Made by a program: the position numbers and the translations under genes. Of a stretch of DNA of 64,000 bases, positions 1-64,000 are shown piece by piece. Under the pieces are notes generated by a model. It worked only from the letters and a program-made list of their open reading frames with translations. It did not search any database and had not been told where the DNA came from. The DNA is from Synechococcus sp. MU1617 (GTDB taxonomy: Bacteria > Cyanobacteriota > Cyanobacteriia > PCC-6307 > Cyanobiaceae): positions 310,001-374,000 of the forward strand of contig NZ_VTLB01000001.1 of the NCBI RefSeq assembly GCF_020514235.1, in the 5' to 3' direction. The first letter of the stretch is position 1, and each line of letters starts with the position of its first letter.

Positions 1-188
1 GAACCCACGGCCTGATAGTTCACCTGAGGTCCGCCAGCCTTGGCCAGGTCAGCGAACCAACGCTGATAGATCTTGGCTGGGAAAGACGCCCCTGCGCCGT
101 TGAGCCGTTCAGCGGCAGAAGCCGACATGCTGGCCCCGAGGGCCAAAACGGAGGAAAGGAGGAGAGCCTTTTGAGCGAAACGAGTCAC
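1..188 (-). CDS. pstS: Phosphate ABC transporter substrate-binding protein PstS (5' part only)
   Basis: This is the N-terminal part of a periplasmic phosphate-binding protein; the rest lies beyond the left edge. The reading starts at a GTG (186-188 on the plus strand) with a cleavable signal peptide ending near SASAAERL, followed by GAGASFPAKIYQRWFADLA and VNYQAVG, the conserved PstS opening. It is a close paralog of the next gene (363-1343), which has nearly the same mature N-terminus but a lipoprotein signal. A TTAA-repeat Pho-box candidate lies about 60-85 bases upstream, so phosphate-starvation control is likely. Confidence 0.88.
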   Translation of the reverse strand, partial: MTRFAQKALLLSSVLALGASMSASAAERLNGAGASFPAKIYQRWFADLAKAGGPQVNYQAVG

Positions 189-245
189 AACCAGAAAGAA
201 GAGGACTGTTGCAACCAAGACCTAATCGGCCATCGAGCGGGATGT

Positions 246-274
246 CGTTAATGGAGCATTAACAAGGGTTAAAG
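246..274 (-). promoter_or_regulatory. Candidate Pho box upstream of pstS
   Basis: Three TTAA cores at 248-251, 259-262 and 269-272 recur every 10-11 bases. This matches the general form of cyanobacterial PhoB/SphR boxes, which are tandem TTAA-containing octamers with 3-base spacers. It sits upstream of the pstS gene ending at the window edge. Assignment is by pattern only. Confidence 0.5.
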
Positions 275-300
275 ACGGCCAAACGGCACGTAAAAACATC

Positions 301-332
301 AAAAAACCCCGGTTTGGCCATCCAAACCGGGG
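301..332 (-). terminator. Rho-independent terminator of the downstream pstS paralog
   Basis: A perfect 11-bp stem (307-317 with 322-332, CCCCGGTTTGG and its complement) with a 4-base loop is followed on the minus strand by a run of six T. It lies about 30 bases past the stop of the phosphate-binding protein gene at 363-1343, and separates it from the other pstS copy. Confidence 0.9.
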
Positions 333-362
333 CATGACGTTCACCAAATCAAGGGTTCGCAT

Positions 363-1343
363 TCAGGGCTGAATGCCTGCCACGGCACTGCGGGATTTTT
401 CGAGGATGCTGCCCCGGAGAGGCACAAAGCCCAGGGCCGCAGCACCCTCCTGGGTGGAATCCTCCAGCATGTAGTTGAAGACATCTCGAACGGCTTCAGC
501 TTTGGTGCCATTGCCCTCGGCATAGGCCAACACCCAGGTGAGCGTTGCGATGGGGTAGGCACCAGCGGCCGACGGGTTGGGGTTGCTGCCAGCCAGATCC
601 TGATCAAGCTCAATGCCGTTCAGAGCTTTGGCACCAGCTTCCACGGAGGGTTTGAGGAATTCACCGGATTTGTTCTGCACCGCAGCAGCCTGCACATTCC
701 CTTTGATGTACGACTGATTCACGTAGCCGATTGCGCCAACCCGGTTATCGATCACCCCGGCCACCCCGGAATTGCCCTTGGCACCAACACCCACCGGCCA
801 TTTGACCGATTTTCCGCTGCCGAGGGTCCAATCCGGTGAAAAGGTCTGCAGCGAATTGGTGAAGGCCTTGGTGGTGCCGGATCCATCCGAGCGATGCACC
901 CAGGTGATCGTGCCCGCGTCACAACCAAGCTCTTTCCAATCACTGATGCGGCCAGTGGCCACCCCCACAGCCTGCTGCTGGGTGAGCTGAAGCTCGCACC
1001 CAGGCTTGTTGTATCCGAAGGCAATGGTTCCCCCCACCATGGGGATCTGGACCAACCCTCGGCTCACCTGCTTGCGGTCAGCCTCCTTGATCGGGTCGTC
1101 CGAAGCGGCGAAATCCACAGTGCCATCAATGAAGGCTTTGCGGCCGGAACCGGAACCCACTGCCTGGTAGTTCACCTTGATTCCGCCGGAGCCGGCCAGA
1201 TCGGCGAACCAGCTCTGGTACACCTTGGCGGGGAAGGAGGCTCCCGCCGCATTGAGGCTGGACACACTGGGACTTCCACCACAGGCAGCAAGGCCAACAG
1301 CGAGGACGCTCAGGCTTGAAACAACCAGGGAACGATGTACCAA
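363..1343 (-). CDS. pstS: Phosphate-binding lipoprotein, PstS/SphX type
   Basis: This 326-residue periplasmic phosphate-binding protein delivers phosphate to the PstCAB importer. A lipobox LAAC puts the lipidated cysteine at residue 21, so it is probably membrane-anchored, unlike its neighbour at the left edge. The mature part opens with LNAAGASFPAKVYQSW and keeps the PstS ligand motifs GSGSGRKAF and HRSDGSGTTKAF. The start appears to be TTG: an in-frame TAA lies 18 bases upstream and no ATG or GTG follows before the signal peptide. PstCAB genes are not in this window. Tandem paralogs are typical of marine Synechococcus adapted to low phosphate. Confidence 0.93.
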   Translation of the reverse strand: MVHRSLVVSSLSVLAVGLAACGGSPSVSSLNAAGASFPAKVYQSWFADLAGSGGIKVNYQAVGSGSGRKAFIDGTVDFAASDDPIKEADRKQVSRGLVQIPMVGGTIAFGYNKPGCELQLTQQQAVGVATGRISDWKELGCDAGTITWVHRSDGSGTTKAFTNSLQTFSPDWTLGSGKSVKWPVGVGAKGNSGVAGVIDNRVGAIGYVNQSYIKGNVQAAAVQNKSGEFLKPSVEAGAKALNGIELDQDLAGSNPNPSAAGAYPIATLTWVLAYAEGNGTKAEAVRDVFNYMLEDSTQEGAAALGFVPLRGSILEKSRSAVAGIQP

Positions 1344-1358
1344 AACCGTCTGTGTGAA

Positions 1359-1652
1359 TTACTCCATCTTCCCGCGTCGTGGATCCAGGCTCAGGCAGGA
1401 AGTTGGCACAACAGTGAGCCTCGTTGCCACCGAGTAACACCGCAACCAGCGGTTCACCCGTTTGCGGTGGTGAGCTGGAACCTCCCCAATCAACTGGCTG
1501 AGTTCATCAGCCCCCATACGTCGCAGAGCGCGCACGTCCACATGCCAGAGCGCTTCGGCTTCACGAATCAACCGTGCCCAGGTGCGCACCTGCTGCCACT
1601 GGCGTAAGCGGGAGCGAATCGGCCGTTGATAGGGATGCAGAAAAGCCGTCAT
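1359..1652 (-). CDS. Conserved hypothetical protein (picocyanobacterial)
   Basis: A 97-residue basic protein rich in Arg and Trp (for example RSRLRQWQQVRTWARLI and LIGEVPAHHRKRVNRWL). No signal peptide or membrane segment is visible. It lies between the exonuclease gene and pstS, on the same strand as both. I recognise no named family. The composition and helix-like spacing suggest a small alpha-helical, possibly nucleic-acid-binding protein, but that is a guess. Confidence 0.6.
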   Translation of the reverse strand: MTAFLHPYQRPIRSRLRQWQQVRTWARLIREAEALWHVDVRALRRMGADELSQLIGEVPAHHRKRVNRWLRCYSVATRLTVVPTSCLSLDPRRGKME

Positions 1653-1731
1653 GACTTCAGCGTGCTGCTTTCAGCGGCGCTCTCTGCAAAATCACCCAGA
1701 CGCTTCGGAGTGCTGAAGCAAATGCGCAGTC

Positions 1732-2574
1732 TCAGGCGCTGAGGCGATCGGCCTCAAGCTCAACGGGGGCGACAGGAAAATCAAGTTCCGCCACCTCGCG
1801 ATCGCTCAAACGACGGGTCCAAGCCCCCTTGATCGGATCGTTCCAACGAAAACCCGCTGCTTTGGCCAGATGGCGTTCTTCGAATGACACCCGGGCACGC
1901 ATCAACTGGCGCGGTTCCAGGCCCCGCTCCAACAGCTGCTCAAGGTCGTCACAACGTGCGAACACCTCAGCGATGTAAATGCAATCGCTGAGGGCGCGGT
2001 GGGCCGCCCAGACTGGGACGCTGTAGGCCAAGGCCAGGTCCCGCACCGACGGCCGCGAACGCAGTTGACGCTCCGCCGGCCAGCGGATGTCGTCCATGGT
2101 GCAAAGCCAGGGTGTTGTGGTAGCCGGCACAACACCAAGACCGAACCACTGGCGATCAAAGGCCGCGTTATGGGCCACCAGCAGATCGGCAGCATCCAGC
2201 AGATGTTCGAACCACACCAACGCCTCCTTCCAGGGCTGGGGTCGGCGGGTGACAGCGGCGGGGATCCGGTTGATCGCCTCTGCCGCGTTGGAGTCCACCG
2301 GCAGGAGAAACGATTGCTGGGCCAGCACCGAACGACTCGGCACATCAAACAAAATGCAGCCCACCTCAAGGCACTGGTCCTGCTGCGGATCCAAACCCGA
2401 GGTTTCGGTGTCGATGATCAGCAGAGTGGTCGGGGTGGCCTCTGGCACGTCCTCTGGCTGATCAGCCTTGGCCTCAGGTTCAACGGCTGGCGGAGAAGGC
2501 AATGACGTTGGGGCTGTTTGGATCTCCGCCTGAGGTCTTGAAAACCCAGCAAGTAAATCGAGCTGTTCAGGCAT
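1732..2574 (-). CDS. DEDDh 3'-5' exonuclease, DNA polymerase III epsilon-like
   Basis: This 280-residue protein has a low-complexity Pro/Glu-rich N-terminus (about residues 12-48), then an exonuclease fold starting with LLIIDTETSG. It carries the acidic pair D55/E57, a second acidic motif in AHNAAFDRQW and the late HRALSDC with the catalytic His and Asp. A C-terminal extension after residue 215 (RASRVSFEERHLAKAAGFRW-like) resembles the tail seen in cyanobacterial members. It probably acts in proofreading or DNA repair; whether it is the replicative epsilon subunit cannot be told from sequence alone. Confidence 0.85.
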   Translation of the reverse strand: MPEQLDLLAGFSRPQAEIQTAPTSLPSPPAVEPEAKADQPEDVPEATPTTLLIIDTETSGLDPQQDQCLEVGCILFDVPSRSVLAQQSFLLPVDSNAAEAINRIPAAVTRRPQPWKEALVWFEHLLDAADLLVAHNAAFDRQWFGLGVVPATTTPWLCTMDDIRWPAERQLRSRPSVRDLALAYSVPVWAAHRALSDCIYIAEVFARCDDLEQLLERGLEPRQLMRARVSFEERHLAKAAGFRWNDPIKGAWTRRLSDREVAELDFPVAPVELEADRLSA

Positions 2575-2659
2575 GGCGCAGTGACTCCTCCCACTCCTGA
2601 TTCTCCCGCCCCGGGCAAGGTGCCTACTGCCTAGGGTTCAACCTCTTCATTTCGATCGA

Positions 2660-3115
2660 ATGGCCCTCGGGATCGGCGACCGGCTCCCCTCCTTCAGCCT
2701 GGAGGATCAAAACGGTGACCTTCGCACTCCCGCCTCGGTGCAGGGCCGCTGGCTCGTGCTGTTCTTCTATCCCAAGGACGACACGCCCGGGTGCACGGCT
2801 GAAGCCTGCAGCTTCCGCGACAACGCTGAGAGCTTTGCGGCTCTCGATGCAGAGGTTTGGGGCATCAGCGGTGATGACGCCGTAAGCCACCGCCGTTTCG
2901 CCACCCGCCACAACCTCTCGTTTCCTCTGCTGTGCGACCGCAATAACGCCCTGCGCCGCGAGATGGGTGTACCCAAAGCCCTTGGTCTGCTGCCCGGTCG
3001 CGTCACCTACATCGTTGACGGGGAGGGAGTGATCCGTCACACCTTCAGCAACCTCTTGGATGGTCCGGCCCACGTGCGTGAAGCACAGCAGGTGCTGAAT
3101 CAGCTGCGCGGTTGA
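2660..3115 (+). CDS. bcp: Peroxiredoxin Q / bacterioferritin comigratory protein
   Basis: A 151-residue thiol peroxidase reducing H2O2 and organic peroxides with thioredoxin. The PrxQ signature DDTPGCTAEACSF supplies peroxidatic Cys45 and resolving Cys50, five residues apart, as in atypical 2-Cys PrxQ. Full family length. The stop codon overlaps a TTG of the next gene and lies three bases before its ATG, so the two are probably co-transcribed. Confidence 0.93.
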   Translation: MALGIGDRLPSFSLEDQNGDLRTPASVQGRWLVLFFYPKDDTPGCTAEACSFRDNAESFAALDAEVWGISGDDAVSHRRFATRHNLSFPLLCDRNNALRREMGVPKALGLLPGRVTYIVDGEGVIRHTFSNLLDGPAHVREAQQVLNQLRG

Positions 3116-3117
3116 AC

Positions 3118-3846
3118 ATGGCCAACTGGCGTCAGCTGGGTGCGATCTGGCAGCTGCGGCCGGCCGAACCCACGGGATTGATCGAATTCATCGGCGGCAG
3201 CTATCTGGCGGCAACACCCCAGATCAGCTATCGCAGGCTGCTGGAAGACCTAGCGGCGGACGGGTTGGCCGTGCATGCCTGGGCCTATGTGCCTGGGTTC
3301 GATCATCAACGCCAGGCCCGTGATGCCTGGAGTGCCTTCCGCTCAGCGCGTCGCCAACTTGAGGAGCGCTGCGGGGCCCTTTCAGCTCCTCTGCGGCTTG
3401 GCCACAGCCTGGGATGCAAGCTTCACCTGCTGGCCCCCGATGGGGGTCGCAGCAGCAGGGCCCTGGTGGCCCTGAGCTTCAACAACTTCAACGCCGACCG
3501 TTCGATTCCCCTGCTAGGCGAACTGGCACCCCGGCTCGGGGTGGAAACCGAGTTCAGCCCCAGTCCAGCCGAAACACTTCGCTTGATCAGCCGCCACTAC
3601 CAACAGGAGCGAAATCTGGTGGTGCGATTCGGGCGCGATGAGCTGGATCAAAGCGGTGATCTGATCCAGGCCCTGCGAGAACGTGCCTCCGACGCCAGCT
3701 CAACTCTGGAACTGCCCGGCGATCACCTCACGCCGGCAAGTGCAGGGCTGCGGCGCAGCTTTCTCGGAGACTGGGCGGATGACCCCAAGCGGGTGGCGGT
3801 CATCCGTCAGCTGAGCCGAACCATCGGCGAGGCGATCAGGCCCTGA
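3118..3846 (+). CDS. DUF1350 family protein (alpha/beta-hydrolase-like)
   Basis: A 242-residue protein of the DUF1350 family found in cyanobacteria and plastids. It has an alpha/beta-hydrolase-like core with [20 protein letters not shown] near the N-terminus and [10 protein letters not shown] as nucleophile-elbow-like GHSLG. The ATG at 3118 is preferred over an overlapping TTG at 3112. It follows bcp directly and converges on acs, whose 3' end overlaps by 11 bases. Enzymatic activity is unproven. Confidence 0.82.
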
Positions 3847-5809
3847 GGCGATCCAGAACGGAACGGTCCTCCAGGGTGCTGGTGTCGCCACTCACCTCTT
3901 GACCCGCCGCCAAAGCCCGCAGGATCCGGCGCATGATCTTGCCGCTGCGGGTCTTGGGCAGGGCATCACTGCAACGGATCTCATCCGGCCGGGCGATCGG
4001 ACCGATCTCCTTTCCGACGTGGATCCGCAACTCCTTCACCAGGGCGTCATCGCCCTCGCGGCCCGCCTCCAGGGTGACGAAGGCAACGATGCCTTCGCCC
4101 TTGAGATCGTCAGGACGACCCACGACGGCCGCCTCCGCCACCGCGGGGTGACTGACCAAAGCTGATTCGATCTCCATCGTGCCGAGACGGTGGCCCGAGA
4201 CATTGATCACGTCATCGACGCGACCCATGACCCAGAAGTAGCCATCAGCATCCCGCCGGGCACCATCCCCCGCAAAATAGAGGTAGGAACCATCGGCAGG
4301 CCGGATGTGCTCCCAATAGCTTTCGCGGAAGCGTTGGGGGTTGCCATGCACGGTGCGCATCATTCCGGGCCAAGGGGCACGCACCGCCAGGTACCCGCCT
4401 TCATCGGCACCACAGCTGTTTCCTTCCGCATCGATGATGTCGGCCTGGATGCCAGGCAGGGGCAGTGTGGCGGAGCCGGGCTTGGTGGGCGTTGCACCCG
4501 GCAGGGGGCTGATCATCACTCCACCGGTTTCGGTCTGCCACCAGGTGTCGACGATTGGGCAGCGGTTGCCTCCAATCACGTCTCGATACCACATCCAGGC
4601 CTCCGGATTGATCGGTTCGCCAACGGTGCCAAGCAGGCGGAGGCTGCTCATATCGAACTGATCCGGAACAGACCGGCCGCTCTTCATGAACGCCCGAATA
4701 GCGGTAGGAGCCGTATAGAAGATCGTTATGCCGTGCTTCTGAATCAACTCCCAGAAGGCACCGGGCTTGGACGGCCGCGGTGCACCCTCGTACATCACCG
4801 TCGTTGCGCCGTTCGATAAGGGGCCGTAGACGATGTAGCTGTGGCCGGTGATCCAACCCACATCCGCTGTACACCAGAAGACATCCTCATCCCGAATGTC
4901 GAAGATCCACTGGAAGGTGAGATGGGCCCAGAGGTTGTAACCGGCGGTGGTGTGTACCACGCCCTTGGGTTTGCCGGTGGAGCCGGAGGTGTAGAGAACG
5001 AAAAGGCGGTCCTCGCTGGCCATCGGCTCAGCGGGGCAGTCGGCACTCTGACCCTCCACCAGGTCATGCCACCACTGATCACGACCGGCAACCATCTCCA
5101 CGTCCTGCTTGGTGCGCTGCACCACAAGCACACCGGTCACCGAGGGGCAGGCGCCATTGGCCAGCGCCGCATCCACCGCGGGTTTGAGTGACACCGGCTT
5201 GTCCTTGCGGAAGCCGCCATCAGCGGTGATCACCGCTTTCACTTCGCCGTCATTGAGACGATCCCTCAGGGCTTCTGCGGAAAAGCCACCGAACACCACC
5301 GAATGGGGAGCACCAATGCGCGCGCAAGCGAGCATTGCGATCGCCGCCTCAGGCACCATCGGCATGTAAAGCGCCACAAGGTCACCCTTGCCGATGCCCA
5401 TGGCCTTGAGGCCATTGGCGGCTTTGCAGACCTCGGCATGCAGTTCCTGGTAGGTGAACCGGCGCACATCCCCCGGCTCTCCTTCCCAGATCAACGCCGT
5501 TTTCTGCGCCGTTGGCCCATCGAGATGACGGTCCAGGCAGTTGTAGGAGAGGTTCGTCGTGCCGCCCTCAAACCAGCGCGCAAAAGGAGGATTCGACCAA
5601 TCGAGCACGGTATGGAAGGGCTCGAACCAATGCAGTTCTCGGCGGGCGGCTTCACCCCAGAACGCATCAGGATCATTGTTGGCGGCATCGGCCATGGCCC
5701 GGTAGGCCTCGAGGCTGCCGATGCGAGCTTTGGCGGAAGTGTCTGCTGGCGGCTCGAACACCCGCTGCTCCTGCAGCACGCTTTCGATGGTGGTGTTGGC
5801 GTCGGTCAC
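3836..5809 (-). CDS. acs: Acetyl-CoA synthetase
   Basis: This 657-residue AMP-forming enzyme activates acetate to acetyl-CoA. It shows the P-loop-like [11 protein letters not shown], the adenylate-binding WWQTETGG, and the C-terminal [12 protein letters not shown], whose lysine is the acetylation-regulated catalytic residue. Length matches the family. The likely start is GTG at 5809. The gene is read away from the divergent HAD hydrolase at 5939, with about 130 bases between. Confidence 0.96.
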
Positions 5810-5938
5810 AGCAGACTGCGCAGTGCATCTCCTCGAAGGGTAAGGAGCAGGACACCGGTTGATCCAGCTCCCGTATCAATCCGTCGGACGATGATGCAGT
5901 CGATGCGAAAGGATTGAGCTGGGCATCGCCGTTCCGGG

Positions 5939-6589
5939 ATGAAACTGCCACCTGCCGCTTGCCTGTTCGATCTGGATGGGCTTCTGCTCGACACCGAGCC
6001 GCTGCATGGCCGGGGCTGGTGGGAAGCCGCAGCCCACTTCGGCACCCAGCTGAGCGAGGTCCAGTTGATGCAGCTGAAAGGCCGTCGCCGGCTCGACTGT
6101 GCGGCCCAGGTGAATGCATGGCTGGCCGAACCGGTGGGCTCAGATGCCTTGTTGGCGGTGCAGCAACCGATTGTTCGTGCCCTGCTCCCGGATGCTGCCC
6201 CGATGCCCGCAGCGCAGGAGCTGGTGGCGCATTGCCACAACCGGGGCATCCCCATGGCACTGGTCACCAGCAGCAGCCGCGACGCCGTTGAATTCAAAGC
6301 AGCCCCCCATCCCTGGCTCGAGCAGATCCATGAACGGGTTTACGGCGACGATCCCGACCTTGACGCGGGCAAACCCGACCCCGCGCCCTTTCGGCTTGCC
6401 GCAGAGCGCCTGGGGGTTCACCCCAAAGACTGCTGGGCCCTGGAGGATTCTCAGGCCGGCAGCCAATCAGCCCATGCCGCCGGTTGTCAGGTCTGGCTGG
6501 TGAGCCCCAAGGGCTCAGACCAACCCGACATCGACGCGAACCCCTGCGGAATCAACAGCCTGGCTGTTGTGTTGAGCCTGTTGTCTTGA
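5939..6589 (+). CDS. HAD-superfamily hydrolase (phosphatase/phosphoglucomutase-like)
   Basis: A 216-residue HAD hydrolase. Motif I is LFDLDGLLLDTE (nucleophile D11, acid/base D13), motif II LVTSSSRD, motif III lysine in GKPDPAPF, and motif IV LEDSQAGSQSA. The helical cap between motifs I and II places it with the GPH/beta-phosphoglucomutase type. Substrate cannot be assigned. It converges on the prenyl synthase gene nine bases downstream. Confidence 0.88.
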   Translation: MKLPPAACLFDLDGLLLDTEPLHGRGWWEAAAHFGTQLSEVQLMQLKGRRRLDCAAQVNAWLAEPVGSDALLAVQQPIVRALLPDAAPMPAAQELVAHCHNRGIPMALVTSSSRDAVEFKAAPHPWLEQIHERVYGDDPDLDAGKPDPAPFRLAAERLGVHPKDCWALEDSQAGSQSAHAAGCQVWLVSPKGSDQPDIDANPCGINSLAVVLSLLS

Positions 6590-6598
6590 AGTTCCAGC

Positions 6599-7570
6599 TC
6601 AGTACAGACGGCTGAGGACAAAGTCCGGCAGTTCCATCAAGGCGCGTTGCGCCGCGGACTCCGGCAGCCAGGCGATCGATTCACGGGATTCGCGGGCAAA
6701 GGTTTCTGCCAGCTCACGGGTGCGTTCAATCGCCTTGGAAGCCCGAACCATCTCCAGCGCCTTGTCTAGGTCACCGGGCTCAGAGAACTGGCGATCAATC
6801 AACGGCTGCAGCGATGGATGCTCCTCGAGGGCATAGAACGTGGGTGCAGTGAGATAGCCACTGGCGAGATCACTGGCTGCAGGCTTGCCGAGCTGCTGAT
6901 CGTTGCCAGTGAAATCGAGGATGTCGTCCACCACCTGGAAGGCCAGGCCCAACTGGCGGCCGAATTGATAGAGGCTGTCGAGCTGAGACGGCGAGCAACC
7001 GGTGAGAACACCCGCGGCTCGGCAACTGTTGGCAATCAGTGATGCCGTCTTGCAGTAGCTCTTTTCGAGGTAGGTCTCAAAAGTTTGGGCTGTGTCGAAG
7101 CGGTAAAGGCCCTGCTTCACCTCCCCATCCGCGAGATCCATGATCACGCGGCTGAGGAGCTTCACCACATCGAGGTCATCGAGGTTGGCGAGGTGCCAGC
7201 TGGCCTGTGCGAAAAGGAAGTCGCCGGCAAGAACCGCAACGCGGGCATCAAAACGGCTGTGAACCGTGTCCACACCACGCCGGGTCGAAGCCTCATCCAC
7301 CACATCGTCGTGAACGAGCGAGGCGGTATGGATCATTTCCGTGATCTCAGCCAATCGGCGATGGCGCGGCGAAAGATCTCCCTTCTCCGAAAGGGCGCGC
7401 GACAGGAGCAAAACGATGCCCGGGCGCAAACGCTTGCCGCCGGCGCTGAACAGATGTTCCGCAGCAGCCTGGAGGATGGGGTGACCTGCGCCAATCAGGC
7501 TGCGCAGGTCTCCGAGCAAGGTTTCAAGGTCTGTCTCTACCGGTTGGAGTAGCTCGGTAACGGTGCTCAT
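6599..7570 (-). CDS. sds: All-trans polyprenyl (solanesyl) diphosphate synthase
   Basis: A 323-residue trans-prenyltransferase with both aspartate-rich motifs, HDDVVDEAST (FARM) and VVDDILDFTG (SARM), and the GGKRLRPGI substrate site. In cyanobacteria this enzyme makes the C45 side chain of plastoquinone. The ATG at 7570 begins MSTVTELLQPVE; longer upstream reading is only an open frame overlapping murI. It sits 37 bases after murI on the same strand. The chain length is inferred from pathway need. Confidence 0.9.
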   Translation of the reverse strand: MSTVTELLQPVETDLETLLGDLRSLIGAGHPILQAAAEHLFSAGGKRLRPGIVLLLSRALSEKGDLSPRHRRLAEITEMIHTASLVHDDVVDEASTRRGVDTVHSRFDARVAVLAGDFLFAQASWHLANLDDLDVVKLLSRVIMDLADGEVKQGLYRFDTAQTFETYLEKSYCKTASLIANSCRAAGVLTGCSPSQLDSLYQFGRQLGLAFQVVDDILDFTGNDQQLGKPAASDLASGYLTAPTFYALEEHPSLQPLIDRQFSEPGDLDKALEMVRASKAIERTRELAETFARESRESIAWLPESAAQRALMELPDFVLSRLY

Positions 7571-7607
7571 GACTCCCCTCGGCGCCGCGATCCTAGTGGC
7601 CCCACGC

Positions 7608-8405
7608 TCAGTCCTGCAGCAGCTGAAGGCTGACGGCAGGCCGCTGGCCCAGCCAGGGGGTGGCGCGCATCGCGAAGCCATCGGGGTCAGCGGTGACGCA
7701 GAAGCGGCAGCTCTCCAAGGAAAACGGCCTTGGAGTCGGCGAAATCCGCGTCGGTGGCCCCAAAACGGCATCCAGTTGACGAGCCACACCGATTGCCGGG
7801 TCAATGATCTGGACCGATTCCGGCAGCAGCTGACGCAACAGGGGCACCACCAGCGGGTAATGGGTGCAACCCAGCACGATCGAGTCAACTGAAGCCGCCA
7901 GCAAGGGTTCGAGATAGGCCTGGGCTGCACGGCGCAAGTCTTCGCTGTTCATCTCGCCGGCTTCGATCAGGGGAACAAAAGCAGGACAGGCCTGCTCAAT
8001 CACCACCGACCCTGGATGAAGTGCTTCGATGCTGGCCCGGTAGGCCGAGGAGGCCACGGTGGCTGGTGTGGCCAACACACCAACACGGCGCGTTTCAACC
8101 ATTGCCGCGGCGGCGCCGATCAGTCCGATGACCGGCACCCCGGCCTGCCCCTCGGCCACATCCCTTGCCAAGGCATTGGTGGTGTTGCAGGCCATCACCA
8201 CCGTGGACACCTGTTGGCCGCGCAACCAACCCACCACTTCAGCGGCGATGCGCCGGATGTCATCCGGTTGACGATTGCCGTATGGAACCCGGGCCGTATC
8301 GCCGAGGTAAACGCAAGGGACAGACCCATGGCGTTCGAGCACCCGGCGCAGAACCGTCAAGCCACCAAGTCCGCTGTCGAAGAACCCCAGCAGTTGCTGC
8401 GTCAT
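7608..8405 (-). CDS. murI: Glutamate racemase
   Basis: A 265-residue enzyme supplying D-glutamate for peptidoglycan. FDSGLGGLTVLRRV at the N-terminus, catalytic cysteine in MACNTTNAL, and second catalytic cysteine in LGCTHYPLV are all present. Its start codon overlaps the stop of the upstream amidase gene (ATGA, 8402-8405), placing two cell-wall genes in one transcript. Confidence 0.96.
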   Translation of the reverse strand: MTQQLLGFFDSGLGGLTVLRRVLERHGSVPCVYLGDTARVPYGNRQPDDIRRIAAEVVGWLRGQQVSTVVMACNTTNALARDVAEGQAGVPVIGLIGAAAAMVETRRVGVLATPATVASSAYRASIEALHPGSVVIEQACPAFVPLIEAGEMNSEDLRRAAQAYLEPLLAASVDSIVLGCTHYPLVVPLLRQLLPESVQIIDPAIGVARQLDAVLGPPTRISPTPRPFSLESCRFCVTADPDGFAMRATPWLGQRPAVSLQLLQD

Positions 8406-9496
8406 CGCACCTCCTGCTTGAGGTAGTTGAGAATGCCGGCCGCCAGGGCCAAGGCCAACCGGCGGCGATGGTCGGCATTGGCCAGTCGCGGCGCGTCAAT
8501 CGCCCCAGTAACAAATCCCATCTCCACCAGGGCCGAAGGCATGGTGCTGCGCCGGATCACGAAGAAGCGACCGCGTCTAACGCCGCGATTCGGTGTTCCG
8601 GATGACACGTTCATCATCTGCTGCTGCAGATAGGAAGCCAGGCGTCCAGAACGGGGGTCTGAAAAGAAGAAAGTCTCGATCCCGTTCACATCCGGACGAT
8701 TCATGCTCAGGGCATTGGCATGGATGCTCACGAAAGCAGTGGCCCCGCTGCGATTCGCCAGGGACACCCGCGGCGGCAAGTCCACATCCACTTCACGCGT
8801 GCGGGTCAAGCGCACATCCACGCCCCTCGCCCTCAGCAGGTCGGCCACTTGCAGCGACACATCCAAAACCACGTCGGTCTCGCGCAGACCACCAATGCCG
8901 ATAGCCCCCGGATCTGGACCGCCATGACCGGGGTCAATCACGATGCGGTAGCGGTTGCGGGCCACCGTGGGCAGCCCGGAAGGGTCGACCGGCGTGCGGG
9001 TGGGACGGAATCCACCCGGTGGGAGCCAGGCCGTGGCACGACCGGTCAGATCGCCTTCGCCGAAATCATCCAAGCCGCGGGTGGGCAGGCCGGTGAACAC
9101 AAGTTCCCAGCGATCCGGCGCGGTTCCACGCAGGCGCAGATCGTTGGGATTGAGATCCACATCAGGGCGGAATTCCACCACCAGACGGGTGGCACCCGCG
9201 CGGGGCTTACCCAGCCGGATCTCACGGACGGCACCGCGTCCGGCCAAGCGCCGCGGGAATCTCAGCTCACCAGGAATATCAATCCAGACCCTGGTGCCGC
9301 GACCATCGCTGGCGGCCTGAAAAAACGCCTCCAATCGAGCGTTCCGGCTCGTGCGCAGCTTGAGAACTCCCGCCTCGGTGAAGGCCCAGGCGGCCAAGGC
9401 ACTGGCGGCTCGGGCAGGCAACGCCTGGGTGAAAGCTGTGCACTGCAGGGCCGCGGCCAGAAGCCAGGCCAGCCGTCGGGACGACGCCGGAGCCAT
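8402..9496 (-). CDS. amiC: N-acetylmuramoyl-L-alanine amidase with AMIN domain
   Basis: This 364-residue exported amidase cleaves the stem peptide from MurNAc. It has an N-terminal signal peptide (about residues 1-30), an AMIN-type beta domain at roughly 35-145, and an Amidase_3 catalytic domain from IVIDPGHGGPDPGAIG (zinc His) through LRETDVVLDVSL to the catalytic Glu in LVEMGF. It shares a 4-base overlap with murI. Symbol amiC is by family resemblance. Confidence 0.9.
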   Translation of the reverse strand: MAPASSRRLAWLLAAALQCTAFTQALPARAASALAAWAFTEAGVLKLRTSRNARLEAFFQAASDGRGTRVWIDIPGELRFPRRLAGRGAVREIRLGKPRAGATRLVVEFRPDVDLNPNDLRLRGTAPDRWELVFTGLPTRGLDDFGEGDLTGRATAWLPPGGFRPTRTPVDPSGLPTVARNRYRIVIDPGHGGPDPGAIGIGGLRETDVVLDVSLQVADLLRARGVDVRLTRTREVDVDLPPRVSLANRSGATAFVSIHANALSMNRPDVNGIETFFFSDPRSGRLASYLQQQMMNVSSGTPNRGVRRGRFFVIRRSTMPSALVEMGFVTGAIDAPRLANADHRRRLALALAAGILNYLKQEVR

Positions 9497-9501
9497 GGCG
9501 C

Positions 9502-10329
9502 TCAGAACAGAGCGGGTTGGCGGTGCCGAAGGCTCGGCATCTGACCCCGAACATGACCGAGGTGATTGGTGTTCACCGGAGCAATGGCTGCTCCTGCCTG
9601 CACACCCGCATCAGCGAGGACTGTTCCCCAGGGATCAATCACCAGGGCGTGTCCATGGCTCTGACGCCGACCGTGATGGACACCTGTCTGCGCCGGAGCC
9701 AGCACGTAGGCCGTGTTCTCAATGGCCCTGGCCTGCAGAAGCACCTGCCAGTGGTCTTTGCCGGTGAAGGCTGTGAATGCCGCAGGAATCATCAACAGGT
9801 CTGCGCCGGCACCGACGAGATGGCGATAGAGCTCAGGAAACCGCACGTCGTAGCAAATGGACAGCCCCACCTTGCAGAGACCAGGAATCTCAACGACCGG
9901 AGGCAAATCCCTGCCTGGGTTCACTGTCGCTGACTCGCGATAAGTGTTGCCGTCCGGCAGGTCGACATCAAAGAGATGAATCTTGTCGTAACGGCCCAGG
10001 AGCATGCCGTCACGGTCGACGAGCTCAGCGCGGTTGAGGGTTCGCGATCCATCACCCACCGGCACAGGAAAGCCACCACCAAGCAGCGCCACCTGGTAAC
10101 GACGCGCCATAGTCACCAGGAAGCGGCTGCTCTGCTCAGCCAGGTCGGGGGCCAGCTCAAGGCGCCGGGAGTCCTCACCCATAAAGGCGAAATTTTCGGG
10201 CAGACCAATCAGTTCTGCCCCCCGGCGGGCAGCCAGATCGATCTGCTCTTCAGCCGCATTGAAGTTGAGCTCCGGGTCCTGACCGCTCGTCAGCTGGACA
10301 GCCGCCGCCAGGAAGTCGCTCACATGCAC
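9502..10329 (-). CDS. Carbon-nitrogen hydrolase (nitrilase superfamily, Nit1-like)
   Basis: A 275-residue nitrilase-superfamily amidase. The catalytic triad is visible: Glu in GLPENFAF, Lys in YDKIHLFDV and Cys in SICYDVRFPE. The pattern is closest to Nit1/deaminated-glutathione amidases, which repair aberrant glutathione by-products; the exact substrate is inferred. The start is GTG at 10329 or a second GTG six bases later. It ends five bases before the amidase gene start region. Confidence 0.88.
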   Translation of the reverse strand: MHVSDFLAAAVQLTSGQDPELNFNAAEEQIDLAARRGAELIGLPENFAFMGEDSRRLELAPDLAEQSSRFLVTMARRYQVALLGGGFPVPVGDGSRTLNRAELVDRDGMLLGRYDKIHLFDVDLPDGNTYRESATVNPGRDLPPVVEIPGLCKVGLSICYDVRFPELYRHLVGAGADLLMIPAAFTAFTGKDHWQVLLQARAIENTAYVLAPAQTGVHHGRRQSHGHALVIDPWGTVLADAGVQAGAAIAPVNTNHLGHVRGQMPSLRHRQPALF

Positions 10330-10357
10330 TGATCAGATGAAGTGATTTTAATGAGGG

Positions 10358-11089
10358 TCAGGCCGCCCGAAGCACCCCGGGCTCGACCTGTGTCGGAACG
10401 ACACTGAGCTGGTCGAGGCCAGCACAGCAGCGGAAATCCGCGTCGTGATCGCCCAGGCGAATCAACCGCTGCCCATGGGTCGCCTTGCGAAGACACGCCT
10501 CTGGATCGGATTGCCACTGACGCCAGAGGGAAACGGCTGCAGTGAGTTCGTCATTGGCGGCGCTGCTCCCGGTGGGATCCAGCTCCAGCAACCGATGGCC
10601 CAAGGCTCCAGCGGCCAGTGAATCCTCCAGGGAATAGGCCCCCTCCCATCCGCTGCCAACAATCGCCACATGGCTGGGTTGTTTCGCCAGCAAACGCTGA
10701 GCCACGGCATCGCGGTTCGGCAACGCCGCCGTCAACAGCAGGGGAACTTCGCGCACACGATCAAGAGCACGGGTGCCATTGGTGGTGCTCATAAACAGAC
10801 GCTTGCCAGCCACCCGCTCCGGATTCACGGCAACAGGTGAGTTGCCCAGGTCAAAGCCCTCGAGCATCTGGCCACCGCGCTCGCCCAGCAGCAGACGCGC
10901 ATCGGCAGGCCACGCCGCTGCCGCACTGCGCAGATCGTCGAGGCTGGCGAAGGCCTGCACCGCCTCAGCACCGTTGTGCAACGCCCAGGCAATGGTGGTG
11001 GTGGCCCGCAGCACATCAATCACCACCGCCGCATCGGGGCGTAGGTCCTGCGGCATCTCTGCCGGCACATGGAAGTAGGAGATCTGCAT
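10358..11089 (-). CDS. comB: 2-phosphosulfolactate phosphatase
   Basis: A 243-residue ComB-family phosphatase. [19 protein letters not shown] and LLLGERGG match the family, as do the STTNGTRAL and [17 protein letters not shown] motifs. ComB is named from coenzyme M synthesis; in cyanobacteria, which lack methanogenesis, its role is unclear and may concern sulfolactate metabolism. ATG at 11089 ([11 protein letters not shown]) is chosen over an upstream ATG because the family begins there. It is divergent from ubiD, with a 63-base shared promoter region. Confidence 0.88.
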
Positions 11090-11152
11090 GGCCACGCTGT
11101 ACACCGGCGTGCGACACAGTACCGAGACCGCTTGCGCCGAGACCGTCATCCC

Positions 11153-12715
11153 ATGGCCCTGTTCCAATCCGGTCCGGCCACACGAGATCTGCGGGGCTTC
11201 CTCAAGCTCCTCGAGGAGCGCGGCCAGCTGCGACGGATCACGGCGCCGGTGGACCCCGACCTCGAGCTGGCGGCCATTGCCGACCGGGTGCTGAGTCAGG
11301 GAGGGCCTGCCCTGCTGTTCGAGAACGTGATCGGCTCGTCCATGCCGGTGGCCGTCAACACCCTCGGCACTGTGGAACGGGTGGTGTGGAGCATGGGCCT
11401 CGAACGGGCCGAGCAGCTGGAGGAGCTGGGATCACGTCTGGCCCTGCTTCAGCAACCCAGACCACCCAAGGGGCTGGAGGAAACCAAACAATTCGCCCGC
11501 GTCTTCTGGGACCTGGTCAAAGCCAAGCCCGACCGAGACCTCACACCCCCCTGCCGGCAGCAGGTGTTCCGCGGCAATGAGGTCGATCTCGACAACATCC
11601 CATTGATTCGGCCTTGGCCCGGTGATGCCGGAGGCGTGATCACTCTTGGGCTGGTGATCACCAAAGACCCAGAAACCGGCGTCCCCAACGTGGGCGTCTA
11701 CCGGCTTCAAAAGCAGTCGGTGAACACGATGACCGTCCACTGGTTGAGCGTGCGCGGCGGCGCCCGCCACCTGCGCAAGGCCGCCGCCATGGGAAAGAAG
11801 CTGGAGGTGGCGGTGGCCATCGGCGTGCACCCGCTGCTGGTGATGGCCGCCGCCACACCGATCCCGGTGCAGCTCAGCGAATGGCTGTTCGCAGGCATCT
11901 ATGCCGGAGAAGGGGTGCGTCTGGCCCCCTGCAAAACCATCGACCTGCAGGTGCCCAGCCACAGCGAAGTGGTGCTGGAAGGAACGATCACCCCAGGGGA
12001 AGTGCTGCCGGATGGCCCCTTCGGAGATCACATGGGCTTCTACGGCGGTGTGGAGGACTCACCTCTGGTGCGGTTCCACTGCATGACCCAACGGCGGGAT
12101 CCGGTGTTTCTCACCACCTTCAGCGGCCGTCCTCCCAAGGAAGAAGCGATGCTTGCCATCGCTCTGAACCGGATCTACACACCGATCCTGCGGCAGCAGA
12201 TTCCGGAGATCACCGATTTCTTCCTGCCGATGGAAGCCCTCAGCTACAAGCTGGCGGTGATTTCGATTGACAAGGCCTATCCGGGGCAGGCGAAGCGTGC
12301 TGCCATGGCCTTCTGGAGTGCCTTGCCGCAATTCACTTACACCAAATTCGTGGTGGTGGTGGACAGTCACATCAACGTGCGCGATCCGCGCCAGGTGGTC
12401 TGGGCCATCGCGGCCCAGGTGGATCCCCAGCGCGACCTGTTCACCCTGGAGAACACCCCCTTCGACACCCTGGACTTCGCCAGCGAGCAGTTGGGCCTTG
12501 GGGGACGACTGGCCATCGATGCCACCACCAAGGTGGGACCGGAAAAAAATCACGAATGGGGTGAACCCCTCAGCCGTCCGGCGGATCTGGAACAACGGGT
12601 CAGCGACCGCTGGGCCGAGCTGGGGCTGGAAGATCTCGGCAACGACGACCCCGACCCCAGCCTGTTCGGCTATGCCCTCGACCGCCTGATTCAGGGCCTG
12701 AAGACCGGCCAATAG
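11153..12715 (+). CDS. ubiD: UbiD-family decarboxylase
   Basis: A 520-residue prenylated-FMN-dependent decarboxylase. Start at ATG 11153 ([17 protein letters not shown]). Recognisable stretches are [17 protein letters not shown]-like cofactor region, [22 protein letters not shown] and [20 protein letters not shown]. In cyanobacteria UbiD works with UbiX to decarboxylate the prenylated 4-hydroxybenzoate intermediate of plastoquinone, fitting the solanesyl-PP synthase nearby. aroA begins 24 bases downstream. Confidence 0.93.
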
Positions 12716-12739
12716 GATCAGCCCAACGACGTTGCAACC

Positions 12740-14065
12740 TTGAGCGGCACAGGCCAATCCGACGACCCCCGTGAGCTCAAGGCCGGAGGCAGCCTCCAGG
12801 GACGGGTGAAGGTCCCGGGCGATAAATCGATCTCACACCGATCGCTGCTGTTTGGCGCCATAGCGGAGGGCACGACAACGATTGACGGCCTGCTCCCGGC
12901 TGAAGACCCATTGAGCACGGCCGCCTGTCTGCGGGCCATGGGCGTCAGCATCAGCCCGATCACCGACGGCGGCATCGTCACCGTTGAGGGCGTGGGCCTG
13001 GATGGATTACAGGAGCCAGCAGAAGTGCTCGACTGCGGCAACTCCGGCACCACGATGCGATTGATGCTCGGCCTGCTGGCGGGCCGCGACGGTCGCCATT
13101 TCGTGCTGGATGGCGATGCGTCCCTGCGCCGCCGCCCGATGCGTCGGGTTGGCCAACCATTGGCATCGATGGGTGCGGATGTGCGTGGCCGTGATGGGGG
13201 CAACCTGGCACCGCTGGCAGTGCAAGGGCGCCGGCTGAAAGGAACGGTGATCGGCACGCCGGTGGCCAGTGCTCAGGTGAAATCAGCCCTGCTGCTGGCT
13301 GCACTCACGGCCGAGAGCCCGACCACTGTGATCGAACCGGCCCAGTCCCGCGATCACAGCGAACGGATGCTCAAGGCCTTCGGCGCCGATATCAGCGTGG
13401 GAGGGGAAATGGGACGGCACATCAGCGTGCGTCCCGGCGCCACCCTGCATGGCCAGAACGTGGTGGTCCCTGGAGACATCAGCTCAGCGGCCTTCTGGCT
13501 TGTGGCTGGAGCCCTAATTCCAGGCGCCGATCTCACCATCGAGAACGTGGGGCTGAACCCCACACGCACCGGGATTCTGGAGGTGTTGGAACAGATGGGT
13601 GCCCGAATCGAGATGCTCAACCCCCGCGATGTGGCGGGTGAACCCGTAGGCGATCTCCGGGTGACCCACGGCCCCTTGAAACCCTTCCACTTCGGCGAGG
13701 AGATTATGCCCCGCCTCGTGGATGAAGTGCCGATCCTCAGCGTTGCCGCCTGTTTCTGCGAGGGCGAAAGTCGGATCAGTGGAGCGTCTGAACTGCGGGT
13801 GAAGGAAACCGATCGGCTGGCGGTGATGGCCCGTCAGCTCAAGGCCATGGGGGCCGACATTGATGAACATCAAGACGGCATGACCATCCGTGGCGGTCAG
13901 CCGCTCAAGGGAGCCGTGCTCGACAGCGAGACCGATCACCGGGTGGCGATGAGCCTTGGTATCGCAGCGATTCTCGCCGACGGCAACTCCAGCCTGGCGA
14001 GAAGCGAAGCCGCAGCCGTGTCGTACCCCTCGTTCTGGGACGAACTTGAACGGCTCCGCTGCTGA
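12740..14065 (+). CDS. aroA: 5-enolpyruvylshikimate-3-phosphate synthase
   Basis: A 441-residue shikimate-pathway enzyme joining PEP to shikimate-3-phosphate. It shows [18 protein letters not shown] at the N-terminus, the [19 protein letters not shown] motif and [14 protein letters not shown] near the C-terminus. The start is TTG at 12740; residues after it ([16 protein letters not shown]) match the usual picocyanobacterial N-terminus. Its last 20 bases overlap the next gene's proposed start. Confidence 0.95.
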
Positions 14066-14981
14066 GCTCGGCGCGCTCCGCTTCTACCCGACAGCGGATG
14101 GCAGCTTCAGCCTGCACAGCGATCACTTCGGGGAGGCCTTTCACAACTCGGCGGGGGCCCTGAATGAGGCCCGGGCCAAGTTCGTCCAACCCGCGGAGCT
14201 GCAGCGCTTCAGCAGCGGATCTCAATTAAGGATCCTGGATGTATGCCTGGGGCTCGGTTACAACACGGCCGCTGTGCTGGAGGCCTTGCCGACGGCTGGG
14301 CCGAAGCTGCAGTGGTGGGGGCTTGAGCTGGACCGCCGCCCCTTGGAACAAGCCTTGGAGCAGGCGAGCTTCCAATCCCTCTGGTCAGACCCTGTGCTGG
14401 CGAAGCTTGAAGCCATCCGCGACAACGGCGGCTGGCAAGAGCACAACAACTGGCAAGAGCCCAACAGCCAAGGGATCCAGCTCTGGGGAGACGCCCGATC
14501 GATGCTCCAGCAGATTCCTGAGCCCGTTCGCTTTGATCTGATTCTGTTGGATGCCTTCTCGCCCCAGCGCTGCCCAGAACTGTGGAGCGAGGAATTCCTG
14601 GGAGCCCTGGCGCATCGCTTGGCGCCGCAGGGACGGTTGCTGACCTACAGCCGTTCCGCTGCGGTGCGGGCCAGTCTGAAACGAGCGGGCTTGAGCCTGT
14701 TTTCACTGTTGCCAGCCCCGGGCGAACGGGTGGGGTGGAGCAGCGGCACCCTGGCCACGCCGCCGGACTCCAACTGTCCGCAGGCCGGGCCCGGTTGGCG
14801 CCTCCTCTCGGCGATGGAATGGGAACACCTGCAGACGCGTGCAGCCGTGCCGTTTCGCGATCCCGTGGGCAACGCCACGGCTGAAGTCATCCTTGAGCGA
14901 CGCCGCCTTGAACAGGAGCATTGCGGCCACGAAGCCACCAATGCCTGGCAAAGGCGCTGGCGCAGGGACAGTCCGTCCTGA
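14046..14981 (+). CDS. MnmC-like SAM-dependent methyltransferase (tRNA U34 modification family)
   Basis: About 311 residues. It has the DUF752/MnmC methyltransferase core: [17 protein letters not shown] (SAM loop), [14 protein letters not shown] and [16 protein letters not shown] (MnmC2 acidic motif). The FAD-oxidase half of bifunctional MnmC is absent, as in other cyanobacterial single-domain homologs. Start is uncertain; TTG at 14046, overlapping the aroA stop, leads directly into the conserved region and is preferred. Confidence 0.82.
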
Positions 14982-15017
14982 GCCCGGTAGATTCCGCCCG
15001 TCCTCCCCTCGCTCCGC

Positions 15018-16370
15018 ATGCTCGCCGTAGCCGTTCTGGCCGCTGGAAAAGGCACCCGCATGAAGAGCGCACTTCCGAAAGTGCTCCAACCGCTGGCGGG
15101 AGCCACCCTGGTGGAACGGGTGCTCGCCAGTGCCGGCAACCTGCAACCGGAACGGCGGCTGCTAATCGTGGGCCATCAAGCCGAACGGGTGGAGCAGCAG
15201 CTGGCTCCGCTCGGAGGCCTGGAATTTGTGCTGCAGCAGCCCCAGAACGGCACGGGCCATGCGGTGCAACAGCTGATCCCGTCGCTGCAGGGCTTTGAAG
15301 GCGAACTACTCGTGCTCAACGGTGATGTGCCGCTGCTGAGAAGTGAAACGGTTGAAGCATTGGTGCAACAGCACCGGGCCAGCGGTGCCGATGTCACCCT
15401 GCTGACAGCACGGCTCGAGGATCCCACCGGTTACGGGCGTGTTTTCGCCGAAGCCGACGGCCAGGTGAGCAGCATCATTGAGCATCGCGATTGCACGGAC
15501 GAGCAACGAAGCAACAACCTCACCAACGCCGGGATCTACTGCTTCAACTGGACGGCCCTGGCCAACGTGCTGCCGAAGCTCAGCACCGACAACGATCAGG
15601 GAGAGCTTTACCTCACCGACACGGTGGCGATGCTGCCCAAGGCCATGCACCTTGAGGTGGCCGATGCCGATGAGGTGAACGGCATCAACAACCGGCGGCA
15701 ACTCGCCCAGTGCGAAGCCCTGTTGCAGCAGAGATTGCGCCACCACTGGATGGATGAAGGGGTCACCTTCATTGATCCCGACAGTTGCACCTTGAGTGAA
15801 GGCTGCAGCTTCGGCCGTGATGTGGTGATCGAACCGCAAACCCATTTTCGTGGCCGCTGCGTGATTGGCGACAACTCCCGAATCGGCCCCGGCAGCCTGA
15901 TCGAGGACGCATCTGTGGGGGCCAACGTCAGTGTGGTGCACTCCGTGGTGCGTGAGGCCACGGTGGGCAACAACGTTGCCATCGGTCCTTTTGCTCACCT
16001 CCGGCCGGCCGCAGACGTCGGTGATGGCTGCCGCATCGGCAACTTTGTCGAGGTGAAGAAAAGCCAGCTGGGGGCTGGCACCAAGGTGAACCACCTCAGC
16101 TACATCGGCGACGCCCAACTCGGGGAGAACGTCAACGTTGGGGCTGGAACAATCACTGCCAACTACGACGGGGTGAACAAGCACCGCACCGTGATCGGCA
16201 GCAACAGCAAAACCGGCGCCAATTCCGTGCTGGTTGCCCCAATTAACGTCGGCGAACGCGCCACCATCGGCGCAGGATCAACGATCACCAAGGATGTGGC
16301 CGATGGGGCCCTGGCGATTGGTCGCGCCCGCCAGATGACCAAAGACGGCTGGGCGGAACGAAAGGTTTAA
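15018..16370 (+). CDS. glmU: Bifunctional GlmU: glucosamine-1-P acetyltransferase / UDP-GlcNAc pyrophosphorylase
   Basis: A 450-residue enzyme making UDP-N-acetylglucosamine for peptidoglycan. The N-terminal uridylyltransferase domain (about 1-225) has [18 protein letters not shown] and QNGTGHAVQ; the C-terminal left-handed beta-helix (about 245-445) carries hexapeptide repeats and [20 protein letters not shown]. It ends ten bases before the convergent murF. Confidence 0.97.
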
Positions 16371-16380
16371 TCCAGCCCTT

Positions 16381-17726
16381 TTAAAGGCATGGCAACAGCG
16401 GTATCAACCGTTCCAGGGCAACACCGCGGCTGGCCTTGAGCAACAGAACATCCCCGGACTCCAGCCAAGCTGCCAAGGGAGCTGCGGCGTCTTCCGGTTT
16501 TGACACCAGCTTCAGGTGGGGAAGGGATGACGCCACTTCAGCCATCGCCTTGCCCTCCGCACCACCATCCACCAGCACTAGGCCGTCCAGGCCGAGCTGC
16601 ACTGCGCGGGCGGCGACCTCTTGATGCAGCTCCAGGCTGCGATCCCCGAGCTCCAACATCGTGCCCAGCACGGCAAAACGTCGCCCCGGTTGCGCAGCCA
16701 GCAGCTCAAGAGCCGCCAACACCGCCTCGGGTGAGGCGTTGTAGGTCTCATCGAGAAGTGTCAAACCACCCTGCTGCAGGCGGCGGTTGCGTCCGCCCGG
16801 CACCTTGACCTGCATGCCTTGCAACGCCTTGCGAGACACGCCCAATTGGTCAGCAACAGCTACGGCCAAAAGCAGATTGCGGGCGTTATGGCGCCCGTCC
16901 AAATGAAGCGGGAGACGATCTGAATCGATCAGCAACTGGTCGCCCTTGATTTCACCTACCAGATCGGCTCCGACCTCGGGGTCGTCAGCCAGGCGCACAC
17001 GCAACACCCGGCCGGACCAGACCGCCGCCAACGCAGATTCCAGCAGGAGATCACCTGCTGGAATCACCACGGTTCCCTTGGCATGCAGCCCAGCGGTGAT
17101 CTCACATTTGGCCGCTGCAATCGCCTCACGGCTGCCGAGACGACCGATATGGGCTGTTCCGATGTTGGTGATCACCGCTAGATCAGGCTCCGTGCAGCGG
17201 GAGAGGCGCTCGATCTCCCCAGGCCCCCGCATACCCATCTCGATCACCAGGGCACGATGATCAACATCAGCCCCTAACACGGTGAGCGGAACCCCAACAT
17301 CATTGTTGTTGTTGCCTTCACTGGCCTGAATCGATCCCAGCGGAGCCAATGCCGCCCGGATCAACTCCCGGGTTGTGGTTTTGCCGGCTGAACCCGTCAC
17401 CGCCACCAGGGGCTGGCCCAGGGCACGGCGATGCAGCAAGGCCAGCTGTTGATAAGCCAGCAGTGTGTCGTCCACTCGCCAATGCAGCAGGTCCGGCGGC
17501 AACGGTTCAGCCCAGCTGCGGCTCACAACAGCAGCCTGGACCTTGTGTTCAGGCACTTGGTCGAGGAAGCGATGACCATCGAAGCGCTCGCCCACCAAGG
17601 GGACAAAAAAATCTCCTGCCTGAAGCTGACGGCTGTCGGTACACACCCGTCCCAGTAGGACATCCGGTTGAAATTTGCCGCCCTGGGGTGTTCCCCAGGC
17701 ATCAGTCAGCTGACGCAGCGTCAGGG

Positions 17727-17730
<4 letters not shown>
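16381..17730 (-). CDS. murF: UDP-MurNAc-tripeptide:D-Ala-D-Ala ligase
   Basis: A 449-residue Mur ligase adding D-Ala-D-Ala to the peptidoglycan precursor. P-loop TGSAGKTTTRELIRAAL, the EGNNNNDVGVPLT motif and LLDETYNASPEAVLAAL are all characteristic. The start codon overlaps the stop of the gene at 17727 (4-base overlap), so murF is the last gene of a unit with that gene and glgA. Confidence 0.95.
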
Positions 17731-20056
<2,326 letters not shown>

Positions 20057-20108
20057 TCAGATCGGCGTTGGCGCGGCGACTTTAAGGGGAATTTAGGAAT
20101 CTGTTCCG

Positions 20109-20654
20109 TCAGGGAAGAACCGTCACCTGAGTTCCAAGCGACACCTGGCGATACAGGGCACTCACATCTTCGTTGTAAAGCCGCACGCAGCCATGGGAGA
20201 CGGCCCGTCCCACCGTCCAGCGGTGGGGGGTGCCGTGGAACCCCGTGGTGGTGCATCCCTTGATCGTGATCCAGGCCTCGCCGTCATGGGCATCACGGCC
20301 GAGGCAGTCGCGATGGAAGGCGATCCAATGGCTGCCCAAGGGATTGTCGGGCCCTTGTTCCTCCACCCGCTCGCCACTCACCGGGTGCACCCACACCGGA
20401 TCGGGAATCTTCTGCAGCACTTCAAAGTGTCCGGTGGGGGTCTCCCAGCCGGGCATGCCGATGGCCACCGGAAAGGCGTTGCGCAGCTTGCCGTTGTCGA
20501 GCAGAAACACACGGCGACGGCCGCGCAGCATCACCACGTGGCGACTGTTCTGGCCGCGCAGATCTTGAGGCAATGAGGCCAGGCTTGCCGTCACGGAATC
20601 CGCAGCCGCCGCCTGTAGCAGGGCCAGCGGTTCCGGCGGAGGAAGAGGCATCAT
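20109..20654 (-). CDS. L,D-transpeptidase (YkuD family)
   Basis: A 181-residue YkuD-domain protein with the catalytic motif SHGCVRLYNEDVSALY (His and Cys of HGCVR) and upstream GTPHRWTVGRAV. These enzymes form 3-3 peptidoglycan cross-links or attach proteins to the wall. No clear signal peptide is seen, only a moderately hydrophobic Pro-rich start, so export is uncertain. The gene follows menB by five bases on the same strand. Confidence 0.87.
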   Translation of the reverse strand: MMPLPPPEPLALLQAAAADSVTASLASLPQDLRGQNSRHVVMLRGRRRVFLLDNGKLRNAFPVAIGMPGWETPTGHFEVLQKIPDPVWVHPVSGERVEEQGPDNPLGSHWIAFHRDCLGRDAHDGEAWITIKGCTTTGFHGTPHRWTVGRAVSHGCVRLYNEDVSALYRQVSLGTQVTVLP

Positions 20655-20659
20655 GTTCG

Positions 20660-21529
20660 TCAGGGTAACCAGCCTGTCTCGGAAAAATCTGGAGACCGCT
20701 TCTCGAGGAAGGCATTGCGGCCTTCAACGGCTTCTTCAGTTCGATAGAAGAGATGGGTGGCATTGCCGGCCAACTCCTGCAGCCCGGCGAGGCCATCGGT
20801 TTCGGCGTTGAATGCGGCCTTGAGGCAACGGATGGCCGTAGGGCTGTGCTGCAGCACCTCCCGGGCCCAACGTACCCCCTCCGCCTCCAGCTGCTCCAAC
20901 GGCACCACGGCATTGACGAGCCCCATCTCCAGAGCCTCCTCCGCGCCATAACGGCGGCAGAGAAACCAGATTTCACGTGCCTTGCGCTGGCCAACCACCC
21001 GCGCCAGGTAGCCCGCACCAAAGCCGCCGTCAAAACTGCCGACCTTGGGTCCGGTCTGGCCAAACACGGCGTTGTCGGCGGCGATGCTGAGGTCGCAGAG
21101 CAGATGCAGCACCTGACCGCCACCCATGGCATAGCCCGCCACCAGAGCGATCACCACCTTGGGCAGGCTGCGGATGATGCGCTGCAGATCCAGCACGTTC
21201 AGGCGCGGCAGGCCGTCCTCACCGATGTAACCACCGTCCCCACGCACACTCTGATCACCACCGGAACAGAAGGCATAGCCACCATCGGGGGCCGGGCCGA
21301 CCCCCGTGAACAGCACCACACCGATTTCACGGTCATCCCGGATGCGCGTAAAGGCATCACACAGCTCCATCACCGTCTGCGGGCGGAAGGCATTGCGCTT
21401 GGCGGGGCGGTTGATGGCCACGCGAGCCAGGCCGTCCGCGCAACGGTCCACAAGGATGTCCTGGTAGCTGCCCCACGCTGTCCATTGCGCGCTTGGCGCA
21501 CCGGGGAGCACCTGACGCATGTCACTCAT
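20660..21529 (-). CDS. menB: 1,4-dihydroxy-2-naphthoyl-CoA synthase
   Basis: A 289-residue crotonase-fold enzyme closing the naphthoquinone ring. [19 protein letters not shown] and [21 protein letters not shown] supply the oxyanion hole, and [19 protein letters not shown] is the MenB signature. In cyanobacteria the pathway makes phylloquinone for photosystem I. It starts five bases after menD ends. Confidence 0.95.
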
Positions 21530-21534
21530 CGGGC

Positions 21535-23220
21535 TCAGAGCTCAGTACATTCATTCTGAGCAGCGGCGCGCAGCTGCTGACGCAGGTCGGCATCACGACC
21601 ACGGTCGCTGCAGATCCGCAACAACACCGGCCTCTCCTGCGACAAGCCCCAGGCCAAGGACTCCTGAAGGTCGTCCAAACAGGCCACCTGGCGTCCAGGC
21701 ACACCATGGGCCGCCGCCTGGGCCAGGGGATCCACCTGCTGGGGCATGGCAAAGAGTGATTCGAAGCCCGCTTTGGCAATGGGCAACTGCTGAAAAATGC
21801 CGCCGCCGCCGTTGTCGATCAGCAGCACCAGCAGTGGTGGAGGTGCCGAGGTGGACGACGCATGCAGCCAACCGTTGCTGTCATGCAGGAGGGCCAGATC
21901 ACCGGTCACCAAAGCCAACGGACCGAGATTCGCCGCAAGGCCCATGGCGAGAGACAAAGTGCCGTCAATGCCAGAGGCCCCACGGAAGCTGAAGCAACGG
22001 TGGCGGCTGCAGGCGGGCCCGCCCCAGGTCAACCAGTCGCGCACCGGTGAACTGGCAGCCAGCATCACCGGCAACCGCTCTGGCAGGAGTTGGGGAAGCC
22101 AGTAAGCCAGAGCGGGCTCATTGACGGCACCACTCAAGGGCAGCTGGGCCTCAATCCACGGCGAGAGTTCATTGGACCCGACCGATGGCTTGCTCAGCTG
22201 ATCCAGAACGGGCTGTTGGGCGATCCAGGCGGCCATGCCCCCCGACCATTGGCGGGCCGTTTGCAGCGGATCCAGCGGCCTTGAATCCCCTTCGGTGATC
22301 AACAGTTGAGGACCCTGATGGTGCTGAAGCCAGGCCTCAAGCCGCCGGCTGGCGGGCATCGGTCCAAGCCGCAACACCTGAGCATCGTCAGGGAGGTTCA
22401 GCCGATCCAATTGCAGCTCCCAGTGCTCGATGCGGTTGGGGCAATCGGCGGCAAGGGCGGCGAGGGGATCCGCCAACAGAGGCCAACCGCTGAGGTTCAG
22501 CCAGCGATGCAGAGCCTGTTGAAAGGCCTCCACGGAAGGCGTGAGTCCACGCCAGGGGCCAGCAATCACAATCCCAGGGCGCTCTGGATCGAGGCGAGGC
22601 GCAGGCCCAATCTCGGGCGAAAGCTCAGTGCAAACAGTTGTTGAACGTGCACCCGAAACCAGCTGTTGTTGTTGCTCGAGAGTGGTGTGCAGCGGCTCCT
22701 CGAAGGGAAGGTTGAGCTGCACCGGTCCCGGCGGCCCAGTGCCTGCACCCTGGGCTTGCTGCCAGGCCTGAACCGCCAGCGCATTAAGGGCGTCGTTGTC
22801 CTGCGTGTGGACGCCGTCTGCCGCGCCACTGCCGAACCAACGACAGGCCGGGAGCAGAAAGGATTCCTGATTAACTGTCTGATTGGCGCCGCAGTTTTTG
22901 AGCCGGGCGGGGCGATCCGCCGTGAGCAGCAGCAAGGGCTGACAGGAGCGGTCCGCCTCCACCGCCGCGGGCAGCAGGTTGGCCACCGCGGTGCCTGAGG
23001 TGGTGACCACCGCCACGGCACGTCCATGGGCAGTGGCCATGCCGAGGGCCAGAAAGGCCGCCGACCGCTCATCGATGGCCGTGACCAACTGCAGCTTCGC
23101 CTCGGACGCCAGGACTCCTGCCGCTGTTGCCAGGGGGCCGGAACGGCTGCCAGGGCAAAGCACCAGCTGCTTCAGCCCCTGGAGGCACAACGCCTCAAGC
23201 AAGGTGAGGGCGGCCTGCAA
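21535..23220 (-). CDS. menD: SEPHCHC synthase MenD
   Basis: A 561-residue thiamine-diphosphate enzyme converting isochorismate and 2-oxoglutarate in phylloquinone synthesis. [17 protein letters not shown] at the N-terminus, [15 protein letters not shown], and the ThDP-binding [15 protein letters not shown] are present. No ATG or GTG start is available: TTG at 23220 is the first standard codon, while a CTG at 23241 would add LSIARAN, which resembles relatives' N-termini. It is divergent from lepB. Confidence 0.93.
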
Positions 23221-23277
23221 ATTGGCGCGAGCGATGGACAGTGCTGCAGGCCAGGCTGGTGTGATCTTCGGTCAACG

Positions 23278-23868
23278 ATGACCCAACCCACGACACCCGC
23301 TCCAGGAGAAGACAGCAAGGGCTTCTGGCGCAATCTGATTCTCTGGGCCCTGCTGGCACTGCTGCTGCGCTGGCTGGTCGTGGAACCGCGCTGGATTCCC
23401 TCCGGCTCGATGCTGCCCACCCTGCAGCTGCAGGACCGCATCCTGGTGGAGAAGGTGAGGCCCCGCCTGGCCCGCAGCCGCCACGGCCATCTGCACCGAG
23501 GCGATGTGGTGGTGTTCGCCCCTCCCGAGCAGCTCGTGGCCGCTGGCTACGACGCATCCGCTGCTCTGATCAAGCGGGTGGTGGGGCTTCCTGGCGATCA
23601 GCTGGTCGTGCACGACGGCAAGCTGTTCCGCAACGGCGAAAAGGCAGCAGAACCCTGGTTGGCGGAACCGATCAACTACGACATGGCTCCGATCACCGTG
23701 CCGGCGGACCAACTGTGGGTGATGGGGGACAACCGCAATGCCAGCCTTGATTCCCATCTCTGGGGATCACTGCCAGAGACCAATGTGCTGGGCACGGCGG
23801 TCTGGCGGTATTGGCCGCTGCAGAGGTTCGGTCCGTTACGGATCACCGACAGCCGCGATGGCGGTTGA
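23278..23868 (+). CDS. lepB: Signal peptidase I
   Basis: A 196-residue S26A leader peptidase. One N-terminal membrane helix (about residues 20-36), then PSGSMLPTLQLQDRILVEK with the catalytic serine, LIKRVVGLPGDQL with the catalytic lysine, and WVMGDNRNASLDSHLWG (box E). It cleaves Sec and Tat signal peptides on the outer face of the inner or thylakoid membrane. The ATG at 23278 matches family length. Confidence 0.95.
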   Translation: MTQPTTPAPGEDSKGFWRNLILWALLALLLRWLVVEPRWIPSGSMLPTLQLQDRILVEKVRPRLARSRHGHLHRGDVVVFAPPEQLVAAGYDASAALIKRVVGLPGDQLVVHDGKLFRNGEKAAEPWLAEPINYDMAPITVPADQLWVMGDNRNASLDSHLWGSLPETNVLGTAVWRYWPLQRFGPLRITDSRDGG

Positions 23869-23897
23869 TGCCAATGGGCTGCGTTAGGGTCGGGTTC

Positions 23898-23912
23898 GTG
23901 ATGTAGATCACA
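23898..23912. promoter_or_regulatory. Candidate CRP-family binding site
   Basis: GTGATGTAGATCACA is a 5-bp dyad (GTGAT/ATCAC) with four bases between, close to the CRP consensus TGTGA-N6-TCACA. It ends six bases before the ATG of the DUF760 gene, so binding there would block translation-region transcription. Pattern match only. Confidence 0.35.
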
Positions 23913-23917
23913 GTCGA

Positions 23918-24271
23918 ATGTTTAACCCCGAGTTTCTGACAACTGACAGCAGTGAGGGTCACGCGGGGAACAGCCTGATCCAGTACTTGCAGGAGCAGTC
24001 ACCAGACACCCTGCAGCGGGTCGCCAAATCAGCAAGCAACGATATTCAAGACATCATTCGCCACAACGTTCAGGGGCTGCTGGGAATGCTTCCCGGCGAG
24101 CACTTTGAGGTGAAGGTGACAGCCAACCGCGACAACCTCGCCAACATGCTTGCCTCGGCAATGATGACCGGCTATTTCCTGCGCCAGATGGAACAACGCA
24201 AGGAGCTCGAGGAAACCCTGTTCGCTGACGAACAGATGGCAATCGAGCCGGAAGACGAACTCAAGCTTTGA
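23918..24271 (+). CDS. DUF760 family protein
   Basis: A 117-residue acidic protein of the DUF760 family, conserved in cyanobacteria and plants. Typical stretches are NSLIQYLQEQSPDTLQRVAK, IIRHNVQGLLGMLPGEHF and NLANMLASAMMTGYFLRQME. Plant relatives are linked to chloroplast proteins of unclear role. Its 3' end overlaps the convergent DUF4336 gene by 11 bases. Confidence 0.85.
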   Translation: MFNPEFLTTDSSEGHAGNSLIQYLQEQSPDTLQRVAKSASNDIQDIIRHNVQGLLGMLPGEHFEVKVTANRDNLANMLASAMMTGYFLRQMEQRKELEETLFADEQMAIEPEDELKL

Positions 24272-25460
24272 TCACGGGCTGATCTGGCACGACGCCAAGA
24301 TCCAGCAAACGCTGATCGATAGATCCGAGAAACTCCCAGTTCTCTGAACTGGGCGCCCATTCCCGCTGTTGCAATGACTCGAGCAGTTGCTGCACGGTTT
24401 CTGGGGTAAATGTGACCGGCGCGCTGTAGTGAGCCGGCACCAGCCAGCGCAGCTCAGCCAGGCCGCTCAACGCTTGCAGCCAACGCAACAGAGCCTCCTG
24501 GGCCCTGGGCAACACCAACCGCTCAAGCACAGGGGCTACCTGCAACTTGGGCGCTTCTTCGCCGATCAAGCCATCGGCTGCAGCCTGCCAACCAGCCTTC
24601 CAGCGGAAGGGGTAGAGGCCGAAGTGGGCTTTCAGGGAACGAAGCCCGGGCTTGAACGCATCCCGCAGCAACTCCGGCAGCGCAGGCACCTCCAGCGGTT
24701 CCGGCCTCAGGTAGGAGGCAAATAGCACCAGCCGGGCCCAGCCGCGGCGGCGGGCTTCCGCTGAATCACTGAGGGGCTCATCGCCGCGTTCGCGGGCATG
24801 GAACAACAGCGGCGTTGGGTCGAGATCGAACAAAGCCGGGGGATCAGCACTGATGCCCACTAGGGCGTCGGTTACAAGCAGCGCGCCTGACGGGCGATGC
24901 AAACAGGAGACTTCCTGGAAGCGGCCCACGCCAAGGTCCAGCGGTCCTAGGGAGAACCACTCACAAACATCGCCGTGGGGGACGCCATCGTCGAACAACA
25001 CCTTGGTGCGACCTGCCGGAACGCCCAGCCAAGCCAGGGGCAACTGCACCGGGAAACTCCACTGGCCCGGACACACCCAGATGTCCGCATCCAGGAAGGC
25101 GCGTGCCAGGGGACCAAGGGGAAGCTTGTGCTCCAAACCAGAGGCGGTGGGCAGCACGATCGAGCGCACCGGACCGTGCTGTTGTTCCAGCTCGGAAATG
25201 GCTTGGCGAACCTCACCGGTGGGCGGCAGAGGGTTCACCAACATCAAGCCACCAGGAACCTTGGCCACGGTGAGCCGCACCGGCACGGCCACGTAATAGA
25301 CACCCTGCAGCTGCTCCAGGCTCCAGAGCTGACCAGGGATCAGCTCACTCAGCAGCGTGCGGCGACGGCCATAGGGATAAAGCGGCAGCAGCGGCCACCA
25401 AGGCCAGCGTTGGTCGGCTGGCGAGATGCCCTCAGTTGCACTCAGATCACTTGCCATCAC
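24261..25460 (-). CDS. DUF4336 domain-containing protein
   Basis: A 399-residue protein of the DUF4336 family, common in cyanobacteria and plants and distantly metallo-beta-lactamase-like. WPWWPLLPLYPYGRRRTLLSELIPGQLWSLEQLQG is the family N-terminal region in pieces, followed by VLPTASGLEHKLPLG and VCPGQWSFPVQLPL. No signal peptide. Its promoter region borders the proposed left end of the mobile element. Confidence 0.82.
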   Translation of the reverse strand: MMASDLSATEGISPADQRWPWWPLLPLYPYGRRRTLLSELIPGQLWSLEQLQGVYYVAVPVRLTVAKVPGGLMLVNPLPPTGEVRQAISELEQQHGPVRSIVLPTASGLEHKLPLGPLARAFLDADIWVCPGQWSFPVQLPLAWLGVPAGRTKVLFDDGVPHGDVCEWFSLGPLDLGVGRFQEVSCLHRPSGALLVTDALVGISADPPALFDLDPTPLLFHARERGDEPLSDSAEARRRGWARLVLFASYLRPEPLEVPALPELLRDAFKPGLRSLKAHFGLYPFRWKAGWQAAADGLIGEEAPKLQVAPVLERLVLPRAQEALLRWLQALSGLAELRWLVPAHYSAPVTFTPETVQQLLESLQQREWAPSSENWEFLGSIDQRLLDLGVVPDQPVIKA

Positions 25461-25487
25461 TCAAATTGACTGTTCCGTTGTTCCAGG

Positions 25488-25541
25488 TTGTGCAAGTGGG
25501 CATAACCTTGTGCAAGTGGTTTTAGGGACAAATTAGGGATA
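25488..25541. repeat. Left att-like repeat of mobile element
   Basis: TTGTGCAAGTGG occurs twice (25488-25499 and 25508-25519) with a 20-bp period, followed by AGGGACA (25524) and AGGGATA (25535) with an 11-bp period. The reverse complement of 25491-25518 matches the repeat at 33045-33072 at 21 of 28 positions by hand alignment. It lies 31 bases before the integrase start. Confidence 0.55.
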
Positions 25542-25571
25542 AAATAGGCAGACAAGCCGCCCTGTCCCTAG

Positions 25572-26795
25572 ATGACAGACACCACTGGGCAACGCCGAAA
25601 CAGCGCAAGGCTGAAGCAGCTCTCCCAGTATCTCCGGACCGTTCATTCAGAGCGGTATGGCCTATCTCTCAGGCGCAAAAGCAGACCTAACGGTCAGGAG
25701 CTGATCTACCTCTCGTTCAGGACGCGACCTGATGGGGGGGGAGATCAGAAGTGGCTGAAACTCAATGCGTCCTATGAGGACACAGACCTCGCTATTTCGC
25801 GTGCCATCGATCAGGCCTTAGCCGACTTCGACAGCAACGTCAAAAGGAATGCGGGTGGTCCTGTTGGTAGCTCACTTGGTGTCTATCAAAGACAGGCTTT
25901 AAGCCGCATCGAAACAGACGGGAACTCTGAGAAGCACGCTGCTCGTCGTGTGAAGTGGCTTAAGAGCTGCGTTCAGTGGCTCTCCGAAAACAACGGCAGG
26001 GCTACGAGCCGAGAGGATCTGCTGCGTTGGATCGCAAGTTGGCCAGCAGAAGCGAGAAGTCGTCGCGATGCCATCTCCTCTGCATGCCTGATCTTCGGGA
26101 TCGCGACAGATGGCAAGCAACTCAACCCAGGCAAAGAGTTTGCTTACCAAGAACCCCAGGCAGGGCAGGGACGACCGATTGATCCTGAAGAGGTACAGCG
26201 CGTCATCTTGAAACTCTGGGATCGAGCTGAAACCTCTGAGCTTGCTCATGCAGCCGCATGGCTGACGTCTTGGGTTGCTCTCACCGGTGCTCGTGGCGCG
26301 ATGGTGATGGCCTCACAACTGTTGTGGACTCCTCCAGGAAGGGTGGAAGTAGTCGTTGGGGGTTATGTGGAATGCCGTGATAGCAAAAGGGGTAGGAATC
26401 GGCAGGCACAACTCTGTCCTTCATGGAAAGAGCTTCTTGAAGCCGTTGGGATTGAAAAACTGAGCACTCCTCCGCAACGCCTCCGAGATGCCGCCAGTCC
26501 ATGGAATGAGAAACCCAACCAAGAACAACAGAGGAGAACAGAACAAGAGCTCAACGCCATTCATGGCTGGATCTGGCGAGAATTCTCAGAAGAGCGCGGA
26601 TTGAGAGCTGATCGCGATTTCATCGGGCTACGCACTCTTCGGCACAACGCTGCGCGACGACTGCTGGAGGTGAAACAGCTCGACCTTCTACAGATTGCAG
26701 GTCTTCTCTCAACATCTGAGGACATGCTCAGGAGGACGTATTCCGACCATCACCGCTTCCGCTCGAACGAGATCATCAGAGAGGTCTTCGGGTAG
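25572..26795 (+). CDS. Tyrosine recombinase / phage-type integrase
   Basis: A 407-residue site-specific recombinase. The N-terminal 170 residues form a SAM-like core-binding region (NGRATSREDLLRWIASWPAE). The catalytic domain has the first arginine in VALTGARGAMV, box II as RTLRHNAARRLLEVKQLD, and the nucleophile tyrosine in LRRTYSDHHRF. The first box II His is replaced by Arg in the TLRHN motif, and the usual LGH is LLSTSED, so it is a divergent member. The element it presumably mobilises extends downstream. It directly follows an att-like repeat. Confidence 0.85.
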   Translation: MTDTTGQRRNSARLKQLSQYLRTVHSERYGLSLRRKSRPNGQELIYLSFRTRPDGGGDQKWLKLNASYEDTDLAISRAIDQALADFDSNVKRNAGGPVGSSLGVYQRQALSRIETDGNSEKHAARRVKWLKSCVQWLSENNGRATSREDLLRWIASWPAEARSRRDAISSACLIFGIATDGKQLNPGKEFAYQEPQAGQGRPIDPEEVQRVILKLWDRAETSELAHAAAWLTSWVALTGARGAMVMASQLLWTPPGRVEVVVGGYVECRDSKRGRNRQAQLCPSWKELLEAVGIEKLSTPPQRLRDAASPWNEKPNQEQQRRTEQELNAIHGWIWREFSEERGLRADRDFIGLRTLRHNAARRLLEVKQLDLLQIAGLLSTSEDMLRRTYSDHHRFRSNEIIREVFG

Positions 26796-26817
26796 ATCTC
26801 TGAGTTCAATAAAGGCT

Positions 26818-27126
26818 ATGAAAGAAATCTCCAACGAAGATCTGAGAGTCATCCAGATTCCTGATCCTGAAAGTGGCAGTGATCGATGGATCCACTTCGC
26901 ACACACCATTAACGGCTACGAAGTTGACCCATTGATCAAGCAGACAGATCAACGCTCTTCTATTCACACTGCACGAACACTTACTGAACTTCGATGCGCC
27001 TTATTCCATCTCGCGAGAGCCGATCGATGGCAGGGAGCTACAGCGCCTGTGCCGGGCCTTGAGGAAGATGTTGAGACGCTCCTACGGAAGATTCGCGCAA
27101 AAGTTGCTGCGGGCGAACTGGAATAG
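26818..27126 (+). CDS. Hypothetical protein of mobile element
   Basis: A 102-residue protein starting at ATG 26818 with AAAGG just upstream, 22 bases after the integrase stop. It reads as a soluble, acidic, helix-rich protein (IPDPESGSDRWIHFAHTING, LRKIRAKVAAGELE). I recognise no family. Position implies co-transcription with the integrase. Confidence 0.6.
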   Translation: MKEISNEDLRVIQIPDPESGSDRWIHFAHTINGYEVDPLIKQTDQRSSIHTARTLTELRCALFHLARADRWQGATAPVPGLEEDVETLLRKIRAKVAAGELE

Positions 27127-27202
27127 AGGCTTGCCAAGCCACTTAAAAGACAGCAATCACTGTGGCAAGTCTCATTTTGTCCCTGAAATGGCACTCAGGC
27201 CG

Positions 27203-27403
27203 TCACAGACGCCCCAATGTCATCAGAACTGCTTCTTGATTCCAGAGGAATTCGCCGCGCGGTGACAACGGGTTGATCTTGCGGCGGTGAAGCCCATCCC
27301 GAAGAAGACCTGCCCTGAGCATGTTCCCAAGAGTGTTGCGATGCACCCCGAGACAAGAGGTCAACTCTCTTGTACGCATCCAAGTAATCGGAGTGTTCGA
27401 CAT
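27203..27403 (-). CDS. Small helix-turn-helix protein (excisionase/AlpA-like)
   Basis: A 66-residue protein with a winged-HTH pattern: TRELTSCLGVHRNTLGNMLR recognition region followed by SPRGEFLWNQEAVLMTL. Size, fold and position beside an integrase suggest a recombination directionality factor or regulator. ATG at 27403 is used; an in-frame TTG lies nine bases upstream. Opposite strand to the integrase. Confidence 0.65.
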   Translation of the reverse strand: MSNTPITWMRTRELTSCLGVHRNTLGNMLRAGLLRDGLHRRKINPLSPRGEFLWNQEAVLMTLGRL

Positions 27404-27541
27404 GTGAATCAACCATCTACTACAAACTACCCGTGTTGATCGAAGGAGCTGAAAGTGAAGCCATCAGCGAACTTAGTTGTGTCTTCTCACCTTTGCGGAT
27501 AATCGCCTGCAACTCAGGTGATATTCAGGATTCGCATCAGC

Positions 27542-28021
27542 TCAGTTGTCATTCAAAAGCTCAGATATTCCGAGCGCCGTTGCCTCGATGTTCATTGAAC
27601 CCTCTACTGCTTTGCAGATTGCGGCAATCACGGAAGGTAGCTCTCGTCCATGGAGGACAGTGCCGGCCTCGAGATGGTGCTTCAAGCTGCGCTCGACCAA
27701 GGCAAGCAGCTCGTCCGCTCGTTCTGCAACGGTTCGTGCTCTTGCGAGCTGTTCTTGTCTAAAGGTCTCGAGCTGTTCCTCATATCGCTCGAGCTCTGCT
27801 TCAGTTCGTGCTTCTGAGACTGTCTTCAGCTGCCCTGAGTCGTAGTCAGCTAGGCGCTCACTCCAGTTCCAATGATCCGCTCGTCGGCGAAGGGTTGACT
27901 CAGAGCAACCCACGACAACTGCTGTCTGCCTGAACTGACGAGCAGGTCCAAATTCCCGGTGCACAAGGAGCTGCTCGAAGGAATCTGCGGGCTCGCCGGG
28001 AAGCTGGGGAAAGGAGGTCAT
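27542..28021 (-). CDS. HTH protein resembling phage terminase small subunit
   Basis: A 159-residue protein. Residues 15-65 form an HTH-like region (VVGCSESTLRRRADHWNWSERLADYDS) of the type seen at the N-terminus of many phage TerS proteins, followed by a charged coiled coil (about 65-115, EAELERYEEQLETFRQEQLA) suited to oligomerisation. No large terminase, portal or capsid gene is in the element, so if this is TerS it would act on a helper phage's packaging machinery, as in phage satellites. A plain DNA-binding regulator is the alternative. Confidence 0.5.
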   Translation of the reverse strand: MTSFPQLPGEPADSFEQLLVHREFGPARQFRQTAVVVGCSESTLRRRADHWNWSERLADYDSGQLKTVSEARTEAELERYEEQLETFRQEQLARARTVAERADELLALVERSLKHHLEAGTVLHGRELPSVIAAICKAVEGSMNIEATALGISELLNDN

Positions 28022-28153
28022 CGTTAGCTGCTCTTTCCTTGAGGGTTCCAATAAGCGTCAGAGAGACCTAAACGGCTTCAACTACATCTCGATCTAAAAG
28101 CAAAGAGAAGCTCAAGTAACCCCCAGTAATTTGAAGAATCAGCTCTCTAGTCG

Positions 28154-31114
28154 TTGGTAAGCAAATCACGTCCTCACAACTCCTCTGATCGGCAAGGTGG
28201 TCATCAGAGACTTGGTAAGCCCGGATATGACTCTCAGAAAGTCCAGGCAGAAATCAGGCGAATTCCCGAATTTCTTGAAGCGATAGGCATTAAGGCATCG
28301 GAGGTATGTCTCACGCTCTATGGCGGAGATGGCGGCAACTGGCACTGGCAAAAGGTTGATGGTGCAACCCACTGCAGGCCTGTCGATATCAATCTGATCC
28401 AGGAACAAATTCTGGACTGGTCAATTGATGGATTCCATCGTCAGGGTCACCAACTCGGTTTTTACCCGATGTTTGGCGGCAGCACCAAGGCGCAGTCACA
28501 GGGCTCGCCGTGCCTCAAGGTTGAGTGCGACATGCTGCCAAAGGATCAGCAACTTGCAGTGCTGCGGGCCTTCGAGCACACCTACGACGTCCGCTTCACG
28601 ATCGTCGACACAGGAGGTAAATCGCTTCATGCCTATCTCTCAATAAATGAGGTCATCACCGTGGAGCGCTATCAGCTGGTGTGCCGGTGCTTCCACGAAC
28701 GGCTAGTAGATGTGGCTCGCATAGACGACATCCACTACAAGGCCGACGACGCCGTAAGCCGAATCACTCAAGCCATGCGGCTGCCTGGTGCAATTCATAA
28801 GAAGACCGGAGAAGTCGCCACAGTGCTGCAACTCGGCAAGCAATGCTCCCTCGAGCAGATCGAGTGTGGCCCTAAGGATGTCGATGACTTCCGAAAAGAG
28901 TCGACCACCCGGCGAGCAGTCGCTTGCACTTGCACCGCTGGCCGTGTCCTCGGTTACGAGGGCGACGAGGCCATGCAAATCCTCGCGACGATTGCTCAGG
29001 TCTGGGACAAGCGCATTCCAGGTGAGGCCACTTATCCGAAGGTTCTGCCACTGGTCGCCAATCTCACATCTGTTTTAGGAGCCGAACAAGCCGCCCAGCT
29101 CCTCTACGACCAAGGCCATTACGACAAGGTCGGTGAGCATGACCTCAAGGGCCTATTGGAGTGGTGCTCGTCGTTTGTAGAGCCAGTAAATCCAGCAGAT
29201 GCCACTGCGCGGCTCATCTCGATGGCCGCTACCAGGTACGGCTGGGAACGTCCCAGGGCCTCCACCTCAATCGTTGCTGACCCCGCTACAGAGCTCATCA
29301 ACAGTGAGGAGGAGCTACGGGCAACTCTCAAGGGACGATCGATCCTGACCAACTGCCGGACCGGGAAGGGCAAGTCAAAGCAAGCCCTCGGGGAGGCAGT
29401 CGACATGCACCGGGAAAGCCGCCAGCGGAATGGTGATCGCTCGAAGTTCTCTGTTGGCTGCATCAGCCCCCGTCGAACAATCAACGCACAGAACGCTCAG
29501 ATCACAGGTGGCCGCGACGTTTCCACAGGTCGCGGGTCTCTAGAGGACTTCTACATAGCCTGCCTCCAGTCTTGGGGTTTAGATCACAAGCGCCATGGCA
29601 ACGAGCTGCTCTGGCGCGACGGTGTCATGCCAGCAGCAGGGTTGTTGATCATCGACGAGCTCCGCCAGGTAATGGAGGCCGTGTTGTTAGGCAAGGCTGG
29701 GCCAGGGGAGTTCTGGGGGTCGCCTGGGGAGCGCGTTGAGACGTTCTGTCGGTTGGTCTGGACAATCCGCAACGCCGCCCAGGTCTACGGGATGGATGCT
29801 CAGCTAGGCGCACCTGAGATCGACTTCATAAACAGCGTCCGCGAGGTAAATAGGTCTCTGCCTGTGATCGGCAACCCAAGGGAAGAAAACGGCGGGGTGT
29901 TCCGCTGGACGAACAAGCAGAACATCTGGAGAGCAGCGCTACTGGAGACGATTCAGGACGCCGATAGAACAAAGCCTGTACTGGTTGTCACGGGCGCTAA
30001 GGGGGAGGAGAAAGACGACTCCACTAGGGGCATATCTGCCTGGGCACTTAAGCGTTTCATCGAAATCGAGACAGCCGAGGAGATCACTTCACCCCAGCTG
30101 GACCATCCGGTGACCTTCTCACGTTTGCATGTTGTCGTAATCGACAGCCTCAATAAAGACGAGACCGAGCAGCGGAAGATCCTGATGGAGAAAGACATGG
30201 GCATCGCGGACGTCGTCATTGTCACGCCCGTCGCTCAGTCGGGTTTCTCCTTTATCGGTGACTTCCATCAAGTCGGCTTCGTTGCTGGTGGCCTGACTCT
30301 GCCGCCAAACTGCGTCTCGCAAGGCGCGCGCAGAGAGCGGACCCTGGGGACTTGCTATGGCTACCTGCCTCGCACCGAGGTCGACCAGAGCTGTCCGTTC
30401 TTCACTTCAGATCCAGAGGAGAATGCCAAGGTCATCCATAAGGCGTTGCTCGAACATGACCGCGACATCAACACCCTTGGCCCGGTCGAGGAGCTGATGA
30501 TCGCTACATCACTCGCCTATTACGAGCGGTCGATCACAGAACTTGCGTTGTTCACTGACTATGCCTTGGCGTACTTACATCAAGACGGTTGGACCTTAGA
30601 AGCATTAGGCGATTTTGAGCACGGTCAGAGGGGACGTAAACGGGTCGCCAAAGTAGCCAATATTCTGGGAATGACACCCTTTGAGGAGCTGTCACCTGTC
30701 AAGCAGCTGATTCTTAAGGGTCTGATTGGTCTATTGAACGCGGAAGAAGTCGCAGCCATTGAACGCAAGGCAGTTGGCGGTGGCCTCGTTGATCTGGTCG
30801 GAGCCAACGCAGCCAAGGTCGTTGATCTCTTGCAGCGCTCAGGGTTAGTTCAGCTATGTGACGGGACGCCTAGACCCAAGAACGACCCCCAGATCGTTGC
30901 CTGTGGTCAGGTTCTGCAGTCACCAGAGGCAATAGAGCTGTTTAAGCGGTCCAGCACTCTCCAAGTTCGGGCCAGTCGCTCAAAGCACAAAGCAGCCAAC
31001 GCGGTAAAAGCCATTGGCGTCATCGTCAAACAGCTCGGTGGCCAATGGAAGCGCTGCGGAGACGGTCGGTCCAAGATTCTGGGGGAATTACCGCTACCTA
31101 AACAATGCCGTTAA
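28154..31114 (+). CDS. Large primase/helicase-like replication protein, CyRepA1-like
   Basis: A 986-residue protein. The N-terminal third (about 50-260) resembles an archaeo-eukaryotic primase-like region (LKVECDMLPKDQQL, VRFTIVDTGGKSLHAYLS, DDAVSRITQAMRLPGAIHK). A helicase core follows: Walker A-like NCRTGKGKSKQALGEAV near 395, Walker B LLIIDELRQVMEA near 497, and late motifs VTPVAQSGFSFIGDFHQVG and VSQGARRERTLG. This order recalls cyanobacterial plasmid replication proteins (CyRepA1) and virus-satellite primase-helicases. Start is TTG at 28154; no ATG is nearby. It ends at a strong terminator. Confidence 0.7.
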   Translation: MVSKSRPHNSSDRQGGHQRLGKPGYDSQKVQAEIRRIPEFLEAIGIKASEVCLTLYGGDGGNWHWQKVDGATHCRPVDINLIQEQILDWSIDGFHRQGHQLGFYPMFGGSTKAQSQGSPCLKVECDMLPKDQQLAVLRAFEHTYDVRFTIVDTGGKSLHAYLSINEVITVERYQLVCRCFHERLVDVARIDDIHYKADDAVSRITQAMRLPGAIHKKTGEVATVLQLGKQCSLEQIECGPKDVDDFRKESTTRRAVACTCTAGRVLGYEGDEAMQILATIAQVWDKRIPGEATYPKVLPLVANLTSVLGAEQAAQLLYDQGHYDKVGEHDLKGLLEWCSSFVEPVNPADATARLISMAATRYGWERPRASTSIVADPATELINSEEELRATLKGRSILTNCRTGKGKSKQALGEAVDMHRESRQRNGDRSKFSVGCISPRRTINAQNAQITGGRDVSTGRGSLEDFYIACLQSWGLDHKRHGNELLWRDGVMPAAGLLIIDELRQVMEAVLLGKAGPGEFWGSPGERVETFCRLVWTIRNAAQVYGMDAQLGAPEIDFINSVREVNRSLPVIGNPREENGGVFRWTNKQNIWRAALLETIQDADRTKPVLVVTGAKGEEKDDSTRGISAWALKRFIEIETAEEITSPQLDHPVTFSRLHVVVIDSLNKDETEQRKILMEKDMGIADVVIVTPVAQSGFSFIGDFHQVGFVAGGLTLPPNCVSQGARRERTLGTCYGYLPRTEVDQSCPFFTSDPEENAKVIHKALLEHDRDINTLGPVEELMIATSLAYYERSITELALFTDYALAYLHQDGWTLEALGDFEHGQRGRKRVAKVANILGMTPFEELSPVKQLILKGLIGLLNAEEVAAIERKAVGGGLVDLVGANAAKVVDLLQRSGLVQLCDGTPRPKNDPQIVACGQVLQSPEAIELFKRSSTLQVRASRSKHKAANAVKAIGVIVKQLGGQWKRCGDGRSKILGELPLPKQCR

Positions 31115-31156
31115 GGCAAAACGCTCTATAGAAGACTTGCCTTAAGCGCATTTTTT
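31111..31156 (+). terminator. Rho-independent terminator of the replication gene
   Basis: TTAAGGCAA (31111-31119, including the stop codon) pairs perfectly with TTGCCTTAA (31137-31145); a run of six T follows at 31151-31156. It closes the replication gene and separates it from the amine oxidase cargo. Confidence 0.7.
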
Positions 31157-31485
31157 GAGAGATCGACGTCACCTCACCAGGTACAGGTCCTGCATCACCG
31201 ACGATCAAGCACCGGCATCGCCACCATCCAAGGCAAAACCGTCACACCTAAAACAATCGCTTCTAACCCCAGGCTGCAGTTGCACACACTCCTACCCAGT
31301 TGCAATTAAACATTCTTAAGTGGCAGCACGACGCTTTTCACATCTAAGTATATATTTCAAATATCTCGGAAAAAGTTTTAAGGCAAAAATTATAAATTTG
31401 AGCCCTATTTACGTCATTACTAGAGATGATTGTGTAACTAGAAAATTTTGACAAGCCTATATTGAGATCCGGACTAGTTAGATGG
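31115..31485. other. Noncoding AT-rich spacer before amine oxidase
   Basis: About 370 bases without a supported gene. Beyond the terminator and the middle att-like repeat (31277-31304) it is visibly AT-rich. TTGACA occurs at 31448 but I see no well-spaced -10 partner. It is the promoter region for the amine oxidase gene. Confidence 0.6.
31277..31304. repeat. Middle att-like repeat
   Basis: Two CAGTTGCA boxes (31277 and 31297) with a 20-bp period. The 28 bases match 33045-33072 at 25 of 28 positions in the same orientation. About 18 bases later a stretch ending GTGGCAGCA resembles TTGGCAGCA after the right copy (near 33140). It lacks the AGGGNCA pair. The two direct copies bracket the amine oxidase gene. 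Confidence 0.6.
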
Positions 31486-32952
31486 ATGGCACTCTCCCGT
31501 CGTGAATTAATCACCAGTGCAGGCTTGGCAGGTCTTAGTGCCATCAGCCTTCAGCACAACAGCCAAGCCACATCGGTAAACAAGGATGTGGATGTGGTGG
31601 TCGTGGGCGCAGGCCTATCCGGACTTATTGCTGCGCGTGAACTCCGCAAAAAAGGCCTACGCGTTCTCATTCTTGAGGCAAGGGCAAGAACAGGTGGACG
31701 CATGATCCGACAAACCACCAAAACTGGTGCCGTGATTGACCTTGGAGGCCAATGGGGAGGGGCCACCCATCACCGCTTTGAATCCCTGGTCGATGAACTC
31801 AATATCAAGACTTTCCCCAGCTACTACGACGGAAAAGGAGTGCTGTTGTGGGATGGCAGCAGAGTCGAAGCCGACCTCGCCAAACATCCTTCCGACAGTG
31901 TTCTCCTCTTTGAAGGAGAACAGATTGGACAGCCAACGGACAAGATCACCAAGGCAAAGGCGGCGATGAAGTCGTTCCGTGCCATTGCAGCCTCCATAGA
32001 TCCTGCCCGCCCCTGGACTGCGCCCAATGCTGTGGAGCTTGACCGCACAACGATTCGCACCTGGTGCGATAAGAACAGCGAATCCCCCCTCAGCGATTTC
32101 GAACTGGAATGGCTCTCGGTCGTTGGTGGGTCAGGCGGCTTTGATCCATGGGACGCATCTATCCTTCACCTGGCTTGGACGCAAGCGGTAGCCCCACAGG
32201 ACGAGGGGCCGGAATCATGGCTGCTCAAAGGAGCCGCCGGCCAAGTGGCCGAACGACTGACGAACGAGTTGAAACCCTTCATTCGTCTGAACTCACCCGT
32301 CCATGGGATTGATCAGAACGAGGGGGGCGTGACAGTGCATTTCGGCGGTGGCCAACTGATTCAGGCGAAAAGCGCCATCGTCGCGATCCCGCCGCCATTA
32401 CGAAACAAGATCACCTTCACGCCGGACCTTCCCGCTGAGATGCGTTCATTCCTCCAGCGCAGTCCAATGGGTTCAATGATCAAGGTCTTCGCGATATATA
32501 AATCGGCCTTCTGGCGACGCCAGAATCTCAACGGGTTCGCCATAGGCAACCTGAAAACACTGGAAATCACCGCAGACAGCTCACTACCCAGCGGCACTCC
32601 CGGAATCCTCGCCTCCTTCGTTACCGCCAGTGCAGCTGTCGAATTCCAGCAGATGACAGCGGCCAATCAACACAAAGCTGTTCTGGACGATCTTGTGGCC
32701 TATTGGGGACCCGAAGCCGGATCACCCGAAGAACTGATCATTCAAAATTGGAACCAGGAGGCATGGTCCACCGGAGCCTTCACCAGCTTTGTGACACCAG
32801 GCACCTGGACGACCTACGGCCACCAATGGCAGGAATCTCACGACCGAGTGCATTGGGCCGGGACGGAAGCCTCGAGTCGGTGGCCCGGTTATTTCGAAGG
32901 GGCCATCGAGGCGGGTATTCAAGCGGCCAGGAAGGCCATGCTTCAAGCTTAG
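31486..32952 (+). CDS. Flavin monoamine oxidase family protein, Tat-exported
   Basis: A 488-residue FAD amine oxidase. The N-terminus has a twin-arginine motif (LSRRELITSAG) and a short hydrophobic stretch, indicating Tat export. The FAD dinucleotide fold is VVVVGAGLSGLIAARELRKKG, in parts, with EARARTGGRMI following; the C-terminal FAD motif is RVHWAGTEASSRWPGYFEGA. Family members oxidise polyamines, amino acids or aromatic amines, releasing ammonium and H2O2. ATG 31486 is preferred because it places the RR motif correctly. It lies between two att-like repeats, so it may be element cargo; it could supply nitrogen from amines. Confidence 0.88.
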   Translation: MALSRRELITSAGLAGLSAISLQHNSQATSVNKDVDVVVVGAGLSGLIAARELRKKGLRVLILEARARTGGRMIRQTTKTGAVIDLGGQWGGATHHRFESLVDELNIKTFPSYYDGKGVLLWDGSRVEADLAKHPSDSVLLFEGEQIGQPTDKITKAKAAMKSFRAIAASIDPARPWTAPNAVELDRTTIRTWCDKNSESPLSDFELEWLSVVGGSGGFDPWDASILHLAWTQAVAPQDEGPESWLLKGAAGQVAERLTNELKPFIRLNSPVHGIDQNEGGVTVHFGGGQLIQAKSAIVAIPPPLRNKITFTPDLPAEMRSFLQRSPMGSMIKVFAIYKSAFWRRQNLNGFAIGNLKTLEITADSSLPSGTPGILASFVTASAAVEFQQMTAANQHKAVLDDLVAYWGPEAGSPEELIIQNWNQEAWSTGAFTSFVTPGTWTTYGHQWQESHDRVHWAGTEASSRWPGYFEGAIEAGIQAARKAMLQA

Positions 32953-33044
32953 GTTTAGAGACATAGCAAATCATTTCAGGCATGCTCTGCTTGGAGAAGT
33001 AGGACGATTAGCCGCAATGTCAGATTCAAATCTCAGGCATCAAT

Positions 33045-33099
33045 CAGTTGCACACAATCCTGCCCAATTGCACAAAAAATCAGGGTCAACTCAGGGACA
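33045..33099. repeat. Right att-like repeat of mobile element
   Basis: CAGTTGCA (33045) and CAATTGCA (33065) with a 20-bp period, followed by AGGGTCA (33082) and AGGGACA (33093) with an 11-bp period. The box-pair plus AGGG-pair order and both spacings are the same as at the left end (25488-25541). Confidence 0.6.
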
Positions 33100-33239
33100 T
33101 ACCTCTTAAATCGACTGCTACCAAATACATTTAATTGGCAGCAGTGGCCACTAACCCCAGTGCTGGTCAGAAGGTTTTATTCCGCTTGCAGACAACCAAC
33201 TCCTCCGGCACAGATTCCTTAATTCTGTAGAAGCAACGA

Positions 33240-33761
33240 TCAAGTGAAGACCAAGCCGCCCACCACGGCACACAACAGCACCACTCTCCATGCTGGTTGC
33301 TTCCAGCAGACCAATAGCAGAAATGCAGTGATTGCAAGGCAGAACTCAGGGCGACCAAGAATCGCCGATTGCCAGATCGGTTGAAACAATGCGGCCACCA
33401 AAATGCCAACAACCGCTGCATTGATGCCGAAAAGAGCCCGACGCATCATGCGCAGACGACCGAGGGCACTCCAAAAAGGCAAAACGCCTCCGATCAACAA
33501 AAACGAGGGGAGGAAGAGAGCCGTTAAGGCCATCAAAGCGCCAGCGAGGCCATGAAGACCATCCTGCAGATCGAAACCAAGGAATGCCGCAAAGCTGAAC
33601 ATTGGACCTGGAACAGCTTGCGCCGCGCCATAGCCCACCAAAAACTGATCCAGTCCGATCCAACCCTGGGGGACAAGGGAGTGTTCCAGCAACGGCATCA
33701 CCACATGCCCACCGCCAAACACCAAGGCTCCCGTTCGCAGAAAGGCACTGAGCTGCTGCAT
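33240..33761 (-). CDS. Half-length chromate transporter ChrA (C-terminal domain only)
   Basis: A 173-residue membrane protein aligning with the C-terminal half of the full ChrA at 52108-53292. The shared opening QQLSGFLRTGALVFGGGHV corresponds to QQLSAFLRTGALVFGGGHV here, and GYGAAQAVPGPMFSFAAFLG is identical. The N-terminal CHR domain is missing: homology (RPLV) runs only a few codons upstream before an in-frame TGA. Natural half-size ChrA proteins function in pairs, but no partner is adjacent, so this is more likely a truncated duplicate. It lies just outside the mobile element's right end. Confidence 0.75.
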   Translation of the reverse strand: MQQLSAFLRTGALVFGGGHVVMPLLEHSLVPQGWIGLDQFLVGYGAAQAVPGPMFSFAAFLGFDLQDGLHGLAGALMALTALFLPSFLLIGGVLPFWSALGRLRMMRRALFGINAAVVGILVAALFQPIWQSAILGRPEFCLAITAFLLLVCWKQPAWRVVLLCAVVGGLVFT

Positions 33762-33864
33762 GACAAGCGGCCTATCCGCATCCGAACAGCACGGCCGCAG
33801 CGAAGCCAGAGAGTTGACCGCATCTCAAGGATGCCATCGGTTTGATCGGGTTGCTGAACTTCAC

Positions 33865-35034
33865 TCAGTTCTGGCTGCTGTCCTTGGAAGCATCCAGTGC
33901 GTTGCGCAACATCTGCGTGTTGCCTCTCAGGAGCACATCACCTTGACGAACACCCTGAAGGATTTCCGCTTGCCCCGCCGTTTGCTGGGCCACCACCACA
34001 GCAACCTGTTCCACAGCCCCCCGTTGATAGCGAAAGACCACCGGTGATCCATTGATCAGGGCAATGGAATCCTGCGGAACAATGAACCGTTGCTCGGAGG
34101 ATGGGATCTGCACAAAGGCCGTGATAGCTGTTCCGATCGGTGGGAGTTGAGCATCAATAGGTTGCGCGCGGAGCAGCATCACGCGCCCGGCGGTTTGCGC
34201 ATCAGGTGCCACAGCGATCACCCGTGCCTGCAGCGTCTGAGCTCCCGCTCGAACGCGCAGCAGCTGTCCGGTCCTGATGTTCGTGGCGAGTCCCGGTGAC
34301 ACGAGGAAGCGAAGCTCACCCCCTGTGACATCACTGATCTGGGCCACGTCTTCCCCCACAGACAGGACGGCACCGGGTGAGGTGCTCACAGCAGTGACCT
34401 GACCGGCAATTGGACTGCGAATCAACAGACGCCCTGAATCATCAGGCTTCCCTAGCGCTGAAGCCTTGGCAGCGGCTGCCCTGGCTGTCGTCGCGGCTGT
34501 AACGCTGGCGATGCGGCGGCTTTCCAGCTCCTGGGTCGAGAGTGCACCTTGCCGTGCCATGGGTTCGGCAAGGCGGTACAGGTATGCGAGCGAGTGCGCC
34601 GTGGCCTGCGCTGCATCGGCATCGGCGCGTACAGCAGCCGCATCAGCGCTTTGGACTTCTGCGATCGGTTCGCCAGCACGAACACGGGTGCCCGGTGACA
34701 CCATCAGACGTAAAACACGTCCCGCCACAGGCATCCCCACGCTTGAGCGCGACGATGTTGCTGCTTCAACAAAACCAGTGATCGGACGTTCCGTGCCCGA
34801 GCTCAGTTCGGGGCGAACAGTGGTCAATCCCAATCGCCGAAGCTGGTCTTCGCTGAGAGCCACGCTGCCATTGGCATCCGCACGGTCCATCGCCGCAACC
34901 GATGGCGCAGAGACCGGCCGGCTGCTCTGGCGACCCACACCGATTCCAACCAGCAGAGATGCGGAGATCGCCAGAGGAAGAAGCACGCCGGGTTGGCGCA
35001 GGTGATGCGTGAGGTGGTTAAGGCTCAGGTTCAT
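33865..35034 (-). CDS. RND efflux periplasmic adaptor (CusB/HlyD type)
   Basis: A 389-residue membrane-fusion protein with an N-terminal anchor (PGVLLPLAISASLLVGIGVG). It has a lipoyl-like hairpin domain (GRVLRLMVSPGTRVRAGEPI and LLIRSPIAGQVTAVSTSPG) split by a coiled-coil hairpin, then beta-barrel and membrane-proximal regions (RFIVPQDSIALINGSPVVF). ATG 35034 overlaps the pump stop codon (ATGA), fixing the start. It bridges the RND pump to an outer-membrane channel, which is not encoded here. Confidence 0.9.
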   Translation of the reverse strand: MNLSLNHLTHHLRQPGVLLPLAISASLLVGIGVGRQSSRPVSAPSVAAMDRADANGSVALSEDQLRRLGLTTVRPELSSGTERPITGFVEAATSSRSSVGMPVAGRVLRLMVSPGTRVRAGEPIAEVQSADAAAVRADADAAQATAHSLAYLYRLAEPMARQGALSTQELESRRIASVTAATTARAAAAKASALGKPDDSGRLLIRSPIAGQVTAVSTSPGAVLSVGEDVAQISDVTGGELRFLVSPGLATNIRTGQLLRVRAGAQTLQARVIAVAPDAQTAGRVMLLRAQPIDAQLPPIGTAITAFVQIPSSEQRFIVPQDSIALINGSPVVFRYQRGAVEQVAVVVAQQTAGQAEILQGVRQGDVLLRGNTQMLRNALDASKDSSQN

Positions 35035-38000
35035 GACGGGAGAGAGGCAAGAGACGACGCCGAACCGTCGCGGGCGGGCAGCAGCCAATGGCCAAAGCGT
35101 GCATAGAGCGCCGGGAGCACCAGCAGGGTCAGGGCCGTGGAGGTGGTCAATCCACCGAGCACCACCACAGCCAACGGTTGCAGGATTTCATTCCCGGCCC
35201 CGAAAGCGAGTGCAAGAGGCAAGGCTCCGAGTGCCGAGGAGAGGGCTGTCATCAGGATGGCGTTGAGGCGCTCCAGGCTTCCCTCACGGATCACCTCGCC
35301 CAGGGGTTGCCCTGCGCCGTGGCGGCGGTTGTAGTTGTCCACCAGCAACAACCCATTGCGCACGGCGATGCCAAACAGCGTGATGAAGCCGATCAACGAG
35401 GCGATCGATAGCACTCCTCCCGTGAGCAACACCGCCACCACACCTCCGATCAGGGCCAGGGGCAGGTTGAGCATGATCGCCACTGTGGCGGGCACTGATT
35501 TCACCGAAATCACCATCAGCACACCGATCACCACTGCGGCAACAGCGCTGTAGAAGACCAGAGACGCGGTTGCCCGTTCTTCTGATTCGAACTGGCCGCC
35601 GTAGCGGATCGTGTAGCCCTGAGGCAGTGGCACCTCACGGGCAATGGTGCGCTGGATGTCTTTGACGACAGTGCCGAGGGGCCGGCCGCTGACGTTGGTG
35701 GAGACCACGATCATGCGGGAAACATCTTCTCGGTTGACGATGTTGGCCCCCAGACCTTCCTCAACCCAGGCAACACTGCCGAGAGGAACGGTCATGCCAT
35801 TGCTGAAGGCCACCGGCAACGAGCGGATGGCCTCCAGGTTCTGGCGAGCATTCTCCTGAAGCTGCACGAGCACATCGCTGCGCACACCCCCTTCCACCAC
35901 GTGGCCCACCACCTTGCCGTTGAGCGCGATCTCCACTGCTTGCGACAGCTCCTCCACCGTGAGCCCCAGCGCCGCCGCAAGCGGGCGGTCGTAGTGGATC
36001 TGCACCTGGGGAATCGGCAGCTGCGGTTCCAACTGCAGATCCACCACTCCATCAATGGGTTTGATGGCCTTCTCCACCGCCTCACCGATGCGGCGCAGTT
36101 CGCCTAAATCGGTGCCGTAGATCTTGATTGCAATCGCGCTGCGCACCCCCGAGAGCACCTCATCCATGCGATGCGAGATGAAGCCGCCGATGTTGGGCGC
36201 CACACCGGGCAGCTTTAAAAAAGCCTGCCGCAGCTCGGCAATGGCAGCGGGCCGATTGGCCATGGCTTGATCGCTCAGTTCCACATCCACGTGAGCTAGG
36301 TTCACGCCGGCCCCATCGGCATCACCGGGGGCGCGGCCCGTGCGCACCTGCACCCATGCAAACAACGGGTTGTTCTGCAGCGAACGGGTCAGTGCAAGCC
36401 CCGCTCGGTTGGTCATCTCCAGTGACACCCCGGGGTAGAGCACCATCGAACTCACCAGCGATTGTTCGCGGAATTCCGGTAGAAACACCCGGCCCAGTGC
36501 CGGCAGGATCGTTGTGGTGGCGACGATCAGCGCCAGAGCGATGGCCAGCACGCGCTGCGGTGATCTCAGCGCTAGATCCAAGATTGGCCGGTAGAGCCGC
36601 TCAGCCCGGTTAGCCAGCCAGGTGTTCTCCTCTGGCAGCTCCGCAGGCGCAAGCAAGATGGCGCACAACGCGGGAGAGAGCGTTACCGCTACGAGGGTGG
36701 AGGCCGCGATCGACAGCAGGTAGGCCAGGCCCATCGGCGCAAAGATGCGCCCTTCTACGCCGGTGAGCGAAAAGATCGGCGCAAACACCACCACGATGAT
36801 CACGGTGGAGAACAGCACGGGCTGGCGCACCTCTACCGAGGTGTCGAACACCACCTGCAGGGGCGATTTGGGCGTGTCGCTGGCCCGGTTGCGGCGCAGC
36901 CCCCGATAGCAGTTCTCCATGTCGACGATCGAGTCGTCGACCACCGAACCGATCGCCACCACCAGCCCACCCAGGGTCATGGTGTTGATGCCCAGGCCCA
37001 GGCTCTTCATCAACATCAGGCCAATCAGCAGTGACAGCGGAATGGCGCTGAGGCTGATCACGGCGGCGCGCCAGTTCATGAGAAACAGCACGATCACCAC
37101 CGAAACGATCACCACCCCCTGGAGCAGCGACTCGCTCACATTGCGGATGGCACTATCGATGAAATTACTCTGACGAAATGTGGTCTGGACCTGCACATCG
37201 CTCGGCAGCGTGCGGTTCAGCTCGGCCAAGCGCTGCTCCACTGCCCGGGACACCGTGGGGGTGTCCACATCGGGCTGCTTGGTCACCATCAGCACCACAG
37301 CTGGCTTGCCGTTGAAGCTGGCGTCACCGCGTTTGAGCGCTGCACCGCGCTTCACTTCTCCCAGTGTTGAGAGCAGCACCGATCGTCCCTGCTCGCTCTT
37401 CACCGCCGCATCCGCCAGATCGCTCACCTGTGTGACCTGAGCCAAGGGGCGAATCAACCGCTCCTGGCCACCCCCGATCAGAAAGCCTCCAGGGCTGGTG
37501 GCCATCGCCGAGCCAACACCCTCCATCACCGCCTTGAGCGAGACAGCCTGAGCCTGCAGCTCCTGGGGATCAAGGAGCACCTGAAATTGCTGCTCATCGC
37601 CGCCGTAGATCGTCACCTGGGCGACGCCGGGCACCGCCAGGATCGACTGGCGATAGGAGCGCAACACCAGCTGCTGCAGATCCATCAGCGATGTGGCGCC
37701 ATCGCCGTTCACGGTGAAGGCGACCTGCAGGATTGTGCCCAGAGGCGACACCAGCGGGGAGAGCTCGGGGGGATCTGCATTGGTAGGCAGCTGGGCGCTC
37801 ACCTGTTGCAGCCGCTCCGCCACGGATTGGCGGGCGCGGTAGATGTCGGCGTTCTGGTTGAACACCACCTGCACCATCGACAAACCCGGCTTGGAGGAGG
37901 AGCGCACGGTCTCCACCCCGGCAATGCCATTCACTGCCGATTCGATCGGCAGCGTGATGCGGGTTTCCACTTCTTCCGGTGAGAGCCCAGCGGCGCTGGT

Positions 38001-38162
38001 TTGCACATCCACCTGCGGCGGCGCGAAGGGGGGAAACACATCCAGGGGCATCTGGCTCACCGCCAGCAGGCCCCAGAGGCTGATCACCACCGCGGCGGCA
38101 ACGATCAGCCAGCGGCGTGCGATCGAAAACCGCAGCGTTGTGTTGAGCAACCGCTCAAGCAT
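35031..38162 (-). CDS. Heavy-metal RND efflux pump (CusA/CzcA family)
   Basis: A 1043-residue inner-membrane proton antiporter with the 12-helix RND layout and duplicated periplasmic loops. It starts MLERLLNTTLRFSIARRWL, with TM1 near residue 20. TM4 keeps GGLVVAIGSVVDDSIVDMEN, the acidic proton-relay region of HME-type pumps. PGGFLIGGGQERLIRPLAQV and GARPxD-like loop follow. Substrate is probably Cu(I)/Ag(I) or another divalent metal given the neighbours. It overlaps both flanking genes (8 and 4 bases). Confidence 0.92.
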   Translation of the reverse strand: MLERLLNTTLRFSIARRWLIVAAAVVISLWGLLAVSQMPLDVFPPFAPPQVDVQTSAAGLSPEEVETRITLPIESAVNGIAGVETVRSSSKPGLSMVQVVFNQNADIYRARQSVAERLQQVSAQLPTNADPPELSPLVSPLGTILQVAFTVNGDGATSLMDLQQLVLRSYRQSILAVPGVAQVTIYGGDEQQFQVLLDPQELQAQAVSLKAVMEGVGSAMATSPGGFLIGGGQERLIRPLAQVTQVSDLADAAVKSEQGRSVLLSTLGEVKRGAALKRGDASFNGKPAVVLMVTKQPDVDTPTVSRAVEQRLAELNRTLPSDVQVQTTFRQSNFIDSAIRNVSESLLQGVVIVSVVIVLFLMNWRAAVISLSAIPLSLLIGLMLMKSLGLGINTMTLGGLVVAIGSVVDDSIVDMENCYRGLRRNRASDTPKSPLQVVFDTSVEVRQPVLFSTVIIVVVFAPIFSLTGVEGRIFAPMGLAYLLSIAASTLVAVTLSPALCAILLAPAELPEENTWLANRAERLYRPILDLALRSPQRVLAIALALIVATTTILPALGRVFLPEFREQSLVSSMVLYPGVSLEMTNRAGLALTRSLQNNPLFAWVQVRTGRAPGDADGAGVNLAHVDVELSDQAMANRPAAIAELRQAFLKLPGVAPNIGGFISHRMDEVLSGVRSAIAIKIYGTDLGELRRIGEAVEKAIKPIDGVVDLQLEPQLPIPQVQIHYDRPLAAALGLTVEELSQAVEIALNGKVVGHVVEGGVRSDVLVQLQENARQNLEAIRSLPVAFSNGMTVPLGSVAWVEEGLGANIVNREDVSRMIVVSTNVSGRPLGTVVKDIQRTIAREVPLPQGYTIRYGGQFESEERATASLVFYSAVAAVVIGVLMVISVKSVPATVAIMLNLPLALIGGVVAVLLTGGVLSIASLIGFITLFGIAVRNGLLLVDNYNRRHGAGQPLGEVIREGSLERLNAILMTALSSALGALPLALAFGAGNEILQPLAVVVLGGLTTSTALTLLVLPALYARFGHWLLPARDGSASSLASLPS

Positions 38163-38730
38163 CCGTCTTCCTGCGGCGGTTCAGCCAGATAGCCCCAGCG
38201 GTGAGTACGACAACCGCGCCAGCTGCCAGGGCGGGAATGGGTAGAGCGGACGGGCTCGCCGTCGCGCTGTCCTGTGGCGCAGCGGCTTTGTTATCTGCTG
38301 CCGGCTCAGCCTGTGGTGTCTTCTTCGATTCGGCGTACAGCGAGAGGGCGCCAGAGATCACCACCTCGTCGGTGGGATCAAGGCCCTCGGTGATCACAAC
38401 CCGGTCACCCTGTCTGGAACCCGTCACCACGAGAACAGGGTCGTAGGTGGTCTGGGTTTGCACGAACAGCAGTGGCTTGCCATTCGCATCGACTAGAGCA
38501 GTGGAGGGAACCGAGAGCCCATCCGGCCCGTCTTCCGGCGTTGCCGTGGCCACCCCCAACAGGGCATCGGTTTCGGCGTTGCGGCGCACCTGGCGTGCGT
38601 CGCCCTGCTGCTGAAACTCATCGCCATGGCCCACATGCGCCAGGGCCAGGGGCGTGGCGATGGGCGCTGCGAGTAAGGCTGTGGCAGCAAGGCTGGCGCT
38701 GGCCGCCAGCTGCAGGATTCGGGGAAGCAA
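38155..38730 (-). CDS. RND adaptor-like periplasmic protein with C-terminal anchor
   Basis: About 191 residues. The start is uncertain: a GTG at 38796 gives an odd Cys-rich leader lying over a likely regulator site, while TTG at 38730 starts a clean signal peptide (LAASASLAATALLAAPIAT). The mature part has LSVPSTALVDANGKPLLFVQ and GDRVVITEGLDPTDEVVISG, matching the membrane-proximal domain of RND adaptors. It then has a Pro/Ala linker and a C-terminal helix ending RRRK. The barrel-sandwich and hairpin domains are missing. It overlaps the pump gene by eight bases, so it is probably a pump accessory. Confidence 0.7.
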   Translation of the reverse strand: MLPRILQLAASASLAATALLAAPIATPLALAHVGHGDEFQQQGDARQVRRNAETDALLGVATATPEDGPDGLSVPSTALVDANGKPLLFVQTQTTYDPVLVVTGSRQGDRVVITEGLDPTDEVVISGALSLYAESKKTPQAEPAADNKAAAPQDSATASPSALPIPALAAGAVVVLTAGAIWLNRRRKTDA

Positions 38731-38774
38731 AGGCCTGGGGAAGCACTGGATAGGCGGAAGTTGGCACAACCGGG

Positions 38775-38790
38775 ATGAAAAACAGATGAA
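38775..38790. promoter_or_regulatory. Candidate CopR-like direct-repeat operator
   Basis: ATGAA occurs at 38775-38779 and 38786-38790 (TTCAT on the minus strand) with an 11-bp period, typical of OmpR-family regulator half-sites. As I recall, Synechocystis CopR binds TTCAT direct repeats. The site lies between the pump operon and the response regulator gene, in the short divergent region. Confidence 0.45.
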
Positions 38791-38838
38791 ATCCACTGCC
38801 CCTAACTAAGATCTGTGCCCTGTTGATCCGCCACGCCG

Positions 38839-39549
38839 ATGCCCATGCGGATCCTGTTGGTGGAGGACGAGATGGATCTAGCGCGATCCATCCAGGCAGT
38901 CCTGGAGGGCCAGGGCCATGTGGTGGATCACTGCGTCAGCGGTCAGGACGGCTGGGTGCTTCTGGGGAGTGATCAGGCCCACTACGACCTGGGAATTCTT
39001 GATTGGATGCTCCCGGAGCTCAGCGGCCTCGATCTGTGCAGGCGAACGCGATCGCGGGGCCTGGCGCTACCGCTCTTGCTGCTCACGGCCCGTAACGAAA
39101 CAGCCGACCGGGTTGAGGGCCTGGATGCCGGCGCGGACGACTATCTGAGCAAGCCCTTCGCGATGGAGGAGCTGCTCGCACGGGTACGGGCGTTGCAGCG
39201 GCGACAGCCCAGCTATCGGGCGCCGCTCCTGGAAGCCGGTTGCTTCCGGCTGGATCTCGCCGCGGGGCAGTTGCTCGTGGCAACAGCCGCAGCTGAGGTT
39301 TGCATTGAGCTCTCCACGAAAGAGCAGCAACTGATGAGCTATTTCCTGGAACACCCCGGTGAGGTGATTTCCGGCTCACGCTTGCGCAACCAACTGTGGA
39401 ATCTGCAGCAGGATCCCATCAGCAATGTTGTTGCCGCCCAGGTGCGATTGCTGCGGCGCAAGCTTGCTTCTCATGGGCTTGCTTCTCCGATTGAAACCAT
39501 ACCGAGTAAGGGGTATCGGCTGAACCCGCATGCTGCGGTGTTGCTGTGA
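38839..39549 (+). CDS. OmpR-family response regulator, CusR/CopR-like
   Basis: A 236-residue two-component regulator. The receiver domain (1-120) has RILLVEDEMDLARSIQ, the phosphorylatable Asp in LGILDWMLPELSG, and the switch Lys in YLSKPFAMEE. The C-terminal winged HTH (135-232) shows VISGSRLRNQLWNLQQDP and IETIPSKGYRLN. It overlaps the kinase gene by four bases and is divergent from the RND genes. That order recalls Synechocystis CopRS, so copper sensing is likely. Start could also be ATG 38845. Confidence 0.9.
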   Translation: MPMRILLVEDEMDLARSIQAVLEGQGHVVDHCVSGQDGWVLLGSDQAHYDLGILDWMLPELSGLDLCRRTRSRGLALPLLLLTARNETADRVEGLDAGADDYLSKPFAMEELLARVRALQRRQPSYRAPLLEAGCFRLDLAAGQLLVATAAAEVCIELSTKEQQLMSYFLEHPGEVISGSRLRNQLWNLQQDPISNVVAAQVRLLRRKLASHGLASPIETIPSKGYRLNPHAAVLL

Positions 39550-40877
39550 TGACCATCCAAACGCCAGCGCATCGCCTGTTATTTCAAGCTCGATTGAGAC
39601 TGGCGGGACTCTCCTTGCTGGTGATGGGTGCACTCCTTTACGGCGCGGGGTTCGCGATGGGACGGCTGTTGCTGCAGAGCCAGGACAGCGCCATCCGGCG
39701 TGAACTGCAAGCTCTTGCCGGCACCCTGCACGACAGTCTCAAGCCTGTCCTGCTGCCGCAGGCGGCCCGGCCCACGCCCGCACTTGTTTCGGTTCTACCG
39801 GGCCTCTGTATTGCAGGAGAGCCTTGCAAGGCACCGGATTCATTGGTTGAACGCCATGCCATCAGTGCCACCGATTCCGACCGCTACAAGCTGCGTGTTC
39901 TCGATCCCAACGGTGCTCTGCTGGCCAGCTCCCCCGGGGCTCCGATCCTGCTCCCGCCAGCGGCTGATCAAGGTTGGCAGCTCACGCAAGAACCCGCTGG
40001 CCGGCGCTGGCTCACCTACTCCATTCATCTGCATCACTCCAACAGCAACAGAGAACCCGTCTGGGGATTCCTTCAGATTTCACACAGCCTGAACGATCTG
40101 GACCGGGAAGCACAACAGCTGGTGTGGTTGGGACATGCTGTCTTCCTCGTTGCGCTGCTGGCCATGGGCGCTGCCAGCTGGTGGCTGGCTGGATTGGCGA
40201 TGGCACCATTACTGGAGGCCTATCAGCGACAGGAGCAGTTCAGCGCCGATGTGGCCCACGAATTACGCACCCCGCTGGCCAACTTGATGGCAGTGGTGGA
40301 GACAGGACGCTGGGATCGGGTGCTGGCCCAGGGCCGGCGCCTGCAGAACCTGATCGGCGACCTGTTGTTGCTCGCCAGCCTTGAACGACCCTGCGAGCGG
40401 GAGCCGGCAACGGTGTGTGATCTCGCCGAGATCACGGCCGATGTGATGGAGGATTTTTCAGAGACAGCTGCGGCTGCTCAGGTGAGCCTGATTCACACGT
40501 CATGGATGTCCAGTGCCAAGGTGCTTGGGGCGGAGACAGAACTCAGCCGGCTTGTGATCAATCTGCTGAGCAACGCGATGCAGCACAGCCCAGCAGGTGG
40601 CGCGATCGACGTCTCCCTGAAGCACCAGGGTCGCCATTTCCAGCTTTCAATCACCGACAACGGACCTGGCATCGCTGAGGAGATGCAGGGCCGAATCTTT
40701 GATCGCTTCACGCGACTGGATCCGTCTCGCTCACGCCTCCAGGGTGGCAGTGGGCTGGGGCTGGCCATCGCGCAAGCCATCGCCGTCCGCCATCGCGCAG
40801 CAATCCAGGTGCACTCCAGGACTGGATGCGGCAGCTGCTTCTCCCTGGAGATTCCGGCGGCTGAGCCACCCCATTGA
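39546..40877 (+). CDS. Sensor histidine kinase, CusS/CopS-like
   Basis: A 443-residue membrane kinase. TM1 is at about 18-38; a periplasmic sensor loop of about 140 residues contains CIAGEPCKAPD; TM2 lies at about 195-220. The dimerisation box FSADVAHELRTPLANLM carries the phospho-His. ATPase motifs follow: NLLSNAMQHSP (N), DNGPGIAEEMQG (G1), and GGSGLGLAIAQA (G2). It probably senses periplasmic copper and phosphorylates the adjacent regulator. DUF411 begins in the same frame 48 bases after its stop. Confidence 0.9.
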   Translation: MMTIQTPAHRLLFQARLRLAGLSLLVMGALLYGAGFAMGRLLLQSQDSAIRRELQALAGTLHDSLKPVLLPQAARPTPALVSVLPGLCIAGEPCKAPDSLVERHAISATDSDRYKLRVLDPNGALLASSPGAPILLPPAADQGWQLTQEPAGRRWLTYSIHLHHSNSNREPVWGFLQISHSLNDLDREAQQLVWLGHAVFLVALLAMGAASWWLAGLAMAPLLEAYQRQEQFSADVAHELRTPLANLMAVVETGRWDRVLAQGRRLQNLIGDLLLLASLERPCEREPATVCDLAEITADVMEDFSETAAAAQVSLIHTSWMSSAKVLGAETELSRLVINLLSNAMQHSPAGGAIDVSLKHQGRHFQLSITDNGPGIAEEMQGRIFDRFTRLDPSRSRLQGGSGLGLAIAQAIAVRHRAAIQVHSRTGCGSCFSLEIPAAEPPH

Positions 40878-40925
40878 CTCTCCACCGACTGGAGTGTTTA
40901 CGGTGGAAGCAGTCGCCGTCCTCCT

Positions 40926-41348
40926 GTGCCTCTGTTGATGCCTCCAGTCGCCGCCATACCTGTGCCTGCGGTGGTTTCCGCCTATCGCTCCCCAAGCTGT
41001 GGCTGCTGCAAAGGCTGGCTGGACCACCTCAGGCAAGCCGGCTTCACAGTGAAGGACTACGTGACGAGCAACCTTGCGAGCATCAAGCAGCGCTACGGCG
41101 TTCCACCTCAGCTGCAGTCCTGTCACACCGCCCGGATTGGGGGTTACACGGTTGAGGGTCATATTCCAGTGTCGGCGATTCAGCGGCTGCTGAAGGAACG
41201 CCCACAGGTGGCCGGAATTGCCGTACCCGGTATGCCGCTCGGTTCGCCCGGCATGGAATCACCGTTCAAGACAGAGAGCTACACGGTGTTCACCTTCACC
41301 GAATCCGGCCGGACCCAAGCCTTCCAGACGGTGGAGGGTGATGGCTAA
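40926..41348 (+). CDS. DUF411 metal-binding protein (copy 1)
   Basis: A 140-residue DUF411 protein. The metal motif is YRSPSCGCCKGWLDHL, with SCHTARIGGYTVEGHIPVSA and VPGMPLGSPGME downstream. DUF411 proteins accompany copper-resistance genes and are thought to bind Cu. The start is GTG 40926 or ATG 40938; the leader is short and Pro-rich, not a classic signal peptide. The stop overlaps the next gene's ATG by eight bases. A signal-peptide-bearing paralog lies at 45283. Confidence 0.87.
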   Translation: MPLLMPPVAAIPVPAVVSAYRSPSCGCCKGWLDHLRQAGFTVKDYVTSNLASIKQRYGVPPQLQSCHTARIGGYTVEGHIPVSAIQRLLKERPQVAGIAVPGMPLGSPGMESPFKTESYTVFTFTESGRTQAFQTVEGDG

Positions 41349-42096
41349 GCCGGAACTCAGCGCTGTGCGTCTCTACAGGATGGAGACGCCCGAGCATGCC
41401 TGTCCGTGGGGGCAGCGCGCGCTTCAGCTCCTGCGCGCCCAGGGGATTCCGTTTGAGGATCATCCTCTGCGCAGCCAGGCGGAGGTGGAAGCCTTCAAGC
41501 ATGCCCACGGTGTGACCACCACGCCGCAGGTGTTTGCCGGCGCGGAGCGCATTGGGGGCTACACCGAGCTGGCGAAACGGCTTGGTGTCACCGCGGAAAC
41601 AGCAGAGGTGTCCTACGCACCAGTGATCGCTGTGTTCCTGAGCGCTCTGTTGATCAACCTGGCATTAGGGGGCGAAATCCGGGGCTACATGGGCCTGGCG
41701 ATCTGCCTGTTGGCGATGCTCAAGCTGATGGATATTGCGGCATTCGCTGCAAGCTTCCGCAAATATGACCTGCTCACGCAGCGTTGGCAGGCCTGGGGAA
41801 AACTGTATCCCGCTGTTGAGCTATTGGTGGGACTTGGGATGCTGCAATCGGCCGAGAGTATGGGCCTTGAAGCTGTGATTGGCGTGACAGCAGTGCTTCT
41901 CGGTGTGATGGGCATGGTCTCCGTCGGCAAAGCCGTGTTCGTCGATCACCTGGCACTGAACTGTGCCTGCGTGGGCGGCAACTCCCGCACACCGCTGGGG
42001 GTGGTGAGCTTCGCTGAGAATCTGATCATGGGGCTGATGGGTTTGGCGATGTTGATTCAGCCAGTGATGGCTCTTGCTTCTGGGGGTGCGTTGTGA
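41341..42096 (+). CDS. Glutaredoxin-MauE (DoxX-like) fusion membrane protein
   Basis: A 251-residue fusion. Residues 1-88 are a glutaredoxin domain with a single active-site cysteine (HACPWGQRALQLL) and the substrate-binding TTTPQVFAGAERIGGYTEL. Residues 95-251 form about four membrane helices of the MauE/DoxX type with a Cys pair in LNCACVGGNSRTPLG. MauE-type proteins support disulfide or redox maturation of exported proteins. Between a copper-binding DUF411 and a multicopper oxidase it may keep copper-site thiols reduced. It overlaps both neighbours (8 and 4 bases). Confidence 0.85.
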   Translation: MAKPELSAVRLYRMETPEHACPWGQRALQLLRAQGIPFEDHPLRSQAEVEAFKHAHGVTTTPQVFAGAERIGGYTELAKRLGVTAETAEVSYAPVIAVFLSALLINLALGGEIRGYMGLAICLLAMLKLMDIAAFAASFRKYDLLTQRWQAWGKLYPAVELLVGLGMLQSAESMGLEAVIGVTAVLLGVMGMVSVGKAVFVDHLALNCACVGGNSRTPLGVVSFAENLIMGLMGLAMLIQPVMALASGGAL

Positions 42097-43571
42097 TCAG
42101 CCGGCGCTCCTTTCTCGCCCTGGCAGCCGGTGGCACTGCAGCAGCCTCAGTCGCGGCTCTGCGCCATGGCTGCCATGGCTGGGCCGCAGATCCACGGAGG
42201 AGCATCAACGCGGCGGCGACGTCGCCAGTGCGCTCTCAAGCTGGCCTGCTGGAGCTGGATCTGGTAGCGCAGGAAACGTCCATCAGCATCCCTGGCACAT
42301 CAGGACGGGCACTCACCTACAACGGCTTACTCCCTGGCCCCCAGCTTGAACTGCAGCCTGGTGATGCGGTGCGGATCCAGCTGCACAACCGCCTGACTCA
42401 GCCAACGAATCTGCACTACCACGGCCTGCACATTCCACCCAGCGGAGCAGCCGACAATGTGTTCCTGAGGGTTGCTCCTGGCCAGCGACAGAGCTGCAGC
42501 TTCTCCTTGCCGGACAATCACCCGGCGGGCCTCTTCTACTACCACCCCCATCACCATGGAACGGTGGCTGACCAGGTGTTTGGTGGCCTGGGTGGTGCGC
42601 TGCTGGTGAGAGGCGATCTCGATCGCATCCCTGAAGTGCAGGCGGCCCAGGAAGAAGTGCTTGTGCTCAAGGATCTTCCAGCCGCCAACCAGCGCTCCGG
42701 TTCTGGTGTGATGCTTGGCCGAGAAGGCTCGATTCTGAGCGTGAACGGCCAGGTGAAGCCCGAGCTGCAGGTTGCAGCCGGCGGCTTGCTGCGCCTACGC
42801 CTTCTCAACGCCTCCAATGCCCGCTTCTGGCGACTGGCGCTGGAGGGTCACACCATGCATCTGATTGCCACTGATGGTGGTGCACTGGAGCAACCACTGC
42901 CGTTGCAGGAGTTGCTGCTGGTGCCCGGCGAGCGTGCCGATGTGTTGGTGCAGGTGGCTCCCGAAGGTGGTCGGTTTCGCTTGAACAACCTCCCCTACAG
43001 GCGCCTGGGGCGCCCAATGATGGGCGGCATGGGTATGGGCATGGGTATGGGCATGGGTATGGGTATGGGCATGGGGAGAGCGGTGTCTGGCCAGGAACAA
43101 GCTGATGTCATCGCAACGGTGAGCACCAATGGCGTTGTAGCGCCGCAGCCTCTGCCGCAGCAGCTCTTAGCGGTGGAGGAGCTCCCCAGCCCGCTGCGTA
43201 CGCGCCGATTTGTGATGAATCACGGCATGGCACCAGGCATGGGCATGGCCTTTTTGATCAACGGCCAGAGCTACAACCATGGGCGCATTGACACGCGCGT
43301 GCAATTGGGAGACACAGAGGACTGGGAGCTGCTGAACACAGGCGTGATGGATCACCCCTTCCATCTGCATGTGAATCCGATGCAGGTGATCAGCCGCAAT
43401 GGCAGGCCTGAGCCCTACCGGGCCTGGCGGGATGTGGTGCTGGTGCGCCCTGGCGAAACCGTGCGAGTGCGCACCCGCTTCAGCGACTTTGCTGGCAAGA
43501 GCGTGTATCACTGCCACATCCTCGATCACGAGGAGCTCGGCATGATGGGCAACATCTTGATCGAAGCCTGA
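42093..43571 (+). CDS. Tat-exported multicopper oxidase (CueO/CopA-like)
   Basis: A 492-residue three-domain multicopper oxidase starting with GTG that overlaps the preceding stop. The Tat motif is ISRRSFLALAAGG. Copper ligands are all present: HYHGLHIPPSG and FYYHPHHHG (trinuclear centre, domain 1), HPFHLHVNPMQV, and YHCHILDHEELGMM (type 1 and trinuclear). A Met-rich stretch (residues 313-328, eight Met-Gly pairs) lies where CueO has its Met-rich copper-binding segment. It probably oxidises Cu(I) in the periplasm. Confidence 0.93.
   Translation: MISRRSFLALAAGGTAAASVAALRHGCHGWAADPRRSINAAATSPVRSQAGLLELDLVAQETSISIPGTSGRALTYNGLLPGPQLELQPGDAVRIQLHNRLTQPTNLHYHGLHIPPSGAADNVFLRVAPGQRQSCSFSLPDNHPAGLFYYHPHHHGTVADQVFGGLGGALLVRGDLDRIPEVQAAQEEVLVLKDLPAANQRSGSGVMLGREGSILSVNGQVKPELQVAAGGLLRLRLLNASNARFWRLALEGHTMHLIATDGGALEQPLPLQELLLVPGERADVLVQVAPEGGRFRLNNLPYRRLGRPMMGGMGMGMGMGMGMGMGMGRAVSGQEQADVIATVSTNGVVAPQPLPQQLLAVEELPSPLRTRRFVMNHGMAPGMGMAFLINGQSYNHGRIDTRVQLGDTEDWELLNTGVMDHPFHLHVNPMQVISRNGRPEPYRAWRDVVLVRPGETVRVRTRFSDFAGKSVYHCHILDHEELGMMGNILIEA
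43029..43076. repeat. In-frame ATGGGY hexamer tandem repeat
   Basis: Eight consecutive six-base units (ATGGGT/ATGGGC, last ATGGGG) encode (Met-Gly)8 in the multicopper oxidase. Such a repeat can change length by slippage without breaking the frame, altering the number of Met copper ligands. Confidence 0.9.
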
Positions 43572-43595
43572 GCACTGCGCTGATCGCGCAACGCA

Positions 43596-43973
43596 TCAAC
43601 GGCCGCCGCAGCGCTCCCAGGTGTTCAGCATCGTGTTGAGTTCGGCTTCCAGGCTCTGTAGTTCGTGGACGCGCTGCTGAATCTCGGTGAGCTTGCCGCG
43701 GATCGTGGCCTGGAGATCGTTGCAGGTGCAATTCCCGGATCGCCGTGCACCCAGCACAGTGCCAACCGTCGCCAGCGGTAGATCCATGGCCCGCAGACGG
43801 CGGATCAAGGCCAGCTCGGCAAACACCGAGTCGTCGAACAGGCGGTAGCGCCCATCAGAGCGCGCCACCGGCTGGAGCAGGCCCTGGTCGCAGTAGAAGC
43901 GGATCGTTTTCACCGAAACGCCACTGCGCTCCGCCACCGCACCGATCTTGAGCAACGCATCCGAAGCCGTCAC
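43596..43973 (-). CDS. MerR-family metal-responsive regulator
   Basis: A 125-residue MerR protein. The HTH is LLKIGAVAERSGVSVKTIRF followed by YCDQGLLQPVARSDGRYRLF. A dimerisation helix leads to metal-site cysteines: one pair in CTCNDL and a C-terminal CGGR. The Cys arrangement is unlike canonical CueR (C-x7-C), so the metal is uncertain. It is divergent from DUF305 with a MerR-type promoter between them. Start is GTG at 43973. Confidence 0.87.
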   Translation of the reverse strand: MTASDALLKIGAVAERSGVSVKTIRFYCDQGLLQPVARSDGRYRLFDDSVFAELALIRRLRAMDLPLATVGTVLGARRSGNCTCNDLQATIRGKLTEIQQRVHELQSLEAELNTMLNTWERCGGR

Positions 43974-43978
43974 GGGGA

Positions 43979-44011
43979 TTGACTCTCCTGTAAGGGGAGA
44001 CCAGACACTAT
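43979..44011 (+). promoter_or_regulatory. MerR-type promoter with operator dyad
   Basis: TTGACT (43979-43984) is a good -35 and CACTAT (44006-44011) or GACACT (44004-44009) a possible -10, giving a 19-21-bp spacer, longer than normal, as in MerR-activated promoters. A dyad CTCTCC/GGGGAG (43983-43988, 43994-43999; five of six pairs) lies within the spacer. It drives the DUF305 gene at 44020. Confidence 0.65.
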
Positions 44012-44019
44012 CTGGACTC

Positions 44020-44733
44020 GTGCTGTCCGACTTGCGTCGCCTTCTTCCTCTGGTTGCCTTTGCCTCCCTCTGGCTACCGGCCGTGTCCGTGGCACAGCCG
44101 GCGATGGATCACTCAGGTCACGATCACAACCACGACCACCATCAACGGCAACCGAGCCAACAGCCGCACCATGGGCATGACCATTCGGTGGGCCCTGCAG
44201 GCAGCACCTACGACCTGCGCTGGATCGACGCCATGGTGCAGCACCACATCGGTGCGCTGCGCATGAGTGAATTCGTATTCAACATTGGTTCACCGGGCGT
44301 GGGAGCCCTGGCCAACGGCATCTGGAATGAGCAGAGCAATGAGATCAAGGCGATGGGGCAGTGGCGCAAAGCCTGGTATCCCCAGGCTCCGGTGTATCCA
44401 GTGATGCTGCCTCCCGGTGGCAATCCCAACAGCCTGGAAGCCCTGCGGCGGATGAGCGCCGCACAGATCACGGCGATGCAGATGAGCGGATCGGCCCCCA
44501 GCCCTGAAACCCGGGTGAACTGGTTTCTTGAGGGCATGATTCAGCACCACGGCGGTGCACTGGAGATGGCGCACGACGCCCTGGATAAATCCACCAACCC
44601 CACAATCCTGCGGCTGGCGCGCGAGATCATCGTTGCCCAGCGCAAAGAAATCATCGAACTCCGCAAGATGCTGCAAAGCGGAGGACTGAATAAGCCGAAC
44701 TACTACAAATTTGATGGCCTTTTCGCGCTGTGA
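44020..44733 (+). CDS. DUF305 copper-binding protein (CopM-like)
   Basis: A 237-residue exported protein with a signal peptide (residues 1-25) then a 24-residue His-rich segment (HSGHDHNHDHH and HHGHDH). Two DUF305 motifs carry metal ligands: MVQHHIGALRMSE and MIQHHGGALEMAHDAL. Synechocystis CopM, which binds copper and sits with CopRS, is a DUF305 protein, so a copper role is likely. GTG 44020 is preferred because a start further upstream would lie within the promoter. Its stop overlaps the next start. Confidence 0.88.
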   Translation: MLSDLRRLLPLVAFASLWLPAVSVAQPAMDHSGHDHNHDHHQRQPSQQPHHGHDHSVGPAGSTYDLRWIDAMVQHHIGALRMSEFVFNIGSPGVGALANGIWNEQSNEIKAMGQWRKAWYPQAPVYPVMLPPGGNPNSLEALRRMSAAQITAMQMSGSAPSPETRVNWFLEGMIQHHGGALEMAHDALDKSTNPTILRLAREIIVAQRKEIIELRKMLQSGGLNKPNYYKFDGLFAL

Positions 44734-44981
44734 AAGCAATCACCTTTAATGCCTTCACCCCAAGGATGATGGGCTGTATCTCCATCTCATTCGCCCTCAT
44801 CGCTGCTTTCGTTGTCCATCCGATGGCCAGCCATGCTCACGGCAAAGGCATCTACCCATCCAAAGCTGTCGCGCAACAACGTGCCAGTGTGATTGGTTGC
44901 AATACGGTGCATCAGAACAACGGAAAGTGGATGCCCTGCGCAGATGAGCGTGAACTCCACCGCCAACTTCGCAAGCTATGA
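44730..44981 (+). CDS. DUF3721 small exported protein
   Basis: An 83-residue protein with a signal peptide (about 1-36, ending MASHAHG) and the DUF3721 pattern KGIYPSKAVAQQRASVIGC-N-HQNNGKWMPC, with two conserved cysteines. The family is frequent in picocyanobacteria; function unknown. GTG start overlaps the DUF305 stop; its stop overlaps the next ATG by four bases. Confidence 0.82.
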   Translation: MKAITFNAFTPRMMGCISISFALIAAFVVHPMASHAHGKGIYPSKAVAQQRASVIGCNTVHQNNGKWMPCADERELHRQLRKL

Positions 44982-45247
44982 ACCAACGTCCGCTTTCACG
45001 GCGAGCACGCAAGATTCACCGTTGGCTGGTTCCAATCGCCGCTGTTCCGTTGCTGATCACCGCAGGCACGGGATCTCTCTACAGCTTGCTCTTGGAGCAA
45101 GACATTGATGCCTTCTGGCTGCTCAAGATCCACACCGGGAATTTCGGTGTTCTGAACCTTCAGCCCGTCTACCCAGTGCTCTTGGGTGGGCTCACCGTCA
45201 TCGTGACAGTGTCTGGTGCAGCGATGCTCTTGAAACTATCGCGATGA
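44978..45247 (+). CDS. Small membrane protein (PepSY-associated-like)
   Basis: An 89-residue protein with two membrane helices (about 16-38 and 62-84). The opening RRARKIHRWLVPIAAVPLLITAGTGSLYSLL (in parts) resembles the first helix of PepSY-TM proteins, which begin K-x-H-x-W-x-G. It overlaps DUF3721 by four bases and is the last gene of the copper operon. Confidence 0.7.
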   Translation: MNQRPLSRRARKIHRWLVPIAAVPLLITAGTGSLYSLLLEQDIDAFWLLKIHTGNFGVLNLQPVYPVLLGGLTVIVTVSGAAMLLKLSR

Positions 45248-45261
45248 CTCCTCATTCCCTG

Positions 45262-45284
45262 AAGCGGTCTCACTGAAACCGCTT
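45262..45284. terminator. Hairpin between convergent genes
   Basis: AAGCGGT (45262-45268) pairs with ACCGCTT (45278-45284). It lies at the junction of the copper operon and the convergent second DUF411 gene, overlapping that gene's stop. There is no clear T run, so termination is only suggested. Confidence 0.35.
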
Positions 45285-45816
45285 AGTAACGCGCGAAGAC
45301 GGAGGTTGTTCCGTCATGGGCAATTGCAAGCACCTCGAAACGTTCAGCCTCGACGCCAGCCACCTCCATCCCAGGAGAACCCATTGGCATCCCTGGAACA
45401 GCAAGACCACGGATATTGGGCCGTTCCTTCAACAGCCTCTGGATCGCAGAAGCAGGCACATGCCCTTCGATCACATATCCCTCCACAACCGCGGTATGAC
45501 ACGAAGCCTGTTGAGGGCTGACACCACGCGCCTTTTTCACAACATCCATGTCCTCAGTGACATGGTCATCAATGCGAAATCCCGCTGAAGCGATGTGCGA
45601 TCCCCATGACATACAGCAACCGCAACTCGCCGATCGATACACCGACATCTGGGGCCCCGTCGCCCTGCTGGTGTCGGGCATCGCAGCACCCCCTTTGATA
45701 TCGCCGTGCACCTGAACCGGCTGAATCACCGAAAGCAGCGAGCCAACCACAAAAACTCCAACCAAGCCCGTGCGCACAGCAGCTGAACACTGACAAAGAA
45801 ATCGGAATGCCGTCAT
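45283..45816 (-). CDS. DUF411 metal-binding protein (copy 2, exported)
   Basis: A 177-residue paralog of the protein at 40926. It has a signal peptide (VGVFVVGSLLSVIQPVQV), then YRSASCGCCMSWGSHIASAG, SCHTAVVEGYVIEGHVPASA and VPGMPMGSPGMEV. ATG 45816 is chosen; longer readings are unlikely coding. The cluster thus has one exported copy and one without an obvious signal, on opposite strands at its two ends. Confidence 0.87.
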   Translation of the reverse strand: MTAFRFLCQCSAAVRTGLVGVFVVGSLLSVIQPVQVHGDIKGGAAMPDTSRATGPQMSVYRSASCGCCMSWGSHIASAGFRIDDHVTEDMDVVKKARGVSPQQASCHTAVVEGYVIEGHVPASAIQRLLKERPNIRGLAVPGMPMGSPGMEVAGVEAERFEVLAIAHDGTTSVFARY

Positions 45817-46114
45817 GGATTGCCTTCTCAGGCATATGGGATCGGTTTCTGCATTATCGCGAGTTGCTCTTGAACACACCCAATTGCAAAACATTCCAAG
45901 GCCAACTGGGAGCCAAGTAGCAGCGGAATCGCCGTTACCACCACCCCACCACAACGAAGACTCCTGTTTGACGTCGGAGTCAAGACTCATTGCCTGAAAA
46001 GCTGAATCGTTGAACTGAGCTTCTCCAACATGCCTAGCACTCTTAGGTACAAGTCAGTCAGGGAGTCTTAAATATGTATTCGAGTCGAACAATCACCCCT
46101 AGGGCCAGAGGTCA
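45817..46114. other. Noncoding spacer
   Basis: About 300 bases containing the promoter region of the second DUF411 gene. I see no supported gene; a 46080-46110 stretch near CGAGTCGAAC is AT-rich. This marks the transition to a low-density, more AT-rich region of tiny genes. Confidence 0.5.
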
Positions 46115-46294
46115 TTATGAGCTGAATCTCTGATCGATCCATATCGAAAGGGCATAAACACCGACAAACATTGGTAGGTAAGCAATCCAAAGACTGGGTA
46201 GGTCGAGGCCGCTGTTATTGATCACGACTAAGCCCAGGTAGCTGAAAGATCCGTAGACAGCCGCCCGGCGAAGTGGGCGTAAAACCTTCTTCAT
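46115..46294 (-). CDS. Small membrane protein (59 aa)
   Basis: A 59-residue protein, MKKVLRPLRRAAVYGSFSYL onward: a basic N-terminus, then two membrane helices (about 12-25 and 34-53). ATG 46294 lies five bases after the stop of the 32-residue gene upstream, so they form a two-gene unit. Family not recognised. Confidence 0.55.
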   Translation of the reverse strand: MKKVLRPLRRAAVYGSFSYLGLVVINNSGLDLPSLWIAYLPMFVGVYALSIWIDQRFSS

Positions 46295-46299
46295 TGTGA

Positions 46300-46398
46300 T
46301 TAATGGTTTTGTAGGAACCGCACACCGCCATACAGCAGTGCCATTAGGCCAATAATGGCCACGGAAGTGGTGGCCGTGAGAGTGAATTGGTTGAGCAT
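46300..46398 (-). CDS. Very small membrane protein (32 aa)
   Basis: A 32-residue peptide with one membrane helix (VAIIGLMALLYGGVRFL). AGGGG lies a few bases upstream of the ATG at 46398. It resembles single-helix photosynthetic or high-light-type peptides in size only; no family match. Paired with the 59-residue gene downstream. Confidence 0.5.
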   Translation of the reverse strand: MLNQFTLTATTSVAIIGLMALLYGGVRFLQNH

Positions 46399-46594
46399 TG
46401 ACACCCCTATCTACTGATCTAGTTCTACGCCCAACTCTTGCAAATTTGAGTTAGGAGAACCGCCATTCCAGGATCGCAAACCCGCCCACACAGTTGGGAC
46501 TGCTCCGAGATACTGGTTTCTTTGCTCTGCGGGCTCTGAGCACCTAGCTGTTAAATCAAAATGGCAGCTTTTCTAAAGCTGGGTAGTGCTTTTC

Positions 46595-46615
46595 CTGCCG
46601 CCAAGGAAAATCAAA
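46595..46615. repeat. 21-bp dispersed repeat, copy 1
   Basis: CTGCCGCCAAGGAAAATCAA plus one further A is identical at 51924-51944. It lies 13 bases before the start of the 47-residue gene at 46629. A second shared block (ATCGTTCTAA, 46791-46800 and near 51990) follows both copies. Confidence 0.75.
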
Positions 46616-46628
46616 ATAAGGTGTTTGG

Positions 46629-46772
46629 ATGGGAATCCATCCAGCCGACCGACCGATCCTTGAGCAAGACGAGGACAGCTTTGAGGCCTGGCTGAAGCGC
46701 AAATCGAACGAGGTGGAAAAGCCATGGACCTTCCCCGATGAAGCCGCTGGAGCCTTCGAGTTGTCTAAATAG
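46629..46772 (+). CDS. Small hypothetical protein (47 aa)
   Basis: A 47-residue acidic/basic protein, MGIHPADRPILEQDEDSFEA onward, with WLKRKSNEVEKPWTFPDEAA. No family recognised. Shared flanking sequence with 51924-52000 shows this unit exists elsewhere in the window as a shortened remnant, where the homologous reading (MGVDPGN) stops after seven residues. Confidence 0.5.
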   Translation: MGIHPADRPILEQDEDSFEAWLKRKSNEVEKPWTFPDEAAGAFELSK

Positions 46773-46811
46773 ATCTGACCTGCCACTTACATCGTTCTAA
46801 GGGGCGATCCA

Positions 46812-47021
46812 CTAGGGGGAAACAACCACTTGGAGATGCCGCGGCTTTGGACGCTCAGGCGACGACTCCGCTTTCACCTTAGTTTCTGATTCTTCTGCTA
46901 CAGCACGGAGAAAACGTTTGCGCTGAGCCGATTCATTACCAGTCAGCTCAACGTGCTGTTTCGCGATTTTTCGCGCATTATCCACACCCATTAAAAGGGG
47001 ATGCATTCTTCTTCCGCTCAT
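46812..47021 (-). CDS. Small basic hypothetical protein (69 aa)
   Basis: A 69-residue protein rich in Arg, Lys and Glu (MSGRRMHPLLMGVDNARKIA, QHVELTGNESAQRKRF). AGGA lies seven bases upstream of ATG 47021, a good ribosome-binding site. No family recognised; a cytoplasmic helical protein is likely. Confidence 0.5.
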   Translation of the reverse strand: MSGRRMHPLLMGVDNARKIAKQHVELTGNESAQRKRFLRAVAEESETKVKAESSPERPKPRHLQVVVSP

Positions 47022-47307
47022 TGAGAGGTCCTTTTATTCGGGTCTCGCGTTGTGGTCTCTCGGCCCATTCGCGTTTTGGTACTTTCGCGCATCACTGCCC
47101 GGAATGCGAGCAGCGACATAAATCGATCAGATGTGGAACGTTTGTCGTGGTCGAGCAACAGGATCGGGAGCCGAGCTGTCAGATCAGACAGCAACAGGCC
47201 GGTCTTTGGTGAGGCAGAGGGCCAACATCATCGTCCCTTGAACCCGGCGACTTTCCGGAAACGACGCGACATGTCGAGCCTGCTGAAACCAAAGTCGATA
47301 ATCACGC
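47022..47307. other. Region without a supported gene
   Basis: About 285 bases. An open plus-strand frame includes a CPEC pair (HHCPECEQRHKS) reminiscent of a zinc knuckle, but it would need a TTG start and no ribosome-binding site is seen. I see nothing else. Confidence 0.4.
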
Positions 47308-47541
47308 TCAAGCTTCAGGGAAAACAACGCCGTCCTGGTCCGAGAAGCGAACAGTCCAGAGTTCTTCGTTGGTCATCAGACCGTTCTCATCCAACAGTTC
47401 TGGATGAATGGTTTTGAGGCCTGTCCGGTCCCTCGGCGCGCTGGCCACTGAGGCAGAAGACAAACGCATCACCCGAAACGCCTGCAGGAGCAAGCACGTC
47501 AAGACAATGGCGTAAGCGAGAGGGAATAAGCCAGAAAGCAC
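47308..47541 (-). CDS. DUF2973 family small membrane protein
   Basis: About 77 residues. An N-terminal membrane helix (FPLAYAIVLTCLLLQAFRV) is followed by the DUF2973 signature IHPELLDENGLMTNEELWTV, a family widespread in cyanobacteria. GTG 47541 is favoured because AAAAAGG lies eight bases upstream; a GTG at 47550 or a much longer frame from 47685 is also open. Function unknown. Confidence 0.7.
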   Translation of the reverse strand: MLSGLFPLAYAIVLTCLLLQAFRVMRLSSASVASAPRDRTGLKTIHPELLDENGLMTNEELWTVRFSDQDGVVFPEA

Positions 47542-47741
47542 AGAGCGCACCTTTTTGTAAAGAAACGTTAACCGCTGCTGATGCGAATCGTTGCGGTCGG
47601 TGCTCGGCACTGCAAAAGGGGTTCTCTGGAGAGAGTCGATCCCAGGCAGCTCTTGCCCTCGCTTGAAGTGAGGGCTCACTGTCATTCAATGCAAGCCAAA
47701 TTTCACAACCCTAGATTTTATTGATCTGCCTCTTTAGGAAA

Positions 47742-47909
47742 ATGGCTTTCGACGGGGTAGATAAGACAGCGCGTTTCATCATTGCGGCAAGGGCACGTGC
47801 AACAGCTGCCTTGGATGAAACGTCTCCAAAGCTCACGTCGCTTGAGAAAGCAATGTGGCTCAACCTGAAGAGGGGTGGACGCCCATGCAAAAACAGCAAG
47901 GCGTCATAG
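47742..47909 (+). CDS. Small hypothetical protein (55 aa)
   Basis: A 55-residue basic protein (MAFDGVDKTARFIIAARARA, SLEKAMWLNLKRGGRPCKNS). AGGA sits close upstream of ATG 47742. No family or membrane segment; moderate plausibility on composition alone. Confidence 0.4.
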   Translation: MAFDGVDKTARFIIAARARATAALDETSPKLTSLEKAMWLNLKRGGRPCKNSKAS

Positions 47910-48229
47910 GGGAAGTAATCCGAGAGTGGGGCATCTCCGGTTCATTAAAAAACTGCCCTTTCTTCAAAACCAACTAAGCCTCTTTATTTCCACCCATATT
48001 CATCTATGGGATCAGGCAACATCGGGCATCGTTCGGAGAAGGGTTCGAATTCATCGCGGCGGCAGACCAGTTTCGCAAGGATCTCCTCACGGCCAAAATC
48101 GCTTGATCAGCAGAAGATTCAATTACAACAGTCGTCAATGCACAGGCTGGTGGTGGGGTTGACATCCACAGCTGGTGATCCAACCCACTAGAAGTGGTTA
48201 AGCGGATGCCCGTCCTAAGGGTCTCCTTC

Positions 48230-48475
48230 ATGGAGGAGGCTCCAATTTCTAAACGTTCAACGCGAAGTCGGCTCACTTACAGCGGCGGAGCATCACGGAG
48301 CTACGCCGAGTCGCTGCGTTGGGGCATTAGGTGGGAAGGGCTACGCAGCAGATGGTTCAGCCGCTTTGGCCACTGGGCAGATGCAGAAAAGTGCTTGGCT
48401 CGACTTGAGCACCTCGAGCGGGAATACGCAGACGAAGTAAATGAAAGCGGCTCGCCGTCAGCCTCCACGGGCTAG
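48230..48475 (+). CDS. Small hypothetical protein (81 aa)
   Basis: An 81-residue basic protein with FSRFGHWADAEKCLARLEHL near its C-terminus, which reads as a genuine amphipathic helix. AAGG lies nine bases upstream of ATG 48230; an earlier GTG at 48194 is possible. No family recognised. The 300 bases before it (47910-48229) hold nothing I can support. Confidence 0.45.
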   Translation: MEEAPISKRSTRSRLTYSGGASRSYAESLRWGIRWEGLRSRWFSRFGHWADAEKCLARLEHLEREYADEVNESGSPSASTG

Positions 48476-49042
48476 TCGCAATGCTTAAACCTGTCTGCAT
48501 ATATCAAAAGCGCTAGTCAAAATCGCGACTTACCAAGACGTTATTAAGACAGTTGGAATGTTTGCTTTGATGCCTCGACAGGTACAAGGTGATGGTTAGA
48601 CCAATAGCAGCTCCAAGATTCCAATGCAGATCATCTGCACCGTTAACGCAGAACCGATGGGGACTCTCATCAACGACGGCAAACATCATCCATTTCGCGC
48701 TCTCGCCTGTCCACTTCAGCCTCACATGAAACAGATCCGAGCCAATAAACAGAAGGGGTAATCAGCCCTTAATTCTTTTGATTGCTTTGAAACTAAGGCC
48801 TTAGCCCGGAAGCCAAATAGACCCCATGCCGGGAATGCTGAGTTGATTGATCCCATCCGCTGCATTCGCCAACCTTCAACTGATCAGTGAGCGGAAGCCC
48901 TGAACCGAAGACAACAGGGCTTTCCTCATTCTCTCAAGAAGCCACCTGGGGAAGTCACACTCCAGGTTTTTTGTCCCCATGCAGGGGTATTGAGGAGCTT
49001 GTGTCGAATGGGAGATTGGCACAATCAAGACAGGAGGTGTTC
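48476..49042. other. Long stretch without a supported gene
   Basis: About 570 bases. A minus-strand open frame (48513-48725, 70 codons) has weak protein character (NLGAAIGLTITLYLSRHQSK) and may be a remnant. The final bases hold a strong ribosome-binding site (AGGAGGT, 49032-49038) for the next gene. Confidence 0.5.
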
Positions 49043-49213
49043 ATGACTCCGGCCTTCATTCCCAAAACTTGGACCGAAAGAACTTGCTTGAAGTGGTCTG
49101 CTGACGGCTCATTGTCGGAGCACGATCACGATGAACTGATCAAACGCCTTTGCTCTGCAGATCCAGAAATGTCTAAATCCAGAGCTTGCGGAGTTCACCA
49201 GGATGCAACCTGA
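49043..49213 (+). CDS. Small hypothetical protein (56 aa) with strong ribosome-binding site
   Basis: A 56-residue protein starting at ATG 49043 (MTPAFIPKTWTERTCLKWSA, EHDHDELIKRLCSADPEMSK). The perfect AGGAGGT four bases upstream is unusual for this genome and decides the start. No family recognised. Its 3' end overlaps the next small gene by 11 bases. Confidence 0.55.
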   Translation: MTPAFIPKTWTERTCLKWSADGSLSEHDHDELIKRLCSADPEMSKSRACGVHQDAT

Positions 49214-49331
49214 GCAAGATCTCCCCAAAATGAGCCCTCTTCTTCTGCTGATCGGCTTAGGGCTTGGGGTTTACCTCGCTATTTGGCGCAACAAGCAGGC
49301 CCTCAAAGTCAGAGCAAAGCGCAGGATTTAA
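49203..49331 (+). CDS. Small membrane protein (42 aa)
   Basis: A 42-residue peptide with one membrane helix (SPLLLLIGLGLGVYLAIW) and a basic tail ending KVRAKRRI. ATG at 49203 overlaps the preceding gene. The positive-inside tail suggests the N-terminus faces the periplasm. Upstream of the sigma factor gene. Confidence 0.5.
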   Translation: MQPEQDLPKMSPLLLLIGLGLGVYLAIWRNKQALKVRAKRRI

Positions 49332-49523
49332 CTGAGCTTCAGCTGGCTCGATCACGCTCCGCATCTTCTGCGAAGCCACGATCGCGTAATCGCGCAGCCT
49401 CCGTCGCCTTTAGTACGGCACAGGTGAAAGATGTTGAATGCAAGCAGATGTGCGGAGAAATCTGGATGGTTCTGCGATCGCTGCAGAAACACCTGCAACG
49501 ATCGCTGAATCAATGGTCGCCTC

Positions 49524-50369
49524 ATGGACTCTTTCGGCGACTATTTGCAAGAGATTGGACGGGTTCCACTACTAACGGACCAAGAGGAGATCTACTGCTC
49601 GCATCAGATCCAGGCATGGCTCCAATACGTTGGCGGACCCGAAGCCGCACCCACACAAGTTCAGCGGCGGGGCAAGCGGGCTAAGGAACGGCTGATGTCA
49701 GGCAATCTCCGCTTGGTTGTTTCCGTTTGCAAAAAAAACCTGGGGCGTGGTCTTGAGTTACAAGACATGGTCCAAGAGGGTTCTCTGGGCCTAAGCCGAG
49801 CCGCCGAAAAATTCGATGCAACCAGAGGCTACAAGTTTTCGACTTACGCCTACTGGTGGATTCGTCAGGGGCTCAACAGAGCAATCAGCCAGCAGACCAG
49901 AACGATTCGAATTCCCTCAAACCGGAGGGAGCTGCTCTCAAAAATCAAAACTGTAAGAAACCGGCTGACATTGGAGCTAGAGGACCAGCCGACGGTGCAA
50001 CAGATCTCTGATCAGTTGGACGTAACAGTGGAAGAAGTAACGAAGACCCTTGCAGACGATTTACGTACCCGCTGCTTCTCTCTCGATTCAGCACTCACAG
50101 ACGGAGGCAGAAGCCTTATGGATCTAATCGCGTCCAATGGGGACGAGCCGGAGGTGACTGATGCGGAAGAAGCAGTCCAAGCCGTACTCAGTCGGCTCAA
50201 TGAGCAAGATGCCCAAATCATTCTGATGCGCTTCTTTGAAGGACACACCCTTGCCGAGATCGGCAAAAAAATGGGTATTTCCCGGGAATGGGTTCGTCGG
50301 TTGGAGACCAGGGCGTTGTGCAACCTGCGAAGTCGGATGCAGATGACTCCAGAGTTAATTTCACGCTAA
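49524..50369 (+). CDS. Alternative RNA polymerase sigma factor (sigma-70 family)
   Basis: A 281-residue sigma factor. Region 1.2 is DSFGDYLQEIGRVPLLTDQEE, region 2 includes NLRLVVSVCKKNLGRGLELQ and YKFSTYAYWWIRQGLNRAIS (2.3-2.4), region 3 follows, and region 4 ends with ISREWVRRLETRALCNLRSR. No long region 1.1, so it is a group 2/3 type rather than the housekeeping factor. It may control stress or nutrient genes; several tiny genes flank it. Confidence 0.92.
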   Translation: MDSFGDYLQEIGRVPLLTDQEEIYCSHQIQAWLQYVGGPEAAPTQVQRRGKRAKERLMSGNLRLVVSVCKKNLGRGLELQDMVQEGSLGLSRAAEKFDATRGYKFSTYAYWWIRQGLNRAISQQTRTIRIPSNRRELLSKIKTVRNRLTLELEDQPTVQQISDQLDVTVEEVTKTLADDLRTRCFSLDSALTDGGRSLMDLIASNGDEPEVTDAEEAVQAVLSRLNEQDAQIILMRFFEGHTLAEIGKKMGISREWVRRLETRALCNLRSRMQMTPELISR

Positions 50370-50463
50370 TGAAAGACAAACTGCCACTTTCATTCGTCAA
50401 TGTTGATCTGGAGTGAGGAGCTCTTCTGCCTTTTTTCTGTATTTTCGCCCCTTACAGCGAGTC

Positions 50464-50676
50464 ATGGATCAGCGTGGAGGAGAAATTTGGTCCGAGGACC
50501 TAGCGAGAGAACTCAACAACGAGATCTCGGAGCTTCAAGCCCGAGTCGCCTTCCCCCAACACTGGAGCAGCGGAGAGCATGAGCAGCACATCGAGAAGCT
50601 TCGCCAGCTCAACTACGAAAAAAGACGCCTGAGGGATCAACCAGGTTCATCTCCTATGGAGCGAACTCATCACTGA
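50464..50676 (+). CDS. Small hypothetical protein (70 aa)
   Basis: A 70-residue charged helical protein (LARELNNEISELQARVAFPQ, HEQHIEKLRQLNYEKRRLRD) with likely coiled-coil character. ATG 50464 or an upstream GTG at 50413 could start it. Family not recognised. Confidence 0.45.
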   Translation: MDQRGGEIWSEDLARELNNEISELQARVAFPQHWSSGEHEQHIEKLRQLNYEKRRLRDQPGSSPMERTHH

Positions 50677-50677
50677 A

Positions 50678-50932
50678 AAGCTTTCGTACAAGCCTGTTGT
50701 CGCCTGGCTTGCTAATGAGCCACAGCGGCTTTACTGCCAGTTCACCAGCCATCAAGTTGACTCTCGAAATGATTTGATCTGCTTGCGCAGCTTCCATTGG
50801 CGACCACCTGATGACCCGATCCCTCAGGGGAGTCAACTGATGACACATGAAGAGGCTCTGGAGAAATGGAACAGGCTCAAGTCGATGGGCTGGAAGAAAT
50901 GTGCTGGCCCTCTGCACCGAGGCATTCTCTAG
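50678..50932 (+). pseudogene. DUF1651-family coding remnant without a normal start
   Basis: This frame encodes about 84 codons typical of the picocyanobacterial DUF1651 family: VVAWLANEPQRLYCQF, an RP-containing middle, and MTHEEALEKWNRLKSMGWKK with its GW motif, ending in TAG. Between the upstream in-frame TGA (about 50637) and the conserved start region there is no ATG, GTG or TTG. Either an unusual start is used or it is decayed. Only the last 30 codons could be made from ATG 50840. Confidence 0.5.
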
Positions 50933-50934
50933 AA

Positions 50935-51066
50935 ATGAACAACCGATTAGTGGGCTTGGTCTTCGCCGCCGGGCGACCTTGCGTAGCGGAAATAAAGGCA
51001 TATCGGCACTCACTCCATGGCCATCACCAAGCCGTCATTGCGGCGGATTTCCTGAATTACTACTGA
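50935..51066 (+). CDS. Possible tiny protein (43 aa)
   Basis: A 43-residue open frame (MNNRLVGLVFAAGRPCVAEI) beginning two bases after the DUF1651-like frame ends. Little supports it besides spacing. No family recognised. Confidence 0.25.
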   Translation: MNNRLVGLVFAAGRPCVAEIKAYRHSLHGHHQAVIAADFLNYY

Positions 51067-51250
51067 TGCCAAACCGTGAAACTGGTATCAGTGTGTGGGC
51101 GTCATGCTCGTGCCGACCCTTCTCTCATCCGGGTCAAACTGAGGTGGCAAGATGAGGGAACAGTTGGGTTAAAGCAACCTGCCCTCATCGCATCACGGGT
51201 AAGCGGCCACAGTCGAGATTTTTTTCACTGTGCAACTTGTCGATCAGAAC

Positions 51251-51442
51251 ATGACCAACAGCACTCCAAACATCGTTGCCTGGTTGGCTGAATACAAAAG
51301 ATATTTAAGCCTCGTCGCCGATGGCGCTCACGAAAAGGCTGCGGTTCTCAAACAAGAGATTGAAGAGGGTCTCAACTGGGTTGAGCTCACTTGGGATGAC
51401 CTTGAATTTGCGAATAACCCTAATCAGCCCGGGGAGCTGTAA
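51251..51442 (+). CDS. Small acidic hypothetical protein (63 aa)
   Basis: A 63-residue acidic protein (MTNSTPNIVAWLAEYKRYLS, EKAAVLKQEIEEGLNWVELT, WDDLEFANNP) that reads as a compact helical protein. ATG 51251 or GTG 51230; no clear ribosome-binding site. Family not recognised. Confidence 0.5.
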   Translation: MTNSTPNIVAWLAEYKRYLSLVADGAHEKAAVLKQEIEEGLNWVELTWDDLEFANNPNQPGEL

Positions 51443-51499
51443 TTGAGACTGAACTGGTTCATCAGCTGTGCCTATTGGCCCACTTTGAATGGGAACCAA

Positions 51500-51724
51500 T
51501 CAGGAGACTTGCTGATCTGACGTGCCCCGGAGGGCTTCCTCTTGAAGTTGCTGGACTGCACAGAGAGCTTCGTGGGCAGGCCATCCGTGACGAATCATCA
51601 GTTCGTCAATCAGGTAATCCGGAGAGTTGGATATGCGTGAATTCAGTTCCGCTACGGCCCTGTCATCCCGAGCGAGCGCATAAAGCCGAAGCGATCGCAG
51701 TTGCTGAGTGTTCGGCTGTTTCAT
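51500..51724 (-). CDS. Small hypothetical protein (74 aa)
   Basis: A 74-residue protein (MKQPNTQQLRSLRLYALARD, YLIDELMIRHGWPAHEALCA). The even helix pattern suggests a real gene. ATG 51724 is chosen over ATG 51742. No family recognised. Confidence 0.5.
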   Translation of the reverse strand: MKQPNTQQLRSLRLYALARDDRAVAELNSRISNSPDYLIDELMIRHGWPAHEALCAVQQLQEEALRGTSDQQVS

Positions 51725-51742
51725 AACAGCACTCTGCACCAT

Positions 51743-52107
51743 CAGCAGATGAGGCTCCTGGCTATCGGATGAGCAATCGATTTCCTAAGGCCTCTGCTCT
51801 GCTCTGCTCCCTCCACGCGCCAGACGGAACCGCCCATTAACCGTTGGTGACCTCTGTCGCACTCCCCTGACCAAGCGGTGCAAGCTCTGGGCACCTCCTG
51901 GCAGAAGCTGAGTGATGATTTTTCTGCCGCCAAGGAAAATCAAAGTCATGCCATGGGAGTCGATCCAGGCAATTGACCTTGCGAGTTAGATCGTTCTAAA
52001 GGCCTCTCCGCTAATGCGAATCATCAAGTAGGCACTGGAGAAATCTTGCATAAGAAGCTCCAGCCAACAGGCTCCACATCAATTCAGTGATTCTGCAAAG
52101 GAATCCA
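51743..52107. other. Spacer with decayed repeat unit
   Basis: About 365 bases with no supported gene. It contains copy 2 of the 21-bp repeat and the truncated relative of the 47-residue gene (MGVDPGN then stop, near 51953). Confidence 0.55.
51924..51944. repeat. 21-bp dispersed repeat, copy 2
   Basis: Identical to 46595-46615. Similarity continues as ATGGGAGTCGATCCAGG here against ATGGGAATCCATCCAGC in copy 1, then about 110 bases are missing before the shared ATCGTTCTAA. Confidence 0.75.
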
Positions 52108-53292
52108 TCAGGCCAAGGTCAAACCACCCACCCCGGCACAGAACAGCACCACCCGCCAGGCCGGTTGCCGCCAGCTCACCAACAACACAAACGCCACCAA
52201 CGCCAGGCTGAACTCAGCGCCACCGCGGATTCCCGTTTGCCAGACGGGTTGAAACAAGGCCGCCAGCAGGATGCCCACCACCGATGCATTGATGCCAAGC
52301 AGGGCACGACGCATCGGAGCCAATCGGCCCAGATCACTCCAGAAGGGCAAGAGCCCGCCAATCAACAAGAACGAAGGAAAAAAGAGAGCGATGAGCGCCA
52401 TCAGAGAACCGGCGATGCCCTGAAGCCCAGGCTGCAGATCAAAGCCAAGAAAGGCCGCGAAGCTGAACATCGGCCCCGGCACCGCCTGAGCGGCGCCATA
52501 CCCCGCAAGGAACTGCTGCAGGTCGATCCAACCGTTGGGCACCAGCGCTTGCTCCAGCAAAGGGAGCACCACATGGCCACCACCAAACACCAAGGCACCC
52601 GTGCGCAGGAATCCACTGAGCTGCTGCACCAGCAGCGGCCTGGCCTCAGCGGAAAGCCAGGGCAGAGCCACGAACAGCAGCACTACACAGGCCAGCAACC
52701 CCAGCGCCACCGAGCGCTGCAATGGAACCACGAGACGTTCAGGCGCCAATGGCTCCAGTTCTGGCGGCTTCAGAGCACAAAACCCCACCAGGCCACCAAG
52801 CAGCAGGGCCAACAGCTGAGCCCAGACGCGTGGCACCAACAGCACCAGCACAGCTGCCGCCACCATCAAGCTGGCCCGCTGCCGATCGGGAGCCAGTTTG
52901 CGCTGCAGGCCCAGAACGGCCTGGGCCACCACAGCCACAGCCGCCACCATCAAGCCATGCACCCAGCCCCCGTCCATCCAGGTGGGATGGGACGAGAGCA
53001 GCGACGCCGCCAGCACCATCAACACGGCGGAGGGCAAGGTGAACCCCGCCCAGGCCGCCAGCCCTCCAAGCCAACCGGCCCGCATCAGCCCCAGACCCAT
53101 GCCCACCTGGGAACTCGAAGGACCGGGCAACAGCTGACAGAGCCCAACGAGATCGGCGTAGGCCTCAGCTGTAATCCAACGCTCCCGCTGCACAAAGCGC
53201 TCGTGGAAGTAACCGAGATGGGCCACGGGGCCTCCGAAGGAGGTCAGCCCCAACACGAAGAACTGAACAAACACCTGCAGCGGCCTGGGCAT
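52108..53292 (-). CDS. chrA: Chromate transporter ChrA (full length)
   Basis: A 394-residue CHR-family transporter with both homologous halves. The N-terminal half has FFVLGLTSFGGPVAHLGYFH and LCQLLPGPSSSQVGMGLGL; the C-terminal half has FLRTGALVFGGGHVVLPLLE and AVPGPMFSFAAFLGF. It has about ten membrane helices. ATG 53292 (MPRPLQVFVQ) is preferred. ChrA exports chromate or takes up related oxyanions. It begins 13 bases after the ACR3 stop, likely in one operon. A half-length paralog lies at 33240. Confidence 0.92.
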   Translation of the reverse strand: MPRPLQVFVQFFVLGLTSFGGPVAHLGYFHERFVQRERWITAEAYADLVGLCQLLPGPSSSQVGMGLGLMRAGWLGGLAAWAGFTLPSAVLMVLAASLLSSHPTWMDGGWVHGLMVAAVAVVAQAVLGLQRKLAPDRQRASLMVAAAVLVLLVPRVWAQLLALLLGGLVGFCALKPPELEPLAPERLVVPLQRSVALGLLACVVLLFVALPWLSAEARPLLVQQLSGFLRTGALVFGGGHVVLPLLEQALVPNGWIDLQQFLAGYGAAQAVPGPMFSFAAFLGFDLQPGLQGIAGSLMALIALFFPSFLLIGGLLPFWSDLGRLAPMRRALLGINASVVGILLAALFQPVWQTGIRGGAEFSLALVAFVLLVSWRQPAWRVVLFCAGVGGLTLA

Positions 53293-53305
53293 CACGCTGC
53301 TCCTC

Positions 53306-54316
53306 TCAGGCAGGGAACAGGCGTTGGTTCCGATTGGCAATCGCCACCAGCGACAGCATCACTGGAACCTCCACCAGCACACCAACAACCGTGGCCAATG
53401 CAGCCCCGGAGTTCAAACCGAACAGGCTGATTGCCACCGCAACCGCCAACTCAAAAAAGTTGGACGCGCCGATCATGGCCCCAGGTGCCGCAATCGATCG
53501 CGGCTGGCCTGCTGAGCGCATCCAAAACGCTGTGATCCAGAAGATCAGATAGGTCTGGAGGATGAGAGGAATGGCGATTAAGACGATGGCCAGCGGATTG
53601 GCCAGGATCGCCTGGGCCTGCACCATGAACAGCAGCAACACGGTGGCGATCAAGGCGCCAATCGCCAGGGGCTTAAGCCGCGTCTCCAACCGCTCAATCC
53701 GGCGGGCACTTCTCAAACTCACCCTCGTCAACCACCCGGCCACTAGGGGAACCACGACGAACAGCCCAACCGCCGTAAGCATCGTGTCCCAAGGCACCAA
53801 CACCTCCGAAACCCCCAGAAGAAGCGCCGCAATCGGAGCGAAGGCGAACACCATGATCACGTCGTTCAACGCGACCTGCACCAGGGTGTAGTTGGGATCG
53901 CCGTCGCTAAGGCGACTCCACACAAACACCATCGCCGTACAAGGAGCGACCCCGAGAAGAATCATCCCGGCCACGTACTCCTGGCCGACGGCTGCCGGGA
54001 TCCACGCAGAAAACACGCCACGGATGAACAGCCAGGCAAGGGCTGTCATGGTGAAGGGCTTGATCACCCAGTTCACGACAGCTGTCACCAACAGCCCCCG
54101 TGGCTGCTGGCGAATCGCTCCGATGGAGGAGAAGTCGACCGCCAGCATCATCGGGAAAATCATTCCCCAGATCAGAACCGCGATCGGCAGGTTGATCCCC
54201 AGAGTCTCCAGGGCTGCGATGCTTGCCGCCGCATCAGGAAAAAAAGCGCCGAGGCCAACCCCAGCCACGATCGCCAGGGCGATCCAGACAGAGAGATAGC
54301 GCTCGAAGAGACCCAT
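53306..54316 (-). CDS. arsB: Arsenite efflux transporter, ACR3 family
   Basis: A 336-residue membrane protein of the BART superfamily with ten helices. The conserved cysteine in [20 protein letters not shown] is the arsenite ligand in ACR3 transporters, and [19 protein letters not shown] follows. An ArsR-type palindrome lies 6-23 bases upstream of the ATG. No arsR or arsC gene is in the window. ChrA is directly downstream, joining two oxyanion resistances. Confidence 0.92.
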
Positions 54317-54321
54317 TAATG

Positions 54322-54339
54322 CATCAAGAATTCTTGATG
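54322..54339. promoter_or_regulatory. Perfect palindrome matching an ArsR operator
   Basis: CATCAAGAATTCTTGATG is a perfect 18-bp palindrome. It contains ATCAA-N6-TTGAT, the form I recall for cyanobacterial ArsR operators. It sits just upstream of the ACR3 start codon, over the ribosome-binding region, so it would repress transcription until arsenite is bound by ArsR encoded elsewhere. Confidence 0.7.
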
Positions 54340-54483
54340 GAAGAACCTTACCTCCAGCAGGCTCCGATCACCGAAGGATGTGCTTTGGAATACACGGCCA
54401 ACATGGCTTAATTGCTCCTGAAGCCATCCACAAATTTCACTTAAACCAGCTCAGCAAAGATTATTGGTTAGTGCTCGATATCA

Positions 54484-54621
54484 ATGACTGAAAAACCACT
54501 CAGCCTATTTCCTTGGGCACTCTTGATCTTTGCGCTTGTCATACCGAACCCCTGGAAATTGGCATCCGAGCGTGCGTTCGCTGAACAAAGCGTGAGAACA
54601 GAACAATGCGCAGGCCGCTAG
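54484..54621 (+). CDS. Small membrane or exported peptide (45 aa)
   Basis: A 45-residue peptide with a hydrophobic segment (LFPWALLIFALVIPNPW) that could be a signal peptide or membrane helix, followed by a charged tail ending EQCAGR. No family or ribosome-binding site visible. The 289 bases downstream (54622-54910) hold nothing I can support. Confidence 0.35.
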   Translation: MTEKPLSLFPWALLIFALVIPNPWKLASERAFAEQSVRTEQCAGR

Positions 54622-54910
54622 TAAGCCGTGATGAACGCCTGTAGAGGCTTACCCGTCAACAGACGCGCATGGATTCTTAAGACCTCACCTCAGGAATAAT
54701 CCGAGATCAAGCGCGAGACGGACAGAAGACAGATACAACTTACCCCCTTGCTTAGGTACAGGAGTGAGTTCATTTCGTTGCGGTGAAGTGAATCGAGTGA
54801 GTGCGAGTCTTCCGCATTGAAGATTTTTTACATCCAGATCAATCACCTGCCCGTCGATGAAGTTCTGAACCTGGCTTTAGTTCATCCGACGAAGCTGGTA
54901 CGGCAGCGTT

Positions 54911-56611
54911 TCATGAGCCCCGTCGGCGCGGATTGGCTGGGAGTGGTTGCTGCAGGTGCTGGTCCAGAGCGATTTCGAATTCGGCATGAATCGGGCCTTC
55001 CTTCTGGAGCACCACAACGCCATCATCCAGGGATTGAACGCGATAGACCTGGCGGTGCTGTTCAATCCAGCGCTTGCTGTTGCGGAGCTGACGCCAATCT
55101 CCTGCGAAGGCCTGGCCGTAACGCTCAAGCAAATCGAGGTCCACGGCAACCCAGTCCACGCTCTGAGGCCGGCCCTTGCGGTCCAGATAGTCGGTGTTGA
55201 AGGGGAAGCGCACCAACACCTCGCGGCGGGCAAGAAGAGGCACCAGCGATGTGTTCGCCGCAACGCTGGCCTGCGGAGGAATCACAGCCAAGGCACGCCG
55301 AGCCGCTGCACCATGGCTCCATTGCTCAGCCGGGCTGCTGTGCACCCATGGCTGCACGCTGGCAGGAACAAGAAACGAGAGGCTGCGATGGGGATTGCTG
55401 GTCAACGTGAGCAGCAGAGAGAGGCTGATGGCTGCACCCCAAGCCAGCCTGATCCGAGGGCCGAGCTGTAGATAGGGGCGCCGCTGCCACCAGAACAGGG
55501 TGCCAAGGGCGAAGCCAGGCACCACCAGCAGGGTGTAGCGAATGGTGATCGCCAGGGGGTTGTTCGCTCCCTGAGCCAGGAACAGTCCCAACAGGCTTGG
55601 GCCCGCCAGCAGCCAGGCATCGAGGCTGATCAGGGGTAAGAAGAGAAACGGGAGGCTGTGGCCGAGGAGGTAGCGAATGGTCCCTCCGGGGGGATCCACC
55701 AGTTGCTGCAGCAGCAGAAGTGGCTGAGTCAACATCCGTTGGAGAACCACAAGACTGTTGCTTCCCTCACTGTTCTCGCCGCGGAGGTACTGACCGAAGT
55801 TCTCCACCATGAAACGCTTGGCGTTGTCATCGGAGAACAGCGGCATCAAAACGTTGGTGCACAGCAACACCCATCCACCGCCCCAGCTGATCAGTGCCAA
55901 AGCCAAGAGCCAGCGATCGCGTTGGCGCACGACTAGCCAAAAGCCAACCGCCACCAGAAGCACCCCCGTGTCCTCTCTGATCAGGGGCATCAGGCCGGCG
56001 GCCAGCAGGATCAGCATGGTGCGCCGTTCCACCAGGCCAAGCATCAGCACAAAGACGGCCAAAGGCAGCTGACAGAGATCCGTGAAGTTGCCGAGGGTGG
56101 GGCCGATCAAGGCATTGCCGCCGTAGTAGCCGTAGGCGATCCAGTTGGCGATGCGTTCCGGCAAACAACCACTGGCGAGGCGATGCAAGACAAGACCTGC
56201 GGCAGTGATGAGGCCCACCTGCACGAGCGGAAGGGCGGCTCCCCCGAGCAGCCCCAGCAATGGAGCAAAGAGCAGAAGGGTTGGCGTGAAGTGCTGACCA
56301 AGCCGTTCGTAATCCACCGAAGGCAGCTCTCCGGCGTGCTCCACGTTGGTGGAAAGCTGCGAGGAGAGGGTGCTCTCGAACCAATGGCCGTGCAGGCTGT
56401 TCCAAAGCACCTGCTGAAAAATGCCTTGGTCGTAGCTAGCCAGCAGAACCCAAGAACGCCAGGCCTGCAGACCCAGGCAGATCACGGCGAAAAGGGCAGC
56501 GGCGATGAGGACGCGACGGGACGTCAACAACGGCAATTGCGCGCATTGCTCAGAGCAATTCAGCGTTGCAGCGGATTCATTGCTGGCGTGTGTTGTGGAG
56601 CACCCAGGCAT
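54911..56611 (-). CDS. DUF2079 polytopic membrane protein
   Basis: A 566-residue membrane protein of the DUF2079 family, with a GT-C-like layout: about ten N-terminal helices, YDQGIFQQVLWNSLHGHWFE in the first periplasmic loop, and a soluble C-terminal domain (VPLLARREVLVRFPFNTDYL). Function is unproven. ATG at 56611 may be upstream of the true start, as the first 27 residues are polar. Confidence 0.82.
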   Translation of the reverse strand: MPGCSTTHASNESAATLNCSEQCAQLPLLTSRRVLIAAALFAVICLGLQAWRSWVLLASYDQGIFQQVLWNSLHGHWFESTLSSQLSTNVEHAGELPSVDYERLGQHFTPTLLLFAPLLGLLGGAALPLVQVGLITAAGLVLHRLASGCLPERIANWIAYGYYGGNALIGPTLGNFTDLCQLPLAVFVLMLGLVERRTMLILLAAGLMPLIREDTGVLLVAVGFWLVVRQRDRWLLALALISWGGGWVLLCTNVLMPLFSDDNAKRFMVENFGQYLRGENSEGSNSLVVLQRMLTQPLLLLQQLVDPPGGTIRYLLGHSLPFLFLPLISLDAWLLAGPSLLGLFLAQGANNPLAITIRYTLLVVPGFALGTLFWWQRRPYLQLGPRIRLAWGAAISLSLLLTLTSNPHRSLSFLVPASVQPWVHSSPAEQWSHGAAARRALAVIPPQASVAANTSLVPLLARREVLVRFPFNTDYLDRKGRPQSVDWVAVDLDLLERYGQAFAGDWRQLRNSKRWIEQHRQVYRVQSLDDGVVVLQKEGPIHAEFEIALDQHLQQPLPANPRRRGS

Positions 56612-56691
56612 CTGAGCGAGAGCTCAGATGGATCTCAAGCGGTGGTCCTGGGTGGTGCAGGCCTGAACCTATGAATGCTCCCGAAGCCAAC

Positions 56692-58839
56692 TCAACCCGC
56701 CAAAAGGGGTTTGCCATTGGCTCGATGGATGGCCACCACACCGGGACGGGGGGGGCGACCCGGAGCCTGGGCCGGCCAATTGGACCCCAATGGCACCTGA
56801 CGCAGCTGATCGAAGGTCTCACCCTCACGATCCACCAGCCGGTGCGACTGAAACTCAAAATCACCGGGCGACCTGGCGCCATTGACCTCACCGGGGTGCT
56901 GCACCGCTAAAAAAATGCTGGTTTCCTCTTGGTCCAGGCATACCCCAGTGAGCTCACATTCCGTCGGGCCGGTAGCGAAGCAAAGAGCTGAGCCGCCATC
57001 CCGCGGCACCCACCAGCAGCTGTTGTTGCCGAACACATCACCGGCGGCCGACTTCATCGAGCGGTCGGTCACGATCCAGAGATTGCCCCGTTGATCCAGC
57101 GCCAGGTTGTCAGGATTGGTCAGCCCAAGACCTCCAGCCCAGGGCTCGCCGCCGGTCACAGCCATGGTCCAGCGGAAACCGCGCTCCCCACGCTCCGTGA
57201 GACGCATCACCCAGCCATGGCCCCAGCTGCTCTGGCCCTCCGGACCACGGAACACAGCCGGATCGGCACCGCCCCGACCCCCGGGGGAACCCGAGGTAAA
57301 GGCGATCAGCAGATCACCGCTGATCGGGTCAATCTTGGTGTCTTCCGGGCGGGCTGTTGGCGTGGCACCGATGGCACTGCTGGCCAGATGTGCATCGATC
57401 AGGATGGCTCCCTGGAGTCCATCACCCTCGCCTCTATACAGATCGGCCAGCGTGCGGAACTGACGGGCATAGGCTTCAACGGAGGCATCGTCACGAAACA
57501 GCTCCGCACCGGCTTGGGCGCGGTCGCGGTGGGGCAGCTCCACGGGGCAGGTGAGGTTCGCTTCGCTGAAACGACTCGGCCGGAAAGGATCCACCACGGC
57601 ATCTGGAGTCAATGGCAACCACTCGCCAGAGCCATCGGCATGGAAGCGGGCCACTTGAAGCTCACCAGCCTCCAGCAGCCTTGAATTCGCTTTGTCAGCG
57701 ACGTCGGTCACGCTGCCGCTGCTGACATACCTGTAGAGATGCCCGCCGCGGCGGTCGCAACCCGAATACACCTGAAGCGGCAGACCGGCCTGGGCCCTCA
57801 CCGCAACAGCCTCGTGACGGAAGCGTCCAAGGGCCGTGTGCTTGCACACCGCATTGCCTGAGCGCTGCGGATCGACCTCCACCATCCAGCCGTATTTGTT
57901 GCCCGCCAAGCCGTAGACATTGCCCAGCCCGGCCAGCTTTCCTTCGCGGCAGAGAAACGGCCGTTCCGATGGAGGCACTGAGCTGCCATCGGCATACACC
58001 GCCTCTGGCACCTGCGACTGAATGTTTTCTTCGGCGCTCAGCACCGTGCCCCAGGGGGTGATGCCACCACCGCAGTTGGCGAAGCTGCCAACGATGCCAT
58101 CACCAAGGCCATCGTCATAGCCGAGGCGCTGTCGTGCGCGGAACACCGCCACAGCGGGTCCTGTACTGACCAATCGCTGGGAGGGATCGCTCAGCCCCGT
58201 GATGCCGGTGATGCGTCGATCAGTGGCGGCGTCGGCACGAACCCAATGCCCCTGGGCATCACGCCGCAAGCTCATCACCCCGACCCCCAGATCCGTCATG
58301 GCTTGATCAGCCACAGCCCGGATCAGATTCAGCAAGGGATCCCCAGCGGGCAGTGCTGTGCAATCGATTTCGCCATCGGCCGGGGCCAGCTGCTCCACCA
58401 GGCGTGAAAACGGCAGAGCTTGACCGATCACATCCTCGAAACCCTCAGCCCAAGGCAACGCACTGATGTATTCGAAGTTGACGGTCATCGAGGCTTGATC
58501 AGCCCCGTACTGCACGAAACCAAGGTGGTCGTTGTTGAAGCCGAAACGGCTGTCTCCAAGACGGTCTCCCCAGGCCGCCAGCAAATCGGCGCTGAATCCA
58601 TCTGGCAGCGTGAGGCGGTCTCCTAGAGAGATGTCGCGATAAACGTTGTGCTGCTCGGAAGCCGTTAAGCCATCACCCTCCACCGGGAGGGGAACACGAA
58701 CGGGGTTGAAAGGTCGACTCCGACGACCCACCCGTTCAGCCAATGGATCAAAAGATCCATCAGAGAGGACGCGGGCTGTCACCATGCCGGCAGTGCCGAG
58801 ACCAAGCAGGGAAAGAACGGAGCGGCGGCGCAAAGTCAT
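56692..58839 (-). CDS. phoX: PhoX-family phosphatase (DUF839)
   Basis: About 715 residues. A Tat signal (LRRRSVLSLLGLGTAGMV) is followed by the PhoX/DUF839 fold: ITPWGTVLSAEENIQSQVPE, GRFRHEAVAVRAQAGL, YSGCDRRGGHLYRYVSSG and NPDNLALDQRGNLWIVTDRS. PhoX is a Ca/Fe-dependent alkaline phosphatase releasing phosphate from organic esters, fitting the PstS genes at the other end. ATG 58839 places the RR motif right after the start. No convincing Pho box was seen in its leader. Confidence 0.87.
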   Translation of the reverse strand: MTLRRRSVLSLLGLGTAGMVTARVLSDGSFDPLAERVGRRSRPFNPVRVPLPVEGDGLTASEQHNVYRDISLGDRLTLPDGFSADLLAAWGDRLGDSRFGFNNDHLGFVQYGADQASMTVNFEYISALPWAEGFEDVIGQALPFSRLVEQLAPADGEIDCTALPAGDPLLNLIRAVADQAMTDLGVGVMSLRRDAQGHWVRADAATDRRITGITGLSDPSQRLVSTGPAVAVFRARQRLGYDDGLGDGIVGSFANCGGGITPWGTVLSAEENIQSQVPEAVYADGSSVPPSERPFLCREGKLAGLGNVYGLAGNKYGWMVEVDPQRSGNAVCKHTALGRFRHEAVAVRAQAGLPLQVYSGCDRRGGHLYRYVSSGSVTDVADKANSRLLEAGELQVARFHADGSGEWLPLTPDAVVDPFRPSRFSEANLTCPVELPHRDRAQAGAELFRDDASVEAYARQFRTLADLYRGEGDGLQGAILIDAHLASSAIGATPTARPEDTKIDPISGDLLIAFTSGSPGGRGGADPAVFRGPEGQSSWGHGWVMRLTERGERGFRWTMAVTGGEPWAGGLGLTNPDNLALDQRGNLWIVTDRSMKSAAGDVFGNNSCWWVPRDGGSALCFATGPTECELTGVCLDQEETSIFLAVQHPGEVNGARSPGDFEFQSHRLVDREGETFDQLRQVPLGSNWPAQAPGRPPRPGVVAIHRANGKPLLAG

Positions 58840-58901
58840 CGGCTTGACAAGAAACAATATGACCAGGTTTTGAGCGTTACCGCCATAATCCAGACAAGGA
58901 T

Positions 58902-59066
58902 TTAAATCAGATTCCGACGCACGAAGGCCTCTACAACCCGGTTGTAATCTTGGCCATCCAGTGGAGAATTAGCCAGTTCACCAAGAGCTTCACGAATCAA
59001 CTGCTTTAAATGTTGATCCGGAGGAGCATCGAGTGACTGTTCAAGAGAAAGGGAGCTAGAAGACAT
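58902..59066 (-). CDS. Small hypothetical protein (54 aa)
   Basis: A 54-residue protein (MSSSSLSLEQSLDAPPDQHL, LIREALGELANSPLDGQDYN, RVVEAFVRRNLI). It is helix-rich and soluble. ATG 59066; located directly upstream of phoX on the same strand, possibly in its leader transcript. Family not recognised. Confidence 0.55.
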   Translation of the reverse strand: MSSSSLSLEQSLDAPPDQHLKQLIREALGELANSPLDGQDYNRVVEAFVRRNLI

Positions 59067-59188
59067 TGGCCAAAAATATATCGACCATATCTAATTCAAT
59101 CAAACCAGAATGCAAGTATCATGGAGCACACCAGATCAGAATGCCTTGAAAAACCAATGCCACGAATCGGAAGATTCAGGAATGAAAC

Positions 59189-59341
59189 CTACTGATCGTA
59201 AATCTGGCGCCATTCATCACTGGTTTTGCAATAGCGGCCATGCTCAACGACGTGCATGGTCTGAATGACACAGGCAATTGAGACTATAAAAGCAGGAATC
59301 AGCCAAACTGGGCTGGAAAACGAAAAGCGCTTAAACATCAT
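59189..59341 (-). CDS. Small membrane protein (50 aa), paired with the next gene
   Basis: A 50-residue protein with one membrane helix (VWLIPAFIVSIACVIQTM) and a tail HGRYCKTSDEWRQIYDQ. Its ATG overlaps the stop of the upstream 58-residue gene (ATGA). AAGG lies nearby upstream. The tail resembles that of its partner (CLTESAWTTQNDEIYDRE), suggesting an ancient duplication or a common binding partner. Confidence 0.5.
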   Translation of the reverse strand: MMFKRFSFSSPVWLIPAFIVSIACVIQTMHVVEHGRYCKTSDEWRQIYDQ

Positions 59342-59514
59342 TCAACCTTCAGCTCGCGATCGTAAATTTCATCATTTTGTGTGGTCCATGCCGATTCGGT
59401 CAGGCAACCCCGATCGTGGAGGCGCTGGTGTTCCACAAACAACCAAACAACCCATCCCAACAAGCCAGCTGCAACCAAGAATCTCAATCCACGTAGCAAT
59501 TGCTGAAAAGTCAC
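59338..59514 (-). CDS. Small membrane protein (58 aa), paired with the next gene
   Basis: A 58-residue protein with one membrane helix (FLVAAGLLGWVVWLFV) and a soluble tail with one Cys (CLTESAW and EIYDRELKVE). It starts at GTG 59514 and overlaps the following gene by four bases, which is strong evidence that both are translated. Family not recognised. Confidence 0.5.
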   Translation of the reverse strand: MTFQQLLRGLRFLVAAGLLGWVVWLFVEHQRLHDRGCLTESAWTTQNDEIYDRELKVE

Positions 59515-59660
59515 CGCACCATGACACCAATCTCAATGGTGCTATGCGACACAAAGAGATGTACGTATTGAGGAACACACGCGACAAAGAATTTCACGAC
59601 TTTTGAGCCCAAGCCAATGTGCGTTACAGCACAGGCACCTGATCAACCCTGTAACCGAAG

Positions 59661-59921
59661 ATGAGCATCACTCAAAAACAGAGTGTCGTGCGAAGGCTCA
59701 TGTTGGCATTGGCGGTTTGCGCTGTGGTGCCTGCACAGGCGGGGGAACCAATACGGCTGCAGGTGATTCCATATCAAGTGAACAAGCAAGCCACGCCTGT
59801 CCTGCCGGTCTTGCTTCCTCCACCGCCGTTTGTCGATGAACAGGCCAAACCAAGGAAACGCAGGTCAAAAAAGAGCAGGGATTGGGAAACAGACGATGAT
59901 TTTGACTGGCTGATGGATTAA
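59661..59921 (+). CDS. Small exported basic protein (86 aa)
   Basis: An 86-residue protein with a signal peptide (LMLALAVCAVVPAQAGEP), a Pro-rich middle (LPVLLPPPPFVDE), a Lys/Arg cluster and an acidic end (DDDFDWLMD). ATG 59661. No family recognised. Confidence 0.55.
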   Translation: MSITQKQSVVRRLMLALAVCAVVPAQAGEPIRLQVIPYQVNKQATPVLPVLLPPPPFVDEQAKPRKRRSKKSRDWETDDDFDWLMD

Positions 59922-59942
59922 TTCTCGATCAGACTTCAAGCA

Positions 59943-60242
59943 TTACTTGGAGGGAAGACTCTCGTCACGATGTTTCATCAGCCTCGCCAAACGAGTGAGG
60001 AGGTAGGCGATATCTTCCAGCAGGGCAACATCGGCATCTCGGCTGGGGTCATAGGGGACAACCTCTGGCTTGAGTTGCTGAACCTCCTCCAACAAGTCAA
60101 TCAAGTCAATCACCGCCGGGCGCAAATCATGGAGCGCCTCGCCGATGTCCGTGACATTCATCCAATAACGGCTGCGGCGAATACTCGCCAATCGGACTGA
60201 AAGAGAATCCTGGAGGGCTTCATCGCTCAGGTCTGAGGCCAT
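59943..60242 (-). CDS. Hypothetical helical protein (99 aa)
   Basis: A 99-residue soluble, helix-rich protein (ALHDLRPAVIDLIDLLEEVQ, ADVALLEDIAYLLTRLARLM). ATG 60242 is favoured over 60257. No family recognised. It converges on the 86-residue exported protein gene. Confidence 0.6.
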   Translation of the reverse strand: MASDLSDEALQDSLSVRLASIRRSRYWMNVTDIGEALHDLRPAVIDLIDLLEEVQQLKPEVVPYDPSRDADVALLEDIAYLLTRLARLMKHRDESLPSK

Positions 60243-60434
60243 AGTGGACAGGACCAAATGTCCGCTGGTTCAACACCAAAACAGTGGCATCACGCGGTTA
60301 ATGGCACGTAAAAGAAGACATAAGAAAATTGAAAGCCGAACCACATTGACGCAATACTTAAACCTCAAAGTATAATTTTGCATCACAACTTCAATGCTAA
60401 CAACTTCGAATAGACAACTACAGGTTGCGTACAA

Positions 60435-61133
60435 CTAATGAGTCATTAGTGCAGCATTCTCACTCTTTGTGGTTAGCAAAATACGGGCTTTATCGTAGCG
60501 TTTTTGAAAACCAGCCTTTAAAGCTGAATGCTGGGCCATGAGCTGGGCCCTCAGGCCGACTCGCCGCTTCACCTCCTCATAAACCGAGTCGCAAAGCTGC
60601 CAATAGAGCTCAACAACACTCAGCTCGCGGGCATAGTCCTTCCGCTTGCGAAGAAGCCGTGCAACACACTTGAAACATTCAGGCTGAGGGAACACAAGCT
60701 GGCTTTGAGATGTCTCAATCTCGGCCTTACAACAGGCCAGCATCAAATCAAGATCCTTTTTGCTCTCTGCAGAGTTCTTCAGAGACGTCCAATCTTGCTT
60801 CTCAACGAGGCGCGCCTGAGGGAACATCATCCCCAAGATCTCTCCAGGGGTTTTGCCCGCGCACTGGGATCCGTAAATCCAGTCAAGATCGCTATCGACA
60901 GTGTCCACCAGAGGCGGCTTGGACAGTGCAGGCGGCTCCTCCAAAGCCACCAACGATGATGACGTCGTTAACTCAGAAGCTTCTGCTCGGAACTCAGCGG
61001 ATCGAGCCTCTCGAAAGCCAGATGCCCTGATGGGCCTCTTGATCTTGACCTTCCGAGCTCCACGCTTGCCGATCGCCTTGGCGAGAAAGAAAGCAATCGC
61101 CAGGACAGCCAATAGAAAAGCAAGTAACTCCAT
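60435..61133 (-). CDS. Membrane-anchored hypothetical protein (232 aa)
   Basis: A 232-residue protein. One N-terminal helix (LLAFLLAVLAIAFFLAKAIG) and a basic stretch are followed by a Ser/Glu-rich linker, then a cytoplasmic helical domain with three conserved-looking Cys (LACCKAEIETSQSQL, PECFKCVARLL). The even charge suggests a scaffolding role, but no family is recognised. Confidence 0.7.
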   Translation of the reverse strand: MELLAFLLAVLAIAFFLAKAIGKRGARKVKIKRPIRASGFREARSAEFRAEASELTTSSSLVALEEPPALSKPPLVDTVDSDLDWIYGSQCAGKTPGEILGMMFPQARLVEKQDWTSLKNSAESKKDLDLMLACCKAEIETSQSQLVFPQPECFKCVARLLRKRKDYARELSVVELYWQLCDSVYEEVKRRVGLRAQLMAQHSALKAGFQKRYDKARILLTTKSENAALMTH

Positions 61134-61205
61134 GGAGGACCTGAGTTGGATCGCAGCAAGGATGTGGCGAAGGCTACTTTGATATCACCCAATTTGTTGT
61201 TCTGA

Positions 61206-62111
61206 TCAGCAGGAGCAGGCCTCAGGATCTGCTTCGGCGCGGCGGCGAATGAAGTCCCAAGCCTCTTCTGCGGTATCCGAAAAATGAATCAGATCGAGAT
61301 CATCCTCTGAGATGAGGCCCATCTGGGCGAGGTAGTCAAAGTCAATAAGTCGTTTCCAGAAGTCTGTTCCGAACAAAACAATAGGCATGGTTCCCTTGGT
61401 ACCCACCTGCCGCAAAGTGAGCAGCTCAAACAGTTCATCGAGCGTGCCAAAGCCGCCCGGGAAGAGAATGGCTCCAACGGAGCGCATCACAAAATGGAAT
61501 TTGCGTAGCGAGAAGTAGTTGAACTTGAAGCACAGATCGGGGCTGATGTATGGATTGGGATGTTGTTCAAACGGAAGCGTGATATTCAGTCCAATCGACC
61601 GGCAGCCGGCCTCAAAGGCACCCCGGTTGGCGGCTTCCATGATTCCCGGCCCACCGCCGGTCACGATCACGTGGGATGAGCAGTCATCGCTTGCTTCCCT
61701 GTTGCACTGCCCGTGCAGGGAAGCCAAATAAGCGAATTCCCGAGCTGCGTCGTAAAAACGCGACAGGTCCACAAGGTGTTGAGCATGGGTCACCGCTCGC
61801 TTCAAGCTTGAAGAGTCGGACTGTTCAATCAGGCGCTGCTCTGCTTGCACCAGCTTCGCTGCAGCAGTGTCTTTGTCGACGATCCTGGCGCCACCAAAAA
61901 CAATGATCGTCGATTCGATCCCCGCTGTTTCTAAATGCAGATCCGGCTTGGTGATTTCAAGCAGCATGCGCACACCACGCATGTCGCTGCTGTTCAGCAA
62001 GTCGTGATCTTCATGGGCAATTCTGTAGGTGGGGGAATTCAGAATTGCATCCAGGTTGGCTTGCTCAGGTGTTGAAGGTTCTGGAAATTGAGTCATGTGT
62101 TCAACAGTCAT
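61206..62111 (-). CDS. LOG-family protein (cytokinin-riboside phosphoribohydrolase type)
   Basis: A 301-residue Rossmann-fold protein with the LOG signature PGGFGTLDELFELLTLRQ, the GGGPGIMEAANRGAF loop, and a long N-terminal extension. Related enzymes hydrolyse nucleotide monophosphates or cytokinin ribotides; some bind metabolites. It starts at 62111 or at a second ATG at residue 6. PhoH ends 25 bases upstream on the same strand. Confidence 0.88.
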   Translation of the reverse strand: MTVEHMTQFPEPSTPEQANLDAILNSPTYRIAHEDHDLLNSSDMRGVRMLLEITKPDLHLETAGIESTIIVFGGARIVDKDTAAAKLVQAEQRLIEQSDSSSLKRAVTHAQHLVDLSRFYDAAREFAYLASLHGQCNREASDDCSSHVIVTGGGPGIMEAANRGAFEAGCRSIGLNITLPFEQHPNPYISPDLCFKFNYFSLRKFHFVMRSVGAILFPGGFGTLDELFELLTLRQVGTKGTMPIVLFGTDFWKRLIDFDYLAQMGLISEDDLDLIHFSDTAEEAWDFIRRRAEADPEACSC

Positions 62112-62135
62112 TGGTGTCGGCTGTGTTGTCTCGCG

Positions 62136-63524
62136 TCAGAGGATGTTGGCCGCCAGTTCAGCCAGTTCACTGCGCTCGCCCTTGGTGAGAGTCATGTGCC
62201 CAACCAGGGGCTGACCTTTGAGTTTTTCCACCAGCCAGGTGAGTCCGTTGCTTTCGGCATCGACATAGGGATTGTCGATTTGATAAGGATCACCGGTGAA
62301 AACAACCTTGGTCCCTTCACCCACCCGCGTCACGATCGTCTTCACTTCCAGGGGCGTCAGGTTCTGCGCCTCATCCACCACCAGGAACTGATGGGGAATC
62401 GATCGGCCGCGGATGGTGTTAATCGCTTCAACCTCCAACAAGCCCATCCCTTGCAGATCGGCCCAGGCATTCCGTGGTTCGCGGTGCCGCTGTTTCTTCG
62501 TCTGCTCAGGATTCTCACCAGAGGAGGAACCGGTGATGAAGTCGATGTTGTCGATGATCGGCTTCATCCAGGGGCCGAGTTTCTCCTCAAGCGTGCCGGG
62601 CAGATAGCCAATGTCCTTACCAAGGGAGATCGGCGGACGCGTCACCAACAGGCGCGCGTATTGGTGGGTATCGGCCACCTGGTGCAACCCAGCAGCGATG
62701 GCCAGCAGCGTTTTGCCTGTGCCCGCCTTGCCCACCAGAGTCACTAGAGCGACGGATGGATCGAGCAGCAAATCCAGCGCGAAGCTCTGTTCCCGGTTTC
62801 TCGCCTTGATCCGTCCCAAATGGGCGCGATTCAGCCAGTGCAGCGGTTTGATGGCGTTGCTATTGCCTTGATGCCGAGCAAGCAGGGTGTGGCTGTCGTT
62901 GCGCTGATCCACCAGCACAACGCCTTCATTGGCCTGGAGATGCTGCCCGTCGGGATCGGTGACAGCCTCCAAAGGCAGCTGATCCTCGTCATGCAGGGTC
63001 TTGATCGTCTCCGCATCGGTGCTGAGTTCACGGAACCCTGAGTAGAGATCGTCGATCGAGACGTTGTCGTTGACGTAGTCCTCGGCTTGCAGGCCCACCG
63101 CATCAGCCTTGATTCGCAGGTTGATGTCTTTGCTGATCAGCACAACCTCGGGCGCCTGCTTCAGCCCACTGCATCGCATCTGCTGGAGAGCCACGGCGAG
63201 GATGTTGTTGTCGCCGCCGCCCCCCTGCAACTCTGCCGGTAATTCCTGAAGGGCTCGGGCCTGACAGAAGATCACCTGCAGCAAGCCGTGATTGGTGCCC
63301 TCGATGGGAACACCATCAGCAAGACTTCCGCGGGCTCGATAGGAATCCAGGAGCCTTGAAATCCGCCGAGCATTCCGCCCTTTTTCAGAGTGATCTTTTT
63401 TGAAGCGGTCGATTTCTTCAACCACTTGCATGGGGATCACAACTCTCAAGTCGCCAAAACGATGTGGAGCCTCAGGATCGTGAAGCAGAACATTCGTGTC
63501 GAGAACGACAATTTTGTTTTTCAT
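62136..63524 (-). CDS. PhoH family protein with PIN domain
   Basis: A 462-residue protein. The N-terminal PIN nuclease domain has VVLDTNVLLHDPEAPHRFGD and VVIPMQVVEEIDRFKKD. The C-terminal PhoH ATPase domain has Walker A LVGKAGTGKTLLAIAAGL, Walker B FLVVDEAQNLTPLEVKTIV, and FTGDPYQIDNPYVD. PIN-PhoH proteins act as RNA helicase-ribonucleases. Full length. Confidence 0.93.
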   Translation of the reverse strand: MKNKIVVLDTNVLLHDPEAPHRFGDLRVVIPMQVVEEIDRFKKDHSEKGRNARRISRLLDSYRARGSLADGVPIEGTNHGLLQVIFCQARALQELPAELQGGGGDNNILAVALQQMRCSGLKQAPEVVLISKDINLRIKADAVGLQAEDYVNDNVSIDDLYSGFRELSTDAETIKTLHDEDQLPLEAVTDPDGQHLQANEGVVLVDQRNDSHTLLARHQGNSNAIKPLHWLNRAHLGRIKARNREQSFALDLLLDPSVALVTLVGKAGTGKTLLAIAAGLHQVADTHQYARLLVTRPPISLGKDIGYLPGTLEEKLGPWMKPIIDNIDFITGSSSGENPEQTKKQRHREPRNAWADLQGMGLLEVEAINTIRGRSIPHQFLVVDEAQNLTPLEVKTIVTRVGEGTKVVFTGDPYQIDNPYVDAESNGLTWLVEKLKGQPLVGHMTLTKGERSELAELAANIL

Positions 63525-63605
63525 TTATTCTCACCATTGAATGATCAATTGGTGTTCAAAATTCAATCAAGTGTGATCCGCAAAAATCGAAGCAAGCGGT
63601 TGCCT

Positions 63606-63632
63606 TCTCCCCGCAGTTAAGAAGCGGGGAGA
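63606..63632. terminator. GC-rich hairpin between small gene and PhoH
   Basis: TCTCCCCGC (63606-63614) pairs perfectly with GCGGGGAGA (63624-63632) across a nine-base loop. It lies past the stop of the 63740 gene and upstream of phoH. No T run, so it may be an mRNA-stabilising hairpin instead. Confidence 0.45.
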
Positions 63633-63739
63633 TCAGCGGATGTGAACAACAAACGCAAGCCGGTTCGCCAGAGCCTCCCAATTCAACAAACGACAATAGC
63701 TTGCATTGCCACAATCACCTCAACTGAGACGTGCTGCGC

Positions 63740-63919
63740 TCAGTCGTCGTAGATCTTGCATCCAGGCGCAGTGGGGGATTTGTCGCAACGTTCCTCCCAG
63801 TACAGATCGTGCTGGGATTTCATCGCTTGCTTGGGCTCATCAGCCTGCTCTGGCTGCGTCTTGTCAAATGCATTGAGGGGAATGCACAGATCGAAAAAAC
63901 CTGAACAAATCGTGACCAT
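63740..63919 (-). CDS. Small Cys-rich conserved protein (59 aa)
   Basis: A 59-residue protein (MVTICSGFFDLCIPLNAFDK, QHDLYWEERCDKSPTAPGCK). Four cysteines and a strong ribosome-binding site (AAGGAG, just upstream of the ATG) support it. It reads like small proteins conserved in marine Synechococcus, function unknown. Cys at 5, 12, 46 and 54 could form disulfides or bind metal. Confidence 0.6.
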   Translation of the reverse strand: MVTICSGFFDLCIPLNAFDKTQPEQADEPKQAMKSQHDLYWEERCDKSPTAPGCKIYDD

Positions 63920-64000
63920 CTCTCTCCTTGTCGCTGACTTATCTCTACTCCTCTCCCCTGCAAAATCAATAGGTACTTAACGCATTCCTTTACACAAAAA

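Follow-up and report, generated by a model that had tools for sequence, protein, structure and literature searches.

The integrative elements called tycheposons are reportedly the subject of Hackl et al. 2023 (Cell). PICIs, the packaging of which is directed by TerS, carry an integrase, a small regulator, a replication gene and TerS, and have neither a capsid nor a large terminase gene. Tyrosine recombinases act through catalytic R, K, R and Y residues, with histidines often present as well.

Several published systems resemble the Synechococcus locus described here, as far as the accessible parts of their descriptions go. Tycheposons are likewise integrative elements of picocyanobacteria that combine a tyrosine recombinase with cargo and shape genomic islands, and some have been proposed as satellites (PMC10872708, PMC11389934, PMC10803314). 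Cluster158946 integrases are also marine picocyanobacterial tyrosine recombinases; of the six lambda active-site residues, Arg, Lys, Arg and Tyr are named as conserved in them, and they are typically found upstream of tRNA-Phe or tRNA-Cys (PMC10187409). PICMI of Vibrionaceae are, like this locus, small elements with an integrase, AlpA (HTH_17) and a primase; their hallmark set is an integrase, AlpA, a DUF3987/DUF5906 primase and Fis, and the available portion of the source reports no terS homologue (PMC10803314). Integrons and CALINs share a tyrosine recombinase, head-to-tail cassettes ended by sites, and integrase-less arrays (PMC11389934). In additive flexible genomic islands, as here, cassettes come and go at a single locus through site-specific recombination (PMC5217437, PMC10872708).

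The locus lies in a 64,000-nucleotide stretch of DNA (the window) from Synechococcus sp. MU1617, the 2.32-Mb genome of which (G000) belongs to a marine Synechococcus-type genus. It is probably a phage satellite of TerS type, site-specific for the 5′ coding end of a DUF4336 gene, and the one unit with an integrase in the array of cassettes at that position; on this reading its integrase also built the array and perhaps shuffles it. An earlier note had described a locus of recombinase, HTH, TerS-like and large proteins, and the reading frames that it named lie at the places given, with the HTH and TerS-like frames on the minus strand. The features of the locus are as follows.

24261-25460, minus strand: DUF4336 gene, the integration target (Pfam DUF4336, E 4.1e-115); comparison of the 5′ end with element-free relatives marks the first ~15 codons as element-supplied
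25384-25415, plus strand: attL, the left attachment core; the same core stands at the DUF4336 5′ end of relatives
25491-25518, minus strand: P′ arm, an inverted arm site of two direct CACTTGCA repeats, +73 bp from the core
25572-26795, plus strand: INT, an atypical tyrosine recombinase of 407 aa with R241, K272, R357 and Y390 invariant in 12 homologues
26818-27126, plus strand: ORF102, a small protein with homologues near INT in G014, G021, G308 and G324
27203-27412, minus strand: XIS, an excisionase/AlpA-like HTH protein (HTH_17 E 0.004, excise E 0.047, both under curated cut-offs)
27542-28051, minus strand: TERS, a terminase small subunit homologue (phrog_6299, E 1.9e-12; PSS2 terS)
28154-31114, plus strand: REP, a replication protein, the helicase part distantly CyRepA1-like (NF042913, E 1.8e-11, aa 497-740)
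31277 to ~31332, plus strand: degenerate right-end site of the satellite, with intact arm, internal deletion and broken core (full length in the G308 copy)
31462-32952, plus strand: flavin amine oxidase, carried by a cassette of its own (PF01593, E 2.5e-70)
33045-33168, plus strand: intact arm+core site of attR type
33137-33240, minus strand: displaced earlier DUF4336 5′ end, reading ...KPSDQHWG*WPLL
33240-33761, minus strand: C-terminal part of a chromate transporter (PF02417)
33778-45917, no single strand: metal/copper efflux cassette (HlyD, RND pump, two-component system, multicopper oxidase, MerR, DUF305, DUF411), with a partial site, 45862-45917, at its end

Where the element is lacking, in the relatives G001, G005 and G009, DUF4336 directly adjoins the chromate transporter gene, and alignment with these sites places the start of the insert inside DUF4336 codons, at the core 25384-25415, while the older 5′ end of the gene persists at 33137-33240; the element thus provides DUF4336 with a new start. 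The bounds proposed in the earlier note (25572-31156) have to be moved on both sides: the true left end is the core within the DUF4336 gene, and the element's own right site is the degenerate one beginning at 31277. The next intact site is that at 33045-33168, and the interval up to it also takes in the amine oxidase gene, a segment that was counted with the satellite when the inter-site intervals were cut out, because its left site is degenerate. That earlier reading had overlooked the attachment site in DUF4336, along with the arm sites and the array of cassettes; the site-specific integration into DUF4336, the anatomy of arms and core, and the array are here read from direct sequence comparison. 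In G031 and G019, only ~0.35 kb separates the DUF4336 core from a backbone that others share. Beyond the metal cassette, 6.1 kb of DNA containing a sigma-70-type factor (45918-52055) seems to have split an array site: its arm is left at 45862-45917, and homology to relatives resumes at 52056.

No tRNA genes were found in the window or in L124, L082, L083 and L084. The target is a protein-coding gene, DUF4336, with a 124-bp arm+core site, and not a tRNA gene as in tycheposons; with its core in DUF4336 codons and no tRNA, the element is not a tycheposon in the strict sense. The satellite type suggested in the earlier note, PICI- or tycheposon-like, therefore stands for the PICI-like gene content and fails for the tycheposon-like part on the tRNA site. 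INT also has the Arg/Lys/Arg/Tyr pattern of cluster158946, a family compared here by its published description, and differs in location, since the accessible text puts those integrases by tRNA genes (PMC10187409); neither the window nor the nine scanned loci of distant INT homologues, some of which are short, yielded a tRNA.

The window INT gave no integrase-family match in Pfam, NCBIfam or PHROGs; PF00589 is matched by 2 of the 12 aligned INT homologues (best E 2.7e-5), the window protein not among them. The alignment comprises seven close members and five at 23–27% identity, and the catalytic R, K, R and Y of a tyrosine recombinase (R241 in TG.R, K272 in DSKR, R357 and Y390) are kept in 12/12. 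The atypical box II that the earlier note remarked upon is confirmed: R-x-L-R-H replaces H-x-L-R-H, invariant in all 12, so that the His position is Arg354. The best PDB similarity is to the integron integrase IntI4 (E 0.12, not significant), and the AlphaFold model, a single-sequence prediction, is poor (pLDDT 40.8). A profile search placed INT relatives in 17 of 400 family genomes, from five genera. Around distant INT homologues, no repeated ends were found in the four loci searched; at L157 (~8240-10761, reverse strand), a distant homologue comes directly after what looks, judged by eye, like the C-terminal portion of a further tyrosine recombinase.

The excisionase-like reading of the HTH protein is borne out by a weak excisionase/HTH_17 match (E 0.004–0.05); homologues occur near INT and/or TerS in G021, G032, G296, G308 and G020. 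The TerS-like frame was correctly positioned in the earlier note, except that the end given (28021) corresponds to an inner ATG of the full frame, 27542-28051. Homology of this 169-residue protein to terminase small subunits holds: phrog_6299 is matched by 8/8 members of the TERS alignment, and the terS of cyanophage PSS2 is 26% identical (E 3e-6); the single-sequence AlphaFold model is again poor (pLDDT 58.0). For REP, likeness to CyRepA1 is partial (PMC10899382): the match covers the helicase region, residues 497-740, at 43.7 bits, far under the curated cut-off of 200, and membership of the CyRepA1 family is accordingly rejected. REP has no Pfam match; a DUF3854 replication protein matches it at 27% over 194 aligned positions, and primase-like motifs in its N-terminal part were seen by eye. 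That note had named as contrary outcomes a large protein outside all replication families and a small protein matching regulators only; what was found is a CyRepA1 match for the one and a TerS match for the other.

TerS relatives occur, fragments included, in 24 of 400 family genomes (10/59 genera), and the replication and integration modules beside them vary between loci: a CyRepA1-like protein, a DUF3854 protein (in several loci with a 619-residue serine recombinase) or an AEP-like primase of 449 residues; at some TerS loci no module of these types was recognised. Retention of TerS while neighbouring modules change is the pattern expected of a satellite lineage. Another type of satellite, which combines TerS with a DUF3854 replication protein and a serine recombinase, was noticed in G000:C2 near 415053 (L038), G009 (L036) and G296:C2 (L125); its DUF3854 protein and serine recombinase are 100% identical in the three genomes, and G296 belongs to another genus than G000.

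As the earlier note had claimed, capsid and large-terminase genes are lacking: 0/5 element frames match such families in PHROGs. The putative satellite status of the locus is based on gene content and TerS homology. With an integrase, a regulator, a replication gene and TerS, the element has the gene content of a PICI, a likeness known here from the genes; its integrase and replication protein are unlike those of PICIs. Assignment to PICMI is rejected, since the Synechococcus element has a terS homologue, none of which was found in PICMI according to the accessible account (PMC10803314), and REP has no DUF3987/DUF5906 primase Pfam match. The virome search proposed in the earlier note came out negative: single-protein, alignment and short-pattern DNA scans of IMG/VR, of limited sensitivity, found no packaged copy or relative, and five exact 18-bp core matches all lacked the full site and any element protein. 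Neither a helper phage nor a packaged copy nor an excised circle was seen in the sequence data.

A near-identical copy of the element is present in G308, a complete, single-contig chromosome of another genus, g64. Window positions 25303-31304 align with it at 99.7% identity over 6,002 bp (17 mismatches, no gaps), and the INT, HTH, TERS and REP proteins are 100% identical, whereas the flanking DUF4336 and MenD proteins are 76% and 59% identical; an element at 99.7% beside a DUF4336 at only 76% argues that the gene set is more than chance. The metal cassette is also shared (10.1 kb at 98.8%), and satellite plus metal cassette is the sole neighbour pair that recurs between genomes (G000 and G308); the left junctions of the metal cassette differ between the two, and neither is at a site. 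The amine oxidase segment, 31305-33044, is absent from G308, which has a single intact site in its place, so that one cassette was gained or lost at site boundaries.

The core is 32 bp long, and the arm sites are paired direct CAnTTGCAC repeats. In the right-end module, which spans 124 bp, a direct pair of CAnTTGCAC repeats is followed by two AGGGACAA repeats and, last, by the core. Its consensus comes from 60 seed sites picked with fixed spacing, and the lack of gaps in it is thus by construction; with arm and core sought independently on 34 mapped contigs, the distance from start to start is exactly 92 bp in 56/61 pairs (91 in two others, and 81, 53 and 112). The exact arm motif, defined from the window itself, occurs three times there vs. 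0 in 40 simulated windows. In a pattern scan of 400 family genomes allowing up to three mismatches, 67 genomes matched, and the reversed control pattern gave one match; judged by eye, the true site motif is present in 38 of the 67 (86 rows, four genera), and the 29 left out look like GC-rich chance matches, so the reversed control understates chance. By our reading of these rows, an intact close INT is absent from 31 of the 38 genomes. A profile built from the seeds found 73 full sites (at least 50 bits) on 27/34 contigs, 19 contigs having two or more; in G144, 12 profile matches extend over 43 kb. Sites of mixed orientation were not found on the 34 mapped contigs, from which cassette order was taken; outside that set, G344:C1:1308866-1311842 has two identical array sites, inverted and 2.9 kb apart, the sole mixed orientation noticed.

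The P′ arm is more restricted. At a distance of exactly +73 bp beyond the core, it was seen with 2–4 mismatches in 7 of 100 scored sites, all of them DUF4336 cores beside INT (G000, G014, G032, G035, G296, G308, and G324), while the remaining 93 have at least 8 mismatches, the same as shuffles. In G021, core and inverted arm were seen by regex, the DUF4336 core having been missed by the profile; on the far side of G014 (L092, L159), a regex search found no right site. A complete lambda-like P-core-P′ thus appears only in integrase units, cassettes being P-core, for which lambda-like integration is not obvious. Folding of 6/6 sites was no better than that of shuffled DNA (z −0.80 to +1.38), so the sites are not attC-like.

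Head-to-tail copies of the 124-bp site recur upstream of DUF4336 in marine Synechococcus and bound cassettes that have no integrase. Among the 72 inter-site intervals cut out, 14 families of shared cassettes (at least 60% coverage both ways) have 34 members, one family lying within a single genome. Cassette 3 of G009 matches cassette 2 of G207 over its full length at 95.3%, in different genera; G302 no. 1 matches G308 no. 3 at 95.2%, and G007 no. 1, G029 no. 2 and G144 no. 1 match at 82–89%. Among the cargo proteins that were scanned are amine oxidase, fatty acid desaturase, type III polyketide synthase, FAD enzymes and DUF1254/1214 proteins, together with a metal efflux system; homologues of the window amine oxidase stand in the arrays of G010 (41%) and G207 (86%). 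Beside sister INTs, the G021 unit has type I restriction genes with PDC-S02, and G014, in which the right end of the unit was not located, has Hma-like genes. The company of INT at this site varies: in L034, L032 and L035 it stands with type I restriction genes, with Hma-like defence genes, or with large proteins that are mostly unrecognised, one having a weak tubulin-like match.

What follows the core also differs among sites. A common DUF4336 leader, conserved over ~70 bp and present in several copies per array, follows it at 50/99 positions (39/71 array positions and 11/28 DUF4336 starts); 14/99 leaders are of INT type and 35/99 are something else. The common leader occurs at all four sites of G009 and hence does not come from one displaced gene start; it seems to arrive with the cassettes. 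No INT adjoins seven of the 14 INT-type leaders (DUF4336 starts of G029, G314, and G362; array positions of G010, twice, G020, and G169), a sign that an INT unit was lost there.

In the proposed mechanism, INT would bind a lambda-like attP consisting of arm (P), core and inverted arm (P′) and recombine this attP with the core that lies within DUF4336 codons; the integrated element would give DUF4336 a new start, and the former 5′ end would stay behind at the opposite end of the element. Excision may be aided by the HTH protein, after which the CyRepA1-like protein would replicate the excised circle and TerS would redirect the packaging motor of a helper siphophage. INT may also recognise the arm+core site that ends the integrase-less cassettes and so move them in trans. 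Excision, replication, use of a helper, packaging and cassette movement in trans are steps that we infer.

How the array arose can be read in two ways, to neither of which we give even odds. A form of capture, integron-like yet distinct from integrons, is possible: a satellite-borne INT without the box II His would move integrase-less cassettes through the double-stranded 124-bp arm+core site at DUF4336, insertion would be harmless because each cassette brings a DUF4336 start, and satellites would spread a library of metabolic, metal-resistance and defence genes between genera. Movement in trans is favoured by the core being the starting point of shared cassettes and by the common leader, which is not of INT type. 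It is likewise conceivable, at a similar tentative level, that complete INT elements inserted serially at the DUF4336 core and decayed, losing INT and P′, and that homologous recombination spread the remains; the satellite would then be the newest arrival, and INT would not act in trans. Such accretion fits the constant position of INT, which when intact and close is directly upstream of DUF4336 in 8/8 genomes having one, and the INT-type footprints, that is, INT-type leaders without INT at three DUF4336 starts and four array positions; INT remnants in G023, G099 and G140, the different cargo of sister INTs, and the additive islands with repeated tRNA ends described in the available text (PMC10872708) point the same way. 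It accords less well with shared cassettes that begin at the core, with P′ in 0/93 scored non-INT sites, and with the array leaders, only four of which are INT-type against 39/71 of the other conserved kind, so that most cassettes do not resemble INT units that lost INT.

That the locus is an integrated CyRepA1-type plasmid, with the TerS homologue in another DNA-binding role, seems unlikely. REP does match a plasmid replication family, homologues of which are common on cyanobacterial chromosomes according to the accessible text (PMC10899382), but no PLSDB record matched REP or INT at the limits used, which weakens the idea; TerS is retained across elements that differ in their replication module, and in a Pfam scan 0/7 reading frames matched partition or relaxase families. 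We also think it improbable that the window copy is a dead remnant, no longer mobile: the internal deletion and broken core of its right site would suit this, whereas all genes are intact and identical to those of G308, and the intact site at 33045-33168, 1.8 kb further on, could serve excision together with the amine oxidase cassette.

The satellite reading, with its array, can be set beside the cassette systems already described. The sites differ from those of integrons in not folding like attC, INT is not clearly close to IntI, and the recombinase is inside the mobile unit; an integron is rejected by the absence of an NCBIfam match for INT, the IntI4 E value of 0.12 and the failure of 6/6 sites to fold in attC fashion. 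Repeated end fragments of additive islands are tRNA-Lys in the portion of the source available (PMC10872708), in contrast to the coding-gene core, conserved arms and identified recombinase found here. A literature search without most subscription papers, Hackl et al. 2023 included, found no description of the cassette array.

In the accessible text of Dufresne et al., 2008 (PMC2441476), the genomic islands of marine Synechococcus are described as places where transferred genes are stored. For one such island, the site, arms, recombinase and cassette boundaries can now be named to the base, which makes excision, insertion and transfer directly testable. The locus also suggests what some chromosomal CyRepA-like proteins may do, the function of which needs validation according to the available account (PMC10899382), and a possible role for a TerS family found beside changing replication modules. 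A satellite at the head of a row of cassettes may explain how metabolic and defence genes are exchanged in marine Synechococcus.
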